Source: a virus
Direction: 5' to 3' (one strand)
Length of the DNA: 32,609 nucleotides
Virus record (IMG/VR): IMGVR_UViG_3300017824_000035
Coordinates: 1-32,609 of that record
Shown: positions 1 through 32,609 of the stretch, in pieces
Numbering within the stretch: the stretch's first letter is position 1
Layout: each line of letters begins with the position of its first letter
The notes under the pieces: model-generated
What the model saw: the letters and a program-made list of their open reading frames with translations, nothing else
What the model was told of the DNA's origin: nothing
Database searches by the model: none
Translations under genes and position numbers: made by a program

Positions 1-611
1 TCATTGATGAAACCAGTGATTGCTTTCACCAAGTGTTTTTCTGCACTTTTATCGTGTGTTAATGCACTAGCGGTCTCAAACATTTGCGCTCCGCCTCGCA
101 TATTAAATAAACTTTCATATATAGATTTAGGATAGGCGTCAGGAGCACTTGGTTGTGCCACAATGTCCACTGTAACAATATCAAAGTCGCTTACTTGTCC
201 ACTTCCGTCGACGTTTCCACTACCTCTACTGCTTACACCAAGTTTAGCACCTGCTTTTAATAATGCTCTCGCAATATTACCCATCGGTGTTTCTATAATT
301 TTAAGTTTGCCCAAACCGTTTGAATCGTCATAAGTCATTTCTTGAATTATGTGACTCACACGGTCTAAATTTATTTGTAATTCTTCAGGGTGATCTAACT
401 CACCCATCACAGTCTCACCTTTGGCAAGACGTTCTTTTACACTATCAACAGCCTTCTTAATTTCATCTTTGGGATATACTCTACCATTTTGGTTTTTTAC
501 ATCACCTTGTATGAACAAACCCTGCATATATAGGTCCTTACCATCTTTTGATTCCATTATCTGGACATTAGATGCTTCTGGACTTAGATATTCATAAAGT
601 TTATTAGCCAT
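1..611 (-). CDS. 21: Prohead core protease, T4 gp21-like (partial, C-terminus beyond left edge)
   Basis: Serine-type protease that sits in the prohead core and, in T4, cleaves scaffold and capsid proteins during head maturation. My translation gives 203 residues before the window edge. It begins MANKLYEYLSP at an ATG with a GAGGA ribosome site just upstream. The family hallmarks are visible: a GELDHP motif with the likely catalytic His74, and GVSSRG with the likely nucleophile Ser127 or Ser128, followed by a strand-like segment (DFDIVTVDIVAQPSAPDA). It lies directly downstream of the acidic core protein and portal genes, in the same order as T4 20-67-68-21. The gene continues off the window, so length and C-terminal processing cannot be judged. 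The family assignment is firm; the choice of catalytic serine is inference from the family. Confidence 0.9.
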   Translation of the reverse strand, partial: MANKLYEYLSPEASNVQIMESKDGKDLYMQGLFIQGDVKNQNGRVYPKDEIKKAVDSVKERLAKGETVMGELDHPEELQINLDRVSHIIQEMTYDDSNGLGKLKIIETPMGNIARALLKAGAKLGVSSRGSGNVDGSGQVSDFDIVTVDIVAQPSAPDAYPKSIYESLFNMRGGAQMFETASALTHDKSAEKHLVKAITGFIN

Positions 612-638
612 TGTTTAATCCTCAGTAATTAAAAAGAC

Positions 639-1454
639 TTATGCCTTTTTAGGTTCAACTTTAATGTTGTCTGATGGTGTGTGATCTTTTGCTGACTCAC
701 CTTTGTTGCCTTCGCCGCCGTCTTTTAGAACAACTGCTTTAGTTTTACCGTCTGCGATTTTAGATGGAGCAGGCATTTTCATACCTTGTTCGTTATCTGC
801 TTGTCCGCCACTTGGTGCCGCTACATTGTCAGAAAGTTTAGTTGCTTCTTCAACAACTTCGTCTGACTCTTCTGCAACTTCTTCGTCTAAGTCATATTCG
901 ACTGACTCTAGGTCCATTTCATCTGGCATTTCAGCATCCATTTCTGCTTCTTCGCCGTCTTCTACTTCGCCTTCTTCGTCGTCTGCTAATAATTTTTCAA
1001 ATTCTGCTTTGAGGTCTTCTAGCTCGTCTTCGATATTATCAACTTTATCTTCTAGGTCTTCTTCACTGTCATCTTCAGCATCTAACTCTAACTCGTCTTC
1101 TGCTTCGTCTTCAAATGTACCTTCTTCGTCTGCTGAAATATCATCTGCAAAGTCATTTGATTGATCAATTACTTCATCAACTTCAATTTCTTCTTCGACT
1201 GCTTCTTCTTCTGACTCTTCTGCTTCTTCAACAGCCTCTTCCTCAGATTCCTCTGATTCTTCTACTGCTTCTTCTTCTGATTCTTCAGATTCTTCAACTG
1301 CTTCTTCCTCTGAAACGTCTTCGTCTAGAACTTTTTCATATTCTGCTCTTGCTTTAGCAACAACATACTCATGAAGCAATTCTTCCGCTTTTTCGTTTTC
1401 TTCGGCTAGTAATAGTTCAAGAATGTTTTCTAATTGTGTTCTTGATTCTGACAT
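639..1454 (-). CDS. Acidic prohead core/scaffold protein (gp67/gp68-like position)
   Basis: A 271-residue, extremely acidic protein between the portal and the prohead protease, where T4 has the core proteins gp67 and gp68. Residues 1-45 form a predicted helix (ENILELLLAEENEKAEELLH) resembling the short helical head of such core proteins. Residues 49-89 are an 11-residue Glu/Ser repeat. Residues 100-205 remain Asp/Glu rich with coiled-coil character (EDKVDNIEDELEDLKAEFEK). The tail from 210 is low-complexity, with lysines. Start: ATG with a GGAGAG ribosome site. In the T4 family such proteins fill the prohead core and are degraded by gp21, the next gene here. Which core protein it corresponds to (gp67, gp68 or gp22) is uncertain, because acidic composition blurs homology. 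Confidence 0.65.
   Translation of the reverse strand: MSESRTQLENILELLLAEENEKAEELLHEYVVAKARAEYEKVLDEDVSEEEAVEESEESEEEAVEESEESEEEAVEEAEESEEEAVEEEIEVDEVIDQSNDFADDISADEEGTFEDEAEDELELDAEDDSEEDLEDKVDNIEDELEDLKAEFEKLLADDEEGEVEDGEEAEMDAEMPDEMDLESVEYDLDEEVAEESDEVVEEATKLSDNVAAPSGGQADNEQGMKMPAPSKIADGKTKAVVLKDGGEGNKGESAKDHTPSDNIKVEPKKA
1188..1310 (-). repeat. 33-bp in-frame repeats in the acidic core protein gene
   Basis: About 3.7 imperfect copies of a 33-bp unit encode the 11-residue pattern EEAVEESEESE. Copies differ mainly by synonymous changes and one Ser to Ala change. In-frame expansion by slippage or unequal recombination is the likely origin. It is a coding repeat, not a CRISPR. Confidence 0.75.
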
Positions 1455-1523
1455 TGTGGTCTCTCCGATTAAATTTTTTTTTTGGTGGCTCAGACGTAAG
1501 TGCCTAAACTACCCTGTTAAGTA

Positions 1524-1552
1524 CTTATATGATGTATGTATATTTGTTGCAA
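1524..1552 (-). promoter_or_regulatory. Candidate internal sigma-70-like promoter before the acidic core gene
   Basis: In the 194-bp gap between the small core gene and the acidic core gene, the minus strand reads TTGCAA (1552-1547), a 17-bp spacer, then TATAAG (1529-1524). Five of six -10 bases match consensus but only four of six -35 bases, so this is a weak call. The same -10 region also reads TATAAGTA (1529-1522), one mismatch from a T4-type late octamer. Either would place a start site about 60 bp before the acidic core gene and allow extra scaffold synthesis. Confidence 0.3.
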
Positions 1553-1576
1553 AACGGTGTGAAAATGATGTTTTTG

Positions 1577-1599
1577 ATGCGAAAATGGTGATTTCGCAT
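1577..1599. other. Perfect 8-bp inverted repeat in the head operon gap
   Basis: ATGCGAAA at 1577-1584 pairs with TTTCGCAT at 1592-1599 around a 7-base loop. No T-run follows it on the minus strand, where the operon is read, so it does not look like an intrinsic terminator. It may be an RNA processing or stability element between the portal part and the scaffold part of the operon. Confidence 0.45.
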
Positions 1600-1648
1600 T
1601 ATTATGTCTTAATATTTACTATTTTAGGTGTTTTACTTAAAAACTAGT

Positions 1649-1858
1649 TTAAATTAAACCGCCACCTGCATCGCCTGAAGGAGTCGCATACATGACCTTA
1701 ACAAATTTATCATGTTCTGTTTTTTCTTTGTCTTTAAGGTCCCTTACTTTTCTTAATTTGCCTAACTCTTCCAAAGTAAGTTTGGATTTTCTAGTGTCCT
1801 CTTTACTTCTTTTAACAAACTCGTCAAGTTCTGGATTGTAAAATTCTATTAATCTCAT
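1649..1858 (-). CDS. Small charged head-assembly protein downstream of portal
   Basis: A 69-residue, highly charged protein (MRLIEFYNPELDEFVKRSKE at the start, then helix-forming KLTLEELGKLRKVRDLKDKE). Its ATG overlaps the portal stop codon (TAATG at 1860-1856), so translation is coupled. Position between gp20 and the core proteins, with small size and helical charge, suggests a prohead core component comparable in place to T4 gp67. I see no diagnostic motif, so the role is inferred from context only. No signal peptide or membrane segment is present. A 194-bp gap with a hairpin and a weak promoter follows it. Confidence 0.6.
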   Translation of the reverse strand: MRLIEFYNPELDEFVKRSKEDTRKSKLTLEELGKLRKVRDLKDKEKTEHDKFVKVMYATPSGDAGGGLI

Positions 1859-3588
1859 TATAAACTACCTGCTCCGCCTGGTGTTATTGGAGGCGTCCCT
1901 TCACCTGTATCATCAGTATTTATGCCTTCTTCACCGGCTGTTGGATCTGCCAATGGAATATCTCCTGCTGGTATTTCAAAATTAGGATCTACTGCCATTG
2001 GATCATTAGGTCTAATACCCAAGTTTCTAAGTTCTGCAGATTTACCATCCTGTGTTTCGTATTTCTCGTATCCGTTTTCAGATCTCCAGAGCTCTTCGTT
2101 TTCTTTTATCTCTTGCTCTGTAAGTCCCAAGTATTTTTTAAGTTTAAATTGGTTGGATAAGTGAGGAACTGCCGCTACTGCATTATATAATTGAGCACGT
2201 TCTGTATCCAATTGTAAGTCTTTATATGTGCTAAAATTAAGTGGTTTATTGAATTCTATATTGAATAATGCATTATCTATATCAACACCACGATGCTTTA
2301 AAAACATCTTAAATTCTTTATCTAAGTCTTCTTGTATCTGTCTTTGAAGCCTTTCTACATACTTTGCAAACCTATATTCTTGTATATAAGCAACACCTAC
2401 TTTACCGTCGTTGTATACCGCTGACCCGTCATCAGGCCCTGTAGGTAAGTAAGAACTTGGTATTCTAAGTCCTCTTAATAATTTATTGTTAAAATATCTT
2501 AAGTCATCTATTTGTCCTAAATTCTCTCCGCCTGGTAATGTGTCAACTTTACTGCCTCTACCATCTGCCGTTTGTGCAAAGAAATAGTCTTCCAACATAC
2601 TCATTGGATTATATGCGGCATCTACAACACCACTGCCGTCTGCTTTCTTATTAGGTACACGTTTTTGTTGTACTTCATATTTTACTTGTTCTAAATACTG
2701 TCTTGCTTTGTGAGGTGGCATATTACCAACATCAATCATAAACACACGTCTTTCAGGTGCTCTGTGTACCCTGTATATAATTATAGAGTCTTCAAGCAAT
2801 TCCTTTTGCTTGAAAACCTTAAATATGGGTTCTAATATACTAACACCAAATGGCCATGCATGATCCATTCCTTGTGTTAAACTTACGTGAACAATGTGTT
2901 TAGCATCAACAGGAGTGCCTTGATCTGCACCATCTATTGCTCCAGTACCATAAGCATTTGCTGTACTGTTTACGCCTGCCATTACACCTGTAAGACCCTG
3001 TCCACTTCCGTATGGTCTTGCATGTAATCCTGCTACACTTGTTGCTGTTAATTCTTCAAATAAAGGTTCTAAATTTTTAATAAAGTAAGTTTCAATCTTC
3101 TTACCTTCACTTTCGTTTACAATAACCTTTTCAATGTTTGCAGGATCAACCCAATATAACTTATATGTTTCTGGGTCTCTGATAAAGAATTGATCTCCGT
3201 ATTTAATAGTACTTCTAAATATACCAAATACTCTTTTGTGTAAATCGTTTAATTTACTCCATTGTTTAATTGTTTTGCTGATAATGGAATTTTCTGTATC
3301 TGTAGGATCTGCATTAAACTTGACTTCAAAAGGTAATCCTGAATATTCATCTTCTTGTGTGCCAAATTCTGCGACTGTATCTAAAGCGGCATTTATTTCC
3401 AAATCGTTATCCATTTGGTCATACTGCATATATCTCATTAATCTGTTGGGAGAACCTGCATATACTTCAGGTAGCCAACTTGCATATCTGCTGGAAGCCG
3501 CACCAGGACCTGTTTCAGACTGGTTGCCTGTTACATTCAGTGGTAATCCACTGTTGTCGACTGATGTAAAATACTTTTTCCAACTCAT
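1858..3588 (-). CDS. 20: Portal vertex protein, T4 gp20-like
   Basis: Forms the twelve-subunit ring at one head vertex through which DNA enters and leaves, and which nucleates prohead assembly. The protein is 576 residues, near the T4 gp20 length of just over 500. Recognisable portal segments include SRYASWLPEVYAGSPNRLMR near residue 35, the stretch IIYRVHRAPERRVFMIDVGN near 270, and LRGLRIPSSYLPTGPDDGSA near 370, followed by a helical region and a disordered Gly/Pro/Thr tail. Start: ATG preceded by AAGGAA. A late-type octamer lies 22 bp before the predicted mRNA 5' end reaches the ATG. It leads the minus-strand head operon; the next gene overlaps its stop codon. The assignment is firm from sequence pattern and gene order. 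Confidence 0.93.
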   Translation of the reverse strand: MSWKKYFTSVDNSGLPLNVTGNQSETGPGAASSRYASWLPEVYAGSPNRLMRYMQYDQMDNDLEINAALDTVAEFGTQEDEYSGLPFEVKFNADPTDTENSIISKTIKQWSKLNDLHKRVFGIFRSTIKYGDQFFIRDPETYKLYWVDPANIEKVIVNESEGKKIETYFIKNLEPLFEELTATSVAGLHARPYGSGQGLTGVMAGVNSTANAYGTGAIDGADQGTPVDAKHIVHVSLTQGMDHAWPFGVSILEPIFKVFKQKELLEDSIIIYRVHRAPERRVFMIDVGNMPPHKARQYLEQVKYEVQQKRVPNKKADGSGVVDAAYNPMSMLEDYFFAQTADGRGSKVDTLPGGENLGQIDDLRYFNNKLLRGLRIPSSYLPTGPDDGSAVYNDGKVGVAYIQEYRFAKYVERLQRQIQEDLDKEFKMFLKHRGVDIDNALFNIEFNKPLNFSTYKDLQLDTERAQLYNAVAAVPHLSNQFKLKKYLGLTEQEIKENEELWRSENGYEKYETQDGKSAELRNLGIRPNDPMAVDPNFEIPAGDIPLADPTAGEEGINTDDTGEGTPPITPGGAGSL

Positions 3589-3606
3589 ATAAGATTCCTT
3601 TTAGTT

Positions 3607-3635
3607 ATATTACACTATTTATCTGAAGTTGTCAA
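3607..3635 (-). promoter_or_regulatory. Candidate sigma-70-like promoter of the portal operon
   Basis: The minus strand shows a perfect TTGACA (3635-3630), a 17-bp spacer and TAATAT (3612-3607, four of six consensus bases). It overlaps the late octamer at 3623-3616, which sits inside its spacer. If both work, the head operon could be read by host holoenzyme as well as by gp55. The -10 is poor, so the late promoter is the better supported of the two. Confidence 0.35.
3616..3623 (-). promoter_or_regulatory. Late promoter octamer GATAAATA for the portal/head operon
   Basis: GATAAATA on the minus strand differs from the T4 late consensus TATAAATA only in the first base. With T4 spacing (octamer at -13 to -6), transcription would start near 3610, leaving a 22-base leader that contains AAGGAA before the portal ATG at 3588. 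The same octamer precedes other structural units in this window. Confidence 0.7.
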
Positions 3636-3655
3636 GAAGAAACTGGGAGTCTTGG

Positions 3656-5998
3656 CTACATATTGCCTTGTTCTATGGTTTTTGTTTGTTTTCTTGTTAA
3701 GAGGATAAGAGTTTCTAGATATGTTTTCATTTCTTCATTGGATAGACCTTGCACGTTATCTGTGTCGAAGGATTGTTTAAAATCAGGGCCGGTTATACCC
3801 CTCATATTTTCTGGAATTCTTGACGCCTGCATTTGTAAATTAGTCTCTATCGCTGAGAGTTGGCCTTCTTTATGTAATTTCATAAGCATATCCATAGCCT
3901 GTTGTTCTTTTTTGTTTAATGTTGTAGAACCCAAACTGATTATTTGAGCTGGAGAACTTTGAGTACCCGCTGTATTTAAAAATCTTTGACCCTCTACATC
4001 TGCTAGGTAACCAGGTGTCGTTTTACCATATTGATTTGTTCTGGATTTAATTATATCTTGGGTGTCTTTTTTGTCTTTTTTCGGGGGACCAATAAATGCT
4101 GGATCTACCGGATCATTATCTTGGGTCTCTTTTTTCGGGGGACCAATAAATGCTGGATCTACCGGATCATTTTTAACTTTAACTATTCCTTCCCTTTCTG
4201 CAATACCTTGTGCTGTGGCAAGGCTGTATTTTTGATTCAATGAAGTTTGAATTTCATCTCTTTTAGCATCTTTTTCTGCTTGTATTTCTTCTTCACTTAA
4301 TTCATAAAAAGGAAGCAATGCTGACTTTATTCTTAAACCTATACCGTGAAGCATTACACCGAATTCCATTGCTATCATATCAAACAATTTTACAAGAGCT
4401 GGTTTTACAACATCAGTAAATGTTTTGAAAAATCCTGCATCTTTATTTTTATCTAAGAAATCCTGTACCTTTTGGTTAAATAATCCAATTTTCACAGTCA
4501 TAAAGTCTATTGCTACAGGAAGTTTTTCACCTAAACTTTTTGCTATTTCTGATTGATCACCTTCTATTCCAAAAAATGTTTGTGCTAGTTCTGTTACTGC
4601 ATTTCTTAATGCCTTAAAAGAATTATTAAATGCGTCGTAATCTATACCATCTATAAACGACAGTATAAACTTATCTTTTACAGCACCGAATGTAGTTATA
4701 AGTTGCGTTCCTGTAGAAGTCAACAAATTCATAGTTCTTTGGAACTCCACTGGAGTTAGATCTACTCCGGCTTCTGCTATTTTTTTCACCGATTTTTCAA
4801 ATTGCATCACACCTTTAGCCAATGCCAGAGCCTGAGCATCACCTGTTCTGGCAATAGCAAATATTCTCTGTTTTTCTCCCTCGGTCAACAGACCCATGGT
4901 TTCTGTAAATTGTAAAGCAACATCTTCGCCGTCTAACAAACCACGGTTAAATCCTTGTACTACCCTATTAAAGTCTCCTGCTAGGCTGGGTAATACAGTT
5001 ACAAATCTTTTTGCGGCTTCACTGAATCCTATTGCACCAAACGAACCTGCTTCTATGGCCGCCGCGGCTAGTTCACCACCTAGTTCACCACCTGTTGCTC
5101 TTAAAACACTTGCAAACTCCTGGGTGCTTTTTATCAGTTCCTGTCTTGCGTCTTCATTTAGCATTAACAGTCTTGCTTGAAAGTCTGATTGTGATTGCAA
5201 TAATTGTATAGTAAATGCTCGAACAGTTTCAACACTTTCCCCTAATACACCTGAATATTCAATTTGTGTTTCTAAAAGTTTTTCTGTTCGTTGTATTAAT
5301 CTAGTTCGTTGTTTTTCATCTAATTGGCCAATATTTCCCAATCTAGTTGCAAAGTTTATTTCTTCTTTTAAAATATCTATGTTGTCTTGTAGTGTTAATC
5401 CAAAATCGGCACCATTTGCATTTAAGGCATTAAACTGTTTAAGTAAATTATTAATAGAATCTCCTCCCAATGCCTGCATGGCTCCTGCCGCACCTAGAGT
5501 AAAGTTAGTGGCTTCCTCTAAACTCATACCCAATGACCTTAAAGCAAAATTAGTATCCATAAATTCGTCGGCTTGATTCAACCCAACATCAGTCAATCGG
5601 TTAAGCGATGCAGTATATCTAAATAAAGTATCTGTAGTTAAGGCCGCTATAGCACCAGCAAGTGCGGCAGAGCCCTTCACTACTGTTCCTATAAATCCGC
5701 CTAAACCAACTCCCAAAGCCACAGATGCGGCTCTTAATTTACTATATTCTTTAACAGTATTTTTAACTTCTTTTGTTTCTTCTTTTTTTGTTTTTGTGGA
5801 TTCTTTAGAGGCCTTAGATGCATCATTGGCATCTTTATTACTACCCTTACCTCCTGTAATTGCTTTTATTAACTTTTCGTTTTCGGATTGTATAGTACCT
5901 GACAATTTAGACATATCAGACGCCATTTTTTTCATGGTCACTTCTTTAGCCCAATCTGGTACTACTGTTTGTCCATTATCTAAATTAATTGTATCCAT
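3656..5998 (-). CDS. Putative tail tape measure protein (gp29-like role)
   Basis: A 780-residue, mostly helical protein. Residues 1-55 hold a helical head, 55-85 a Lys/Glu/Ser/Thr-rich linker, and about 92-125 a Gly/Ala hydrophobic stretch (ASVALGVGLGGFIGTVVKGS) of the kind found in tape measures. Long Ala/Leu/Gln-rich helices follow, then an 18-residue tandem repeat containing DPVDPAFIGPPKK near residue 620. It sits beside gp26/gp51-type genes, matching the usual pairing of tape measure and tail chaperone, but is transcribed divergently. At the usual 1.5 angstrom per residue it would span about 117 nm. Start: ATG at 5998 with only a weak GGA upstream. I infer function from composition and context; another internal tail or virion protein is possible. 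Confidence 0.55.
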   Translation of the reverse strand: MDTINLDNGQTVVPDWAKEVTMKKMASDMSKLSGTIQSENEKLIKAITGGKGSNKDANDASKASKESTKTKKEETKEVKNTVKEYSKLRAASVALGVGLGGFIGTVVKGSAALAGAIAALTTDTLFRYTASLNRLTDVGLNQADEFMDTNFALRSLGMSLEEATNFTLGAAGAMQALGGDSINNLLKQFNALNANGADFGLTLQDNIDILKEEINFATRLGNIGQLDEKQRTRLIQRTEKLLETQIEYSGVLGESVETVRAFTIQLLQSQSDFQARLLMLNEDARQELIKSTQEFASVLRATGGELGGELAAAAIEAGSFGAIGFSEAAKRFVTVLPSLAGDFNRVVQGFNRGLLDGEDVALQFTETMGLLTEGEKQRIFAIARTGDAQALALAKGVMQFEKSVKKIAEAGVDLTPVEFQRTMNLLTSTGTQLITTFGAVKDKFILSFIDGIDYDAFNNSFKALRNAVTELAQTFFGIEGDQSEIAKSLGEKLPVAIDFMTVKIGLFNQKVQDFLDKNKDAGFFKTFTDVVKPALVKLFDMIAMEFGVMLHGIGLRIKSALLPFYELSEEEIQAEKDAKRDEIQTSLNQKYSLATAQGIAEREGIVKVKNDPVDPAFIGPPKKETQDNDPVDPAFIGPPKKDKKDTQDIIKSRTNQYGKTTPGYLADVEGQRFLNTAGTQSSPAQIISLGSTTLNKKEQQAMDMLMKLHKEGQLSAIETNLQMQASRIPENMRGITGPDFKQSFDTDNVQGLSNEEMKTYLETLILLTRKQTKTIEQGNM
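4076..4170 (-). repeat. 54-bp tandem duplication inside the tape measure gene
   Basis: Two copies of at least 41 identical bases (4076-4116 and 4130-4170) lie exactly 54 bp apart, so the reading frame is kept. They encode DPVDPAFIGPPKK twice, joined by a short charged linker. Near-perfect identity at the DNA level implies a recent duplication. Confidence 0.9.
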
Positions 5999-6032
5999 CT
6001 ACTAAAATTCCATTATATGCTGTTTTAACTAT

Positions 6033-6040
6033 GATAAATA
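6033..6040 (+). promoter_or_regulatory. Late promoter octamer GATAAATA for gp26
   Basis: Plus-strand GATAAATA. With T4 late spacing the mRNA would begin near 6046, giving a 50-base leader to the gp26 ATG at 6096, which has AGGAG at the usual distance. It forms a 9-bp inverted repeat with the opposing octamer at 6063-6070. Confidence 0.7.
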
Positions 6041-6062
6041 TATCGTAGATAAACTCATATAG

Positions 6063-6070
6063 TATTTATC
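6063..6070 (-). promoter_or_regulatory. Late promoter octamer GATAAATA for the tape measure gene
   Basis: Minus-strand GATAAATA (the plus strand reads TATTTATC). Predicted start near 6057, with a 59-base leader to the ATG at 5998. It points towards the plus-strand octamer at 6033-6040, so the two late transcripts would overlap by about 12 bases at their 5' ends. Confidence 0.7.
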
Positions 6071-6095
6071 AGAAGAATTAACAGGAGTTTTAATT

Positions 6096-6947
6096 ATGAC
6101 GAATAAAACAAATCCATTAGCAGGACATTTTAGACAACCTAAATTGTACATGAAATTACCTAGTGGAGGTTTGTTCAATACAGACGAAGATCTAGATTTT
6201 CCAGAAAGCAAAGAAGTTGCCGTTTTTCCTATGACAGCAAAGGATGAAATCTTAATGAAGAATCCAGATGCATTGTTGAATGGTGAAGCAGTAGTACAGG
6301 TTATTAAGAGTTGTGTTCCTAGTGTATTAAAGCCACAAGAATTAACAAATATAGATGTAGATGCAATACTTATGGGTATTCAGTCTGCTACCTATGGTGA
6401 CGAAATGGAAGTAACTGCAAAATGTAAAAATTGTGAGGACAAAGAACTAACAGGCACAACAAGTATACAAGACTCATTGGACCAAATACAACCTTTAGAA
6501 GAAATTAATATTGCAGAATGGGAAGGGTTAAAAGTAGCACTAAGGCCTGTTAAATATAAAAGCACTATAGAAGCAGGACTTATAAATTTCCAAACAACTA
6601 GAAGTTTACAGGGAATATCAGAGTTGCCTGACGATATGGACAAACTGCAAATATTCAACGAAACATTTAATAGAATTGCTGTTTTAAACTTTAACTTAAT
6701 TGCAGACAGTATAGAAAAAATAATTATGCAGGAAGGAGAAGAAACTATTGAAGTGACTGATCGAGAACATATTATAGAGTTCTTAAATAACTGTGAAGCA
6801 TCTATTGGAAAGAAAATAGAAGAACAAAGCAGTAAAATTTCCACAAATGGTATTAAAAAAGAAATACAATTCCTTTGTGAAGATTGTGAAGAAGTTACAG
6901 AAAGTACAATAGTATTAGATCCTGTAAATTTTTTCATGGCTTCCTAG
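6096..6947 (+). CDS. 26: gp26-like baseplate/tail assembly protein with two CxxC pairs
   Basis: A 283-residue member of the T4 gp26 family, classed as a baseplate hub assembly protein. Typical features are the N-terminal KLYMKLPSGG segment, the VFPMTAKDEILMKNPDALLN block near residues 45-65, and two widely spaced CxxC pairs (C110/C113 and C261/C264) that probably bind one zinc ion. Start: ATG with AGGAG. The last codons are aat ttt ttc atg gct tcc tag, and this end contains a perfect -1 slippery site that could switch ribosomes into the following ORF. That layout, beside a putative tape measure gene, resembles the frameshifted tail-assembly chaperones of other long-tailed phages. The family call is firm; the chaperone role is inference. 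Confidence 0.88.
   Translation: MTNKTNPLAGHFRQPKLYMKLPSGGLFNTDEDLDFPESKEVAVFPMTAKDEILMKNPDALLNGEAVVQVIKSCVPSVLKPQELTNIDVDAILMGIQSATYGDEMEVTAKCKNCEDKELTGTTSIQDSLDQIQPLEEINIAEWEGLKVALRPVKYKSTIEAGLINFQTTRSLQGISELPDDMDKLQIFNETFNRIAVLNFNLIADSIEKIIMQEGEETIEVTDREHIIEFLNNCEASIGKKIEEQSSKISTNGIKKEIQFLCEDCEEVTESTIVLDPVNFFMAS
6929..6935 (+). promoter_or_regulatory. Candidate programmed -1 frameshift site (TTTTTTC)
   Basis: In the gp26 frame the site reads T-TTT-TTC, which fits X-XXY-YYZ exactly. A second fit, A-AAT-TTT, overlaps it at 6926-6932. Slippage by one base back puts ribosomes into the open -1 frame (cat ggc ttc cta gcg...), which runs to the stop at 7172-7174. The gp26 stop lies only 9 bases past the heptamer. 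A weak GGCT/AGCC hairpin (6938-6941 with 6952-6955) follows. Confidence 0.7.
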
Positions 6948-7174
6948 CGACAGCCGAACCTGAAGAAATAGTTCAGTTCCTAGAGAAGTTAAAAACAGAC
7001 AGATCGGCACTTTATAAGAACATTGTAGAATTAACAATATACAGTGAAGGCAAAGTTTCTTATACTGAAGCATGGAATATGTCTACTGAAGAAAGGTCGT
7101 TATTTATAGAAGTGTTAAGCAACTACACCAAAGCAAAAAACGGCGATAGTTCTGAAAGCAACGAATACTTATAA
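6935..7174 (+). CDS. gp51-like ORF expressed as a -1 frameshift extension of gp26
   Basis: Seventy-nine codons in the -1 frame of gp26, beginning HGFLATAEPEEIVQFLEK, with a helical middle (YKNIVELTIYSEGKVSYTEA, then EERSLFIEVLSNY) and stop TAA at 7172-7174. The frame is open from 6890 but has no ATG, GTG or TTG until the Met at codon 49, inside the conserved-looking part, so ordinary initiation is unlikely. Slippage at 6929-6935 would give a 359-residue gp26 fusion. The small helical product and its position after gp26 match T4 gp51-type assembly proteins. Its stop overlaps the next ATG (TAATG), which supports it being translated. Homology to gp51 is tentative; the frame arrangement is directly visible. 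Confidence 0.72.
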   Translation, partial: HGFLATAEPEEIVQFLEKLKTDRSALYKNIVELTIYSEGKVSYTEAWNMSTEERSLFIEVLSNYTKAKNGDSSESNEYL

Positions 7175-7590
7175 TGTGGTTATATAAACAAAAAGAAGTC
7201 ACAGAATTACCAGAAGACTGTGAAGCATTTGTATATCTTATCACAAACAATACCAACAATAAAAAATATGTAGGTAAAAAACTTGCAAAGTTTAAAACCA
7301 CAAAACCCCCTTTAAAAGGCAAAAAGAACAAACGGCGTGGTTATAAAGAATCAGACTGGCGTACTTATTGGGGTAGTAATGATTACTTAAAAGAAGATGT
7401 AATTGAGTTAGGTGAAGACAATTTTACAAGAGAAATATTATATTTTTGTCCAAGTAGAGGTGTTGCCAGTTACTTGGAAGCCAAAGAACAATTTGATAGA
7501 GAAGTACTATTATCAGACGACTACTACAACGGAATTATCAACGTTAGAGTAGGCGGTTCAAAAATCCTTAAAGAAGCACTATCAGACTGA
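7174..7590 (+). CDS. GIY-YIG nuclease-like protein
   Basis: A 138-residue protein with a degenerate GIY-YIG signature: F19-V20-Y21 stands for GIY and Y32-V33-G34 for YIG. It continues with a Lys/Arg-rich insert, then SDWRTYWGSNDYL (Arg63 as candidate catalytic arginine) and a YLEAKEQFD helix with Glu102 as the likely metal-binding glutamate. Such proteins occur in T4-like phages as free-standing, Seg-like endonucleases and are often mobile. Start: ATG overlapping the stop of the gp51-like frame, with no clear ribosome site, so translation is coupled. It is the last gene before the structured intergenic island. Whether it homes, processes phage DNA or is now a domesticated gene cannot be read from the sequence. 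Confidence 0.75.
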   Translation: MWLYKQKEVTELPEDCEAFVYLITNNTNNKKYVGKKLAKFKTTKPPLKGKKNKRRGYKESDWRTYWGSNDYLKEDVIELGEDNFTREILYFCPSRGVASYLEAKEQFDREVLLSDDYYNGIINVRVGGSKILKEALSD

Positions 7591-7620
7591 TAACTATTTG
7601 CTGATAAGAACTCATTATGG

Positions 7621-7980
7621 CCCAAACAGACACCAAGTCAAACTAACACAGGCACACATAGGATCATACACCGGCCCCAACCGAGGCAAATTAAATCGGG
7701 CTCCTTGACAATCCGTTAAACACGGTGCGGGACTCTGGAGATGTATGACGGCAAAGATACAAACACACGTTAAACAGTATTAAAAGGATGTAGGCTCTGA
7801 GAAAAAGCAACCTACAAGTTATGTAATTGAACTTACAAAGGTTACGTGGCTTCCGTGAGATTCGTGACGGTAGTGTATGGGGACAGAAGGCTCACCGGTT
7901 CCTAATAGCACCCGAAGTTAAGATGGCGATGGCATCACATGATGACACCATTCTCACCTTGTATAGGTGAGTTATGACTC
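7621..7980. ncRNA. G+C-rich, hairpin-rich intergenic island: candidate structured RNA
   Basis: The 500-bp gap between convergent genes holds no ORF of useful size, yet 7621-7980 contains 165 G or C in 360 bases (46%), against about one third in the coding DNA. Several stems are visible: CTCACCT/AGGTGAG (7953-7959 with 7965-7971), TGTAGG/CCTACA (7789-7794 with 7811-7816), AAGTT/AACTT (7816-7820 with 7830-7834), and ATGG-CATC/GATG-CCAT nearby (about 7929-7951). CGTTAAACA occurs twice, 54 bp apart (7714 and 7768). High G+C with stems in a low-GC genome is typical of structured RNA. Plus-strand sense is more likely, because minus-strand transcripts meet two terminators first. I recognise no tRNA, tmRNA, group I intron core or named RNA family, and see no clear promoter, so co-transcription with gp26 is possible. 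Confidence 0.5.
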
Positions 7981-8005
7981 CAACATACATGATAACGGTA
8001 TACTT

Positions 8006-8030
8006 AAAAAAACTTTCAAACAAATGAAAG
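8006..8030 (-). terminator. Intrinsic terminator of the gp55-47-46 operon (distal)
   Basis: Read on the minus strand, CTTTCA (8030-8025), a 6-base loop and TGAAAG (8018-8013) form a 6-bp stem followed directly by seven T residues (8012-8006). It lies 60-90 bp past the last minus-strand gene and protects the structured island from antisense transcription. Confidence 0.65.
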
Positions 8031-8063
8031 AGTGAAGTGAAACGAAACGATTGAATGTAGTTT

Positions 8064-8083
8064 GAAAAGGTCCGTAGGACCTA
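8064..8083 (-). terminator. Second terminator-like hairpin (proximal) after the minus operon
   Basis: On the minus strand AGGTCC (8082-8077), loop TAC and GGACCT (8073-8068) form a G+C-rich 6-bp stem followed by TTTC. With the distal hairpin it makes a tandem stop just after the gene ending at 8093. On the plus strand the same stem is followed by ATTT and could weakly end transcripts from the gp26 side. Confidence 0.55.
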
Positions 8084-8092
8084 TTTAATGCG

Positions 8093-8896
8093 TTACTTAC
8101 AATTCCAACTATGTAAATATTTGTGTTTTGCTAATGTTTCTACTATGTTATCTGGCATATCAATTAATTCACCCAACAACAAATTTCCAATAGTTAATCT
8201 TTTATCGTCAAAGTCGTATGGAATTTTTTCCTGTACCTGAGTATAAAATTTAAACATTCTACGCATCTGAGTGTTCTGTGTACTCACAGTATTATATACT
8301 CCTTGTCCAAACCACATAAACAATGTGTTACGCATCAGTGTAGTACATTCTATTTGATCAGGAGTAATATCTAAATCATTATCTAGATATACTGAATAAA
8401 AAGATTTACCCACATGTGGATATGCCATATATAACTTTCCTGGCTCTCGAGTAATTGTAAAATGATCAAGTGCAGAGTTCGGTAGTGTTACCCCGGCATC
8501 TCCATCACACATAAAATAAATTGTTGAACTATTCAGTTTGTTTTGTAAAAATTCTAAATGATGGATTCTGTAATTAAAGTCTCTAAGCACTTCATATAAT
8601 TCAGAATCATTTTGTTCTGCGTAATTGTGTAATTCTACAAAATCACTATGCAACACATTAAGGTCGTCTCCCAGATTTTTTTCTGGCATTCTGTCAGCAA
8701 CAAAATTTTTAATATCATTTAGTTCAGACAGAATATCCTGTTCAGTTTCTCCAAATCCGTAAAATTCTTTTCTGCTGATTAGATTGTTTTCCTGACTTTT
8801 CATTCTGTTGTAGAAAAGTCTACCGTGTTCTGTATCGTAAATTTTGTATGTTAGTGTATAGGATTTTTCTTTTCCAAAGTGTATATCAATTAACAT
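8093..8896 (-). CDS. Unrecognised 267-residue protein in the gp46/47/55 operon
   Basis: I do not recognise this protein. It is soluble, with no signal peptide or membrane segment. Residues 1-50 look like beta strands (KEKSYTLTYKIYDTEHGRLF), 50-120 are helical and acidic, and 120-200 are mixed, with YFMCDGDAGVTLP and YSVYLDNDLDITPDQIE. The C-terminal part carries TLMRNTLFMWFGQGVY and QMRRMFKFYTQVQEK. Its ATG overlaps the 3' end of gp46 by 11 bases, so it is translated from the same mRNA and is the last gene before two terminators. Operon membership suggests a role in DNA metabolism or late regulation. The two aspartates in LDNDLD could bind metal, but no catalytic pattern is complete. Function left open. 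Confidence 0.8.
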   Translation of the reverse strand: MLIDIHFGKEKSYTLTYKIYDTEHGRLFYNRMKSQENNLISRKEFYGFGETEQDILSELNDIKNFVADRMPEKNLGDDLNVLHSDFVELHNYAEQNDSELYEVLRDFNYRIHHLEFLQNKLNSSTIYFMCDGDAGVTLPNSALDHFTITREPGKLYMAYPHVGKSFYSVYLDNDLDITPDQIECTTLMRNTLFMWFGQGVYNTVSTQNTQMRRMFKFYTQVQEKIPYDFDDKRLTIGNLLLGELIDMPDNIVETLAKHKYLHSWNCK

Positions 8897-10652
8897 ACTC
8901 TGTATCCGTGTTATAACTTGTAAACCCGCCTTCTTTTACAACGGTTAATACATTATTTACACGACCTACAAGTTCTTCTTTATGTGATATTAACATAATA
9001 TTTTTACTGGATTCTCTATGCATTTTCTTTAATATGCCTAAGGCGTTTTCTACACCCATACTGTCCATACCACTGTCAATAAGTTCATCTATACACATCA
9101 AGTTCATAGGTCTGTTTAGACTTTCATAGATGTCTCTGAAACTCCAACTTAGACCAAGTATAAGTCTATTACGTTCTCCTCTACTTAAATTATCAAAGTC
9201 TAAATCTCTACCGTATTCAGTAATCTCTACACCTAAATCACTTGCAAATTTAACATCATGAGGTAAACCCAATTTGTCTAAGTAATGTGCCAATCTGTGA
9301 TTTAAGTATGCTATGTTTTGGTCTATAATTCTTTTACGGATAAAACTGTCTTTACTAGTAAGCAATTTATATAAGAAATCCTGGTGTTCCTGTAAATGTG
9401 TAAGTTCATTCATTAGTTCAAAACTAATTTCCTGTATGCCTGTAGCCTTTAATCCTTCTATTTGTTCTATGTAGGGATTTACATCTAATGCCATTGTTTC
9501 TAAATTTGTTTGCATTGTTTCTACATTATGTTTATGCTCTAATGCTTCTTCTAATGTATCATAATATACTTCTGGAACAGCAGGAATATCACCTAATTCA
9601 TCTATTGCTCCACATGTTTTTAACAGTTGTAACTCTAGATCATCATAGTATTCTTTTTCTGCTGTGATTTTTTCCTGTAGTTCTTCAGTGTATTCTTCAT
9701 GTGTTTCTAAGTGTGCTGTATCCTGACCACAAGCAGGGCAAACACCTTCTTTTGCACTTAATAAATTACTCTGCAGTTCTTCCAGTTTAGCCTTACTGCG
9801 ATCTGCACTATTTGTTAATCTTGTCTGATCTGCTTCTAAAGTAGTTTTTTGTGAAACTTTATCTTTTATAATTGACAATAATTTATGATTTGCCAATTCT
9901 GTATCAATATCTATTCTTTCCATGCGAATTATTTTTTCGCCTAATTCAATAAGTTTATCTTCCTTATTCTTTTCCCATGCTCTACTGCGACTTTCTATCT
10001 CGTTAATATTTTTTTCAATTCTTTTATTACTTTCTTCCACAGCATTTATTCTGATTTCCTCTTCTCTGATATTTTCTCTTGTATGCTTTTGTCTTTCTTT
10101 TAGTACTTCTGCCTTTTCAGATAATTCTGTAATACCCAACAACTGCTCAATCATATCACGTTGATCATTGTTTTTCATAGCAAGGAAAGGTTCTGTATAT
10201 GTGTTGAGTGCAATTAAATGCTTGAACATGTTATGAGGGAATCCAATTATTTTTTCTATTTCTTTTTGTGTTTCTCGACTATCGCCTTGTTGTTCTTCAT
10301 TAATTGCATCTTCACCATCTATGTAAAATTTTAATACATTAGGTCGTCTGCCTCTTTCTATACGATAAGATTTACCCTCTATTTCAAACTCTACAGTGGT
10401 AATCATACCTTTGCCGTTAGTTTTGTTTATTAGATTATCTTTTCTGATATTAGTTAAGGCATCTCCATAAAGAGCGTAACTTAATGCATTTATTATAGTA
10501 GTTTTACCAGTACCGTTTCTGCTACCGTCTCCGCCCATATCTAAGTTATGACCTAATACAAGTGTAAGTTGGCAGTTGTCAAAATTAACTGCCTGTGTGT
10601 TGTTACCAACACTCATAAAGTTCTTTGCTGATACGTTTTTAATCTTTAACAT
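8886..10652 (-). CDS. 46: Recombination endonuclease subunit gp46 (Rad50/SbcC-like)
   Basis: SMC-type ATPase that, with gp47, resects DNA ends for recombination-dependent replication and host DNA breakdown. Its 588 residues are close to T4 gp46. Visible motifs in order: Walker A with G47-T-G-K50-T-T, a long coiled-coil arm (about 170-300), a zinc hook C305-P-A-C308, a second coiled-coil arm (to about 430), the ABC signature LSRGERNR near 488-495, and Walker B ending D522-E523 (MCIDELIDS). Its ATG overlaps the gp47 stop (TAATG at 10654-10650), giving coupled, equimolar synthesis of the complex. All motifs needed for ATPase and dimer function are present. Assignment is secure. Confidence 0.96.
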   Translation of the reverse strand: MLKIKNVSAKNFMSVGNNTQAVNFDNCQLTLVLGHNLDMGGDGSRNGTGKTTIINALSYALYGDALTNIRKDNLINKTNGKGMITTVEFEIEGKSYRIERGRRPNVLKFYIDGEDAINEEQQGDSRETQKEIEKIIGFPHNMFKHLIALNTYTEPFLAMKNNDQRDMIEQLLGITELSEKAEVLKERQKHTRENIREEEIRINAVEESNKRIEKNINEIESRSRAWEKNKEDKLIELGEKIIRMERIDIDTELANHKLLSIIKDKVSQKTTLEADQTRLTNSADRSKAKLEELQSNLLSAKEGVCPACGQDTAHLETHEEYTEELQEKITAEKEYYDDLELQLLKTCGAIDELGDIPAVPEVYYDTLEEALEHKHNVETMQTNLETMALDVNPYIEQIEGLKATGIQEISFELMNELTHLQEHQDFLYKLLTSKDSFIRKRIIDQNIAYLNHRLAHYLDKLGLPHDVKFASDLGVEITEYGRDLDFDNLSRGERNRLILGLSWSFRDIYESLNRPMNLMCIDELIDSGMDSMGVENALGILKKMHRESSKNIMLISHKEELVGRVNNVLTVVKEGGFTSYNTDTEYVN

Positions 10653-11668
10653 TATTGAGTTTCTATGCTGTTATAGATGTCTATTAAAACATCTTTATCT
10701 ACTGTATTACTTTCTATTGTTTCTAATTGTTGTATAACAATTTGATCAACACTTTCAAAACTTATTTCACCGCCTTCATATTCCTCTTCTTCTTTTATAG
10801 GAATAAGTTGTAGTTCTCTAACTTTATACTGTTCAGCCATTTTCTCTCTTATGAAGTTTGCTTCTTCATACGAAATACTAATGTCTAATTTCACTCTTGC
10901 ATAAGTGTATTGGTCTAATAAGTTTGCATGGTCGTCTAATAATTGTTTAAGTGTAAACACTTTATACTTAGGACATTCTGCCCAATTAACATACAAAGGT
11001 TCTTCTCCCCATGTTAAAAACATGGCGCCTCTTTCGTTATCGTCTACGTCTGCGTAATTGTGTGGGAAAGCATTACCTATATAATGTATATTATTTTTAA
11101 ACTGTCTTTTATGAAAATGCCCACTAAACACATACTCTGGTCCACTTAACATTTTATCGTTAATACCACCATGGTCTGGCATTTCCACCATTGCATTCAT
11201 TTTAAAATAAGGCAATTCAAAATGTCCAAACATATATTTGCATTTCATTTTTTGTACTTGTTTGAATTCATCACCAACAAGCCAAGGAATAATCGCTACT
11301 TCATCTTGTAAGAAATGTTCATCCACCATTACAAAGTTAGATAAGTCTCTAGCATATTCTATACTATTCAACTCCCTTTTATCTTTGTAATATAAGTCGT
11401 GGTTGCCTGTTATAAAGTAAACAGTTTCAAATGCATCATTTAATTTTTTAAAGTCTTGAATAGATGCATTCATAGTCGCAACACTAATACTTGCTCTGTG
11501 ATGATTCCAATCGCCGAGGAATATACAAGTTTCTGCATTTCTGGCTTTTGCTTCTGCAATAAACCAGTCCACAAACCTGTGACAATCTTCTATATGTAAA
11601 CGACTATTCTGCTTTAATCCGTAATGAATATCCGTAAAGCAGGCCGCTGTCTTAAACAGTTGCGCCAT
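10652..11668 (-). CDS. 47: Recombination nuclease subunit gp47 (Mre11/SbcD-like)
   Basis: Calcineurin-like metallophosphoesterase acting as the nuclease of the gp46/gp47 complex. The two-metal site motifs are intact: D13-I-H15 (FTDIHYG), G-D53-W-N55, G-N89-H90-D91, G148-H149 and G183-H184-F-H186. At 338 residues it matches the T4 gp47 length closely. The C-terminal third (from about 230) is a mixed capping domain ending in an acidic helix, expected to contact gp46. The ATG at 11668 follows the gp55 stop by 3 bp. Gene order 55-47-46 agrees with T4 order. Transcription comes from the promoter before gp55, since no promoter is seen inside the operon. Confidence 0.95.
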   Translation of the reverse strand: MAQLFKTAACFTDIHYGLKQNSRLHIEDCHRFVDWFIAEAKARNAETCIFLGDWNHHRASISVATMNASIQDFKKLNDAFETVYFITGNHDLYYKDKRELNSIEYARDLSNFVMVDEHFLQDEVAIIPWLVGDEFKQVQKMKCKYMFGHFELPYFKMNAMVEMPDHGGINDKMLSGPEYVFSGHFHKRQFKNNIHYIGNAFPHNYADVDDNERGAMFLTWGEEPLYVNWAECPKYKVFTLKQLLDDHANLLDQYTYARVKLDISISYEEANFIREKMAEQYKVRELQLIPIKEEEEYEGGEISFESVDQIVIQQLETIESNTVDKDVLIDIYNSIETQ

Positions 11669-11671
11669 AAA

Positions 11672-12532
11672 TTAGTCTTGTGTATCTTCTTGTTGTGCGG
11701 CCTCTCTGAGGACACGCATTTCTTCTTCATGTTGGATTTGTCTACCGTAACTTGGTAAATGTCCACTGTCGATTAGAATATCATCTCTAATCATCTGATT
11801 TCTTTTCTCTAAATTTAAAATTCTTGTAAAACTATTATTAACTGCGGCAGTATAATATGCAAACGGATTATCTGATTTTGCTTCATTAAATTGTAATCCA
11901 ATTTGCGATAATTGGACTAATGCCTGACCTCTCATTTCGTCAACATAAGTATATCCTCTCCAGTTTGATCTGTGTGAATAACGTTCAACTAGTTTTAGGA
12001 ACATAGTCCCCAATTTGTTTGTAATCCTTCCATGATCTACAGAGAACTCACCATTACTTAAACTACCTTGCCAATGACTTCTTGCAACTTCTTTTAATTC
12101 ACCGCCTATGTAAGCATAATGTTTAAAAGGAGGAAAGTTTACTTTTGCTTTTGTTTCTGCTTCGTTTCTAGGATTCTTTTTTCTACCAGGTTCTTCAGGT
12201 ATGTGATCCATGTCCATAACTCTAAAAACTAAATCTTCTTGATCTATACTTTTAGGATCTATTGCAAATTCTTTTTGTTTTGGCTTATTTTTGTAATCTT
12301 TAGGGTCATGTAATGCCATTGCGGCTTGATACCCTGCTGATTGTATTTGTGCCGCTCTGTTTTCTCTTGCAACTTTTATACTGTTTCTATTGATTTTTTT
12401 AACATCTTCTAAAATTACATCAAAATCTGCATATTTTTCATCTGCTACATAACAGTAAGTCATCTTACTTTTGTGTATTTCTTTTAGAATGTCTTTGTTG
12501 TTAAGATAATTAACCTTTTTAGGCTGTGCCAT
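11672..12532 (-). CDS. 55: Late-transcription sigma factor gp55
   Basis: Phage sigma factor that directs host RNA polymerase to late promoters. I place the start at the ATG at 12532 (MAQPKKVNYLNN; 286 residues), because GAGGAG stands 8 bases before it; a TTG at 12547 in the same frame lies just before that ribosome site. The sigma-70 region-2-like core is at about residues 190-245: GYTYVDEMRGQALVQ, then SDNPFAYYTAAVNNSFTRIL, the segment shared by gp55 proteins. The N-terminal 180 residues are an extension beyond T4 gp55 (185 residues in total), Lys-rich and without a motif I know. It is first in the 55-47-46 operon. Its presence agrees with the GATAAATA octamers found before the structural genes in this same window. 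Confidence 0.9.
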   Translation of the reverse strand: MAQPKKVNYLNNKDILKEIHKSKMTYCYVADEKYADFDVILEDVKKINRNSIKVARENRAAQIQSAGYQAAMALHDPKDYKNKPKQKEFAIDPKSIDQEDLVFRVMDMDHIPEEPGRKKNPRNEAETKAKVNFPPFKHYAYIGGELKEVARSHWQGSLSNGEFSVDHGRITNKLGTMFLKLVERYSHRSNWRGYTYVDEMRGQALVQLSQIGLQFNEAKSDNPFAYYTAAVNNSFTRILNLEKRNQMIRDDILIDSGHLPSYGRQIQHEEEMRVLREAAQQEDTQD

Positions 12533-12572
12533 TATAACTCTCCTCAAAATTATCGTTCATTTATATTGTGTT

Positions 12573-12600
12573 ATTATACACAGTTCCTGTGCATTGTCAA
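12573..12600 (-). promoter_or_regulatory. Consensus sigma-70 promoter of the gp55-47-46 operon
   Basis: The minus strand has a perfect TTGACA (12600-12595), a 16-bp spacer and a perfect TATAAT (12578-12573). The predicted start is near 12566, giving a leader of about 34 bases with GAGGAG before the gp55 ATG. Two small palindromes overlap the -10 and spacer (12567-12582 and 12579-12591) and could be an operator. This fits early or middle expression by host holoenzyme. Confidence 0.8.
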
Positions 12601-12604
12601 TAAG

Positions 12605-12612
12605 TATTTATA
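12605..12612 (-). promoter_or_regulatory. Late-type octamer TATAAATA upstream of gp55
   Basis: The minus strand carries the exact T4 late consensus. With T4 spacing it would start transcripts near 12599, inside the -35 of the sigma-70 promoter. It could let gp55 maintain its own operon late. A chance match is possible in AT-rich DNA. Confidence 0.4.
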
Positions 12613-12647
12613 GAAACTGGCAAATTAAAACTTGTTTTAATGAATAC

Positions 12648-12655
12648 GATAAATA
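12648..12655 (+). promoter_or_regulatory. Late promoter octamer GATAAATA for the gp48-gp5 operon
   Basis: With T4 late spacing transcription would start near 12661. The 15-base leader then contains AAGGAG, correctly placed for the ATG at 12676. The octamer therefore excludes the upstream in-frame ATG at 12640 from the late mRNA. Confidence 0.72.
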
Positions 12656-12675
12656 GTTACATACAAGGAGATTTA

Positions 12676-13605
12676 ATGCCAAGCGGAAAAGATTACTTAA
12701 AAGGATTAATAGGCGGTGTAGGTAATAACCTATTAGGCAAAATACCGGGCGGAACAACAGTTACAGGTGCAATATTAGGCGGATTGTCTGATGCAGATTT
12801 TTATTCATTCTTTTATGATGGTAATGCCGGTCCTAGTAGGAATCCAGGTAGTAATTTGCTTTTTGGTGCTAGGCAATTAAGTGAGCAACAATTAAAACAA
12901 CAGTTGGGCCAGCAAAGTAATCAGGCCGCAAGTTCAACAGCAATTAATCCAAGTGAAGGACAAGGATTTACATCAAACTTTGATTGGAGAGCGAGACTAA
13001 GACCAAAGGCCGGAGGTGCTAAAAGATTTTACGGAGAAGACAAAAACTCTGTTATGCAACCTATTAAGTCATCAGGCGGTTTAGTTTGGCAGTACACTCC
13101 ACAAATTTATGTATCAGCATCTGCAGAATATGATCAACAACAGATGCAGGGGATGAATTATCCTATTAATACATATCAAATGTCAACACCACCTAGATTA
13201 ACAGTAGTATCGACATTCTCAGTTAATAATATAGACGAGGGCAGGTATTTTGTGGGATTGATGCAATTTGCCAGAGTAGTAACTAAATCTTTTTATGGTG
13301 ATCAATCGGTTGCTAACGGAACATTTGGTACCCCGCCTCCTGTAATGTTATTTGAATATTTAGGTGATCACGGATTTAACAAAGTTCCTGTAGTTGTATT
13401 GTCTTATTCAATTGAACTACCGCCCGATGTTGATTATGTTCCTGTAGAAATAAAAGTAGGTAACGAAAATACTACAACGTATGTACCAACAACTTCCACA
13501 GTTACTTTTGATTTATACCCAACTTACACACCACATAAATTGCGTAAAAACTTTAATCTCGATACATTGAGAAATGGCAAAGCATACAAGGACGGATATA
13601 TTTAA
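12676..13605 (+). CDS. 48: Baseplate tail-tube cap protein, gp48-like
   Basis: In T4, gp48 caps the baseplate hub and is the platform on which the tail tube grows. The likely start is the ATG at 12676 (MPSGKDYLKG; 309 residues), because AAGGAG lies just before it and the late promoter lies between this codon and the more upstream ATG at 12640. The N-terminus is Gly-rich and hydrophobic (KGLIGGVGNNLLGKIPGG). A Gln/Ser-rich linker follows at about 70-105. The C-terminal part from 145 is beta-rich, with PPPVMLFEYLGDHGFNKVPV and SYSIELPPDVDYVPVEI, the segment typical of gp48/gp54-type tube proteins. Its stop overlaps the gp53 ATG. The family is well supported; gp54, a related cap protein, is the alternative. 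Confidence 0.8.
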   Translation: MPSGKDYLKGLIGGVGNNLLGKIPGGTTVTGAILGGLSDADFYSFFYDGNAGPSRNPGSNLLFGARQLSEQQLKQQLGQQSNQAASSTAINPSEGQGFTSNFDWRARLRPKAGGAKRFYGEDKNSVMQPIKSSGGLVWQYTPQIYVSASAEYDQQQMQGMNYPINTYQMSTPPRLTVVSTFSVNNIDEGRYFVGLMQFARVVTKSFYGDQSVANGTFGTPPPVMLFEYLGDHGFNKVPVVVLSYSIELPPDVDYVPVEIKVGNENTTTYVPTTSTVTFDLYPTYTPHKLRKNFNLDTLRNGKAYKDGYI

Positions 13606-13904
13606 TGGCAGATTTTCATAGAAGTGATAGTTTTTTAAGAAATGCAGGAACATTTGAAGGATTTCTGGATATAAATACCTTACCTAAAATACCAACAGAT
13701 TCTTACGAAATAGATTTTAAAATCAAAGATGCACATGTAGGTAGACCGGATATTTTAGCAAATGAATTATATGGTACTCCCAGACTATGGTGGGTATTCG
13801 CACTTAAGAATCCTGATATAATTAAAGACCCTCTCAATGATTTCAAAGCAGGAGTTGTAATAAAAATACCATCGCCGGAAACAGTCAAAAATATGATGGG
13901 CTAA
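13605..13904 (+). CDS. 53: Baseplate wedge protein gp53
   Basis: A small wedge subunit that in T4 joins neighbouring baseplate wedges around the hub. The 99 residues include the family signature HVGRPDILANELYGTPRLWW followed by VFALKNPDIIKDPLNDFKAG, a LysM-like fold with the conserved pair of tryptophans. T4 gp53 is 196 residues, so this is a short form keeping the core domain. Translation is coupled to gp48 through the TAATG overlap at 13603-13607. The next gene starts 2 bp after its stop. It sits in the order 48-53-hub-5, as expected for baseplate centre genes. Confidence is high because the signature is distinctive. Confidence 0.88.
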   Translation: MADFHRSDSFLRNAGTFEGFLDINTLPKIPTDSYEIDFKIKDAHVGRPDILANELYGTPRLWWVFALKNPDIIKDPLNDFKAGVVIKIPSPETVKNMMG

Positions 13905-13906
13905 AA

Positions 13907-16555
13907 ATGGCAGGAACAAACACAACTAAAAACGGATACCTAGGTAATATACCAACCAATCCCTTAGACAATTTTGATAATGTTACATATAACATAAAGT
14001 TATATATGATACCGCCTGTAGAAGATCAAACAGAAGTTAGAAGCGATGATACCGAAGGAGAACCAAGAACAACCACAGGAGGAGAAGTTACATCTAAGGG
14101 CGGATTCTTAAATGGCGCCTATTCGGCTAAACCGGAAAATACTGTAGTACTAGCACAAACAGGCGTAACCGGAACACTTATAGATGATGTTGAAATAATG
14201 TCAGTTCCCAGTGGCACTGGTGGCAAAATTACAAAAACTATTGATTGCACTATAAAACAACCAGGTGCGGCTAACTTTTTTGATATGATAGTATTAGGTA
14301 GACGTAGACTGGGTATACCAGCCGATTCTGCCAGAGGTGTAGACGGAGCACCCTTCTTTTTTGAAATTAATTTTCAAGGGTACGAAGATGATATAAATGA
14401 TCACGATAACGGTGGACAAATTAAGGACATAGCAGGACCTTACAGGTTCAAGGTACTTTTAAAAACAGCAACTTTTGAACTTAATAGTACTGGTACCTCA
14501 TACGATTTAACATTTGCTGTAGCAGATGAAATTGCATATACCGATGCAAATTATAAAATTCCAACAACAATGACCACAATAGGTGAAACAATAGATGAGC
14601 ATATAGATAGTTTAGTTACACAATGGAACCACTATATACAAAGAACATCTGCAGAATCAAAAGATACTATAGATGAAATAGTATTTAAAAAGGAAAATAT
14701 AACAGGTTCTGGCCAAACAATTATTAAAGATCAGACATTACAAAGAGAATCTGATTCAACATCCATTGCAAATTCAGATATAGATAATAGTGGAACATCA
14801 AGATCAGATACTCAACAAACAGAAGAAGGTACCGATTATAGTGGGGAAACACCCGAAACAAACAAAATAAAAATTGAAGTTACTAGAGGTGAACCTGTTG
14901 ATGCTTATATTGGTAAACTACTAGCAAGAAATAAAGACTATACAAGCAGTATTACAAGATCACAAATTGACCAAAGCGGAAAATTTAAATATGATGCAAC
15001 TAAAACTTATATTAATGATTTTAAAATAAACGCAACTGTACAACAATTAGAATACGATAACAAAAGAGGAGGGTATAATAAAAGAATACAATTCGAACCA
15101 GGCGTGTTTACATCTGCATCAGGAAAACAAATTGCTACAGTCGAAGAACTAGCACCAGAAGAACAAGAAATTAGACGTAGGATAAACAGTATGGAAATAA
15201 CAAGAGCATACGAATATATCCTTACTGGTAGAAACGATCAAATATTAAATGTTGATATAAAATATGATTTTGGTATAAACTTTTTAATACCACCTGGAGG
15301 CAATGCACAGTTTGGTAACGCACTATTAAATAATATTGGAAATTTTAATATAGACCCTACAAAATTAGGTGATCCATTGGGTGCTAGAGGTTTAGCAGAA
15401 TTGGCCGGAAAACTAAACGATGTTAAAAAGTTTTTAAAGATGTTTAAAGCGGCAAAAGACGGAAGTATCAGAGATCTTGCAAGAGCGGCCGGATATGACG
15501 ATGCAAAAATAAAAGAAGTACTTGCAGATAAGGCAGGTGCGGCGGCTACTGATCTTATAAACAGATTGTCTAGTAGACAAATTAATGAGGCCGTTATAAA
15601 AAAATTAACTCCTAAAGGTGCTAGAAGTCAGTCCGGTACAGAAACAGAAAGTGATAGACAAAGGCTCATTAACGACAGTTTAGATGAAGAATATACTCCT
15701 ACTGCAAGTGGTTATGTATATGGAGGAGATTTACTACAAACAAATTCATATCAGTATTTAGATCCAGGTGATATCGATAGTGCAGAAGTTCGAGATGCAA
15801 AAAACAAAGAAGACTCCGAAAATAGCGGAACCGGTACGTTGAAACCCGGAGTAGACGAGGCTATAGTTAGTGATTCCAGTGCATCAGGTGGACCATTAAC
15901 AACACAACAAAATTTATTTGGATACATGTACGGACAAAAAAATACTGCTGACATGTTACTTGTTTTGGACATGGTGGTAAGAGGAGACCCATGGTATTTA
16001 GGACAACCAGATAAATCAGGCGGGATAAATTATGATAAGGTACCTGCTATTAAAGATGAAAGGTCTAATGCAGACGGCATTAATACATATGGCGGAGATA
16101 ACTTTATTTTATTTGAGCTAAGGCAACCTATGTATTTTGATCCTTTTATAGAAGATGAAGATTTAAATCAAGGTTTATATCCAACAGGTAAACAAAATTA
16201 TTTCATTACTGGGATATATAGAGTATTAGAAATAGTAAATAGTTTTAGCGGCGGTAGATTTACGGTAAATTTGCGTACATCAAAAGAATTAACATTGGAT
16301 CTATCTAAAATAAAAAATAAAGATGATTTATCGTTAGATGATATAAGATCCGAATTTGAAGCGACTATAAGGGTTAAAGCGGCCATGGAAGCACAGGGCC
16401 ATAATTCGGAAGATGATAAAATCAGATTTAACGATCCGGACTATACTAAAAGTGTTTTAGATTTCGGATCAGGTTTAACTATAGACGAATTAACAAGTAC
16501 TGGTTTGATAACCTCAGAACAAAGACAAATATATGAGGACAAATATGGAGGATAA
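13907..16555 (+). CDS. Large baseplate hub protein, gp27-like
   Basis: An 882-residue protein between gp53 and gp5, where a hub partner of gp5 is expected. Residues 25-250 form a beta-rich domain (VEIMSVPSGTGGKITKTIDC, then IVLGRRRLGIPADSARG and FFFEINFQGYEDD) resembling hub proteins of the gp27/gpD type. The middle (about 270-330 and 520-680) is Ser/Thr/Asp-rich or helical, partly disordered. The C-terminal domain (about 670-830) holds FILFELRQPMYFDPFIED and YFITGIYRVLEIVNSFSGGR, also seen in hub proteins of marine T4-like phages. It is more than twice the size of T4 gp27 (391 residues), with inserts between the domains. Spacing of 2 bp before and 2 bp after shows tight operon packing. The hub role is inferred from context and segment similarity. 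Confidence 0.6.
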   Translation: MAGTNTTKNGYLGNIPTNPLDNFDNVTYNIKLYMIPPVEDQTEVRSDDTEGEPRTTTGGEVTSKGGFLNGAYSAKPENTVVLAQTGVTGTLIDDVEIMSVPSGTGGKITKTIDCTIKQPGAANFFDMIVLGRRRLGIPADSARGVDGAPFFFEINFQGYEDDINDHDNGGQIKDIAGPYRFKVLLKTATFELNSTGTSYDLTFAVADEIAYTDANYKIPTTMTTIGETIDEHIDSLVTQWNHYIQRTSAESKDTIDEIVFKKENITGSGQTIIKDQTLQRESDSTSIANSDIDNSGTSRSDTQQTEEGTDYSGETPETNKIKIEVTRGEPVDAYIGKLLARNKDYTSSITRSQIDQSGKFKYDATKTYINDFKINATVQQLEYDNKRGGYNKRIQFEPGVFTSASGKQIATVEELAPEEQEIRRRINSMEITRAYEYILTGRNDQILNVDIKYDFGINFLIPPGGNAQFGNALLNNIGNFNIDPTKLGDPLGARGLAELAGKLNDVKKFLKMFKAAKDGSIRDLARAAGYDDAKIKEVLADKAGAAATDLINRLSSRQINEAVIKKLTPKGARSQSGTETESDRQRLINDSLDEEYTPTASGYVYGGDLLQTNSYQYLDPGDIDSAEVRDAKNKEDSENSGTGTLKPGVDEAIVSDSSASGGPLTTQQNLFGYMYGQKNTADMLLVLDMVVRGDPWYLGQPDKSGGINYDKVPAIKDERSNADGINTYGGDNFILFELRQPMYFDPFIEDEDLNQGLYPTGKQNYFITGIYRVLEIVNSFSGGRFTVNLRTSKELTLDLSKIKNKDDLSLDDIRSEFEATIRVKAAMEAQGHNSEDDKIRFNDPDYTKSVLDFGSGLTIDELTSTGLITSEQRQIYEDKYGG

Positions 16556-16557
16556 AG

Positions 16558-18600
16558 ATGCCTAAATGGTTTTATGTTTTAGATTCCATGAAAGCCACAT
16601 ATAGCAATCCGTTTGCTCAGAGGAACTCCACCGAAAGATTCTGGGGTATCTACATTGGTGTTGTAGACTTTAATAAAGATGCTAGTAGAACCGGTAAAGT
16701 TTCTGTAAACATACCTGAACTAAACAAAGATCCCACAGAAAAAAACTTGTTTGAGTGTATGTATACATCTCAATTTTACGGTGCATCAGATCCTAATTTA
16801 GTAAGAGATGATGATATTACATTGGATGAAAATTCTTTACATTCTTACGGCATGTGGACGCCACCGCCTGATGTAGGAAATACTGTTTTAGTAGCATTTG
16901 GAGATGGGCTTCTATCTAAACCTTTTATAGTAGGCCACACGATGCCAATACCTTTTAACAATGCGGTACCAGGTATTGCCGGTGGTCCAAGTTTTCAAGG
17001 CGGGCCGTTTAATACACCCACAGTAGAAAAAAATAATTACGATACAGATACAAAAAACAATCTTAAATTAAGACCAATATATCACGATTTTGCAGAAACT
17101 ATAACAAAACAAGGACTTATAAACGATCCACTAAGAGGAGCAACATCCAGTAGTGCAAGAAGAGAAACACCAAGTGAAGTTTTAGGTATATTAACAAAAG
17201 GACCAAGAGACGAAAAAGGAAATTCTATAGGACCGGGTCATCAATTTGTAATGGATGACAATCAAACTAATTCCAATATTAGATTGAGAACAGGTGGCGG
17301 CAATCAGATATTATTAGATGATACAACCGGGTGTATATATGTTATTAATAAAAATGGTACAGCATGGTTTGAACTAGATAAGGACGGTAACATTAATATC
17401 TTTGGCGAAGGCAGTATGAGTCTTAGGGCAAAAGGAGATTTTAATTTACGAGCAGATAAAAATATTAATTTAGAAGCAGGTAATGATATCAATATGAAAG
17501 CCACTGGCGATAATGATGCAGGAGGTTACAAAGGAATATCAGGTAAATTGGGTGCCTTGGGTGTTCCACCTTTAGGAACAGGAGGAAATTTAAGATTTCA
17601 TTCAGCCGCTGATACATCCATACATGCAAATTTAAATACACAAATAACTGCCAATGCAGGAGATATGCAACTTAACTCTGCAGGTAGATTGACATTAACG
17701 AGTACAATAGGTGCGGCAATACAATCACAGGGTTTTACTACAGTACAAGCCTCAGGTAAAGTTGATGTCCTAGCCGGTGGCGCCGCAACACTTTCTGCAG
17801 GTGGCGTAACAAACATTTTTGGTGCAAGTATTGGATTAAATAATCCTGGTGTTGTTCCAACGCCTGATCTTATTCCGGCTGTACCGGCACCTCAACTAGG
17901 CGGCACCGAAAAACCCGATCAATCATCTGCTCAACCAGAATACGACAGAGAGTCTGAGAACCCAATATTAAATGGTGGCCAACGTCCTGAAAAAGGACCT
18001 TCAGTAAATACTATTGTAGGTAAGTTAATCACAGCAGAACCTTATATAGGCCATGGCCAGTATGATCCTAGCTCAGAAGATCCTTCCAGTATAGAAGAAG
18101 ACGAGACTGTAGAGAATGAAACATTGGAAAACCAAGTGGACCCAACAGACGACACACCAGCAGATGCTGACACTCCTGAAGGGACAAAAATAGGTAAAGG
18201 ATTTGCAGAAGCAAAAGATAAATTTGGAGAAATTAAATCAGTTTACGATGAATATAATGCAACACTAAGTAATTTTATGTCATTAAAAGATGTTAATTTA
18301 GCAAGTTTGGAAGGTATCACTAAAGTAGCAGAAACATTAGGTATTGCTATTCCTCCTTTTAGGATTCCAACAACTAATTCTATAATGCAAAAAATTATAG
18401 GGCAAAGTAAAATATTAACAGATTTAGAAGCCAAACTAAAACAATTTTCTTTAGATGGATTAGGGTTACCTCTTGATTTGCAAGATACTGTTGTAAAAGG
18501 TATGAAGGGTGACATTAGCGGTGTAATCAACGAAGTAACAGGTGGTAAGGCAGACGAATTTAAAAACGCAGTAAAATCTAAAATTCAGGGCGGTGGATAA
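16558..18600 (+). CDS. 5: gp5-like hub spike protein without an internal lysozyme domain
   Basis: Central spike of the baseplate that punctures the outer membrane. Residues about 25-135 form the gp5/VgrG-type OB domain (FWGIYIGVVDFNKDASRTGK and YGMWTPPPDVGNTVLVAFGD). Residues 225-330 carry the start of the beta-helix needle, with GGGNQILLDDTTGCIY and repeating NINIFGEGSMSLRAKGDF-like strands, continuing to about 420. A Pro/Glu/Asp-rich linker (430-540) and a helical C-terminus (550-680) follow. T4 gp5 has a lysozyme domain between OB fold and needle; here the two are joined directly, and a lysozyme-like ORF comes next. Start: ATG with GGAGG. The helical tail after the needle is unusual and might bind the next protein. 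Confidence 0.85.
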   Translation: MPKWFYVLDSMKATYSNPFAQRNSTERFWGIYIGVVDFNKDASRTGKVSVNIPELNKDPTEKNLFECMYTSQFYGASDPNLVRDDDITLDENSLHSYGMWTPPPDVGNTVLVAFGDGLLSKPFIVGHTMPIPFNNAVPGIAGGPSFQGGPFNTPTVEKNNYDTDTKNNLKLRPIYHDFAETITKQGLINDPLRGATSSSARRETPSEVLGILTKGPRDEKGNSIGPGHQFVMDDNQTNSNIRLRTGGGNQILLDDTTGCIYVINKNGTAWFELDKDGNINIFGEGSMSLRAKGDFNLRADKNINLEAGNDINMKATGDNDAGGYKGISGKLGALGVPPLGTGGNLRFHSAADTSIHANLNTQITANAGDMQLNSAGRLTLTSTIGAAIQSQGFTTVQASGKVDVLAGGAATLSAGGVTNIFGASIGLNNPGVVPTPDLIPAVPAPQLGGTEKPDQSSAQPEYDRESENPILNGGQRPEKGPSVNTIVGKLITAEPYIGHGQYDPSSEDPSSIEEDETVENETLENQVDPTDDTPADADTPEGTKIGKGFAEAKDKFGEIKSVYDEYNATLSNFMSLKDVNLASLEGITKVAETLGIAIPPFRIPTTNSIMQKIIGQSKILTDLEAKLKQFSLDGLGLPLDLQDTVVKGMKGDISGVINEVTGGKADEFKNAVKSKIQGGG

Positions 18601-19187
18601 TGGCAGATAATATATTTGATACAGTAGTTGAAAGACTGGAAAGTAAAGGTATAGACGTATACATAGACGGGCCTACCATAATTTATATTCACAAAAAAAC
18701 AGGCACTAAACTTGTAGAATTTATAGATGGATTAGGTCCTACAGGGCAAAGATTGGCATTAGAAGCAAACTTAAAGAAAGCAATTAAAGACATACAAAAT
18801 TTAGTAAATGTGCCACTTAACCAAAACCAGATTGGTGCTCTAGCAAGTTTTGTATCTCACATCGGCGTGGATAATTTTGCAAAAAGTAAAGTATTAAGAG
18901 CATTAAACGAAAGACGATATGAAGCAGTACCAAAACTCATGCAGGCATTCAGGGTAGGTAGAGTAGGTAAAAATCCTAGAGCCACCGTGAGAGCAGATTA
19001 TGTTTCAAGAAGAAAATATGAAGCAGAACTATTTGCAACTCCTGAGCATTTAAACTGGCAAGTAGAATTGGATGATGTTGAGGCAACTTTATATCCTGCT
19101 CAAAGAAGTTTAAATTTTGCGGAATTACGGGCAATTCTAAGACTTGCTAAAAAACGTGCCTACAATAAATTAGGAATTTTCTTTTAA
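18600..19187 (+). CDS. Lysozyme-like (GH24) protein lacking the catalytic lobe
   Basis: A 195-residue protein whose residues 72-145 match the C-terminal lobe of T4/P21-type lysozymes (GH24): LNQNQIGALASFVSHIGVDN, then SKVLRALNERRYEAV and a final RRKYEAELF. The N-terminal lobe should carry Glu, Asp and Thr in an EG...Y.D..G..T.GYGH pattern. Instead residues 1-70 read as a different domain (VYIDGPTIIYIHKKTG) without that pattern, so enzymatic activity is doubtful. The ATG overlaps the gp5 stop (TAATG at 18598-18602). Since gp5 here lacks a lysozyme domain, this ORF looks like the split-off domain kept as a structural partner. Its 3' end overlaps the converging small gene by 3-4 bp. Fold similarity is moderate; loss of activity is inference. 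Confidence 0.65.
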   Translation: MADNIFDTVVERLESKGIDVYIDGPTIIYIHKKTGTKLVEFIDGLGPTGQRLALEANLKKAIKDIQNLVNVPLNQNQIGALASFVSHIGVDNFAKSKVLRALNERRYEAVPKLMQAFRVGRVGKNPRATVRADYVSRRKYEAELFATPEHLNWQVELDDVEATLYPAQRSLNFAELRAILRLAKKRAYNKLGIFF

Positions 19188-19381
19188 GCAGTCTTTAGTA
19201 TTTCTTTTTTAAGATCAGCATTTTCAACAAGCAATCTATATTTTTGTTCTTGCTCTTCTGCAACTGCTTTTTCCAACAATTTAATATGAGCTCTTAAATT
19301 GTTATTCTCATTGTTTTTTTCAACGAGCATAATTCTTAATTCTTCTTCAAGTGTTTTATTCAACGTATTAGTATCTGCCAT
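19184..19381 (-). CDS. Small coiled-coil protein
   Basis: A 65-residue protein (MADTNTLNKTLEEELRIML...) that is almost entirely a predicted coiled coil, with Leu/Ile heptads from about residue 8 to 60. I place the start at the ATG at 19381, with GAGA upstream; a TTG 12 bases earlier is the other option. It begins 1 bp after the hydrolase stop, so the two are translated together and probably act together. Function is unknown; a small oligomerising partner or inhibitor is conceivable. Its last codons overlap the end of the converging lysozyme-like gene at the shared TTAA. Confidence 0.7.
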   Translation of the reverse strand: MADTNTLNKTLEEELRIMLVEKNNENNNLRAHIKLLEKAVAEEQEQKYRLLVENADLKKEILKTA

Positions 19382-19382
19382 A

Positions 19383-19991
19383 TTATTTCTCAAAAATTAT
19401 ATCCTGTAGTATTTGTGTTACATCGTTATTTAACAGAACACCACTATGCCCTGCTTCTATATAGATATTTTGGGTTTTTTTAAATTTAGGTGGTGTTGCA
19501 GATTGACTGGATACCGATATCATTCCGTCATTTGCATGGCCTCCTAAACCTGCTAATGGATTAGCACCTCCCGTGCAGACAATATTTGTGTGTTTTCCAG
19601 TAAAAGTTTTTTCCTGTAATAAACGCAATACGTCAGCACCAGGTTTGGTATTGTCAAATACTTTTCTATTTCTAAAAATCATAGATAGTATTCTTGCTAC
19701 TGGTGTACCTTGCCAAGGAGTTGCTATTGTAATTAAATGATCTACTTTATTTGGATATACACTTGCATACCAACTTGCTAGTAATCCGCCGAAACTATGC
19801 CCAACTAATACTACCTTTTGTTTGCCCCATTCTCTTTCTTTTTGCATTCTCACATGTTCAACTAAATCGTAAGGATCTTGTTCCATATCGTATGCAGGTG
19901 CAAAGAATGGATGTTCTGGCATCTTTAATGTATAATAATTAAAGTTGTCAGGGTCTGCATTTGCTCCATGTAAATAGATCACATTTTTCAT
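19383..19991 (-). CDS. Alpha/beta hydrolase (lipase/esterase-like)
   Basis: A 202-residue alpha/beta hydrolase with an intact triad: nucleophile Ser66 in the elbow VGHSFGG, likely acid Asp155 in HANDGMISVSSQ, and His182 in EAGHSGVLL. The N-terminal YLHGANAD supplies the oxyanion hole. The VSSQ region after Asp155 resembles PGAP1/lipase-type hydrolases that act on lipid esters. There is no signal peptide. It is transcribed against the baseplate genes on both sides, with its own sigma-70-like promoter, and is followed by the coiled-coil gene. No ribosome site precedes the ATG, and the predicted start of transcription falls on the ATG itself. Substrate unknown; membrane lipid or envelope ester hydrolysis is a guess. 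The fold call is secure. Confidence 0.88.
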   Translation of the reverse strand: MKNVIYLHGANADPDNFNYYTLKMPEHPFFAPAYDMEQDPYDLVEHVRMQKEREWGKQKVVLVGHSFGGLLASWYASVYPNKVDHLITIATPWQGTPVARILSMIFRNRKVFDNTKPGADVLRLLQEKTFTGKHTNIVCTGGANPLAGLGGHANDGMISVSSQSATPPKFKKTQNIYIEAGHSGVLLNNDVTQILQDIIFEK

Positions 19992-19997
19992 GTCGTT

Positions 19998-20025
19998 AGT
20001 TTAACATCTTAATTTAAAAAGTCAA
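19998..20025 (-). promoter_or_regulatory. Sigma-70-like promoter of the hydrolase gene
   Basis: The minus strand has TTGACT (20025-20020), a 16-bp spacer and TAAACT (20003-19998) with an extended TGT just before it (20006-20004). If the -10 ends at -7, transcription begins at 19991, the A of the hydrolase ATG, which implies a leaderless mRNA. Confidence 0.5.
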
Positions 20026-20055
20026 GTGTTTATTAAAACTATATTTAACTATTAT

Positions 20056-20063
20056 GATAAATA
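20056..20063 (+). promoter_or_regulatory. Late promoter octamer GATAAATA for gp25-gp6
   Basis: With the T4 spacing (-13 to -6) the first transcribed base is 20069, the A of the gp25 ATG. The upstream in-frame ATG at 20054 overlaps the octamer and would not be on the late mRNA. A leaderless message is predicted; no ribosome site is present. Confidence 0.68.
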
Positions 20064-20068
20064 CTTAT

Positions 20069-20443
20069 ATGGCAACATTGTTCAAAGGTTTCAGTACAGT
20101 AGATAAAAATAGGGCACCTTATACCCTTACCGATACAAATCTTATAAAAAGAGATTTGCTAAATCACTTCTATACCAAAAGAGGTGAACGAGTTATGAGG
20201 CCTAATTTTGGTAGCATAATTTGGGACATGTTAATGGAACCAGAAACACCAACATTACAAGAAGATATAAAAGATGATATAAAAAGAATTGTTGATTTAG
20301 ATCCCAGAGTGGAACTGGAAAACACAATTTTATACATAACTGATCAAAGCATACGAGCAGAAGTTGTAATAAAATATTATAACATAGATCAAGCAGAAAC
20401 TTTATTTTTAGAGTACAATAGAAGAAATGCAGAGGAATATTAA
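20069..20443 (+). CDS. 25: Baseplate wedge protein gp25
   Basis: Wedge protein of the gpW/gp25 family, which in T4 starts sheath polymerisation by acting as a sheath-like nucleus. I place the start at the ATG at 20069 (MATLFKGFSTVDKN; 124 residues), because the late octamer sits before it; T4 gp25 is 132 residues. The family signature KRGERVMRPNFGSIIWDMLM is complete, including the conserved E and R. The C-terminal beta segment (RAEVVIKYYNIDQAETLFLEY) is also present. Its stop overlaps the gp6 ATG (TAATG). It heads the 25-6-giant gene operon, so its expression sets that of the main wedge proteins. High confidence in identity; the leaderless start is inference. Confidence 0.92.
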   Translation: MATLFKGFSTVDKNRAPYTLTDTNLIKRDLLNHFYTKRGERVMRPNFGSIIWDMLMEPETPTLQEDIKDDIKRIVDLDPRVELENTILYITDQSIRAEVVIKYYNIDQAETLFLEYNRRNAEEY

Positions 20444-23400
20444 TGGCATTAGTAAATAGACAGAATAATTTATTTGCGGCAGAAGACTGGAAAGTTGCAT
20501 ATAAGGCCTTTAGTGAAGTAGACTTCCAAGCATACGATTTCGACACTATGAGAACCAGTCTCGTAGAATATGTCAGAACGAACTTTCCAGAAAACTTTAA
20601 CGATTATATTGAAAGTTCTGAATTCATTGCAATTATAGAATTATTGGCATTCTTAAGTACAAGTTTAGCATTTAGAATGGATGTTAATACTAGAGAAAAT
20701 TTTCTAGAAACTGCAGAAAGAAGAGACTCTGTTTTTAAACTTGCAAGAATGCTGGGTTACAATCCCAAGAGAAATATTCCAGCAAGTGGTCTTATGAAAA
20801 TTACTGCTGTTAGAACAAATGAGCCCTTAACAGATAGCCAAGGAAATCAATTATCTAATCAAAATATTTTTTGGGACGATGCTAACAATCCAGACAGTTA
20901 CGAACAATTTATAACAGTACTAAATGCATCTATGGGATCTACAAATAGATTCTCAGCACCAGTTAAATCAGGTAAAGTCGCAGGAATAAACACAGAACAA
21001 TATGAAATTAGTACACCTATAACGTCTCCTATTGCACATGCATTTACAATAAATGTAAACGGCATAACTAGAAATTTTGAAATAACAAATGGAGATTTCT
21101 TTGACAACCAATTTTTTTATGAAAAACAACCTGACCCAACAAATAATTTTGGACTGTTCTATCGAAACGATGGATTAGGATTATCCAGTAACAACACAGG
21201 TTTCTTTTTGTTATTTAAACAAGGACAATTGGCATTTGAAGACTTTAATTATGAAGTACCATTGCAAAATAGATTGCAGGATATAATTAAAAAGAATATT
21301 AATGAAACTGATGTTTATATTCAGGAAGTCAATACACAGGGTGTTGTACAAAATCAATGGACAAAGATACCAAATACTGTTGGACAGACTTTAAATTATA
21401 ACAGTAAGGCACTTAATACAAGAAATTTATATGCTGTAGAAAATTTAAACAATGACGGCATTAGAATTAAATTCCCTGATGGAAACTTTGGAAATGTGCC
21501 TAGTGGTATTTTTAGAGTATGGCATAGAACAAGTGATGGTGAAGTATTTTCTATACATCCTGATGATGCTAAAAGTCTAAATGTTTCTATACCATATGTA
21601 AATCAAACTGGTGAAGCATATTCACTAACACTTACATTTGGTTTAGAATCCACAGTAAACAATAGTTTACCCGCAGAAAGTTTACAGAATATAAAACAGA
21701 GAGCACCGCAAACATTCTATACACAAAATAGAATGGTGTCAGCACAAGATTACAATGTGTTTCCTTTAAGTCAAACAACAAACATCTTAAAACTTAAAGC
21801 AACAAATAGAACACATGCAGGACATAGTAGATATATAGATATAAATGATCCTACTGGAACATTTCAAAGTGTTGAAACATACACAGAAGATGGATATCTT
21901 TACAAAGACAATGATCCTATAACAAAGGAATTAACCGTAAGTGATAACAATACGCCTGCAGAAGTTGTAGATAATACTATCGTAAACTACTTAAAAGAAC
22001 AAAGATTAAACAATGTAATATATGACACATTAAGAGAAAAATGGAACAATTTCATACCAACTAAATTCCAAACAGATACTCTTAATATTAGATGGAAACC
22101 TTTACCGGTAGCAACCGACAGCACAACAGGATATATGACTGAAACATTCAGTAGTGCAGATACTGTGGTTATGGTAAACAATACAGAATCAACCAGAGTA
22201 TTTCAAGAAAATACTTTTGTTAAATTTGTTGACCCCACAAATATTGCAAACTACAAATGGGTAAGAATTACCGGCGTCCAAAACAATGGTGCATTGTCTA
22301 GTGGATTAAGCACAAGCATAGGCCCGTGGACACTCAGTGATCGTGTTAATTCCGATTGGAGAGCTGATGAAGTAATTGCAAGTTTAAGAAAAACGTTTAC
22401 AGCCGCTGAACAAGTACTTATAGAAAATGCCTTAAGCAATAAAAGTACATTTGGTTTAGGTTTTGATTTAACTGATCAATCTTATTATATTATTTCAAAT
22501 GCAGACTTACTTAAAACAGGAAGTTTAGGTATTCAAAACGCAAAAGATACAACTTTATCAGGATTAGATAACAGTTGGTTAATGTTATTTGAATATACTC
22601 CTATAAACAATAGTAGTTACAAATATAATGTTTCTATAAGAGGTTTATCTTACGTTGTTCAAAGTGCAAACGATTTAAAATTTTATAATGTAAAATCTGT
22701 TAAAGTAACAGATAACACAACCCAAGCAGTTAAAGATAGCATAACATTTAATACACTAAATTATAAACCAGGTGTAACAGAAACATTTGTATGGGCAGAT
22801 TCGAATGACGATAATGTTGCTGATGCATGGCAAAGTTTAGATAATTCAGCATATTATGATCCTAATGGTTTGAGAACAAATATTGCTTTAAGGACTAGAG
22901 ATATAAAATGGTTTGATGTAAATGTTACATGGCAAAGCACATTTGGATTGATGAGAAATGACACAGTAACTGATGATCATACTCCTGCAAACATTTTGAC
23001 TTTAAATAGATTTGTAAATGCGGCAAACGTTTCTTTAAATCCGTATTTTGATGACGGTAATATATCAACAAACAATGTTACATTATCTAATAATGACGGG
23101 CGTATTTCAAAACTACCAAATAATTTAAACTTTACATTTGATAATACAACCTTTGGGTATAATATATTAGACGAAAACGGAAATATTACATACAAACAAT
23201 ATAACAATAACACCGGACTAACAGAAATATATCACGGTAATAGTACTATATTTACATATGGTATAGACGGATTGACCGGCAACGCAAGTGAAGTAGGAAG
23301 AATGTTCCTAACAAATGCGAATGCTTCAGCAGGTACAGGCACTCTAACGTATGATGAACTTGATGATAATTACCACTTATTTGCATCAGACACAACAGGT

Positions 23401-24609
23401 GCTATAAGCAGAGATAAAATTTTAGTTGAATACAAATCAGCAAAAGATAGATTAGATACAGATATTGTTTATGAAATTTCTGATATATTTAAATATTCAG
23501 ATGGATATACAGATAATAGAAAAGTTAAAGTTGCACCAATAGATTCAGACGGAGATTTAGTACCGGATAAACCGTTCCAGTTTAATGAATTCGTATCAAG
23601 TACAGATCTTATAATATTTGAAAATTACACAGACTTTGACGGTTATGTATACGATCGTCCGGTAAGTGGTGTAATATTGGATTGGAGAGGAGAAACAGAT
23701 TGGGACAATACTCAAGCCAGTGGTAACCCTGGGACTATATCCCCTATTAGTTATTCAGACCCAGTGGAATGGAGTACAGTAAATTATATCCTAGTGGACA
23801 CTCTTGCACTAGCAGAAAAATTTGAAAATACAGCAAATCAATATTTTGGTATAAAAATTTATGTAGTTGAAAATGAAAAATTCTATATAATGACAAGAAG
23901 TAGTACTGACGCAGATAGTATTAGTTTAGTAGAAACTACAGATTGTTTTGTAAAAGTGGGTAGAGGTAAAGACCAAAATACTAGACTACCTGATATAAGA
24001 CCATGTGTAATGAAATGGGATCACAAAGCACCAAATGATGTAAGAATAGACCCTAGTATTAGTAATGTTGTTGAGATGTTAGTATTAACAAATTCCTACT
24101 ACACAGAAATACAAAAATATTTAAATGTACCGGGTACACCATATCCTTTAGCACCTACGAGTGATCAACTTGCAAACGAGTTTCAAAATCTAGAACAATT
24201 TAAAAATGCAAGTGACACACTTGTTTATAAAAGTGCAAAATTTAAAAGATTATTTGGTGCAGATGCTGACGAAAGTGTACAGGCTAAATTCAGAGTAGTA
24301 AAACTTTCAGGTACAACTCTAAGTGATAATGAAATAAAAACTAAAGTTATTAGAGCATTTAATACTTATTTTGATGTAACTAATTGGGAATTCGGTGAAA
24401 ATTTTTATTTTACAGAATTAAGCAGTTATGTACATCAACAACTAAGTGGAATAATAGGAAGTATTGTAATTGTGCCTAAAACAAATTCAGGAAACTTTGG
24501 CGATTTATTTCAGATAAAAGCAGAAAGTAATGAATTCTTTGTTAATACTGCAAAGGTTTCGGATATAGAAATAATTGATAAAATTACTAAAACAACGTTG
24601 GCTAATTAA
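20443..24609 (+). CDS. 6: Baseplate wedge protein gp6, enlarged
   Basis: A baseplate wedge protein that in T4 dimerises and forms the inner ring of the baseplate. It has 1,388 residues, about twice T4 gp6 (660). Residues 1-115 are the typical N-terminus: SSEFIAIIELLAFLSTSLAF, then MDVNTRENFLETAERRDSV and LARMLGYNPKRNIPASG. The J-like core around 375-450 includes ENLNNDGIRIKFPDGNFGNV and AQDYNVFPLSQ. The C-terminus (about 1310-1388) has the expected AFNTYFDVTNWEFGENFYFT. The extra length lies between about 560 and 1230 and is beta-rich, Asn/Asp/Thr-rich and repetitive in style, similar in feel to the following giant protein. No frameshift is seen. Coupled to gp25 by a 1-bp overlap. Confidence 0.9.
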   Translation: MALVNRQNNLFAAEDWKVAYKAFSEVDFQAYDFDTMRTSLVEYVRTNFPENFNDYIESSEFIAIIELLAFLSTSLAFRMDVNTRENFLETAERRDSVFKLARMLGYNPKRNIPASGLMKITAVRTNEPLTDSQGNQLSNQNIFWDDANNPDSYEQFITVLNASMGSTNRFSAPVKSGKVAGINTEQYEISTPITSPIAHAFTINVNGITRNFEITNGDFFDNQFFYEKQPDPTNNFGLFYRNDGLGLSSNNTGFFLLFKQGQLAFEDFNYEVPLQNRLQDIIKKNINETDVYIQEVNTQGVVQNQWTKIPNTVGQTLNYNSKALNTRNLYAVENLNNDGIRIKFPDGNFGNVPSGIFRVWHRTSDGEVFSIHPDDAKSLNVSIPYVNQTGEAYSLTLTFGLESTVNNSLPAESLQNIKQRAPQTFYTQNRMVSAQDYNVFPLSQTTNILKLKATNRTHAGHSRYIDINDPTGTFQSVETYTEDGYLYKDNDPITKELTVSDNNTPAEVVDNTIVNYLKEQRLNNVIYDTLREKWNNFIPTKFQTDTLNIRWKPLPVATDSTTGYMTETFSSADTVVMVNNTESTRVFQENTFVKFVDPTNIANYKWVRITGVQNNGALSSGLSTSIGPWTLSDRVNSDWRADEVIASLRKTFTAAEQVLIENALSNKSTFGLGFDLTDQSYYIISNADLLKTGSLGIQNAKDTTLSGLDNSWLMLFEYTPINNSSYKYNVSIRGLSYVVQSANDLKFYNVKSVKVTDNTTQAVKDSITFNTLNYKPGVTETFVWADSNDDNVADAWQSLDNSAYYDPNGLRTNIALRTRDIKWFDVNVTWQSTFGLMRNDTVTDDHTPANILTLNRFVNAANVSLNPYFDDGNISTNNVTLSNNDGRISKLPNNLNFTFDNTTFGYNILDENGNITYKQYNNNTGLTEIYHGNSTIFTYGIDGLTGNASEVGRMFLTNANASAGTGTLTYDELDDNYHLFASDTTGAISRDKILVEYKSAKDRLDTDIVYEISDIFKYSDGYTDNRKVKVAPIDSDGDLVPDKPFQFNEFVSSTDLIIFENYTDFDGYVYDRPVSGVILDWRGETDWDNTQASGNPGTISPISYSDPVEWSTVNYILVDTLALAEKFENTANQYFGIKIYVVENEKFYIMTRSSTDADSISLVETTDCFVKVGRGKDQNTRLPDIRPCVMKWDHKAPNDVRIDPSISNVVEMLVLTNSYYTEIQKYLNVPGTPYPLAPTSDQLANEFQNLEQFKNASDTLVYKSAKFKRLFGADADESVQAKFRVVKLSGTTLSDNEIKTKVIRAFNTYFDVTNWEFGENFYFTELSSYVHQQLSGIIGSIVIVPKTNSGNFGDLFQIKAESNEFFVNTAKVSDIEIIDKITKTTLAN

Positions 24610-24611
24610 TA

Positions 24612-27600
24612 ATGGCAGATAAAATTTATAAAAAACTACCCGGAATTCTGCAGACTGATACAGTAAAGAATTTCTTTGAAGGCACAGTTGAGCAATTATA
24701 TAGCAAAGCAAATATAGAGCCTATTAGTGGCTTTGTGGGTAAGAAAACATCTAAAGATAAATTAGTAGATGGTACTTGGATATACGAAGAAGATTTAGAC
24801 AAACAGTATTATAATCTATTACCTACGGTAAACAATTTAAATGCAAATACTGGTGTAAGTGAAAATTTTATTTTTTACGATGAATTTATATCTATACTAA
24901 AAAATTACAATGTAGATGTAAATGAGCAAAATCAATGGTTAAGATCTGAATTCCAAACATTTTTACCACCAATAGAATTAAATAAATTTTTAAACTATCA
25001 AGAATATTATTGGGCTCCTGACGGAATTATTACTTCTATAACAGAAACTGTAGATGCTGATGCATCTAGAGTACCAGGTACATACACAATAGATAGTAGC
25101 AAATATACCACTAGTGGAAGTGGACAAGATGCAATAATATCTGTAGTAGTTTCTTCAGACGGATCTGCAAGAATCACAGTATCAGCAGAAGGATTATTTT
25201 TCTCTAAAAATGATACTATAACAATCAGTGATGCAAATCTAGGTAATGGCGGTGCTGTAGATATTACACTTACAGTATTGGAAGTTTTAAAATCTCCAAC
25301 AGCAATATCTATTTCTGGTAGTTTGTCAGCACCTATAAATGTTGATCGAGACATAATAGGAAAGAAACAGTATACTCCTACAGGCGGAACTGCATTTAAA
25401 AATGGTATGAAAGTAACATTTACCGGTGATTATGTTATTAGTAATTCCAAATATGTAGGGAAAGAATTTATAGTTGAAGGCGTAGGCGAAAGCATTGTAT
25501 TAGTGGCAGTGGATGTAAGTTATGCAAATGGTATTGCTAATCCACAAACAGGAAAGGATTATGTAGTATTAGGAAGAGGCTCAGCGAATAAAAATGCTTG
25601 GAGTAGAATTAACTTTTGGTATCACAAAGATAATTTTACAGATGCAGGAGACGAACTTCCGTCTAGGACACATAGAGCCAATAGGCCTATCCTAGAATTT
25701 GATAGAGATTTAGAACTTTTTAATGTAGGTGAAAACAGTAAAGGTAATGTTGATGTTAGTTCAACTTTACTGTATAGTGAAGTTGTAGGATTAGATGCGA
25801 GTAATGTTGATATAGATGCAATAACTATTGAAACAGGAACAAAATTAATATTCCCTAATGATGATGCTACTATTTCTGCAAATGTTTATGTTGCAACAGT
25901 TGATTCCGGAAATGCAAATGCAATTAGTTTAAGTGTAAGTGAAACACTAACAACAGGTGATACTGTATTTGTGTCGTCAGGCCAACTTGAAAAAGGTAAA
26001 GAATATTTTTATAAAAATGGCCTAGTACAAGCACAAACTAAATCTAAACTCAACCAAGCACCCTTATTTAATTTATATGACGATCAAAAACGATATTTAG
26101 GCGACACAACTATTTTTCCTAGTAATAACTTTAGGGGAAATAAGATATTTGGTTTTGAAGTTGGAACCGGAGATACCGATAAAGAATATAATTTGCCTCT
26201 GGCTTATAGAGCATTTAAAAATGCCAGTGAAATAAGTTTTGAAAATTTCATGGAGACAGAAGTCTATAACAATGTTGTTATAGGAAGTTCAGAACCTACA
26301 AATATTGAAGGATATTACTATTATAAATTATTAAGATCAGTCACAAAAACATCTAGTGATGGCACTGGTACTAGCTCATCGTCTGCTGTAATAGGAAAAA
26401 CTCCTGTATTTCATAATAATTTTAGAAGTCCACAATGGAAAAGTCAACAACGAATTGAAAAAATAATTGAAATTACCAGAACAATTTACGATAATTTTGA
26501 GCAGATATTTAATCTTGGTTGTAATGCTAGAACTGAAGAAAATTATCTAAATGGTATGAATATAAGAGTTAGGAAAAATGGAGACCTATTTCATGACTTT
26601 ACTTTTATAAACGACAGCACTAACGGCGATAAAATAGAAATTTTAAGAAAACATTTTAATATAGGTGACATCTTTGAAATTTCTGTATTTTCTAGAGGTC
26701 TAGACGATACCATAGATAATACCAGTAGGCATGAGATGCCTATAGCATGGGGCAATAATCCTTTCAAAGAAGAAATTACAAAAATTTCAGAACCTGAATT
26801 CTTACCACATTTTAAAAATTATATGGAAACACAACCTGGGTTTACAGGTGATGTTTTAGGTACAAATAATTACAGTTCTTTAAGTAGAGAAGAATTATAC
26901 GGTGTAGATATAGTTCAATCCAACACAGATTTAATTTTAGGTGCTTTTCTACTAGATGACCAACCACACAATATTATAGATGCTTTAAGATTTAACGGTA
27001 GTGAATACAGAAAATATAAGAAAAGATTTTTTAAAGAATTAGACAATTATTATAATTTAGTTGATTTCAATAATTTTTCTAACGAAGAAATATTAGAAAA
27101 AGTTTTAAGAAACTTGATTTCATTTAGTGTAGGAAGAAATGTATTTGGCGAAACATACATATTACCGTTCGGTGATAATTATCTCAAAGAATCATTAATT
27201 GTAAATGATATTACCTTGGGTTCCTACACCCTTTCAACAGCATTAGATTTAGACAAAGTAGAAAATAGTTTATTAGTTTACTATACAAGAAATAATGTTA
27301 AAAAATTAATGACTGTGGGTGAAGATTACACACTTACATATAGTCCCTTAACTGTGACATTTAAAAATTATACTCCGGAACTTTTAGATGAATTAGAATT
27401 TAAAATTTATAATTCACAAAGAGATAGTGTAGAATGTCCTGCAACACCTAGTACAATGGGACTTTATCCTTTACACACTCCAGGTATAATCAGTGATGAC
27501 ACATTCCAAACTTCACAAGATTTAATTGTTGGCCATGATGGCAGTAGGACACCTATTTACGGAGATGAAAGAGATCAAATCGTACTAGAATTTGAAAAAC

Positions 27601-30600
27601 GTATTTTCAATTCTGCCAAAGCAGAGTTCAGAGATACTGTTGATTATCCAGAACTTAATGCAATAGAAATAAGACAGGGTAGATGGAGACGTGAAAAACC
27701 AGAATGGAATCTATATCATGATTTACTTCAAACAAATTTTGAAAATTGGGTTATAGAAAACAAAGTAGATCCTATTGTAAATGAACATTACGATAATAAT
27801 AACGAATGGACTTGGAACTACAGAGAATCATTTACAAGTGGATCAATTGCATCTGGAGAGGGCACGATTCCAGGACATTGGAGAGGCTGGTACACATATT
27901 ATTATGATACAGTAAGACCTCATACACATCCTTGGGAAATGTTAGGTTTCTTTAAAAAGCCAAGTTGGTGGGACGACCAATATATCACCGTAACCTATAC
28001 AGATTATAGCAGTAAAAATGTTCCTATGTGGTCTGATCTAGAAAAAGGAATAATTAGACAGGGTCCTAGAGAAAATTTAACTAATGACATATGGAAAGAT
28101 ATATTAAATCCGTTTAGTAGAAAATCTAGAAATACTAGAATAAATCTATTAGAATACTTACCAGTTGATGAAGAAGGTAATTTGAAAAAACCTGTAGACA
28201 TAGTTAGCACAGGCGTAAGTACACTAAAAAACATATGGACCGAAACAGAACCAGATACCTCACAAGGATACAAAACAACAAGTTTCCTTTCCACAGATGG
28301 TTTAAGTGTACAATTTGATTCCACTCATAGATACATTACTAGTTATGATAATCCAAATTACAGCAGAGGATTAATAGACCAAACATTATCACCTACAGAA
28401 TTTAATTTTTTTGCAAAAACTTATAGATTACCAAATAATATTAATTTAAATACAGTAAGCAATGCAACATCAAATAACGGGCAAGTAAATGGAGCCAGTG
28501 CAATATTAGTAAACGGATTACCTTTACATAGTCCTATATCTACATCATATGAATATGACGACACATGGACATATGAATTAGGATTTGAGACAGCCGAAAG
28601 CAGAGCAAACGGAGACATTGCTCAAACAGATGAAAACGGTCTTACTTATACAGCAATACCAACAAAAGAGATGAGTAATACATCAGTGTGGGGAGATAGT
28701 TCAACACACTCAGGTATTATAGGTTGGGCATTTGATGGCTTACCTATTTATGGTCCATATGGTTACACAGACCCTATGGACAGTTCATCTGCAATTACAA
28801 ATATTAAAAGTGGATTTGTTTTAAAATCCGGTACTAGAAGCAGTGGCCCAGGCGGAGCACATACTGGTGAGTTTGTACAGGATTATGAATTAGGTTCAAA
28901 TGCAGGAACTAACGGATATGCAGACAGGTGGAATACAAGATACGGGTTTACACCCGATTCTCCTAGTACAGCAATTCGCTACTATGTAGCAACTATAGAT
29001 GATAACGATAAGCCAATGTTTCCTTATGCTGTAGGTGGGACAAAACCAGGCGTAGGAATAACATGGGAAGGGAATTATTATGCTGAAGTATTGGATATAG
29101 ACACAAATAAAAACGGAACTGCACCAACAAATTCTTCTGCAACGTTTGCCAAGAAAAGTGAAAAAACAAAAAGAAAAACCATAAGTGATGATGTTGCTCT
29201 TGATAGACCATGGACATTTGGTGATGGTGCACCAGTTGAAAATGCTTGGAAGTACAGTGAAGGATATCCTTTTGCTATTGCAGAACTGTTGTGTTTGTCT
29301 AATCCTGGTAAATTTGCTACAGTATTTAGTGACCCATCAAAGATCACAAAAGCATCAGCAAATTATAAAAAATATATCAGTACCAACACAAGAAAAAATT
29401 GGAAGTTTTTAGACACCAGTGATTTTGAAATACACGGTGATATAGACTCAAACGGAAATACAATCACAAATATTGGTTATACTCAATTTATAAACAGTTG
29501 GTTAAAGTTCCAAGGACTAGATGTAGTCAATAACTTTGTTTCAAAACTAAGAAATTTAAATGTTAAATTAGGATATAGATTTTCAGGATATATAGACAAA
29601 GACACAATGACTATGTCTATGGATCAATTCAGTACAACAGGCAGTAGTACAAATTTAATTATACCGCAAGAAAATATCACAGTAGATATTCATAATTCGC
29701 CTTATAAATCAAGAAACATATATCAGGGTGTAATAATACAAAAAACTATAACTGGTTATAGAGTAAAAGGCTACGATAAAAATTTAGGACACTTTAAAAT
29801 TTTAGAAAGTGATCTAACAGGAAGATCAAGTAAAATACAGGTAGGCGGAGAAGCACATCCTTACGTAGACTGGCAGGCAAACACATCATACAATAAAGGA
29901 ACAATAGTAAAATATAATGATGTTTATTATGAAGCAAGAGATTATATTCCTAAAGCAACGACCTTCTCTTCTTTGCAATATAAAAAGTTAAACAAACTAC
30001 CTCAAATAAATTTTAAAGAGGGTGCGGTTTATTTAGATACAACAGGTGTTATTAAAAAAGTAGAATATGAAACTGTATATAAAACAGAGCAAGATGTATT
30101 TGATTTCCTAATATCATTAGGCAGATATCAGAAATATTTAGGTTATACTTTTGGCGAATATGATATTGACATAAATGAAACTAGAGACTGGGTATATTCT
30201 GCAAAACAATTTTTATTCTGGTTACAGGGTAATTGGCAGACTAATAATACTTTAGAATTGTCACCGATGGCAACAAAGGTAACATTTGAAACAACAAAAG
30301 GATTCGTTGCTAAAATTAAACGTAATGAATTTAATATGTTTAATATAATGGATAAAGACGGTAAGTCTATAAATCCAAAAGAATGTGCTATAAACAGAGA
30401 AAATCTAAAAATTGAAATAATACCACCAACAGGAAAAGAAATTTATGCTATTTGTTTATTTGTAAGAGAAATAGAACATGCAATGGTATTGGATAATGTA
30501 ACAGACTTTGCTGATACATTATATAATCCTTTATATAATCAAAGACAAACAAGAATTAGAATTAAAGGTAATAAAACTGCAAATTGGGACGGAAGATTTA

Positions 30601-32609
30601 TCAGTGAAGGGTTTCTAATAGAAGGAGATTCCTTAAAACCAAATCTAGATAATTTAGCAGAAAGCATGGGTAGATACCATGAGCTTGGATTTATACCGGT
30701 AGAAAAACAAGTCTACGAAACAGCAAGAAATTTATTTGGTTATCAGGAAAAAGATTACTTAGCAGAACTTCAAATAGATGACGATCAACAATTTGAATTT
30801 TATAAAGGATTTATACAGAACAAAGGTACTAAAACAAGTTTAAGTAGAATAGGTAGAAGTAGTTCCATTATACAAGGCGATATGGACATATACGACGAAT
30901 GGGCAATTAAAGTTGGTTCGTTCGGTGACTTAGAAAATAATCAAAGTGTTGAATTAGCATTAGAGAAAAAAGATTTTGTACAGGACCCACAATTATTTAC
31001 TTTGTCCTTTCCTGAAGATACAACAGGAGTTGTAGATAGAATAGATGTTTTAAATAACAAACATCAATATTTTGATGTACCAGAAATACAAATTACACAA
31101 TCAACAAACGGCACCCAAGCAAAAGCAACAGCCGTACTGAATAGTGATGGATTACTTAGTGCTATTAAAGTTACAGAACAAGGCACAGGATACACTGATA
31201 CACCTGGGCTTACGATCATTACAGGTGAATTAAGTATTGGGAATATTTCTACAAGATTGGCCAGAGTAAATGCTAGATCTTCTAATACTATTACATCAGT
31301 TACCCAAGACACTAATGGTAATATAATTAGCAGTAGTGTTTCAAACATTAGTTCATTAGGCACAATTACTATTGCAGATAATTTTGGTTCTACAGCATCT
31401 TTTAATTTAAGTTCAATAACCGATGTTGCAAATATTACTACAGCAATTAATTCAGATGCAACAATTAATGCTAATATTACTGCACACACAATTGAAAATT
31501 ATATTTCTAATAGCGGAAATGTAATAATTAATAAAGGTCTTAAAATATCAGGTAATGACTTTACAATAGGTGGTAGTGCTAGTACGTTAGCAAATCTTAA
31601 TATTACAGCAGGTAGATATCAACCCAGACAAAGATATGCATTTAATATTGCAAATAATACTGTTAATTCTAATATTGTTGTTTCAGTAAATAATGTAAAT
31701 TTAACAAGTTCTGATTTTGAATTTGATGCAGGTGATAGATGGAAAATTACAGCACCATCTACAGTATCAGGAAATAGTAGTGCAACTTATGTAATAAACA
31801 CAGGTATTGTTAATTCTAATACAGTATTTGATACTAATAATATTACAGAGTACGATGGACAATATCCATTTATAGATGTTTATCTTAACGGAGAAAAAAT
31901 ATTAAATCCGGGATATGAAACAAGATATCAAGTAGACAATACAACCACAATTACTTTCCCAGATGTTGGTTTACTACCAGATAACCAAATACTAGCAGGT
32001 TCAAATGTTTATGTGGTTGAAAGAGCAACAATAGATTTAGAAGACACCTATCAAGGTGACTTACCTGGAAGTACACTATCTGTAAAAGCAATAACAAATG
32101 ATGATATAGCAGTACATGTAAAGAGTGTAAGAATATATGAAATTACACCTGATGCTAAAGATGACGAAGTCATATTAATTGATATAGACGATACATCAAG
32201 ATTTCTTAAAAAACCAAGTGGTGTAAGAGAAAGTAATTTATGGCCTAAAACAGGAAATGTTAGTTATAAAGGATTATTAGATAAAAAATACAATCCACTC
32301 CCAAATGCAGGATATGTAAACGAAAAAGATGTAAACTTTAGTGCATTTGATTTAGGCGGAGTTGCAGAACTGTTTGGCGACAATATAAGATTCAAACCCA
32401 CAGGTAATGATTTTATTCATGTTGCTAAAAGCGAAAACTTAGATTGGAATGTATATAAACTTAAACAAGCAAATAAAGGTAATATATCCTTTGTGGAACA
32501 AGACGATGCAACAGAAACTGCACAATTATATACTGAAAGAAGCCTATTTAATTATGTTGATAGTAATCAATTATTAGAAAATGACTTATCAAGATATTTA
32601 GACTATGCA
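24612..32609 (+). CDS. Giant baseplate/virion protein with YHYH-type domain (partial, gp7 position)
   Basis: An uninterrupted frame of 2,666 codons from the ATG 2 bp after gp6 to the window edge. I checked the frame at several points and saw no break. It begins MADKIYKKLPGILQTDTVKN. Its place after gp6 matches T4 gp7, but T4 gp7 has 1,032 residues. A YHYH-type domain lies at about residues 1290-1485: GWAFDGLPIYGPYGY near 1371, then ADRWNTRYGFTPDSP and FPYAVGG. The naming tetrad reads RYYV. The stretch from about 2180 to 2450 is low-complexity, Asn/Ile/Ser/Thr-rich and beta-like (NSDATINANITAHTIEN), as in fibrous proteins. No ribosome site is visible, so reinitiation after gp6 is likely. It is probably a peripheral wedge or spike component; exact role unknown. 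Confidence 0.8.
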   Translation, partial: MADKIYKKLPGILQTDTVKNFFEGTVEQLYSKANIEPISGFVGKKTSKDKLVDGTWIYEEDLDKQYYNLLPTVNNLNANTGVSENFIFYDEFISILKNYNVDVNEQNQWLRSEFQTFLPPIELNKFLNYQEYYWAPDGIITSITETVDADASRVPGTYTIDSSKYTTSGSGQDAIISVVVSSDGSARITVSAEGLFFSKNDTITISDANLGNGGAVDITLTVLEVLKSPTAISISGSLSAPINVDRDIIGKKQYTPTGGTAFKNGMKVTFTGDYVISNSKYVGKEFIVEGVGESIVLVAVDVSYANGIANPQTGKDYVVLGRGSANKNAWSRINFWYHKDNFTDAGDELPSRTHRANRPILEFDRDLELFNVGENSKGNVDVSSTLLYSEVVGLDASNVDIDAITIETGTKLIFPNDDATISANVYVATVDSGNANAISLSVSETLTTGDTVFVSSGQLEKGKEYFYKNGLVQAQTKSKLNQAPLFNLYDDQKRYLGDTTIFPSNNFRGNKIFGFEVGTGDTDKEYNLPLAYRAFKNASEISFENFMETEVYNNVVIGSSEPTNIEGYYYYKLLRSVTKTSSDGTGTSSSSAVIGKTPVFHNNFRSPQWKSQQRIEKIIEITRTIYDNFEQIFNLGCNARTEENYLNGMNIRVRKNGDLFHDFTFINDSTNGDKIEILRKHFNIGDIFEISVFSRGLDDTIDNTSRHEMPIAWGNNPFKEEITKISEPEFLPHFKNYMETQPGFTGDVLGTNNYSSLSREELYGVDIVQSNTDLILGAFLLDDQPHNIIDALRFNGSEYRKYKKRFFKELDNYYNLVDFNNFSNEEILEKVLRNLISFSVGRNVFGETYILPFGDNYLKESLIVNDITLGSYTLSTALDLDKVENSLLVYYTRNNVKKLMTVGEDYTLTYSPLTVTFKNYTPELLDELEFKIYNSQRDSVECPATPSTMGLYPLHTPGIISDDTFQTSQDLIVGHDGSRTPIYGDERDQIVLEFEKRIFNSAKAEFRDTVDYPELNAIEIRQGRWRREKPEWNLYHDLLQTNFENWVIENKVDPIVNEHYDNNNEWTWNYRESFTSGSIASGEGTIPGHWRGWYTYYYDTVRPHTHPWEMLGFFKKPSWWDDQYITVTYTDYSSKNVPMWSDLEKGIIRQGPRENLTNDIWKDILNPFSRKSRNTRINLLEYLPVDEEGNLKKPVDIVSTGVSTLKNIWTETEPDTSQGYKTTSFLSTDGLSVQFDSTHRYITSYDNPNYSRGLIDQTLSPTEFNFFAKTYRLPNNINLNTVSNATSNNGQVNGASAILVNGLPLHSPISTSYEYDDTWTYELGFETAESRANGDIAQTDENGLTYTAIPTKEMSNTSVWGDSSTHSGIIGWAFDGLPIYGPYGYTDPMDSSSAITNIKSGFVLKSGTRSSGPGGAHTGEFVQDYELGSNAGTNGYADRWNTRYGFTPDSPSTAIRYYVATIDDNDKPMFPYAVGGTKPGVGITWEGNYYAEVLDIDTNKNGTAPTNSSATFAKKSEKTKRKTISDDVALDRPWTFGDGAPVENAWKYSEGYPFAIAELLCLSNPGKFATVFSDPSKITKASANYKKYISTNTRKNWKFLDTSDFEIHGDIDSNGNTITNIGYTQFINSWLKFQGLDVVNNFVSKLRNLNVKLGYRFSGYIDKDTMTMSMDQFSTTGSSTNLIIPQENITVDIHNSPYKSRNIYQGVIIQKTITGYRVKGYDKNLGHFKILESDLTGRSSKIQVGGEAHPYVDWQANTSYNKGTIVKYNDVYYEARDYIPKATTFSSLQYKKLNKLPQINFKEGAVYLDTTGVIKKVEYETVYKTEQDVFDFLISLGRYQKYLGYTFGEYDIDINETRDWVYSAKQFLFWLQGNWQTNNTLELSPMATKVTFETTKGFVAKIKRNEFNMFNIMDKDGKSINPKECAINRENLKIEIIPPTGKEIYAICLFVREIEHAMVLDNVTDFADTLYNPLYNQRQTRIRIKGNKTANWDGRFISEGFLIEGDSLKPNLDNLAESMGRYHELGFIPVEKQVYETARNLFGYQEKDYLAELQIDDDQQFEFYKGFIQNKGTKTSLSRIGRSSSIIQGDMDIYDEWAIKVGSFGDLENNQSVELALEKKDFVQDPQLFTLSFPEDTTGVVDRIDVLNNKHQYFDVPEIQITQSTNGTQAKATAVLNSDGLLSAIKVTEQGTGYTDTPGLTIITGELSIGNISTRLARVNARSSNTITSVTQDTNGNIISSSVSNISSLGTITIADNFGSTASFNLSSITDVANITTAINSDATINANITAHTIENYISNSGNVIINKGLKISGNDFTIGGSASTLANLNITAGRYQPRQRYAFNIANNTVNSNIVVSVNNVNLTSSDFEFDAGDRWKITAPSTVSGNSSATYVINTGIVNSNTVFDTNNITEYDGQYPFIDVYLNGEKILNPGYETRYQVDNTTTITFPDVGLLPDNQILAGSNVYVVERATIDLEDTYQGDLPGSTLSVKAITNDDIAVHVKSVRIYEITPDAKDDEVILIDIDDTSRFLKKPSGVRESNLWPKTGNVSYKGLLDKKYNPLPNAGYVNEKDVNFSAFDLGGVAELFGDNIRFKPTGNDFIHVAKSENLDWNVYKLKQANKGNISFVEQDDATETAQLYTERSLFNYVDSNQLLENDLSRYLDYA

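Follow-up and report, generated by a model that had tools for sequence, protein, structure and literature searches.

The giant gene after gp6

Why a phage baseplate protein should carry a YHYH domain, and whether that domain still does what has been proposed for it, are the questions raised by the last gene of a viral contig of 32,609 bases, which was analysed over its whole length and is called the window here. The genes that define its setting are the following.

13605..13904, + strand: gp53-like baseplate wedge gene (phrog_7145, E 8.4e-20)
16558..18600, + strand: gp5-like hub gene (domain and PHROG profile matches)
18600-19187: lysozyme, a gene of its own beside the gp5-like hub gene
20054..20443, + strand: gp25-like baseplate wedge gene (PF04965, E 1.7e-10)
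20443..24609, + strand: gp6-like baseplate wedge gene, 1,388 aa, immediately before the giant (phrog_10646, E 0; phrog_219, E 1.1e-22)
24612..32609, + strand: giant baseplate ORF, ATG start, 2,666 residues up to the contig border, which truncates the gene at its 3' end

The giant frame starts with ATG at 24612 and runs to the end of the contig with 0 stop codons, and the chance of a random open run of that length at the GC content of the window is about 8e-89. The first-pass annotation had described a protein of at least 2,666 residues, more than 2.5 times the size of T4 gp7. Both statements hold, as the part within the contig alone is 2.58 times T4 gp7 (1,032 aa). The four complete sister genes encode 5,645, 5,568, 5,613 and 7,548 residues, and a giant frame is typical of the gene slot after gp6.

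Upstream, the order is gp53, an 882-aa virion protein, the gp5-like hub, the separate lysozyme, gp25 and gp6, followed by the giant. In T4 the order is 53, 5, 6, 7, and in the window, too, the giant is the next gene of the wedge operon behind gp6. T4 gp5 differs in that hub and lysozyme are not separate genes, whereas they form two genes in the window (16558-19187). For three further ORFs (780, 271 and 267 aa; 3656-5998, 639-1454 and 8093-8896, - strand) the PHROG search gave nothing at E up to 0.001. Phage PA5oct has the same gene order as the window, and in its record gp6 and the giant are marked ESI-MS/MS. Together, gene order and the PA5oct homologue bear out the baseplate assignment made earlier from the sequence, and a baseplate location of the window giant is well supported. 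By analogy with PA5oct, the giant would also be present in the virion.

Two conserved blocks form a backbone

Comparison with other giants divides the protein into two blocks, and several smaller features lie within them or just beyond.

24612..28211, + strand: N-block, residues 1-1200
27171..27419, + strand: small beta domain, residues ~854-936 (VIA-align 2 on the N-block model)
29208..31226, + strand: C-block, residues 1533-2205
29871..29939, + strand: CBM_5_12-like stretch, residues 1754-1776
30798..30842, + strand: FYKGFIQNKGTKTSL, residues 2063-2077, like the gp7 FYxxKG motif (weak lead)
31182..31481, + strand: beta-type low-complexity stretch that follows a GxGY repeat also present in cyanophage giants

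Both blocks are conserved in the giants of PA5oct, GAP32, 121Q, SCTP-2, Atu_ph07, Phosso and Vibrio 2.275.O. PA5oct gp355 (3,857 aa, a virion structural protein) aligns over window residues 4-1197 and 1530-2209 as collinear blocks. The window giant belongs to the jumbo-phage giants of PHROG 10938 (phrog_10938, E 5.5e-251) and shares with them both homologous blocks and the place next to gp6, on its downstream side. PHROG 10938 and 4406 annotate such giants as 'head and packaging', yet the gene lies in the baseplate operon after gp6. Long beta-type low-complexity stretches had also been noted; the lowest entropy is indeed found at residues ~2190-2290, but the remainder of the protein is ordinary.

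The CBM_5_12-like stretch scored 22.4 bits, below the curated cut-off of 26.2, and matches at E up to 0.01 occurred in 5 of 10 C-block members. A sequence search of the PDB gave no match for the whole protein or for the YHYH alignment, and one weak row for the N-block. For the C-block it listed chitinases and deacetylases at E 0.016-0.36, with a pair of tail proteins at 0.66-0.93. The AF2 model of the N-block (pLDDT 83.9, pTM 0.74) contains the small beta domain, which resembles fibre-docking domains of the P1 baseplate, the T7 gp17 N-terminus, CBA120 TSP4 and a 602-residue T4 baseplate chain. Its VIA-align 2 matches range from Z 9.7 (9vzk_T, 77 residues, rmsd 2.0) to Z 6.2 (5iv5_AC, 71 residues, rmsd 2.4).

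Whether this backbone is that of a true T4 gp7 homologue enlarged by insertions is, in our judgement, an evenly balanced matter, and one compatible with everything proposed below for the YHYH domain. The gene stands directly after gp6 as in T4, the motif FYKGFIQNKGT resembles FYSTKG of gp7, and cyanophage giants of the equal slot match T4 gp7 around FYSTKG (hhalign 88 and 93.7 percent). Against the cyanophage-type gp7, the stretch at residues 2063-2077 reached an hhalign probability of 9.7 (E 0.0033). However, hhalign of the N- and C-blocks against T4 gp7 itself found nothing (probabilities 0.1 to 0.9), nor did the C-block subregion (0.2). In the fold comparison the docking domain of the N-block model alone was matched, other parts being barely covered; T4 gp7 and TssF-like chains are absent among the matches listed, which carries no weight either way. 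We therefore regard the protein as working in the place of gp7; in its own sequence, only a KGT motif hints at membership of the T4 gp7 family.

Giants after gp6 and YHYH domains in phage baseplates are already known (P-SSM4 gp7; PMC7824862 and PMC7029224). P-SSM4 gp7 (7,312 aa) is like the window giant in its slot after gp25 and gp6, its YHYH domain and its GxGY repeats; unlike it, its backbone cannot be aligned with the N-block and its YHYH domain falls in another tree group. According to PMC7029224, gp7 is absent and replaced by VrlC. Cyanophage-type giants (L016, L292; P-SSM4 gp7 among them) show a profile match to T4 gp7, and P-SSM4 encodes VrlC in a gene of its own, which is at odds with that statement.

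A YHYH domain without its tetrad

Between the two blocks lies an insert with the YHYH domain.

28212..29207, + strand: seam insert, residues 1201-1532, in place of 12-34 residues in relatives without YHYH
28440..28994, + strand: YHYH domain (PF14240), residues 1277-1461 (E 4.6e-20, 72.8 bits, cut-off 25)
28647..28658, + strand: YTAI, residues 1346-1349, in the place of the lost YHYH tetrad (alignment)
28707..28709, + strand: His1366, the conserved histidine retained (alignment)
28734..28736, + strand: Asp1375 of DGxPIYG, retained in all distinct aligned sequences covering the position
28977..28988, + strand: RYYV, residues 1456-1459

The first-pass annotation had proposed a YHYH-like domain near residue 1371, and the profile search run on the protein agrees with it; a second search placed PF14240 at 28440-28994 with E 1.1e-23 and 78.3 bits. 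It had also reported that the naming tetrad is absent, with RYYV in its place. The absence is real, but the location has to be moved, since RYYV aligns to the YAYF or YCYF found in cellular members too and is ruled out as the tetrad site. Cellular members have YHYH or YHHH about 20 residues ahead of HSP..G.A.DGxPIYG, and there the window reads YTAI. Because the domain passes the curated cut-off without the tetrad, we regard it, on sequence grounds, as a tetrad-less relative of the PF14240 family and not as a canonical member.

The underlying alignment holds 103 viral and 85 cellular rows (numbering as in the protein plus 2), with the same-contig copies L017-L021 and L037-L046 and also L001 left out. 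The two tetrad histidines (HxH) were scored by motif together with a reading of L221, as alignment columns alone hide intact copies through gap placement. HxH was present in 75 of 78 cellular rows and 3 of 102 viral rows, and was missing from the window (0/1) and from the three rows of bacterial bins that resemble phage contigs (0/3). No histidine was found at the aligned tetrad positions of the cyanophage-type group (0/76 and 0/77 distinct sequences). In all 21 distinct sequences of the window lineage, H1366 and D1375 are kept, as are G1371, G1376, P1378, I1379, Y1380, G1381, G1419, D1424, N1441, T1447, P1448, P1471 and G1475, these and D1375 being fixed in cells too. The loss reaches beyond the tetrad: residues of the cellular consensus are replaced in the window at E1327, P1352, P1368, R1397, L1437, G1442, G1453 and Y1455 as well.

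In the structure model of the domain, the usable part spans about residues 1290-1469 (ten-residue means 66-96); its flanks are loose, and the overall pLDDT is 68.3. Searches with this model against solved structures gave 0 rows at E up to 0.001 in Foldseek and 0 of 242 chains at Z 2 or more in VIA. A viral structure library returned 13 rows at E up to 0.001, six without a name and seven named as YHYH, structural or baseplate proteins. Two of the named rows are YHYH proteins from giant viruses of eukaryotes (a Megaviridae sample and ChoanoV1), which shows that among viruses YHYH is not confined to phages.

The seam has two states

We measured the seam with profiles of the N-block, the C-block and YHYH in the window, 79 loci from the backbone query and 15 further loci. 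In every row with both blocks placed, the seam consisted either of 12-34 residues without YHYH or of 318-445 residues with YHYH; L265 and L277, with no C-block in the locus, and L272, in which the N-block ended early, were not placeable. PA5oct gp355 has 16 residues at the seam and no insert, and PF14240 was found in none of the seven records of PA5oct, GAP32, 121Q, SCTP-2, Atu_ph07, Phosso and Vibrio 2.275.O. In L228 and L229 two frames each encode part of the N-block, and the second of them includes a YHYH seam of 403 residues. This split lies at about base 9385 in contigs from different metagenomes and may mean that the gene itself is split, or else reflect an insertion or a frameshift.

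On a tree of 86 rows (29 with YHYH, 57 without) a single change suffices, on a branch with support of 100, and the nearest row without YHYH is PA5oct. This tree was built under a quick model, has several long branches, and omits six short C-blocks and the rows missing either block. The one change looks like a single capture, by which an ancestor of the window lineage would have acquired the insert. The two-state seam in relatives of the window giant is new; neither it nor the tetrad loss was described in the results of a search of the open literature on YHYH, with subscription papers and preprints outside its scope. Among the papers listed, only PMC7824862 and PMC7029224 dealt with the domain, the others being judged by their titles and the first lines of their abstracts. 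Other insertions were observed as well: PA14 and GLEYA-like domains lie in a long second insertion region of the 7,548-aa giant (L012 and L020), and the N-block of L269 is about 430 residues longer than that of the window ahead of the seam.

Among the 29 YHYH giants the tetrad histidines are intact in six and not in 23. The intact copies read FHYH, DHYH or LHYH (L215, L221, L230, L011, L012 and L219, of which L012 and L219 are one contig). One histidine is left in L225 and in L228/L229, and none in the branch of the window. Other contigs are repeated as well (L127 and L213 are L007, L128 is L010), and after removal of L212, L012 and L229 the tetrad is intact in 5 of 26. Free parsimony asks for at least two changes on the tree, and four losses are counted if the tetrad was never regained, a number made uncertain by weak support at several nodes within the window lineage. 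L250 (frame 6920), which has no seam insert, carries a YHYH with an intact tetrad elsewhere, at residues ~3440-3527 near the end of the frame as far as its contig extends.

Origin of the domain

Close YHYH relatives are carried by 13 viral contigs. For a careful domain tree 61 of 187 rows were kept, six being excluded by name and the others by identity. The window lineage (17 rows) groups with Planctomycetota proteins (98/96, 99/89); this grouping depends on four cellular sequences. The 23 cyanophage-type rows stand apart in a group of their own (100/99). A joint clade of these 40 phage-type rows, a group named after the tree had been seen, was rejected at a cost of 22.96 log-likelihood units (p 0.0049). 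Nine cyanophage-type rows considered for the window lineage were rejected, as their likeness comes from shared C-end repeats. The Planctomycetota proteins L047, L055 and L098 (open frames of 468-766 residues) share the domain core with the window and are the nearest group in the tree, but they keep the YHYH or YHHH tetrad. As the tree is unrooted, we only infer that the domain passed from cell to phage.

YHYH had been called better known from cellular secreted proteins. This understates its presence in marine T4-like phages, where it is common and already published (PMC7824862 and PMC7029224): 460 of 50,697 records in a phage collection contain PF14240. Of these, 454 bear the name Synechococcus phage, Cyanophage or Prochlorococcus phage, five are named Marine and one Actinomycetia. 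An S-BM3 protein annotated as peptidase S8 (L032), outside the baseplate slot, keeps YHYH and groups with cellular rows. Three rows from bacterial bins (L049, Sphingobacteriales; L103, Lewinella; L117, Planctomycetaceae) have a cyanophage-type YHYH without tetrad, and two of them, L049 and L103, can in addition be aligned with the gp7-type N-terminus; all three are probably misbinned phage contigs.

What the domain may do

We favour, as the probable explanation, a baseplate wedge protein that displays a captured surface-binding YHYH domain, probably non-hydrolytic. A very large wedge protein would fill the slot after gp6 in a T4-like tail module, with the two blocks as its backbone and a small fibre-docking domain within the first. 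Its ancestor would have gained, once, a YHYH domain at the block seam, akin to secreted bacterial YHYH proteins and nearest to those of Planctomycetota. The fold core has been retained, but most descendants, the window among them, no longer have the two histidines that the tetrad contributes to the proposed zinc site. Most likely the domain is now a module displayed on the baseplate that contacts the host envelope and is not a metal hydrolase. Surface binding is plausible, and with the putative metal-holding residues lost the domain probably holds on to the cell surface and does not cut it.

Iyer et al. 2021 (PMC7824862) predicted YHYH of jumbo phages, fused as here to tail or baseplate proteins, to be a tail-associated Zn hydrolase with a site of three histidines and an aspartate; such an enzyme would help to breach peptidoglycan. 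That the window domain still acts in this way seems to us distinctly improbable. When the four conserved positions are equated with that site, which is our reading of the paper, two of its histidines are missing in the window and only H1366 and D1375 remain. The same pair is broken in the majority of seam copies and lacks any histidine in the cyanophage-type group. The minority of intact seam copies and the intact YHYH of L250 speak for the enzyme, as do H1366 and D1375, whose fixation may point to catalysis or to metal binding at another site. That the insert serves only as a structural spacer or a surface for assembly within the baseplate, making no host contact, is also unlikely, if somewhat less so. 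Conservation of the fold core while the proposed site was lost fits such a role, as does the fixed seam position. However, relatives and jumbo phages manage with 12-34 residues, so assembly does not generally depend on the insert, and PMC7029224 names YHYH, among the domains of structural operons, alongside those for carbohydrate binding and recognition. A displayed binding module remains our preferred reading.

More tentatively, and with rather less confidence than we have in that reading, the trees suggest that phage baseplates recruited cellular YHYH at least twice, once in the cyanophage-type gp7 and once in the window lineage from a Planctomycetota-like secreted protein. The zinc site would then have decayed repeatedly while the fold was kept, so that a putative enzyme became a module for binding. 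If this is true, relatives with intact, one-histidine and empty sites are living intermediates. As some sisters have the tetrad histidines at one seam of one protein and others lack them, the published zinc-hydrolase prediction can be tested on close relatives, and the window lineage shows giant baseplate proteins growing by discrete insertion.
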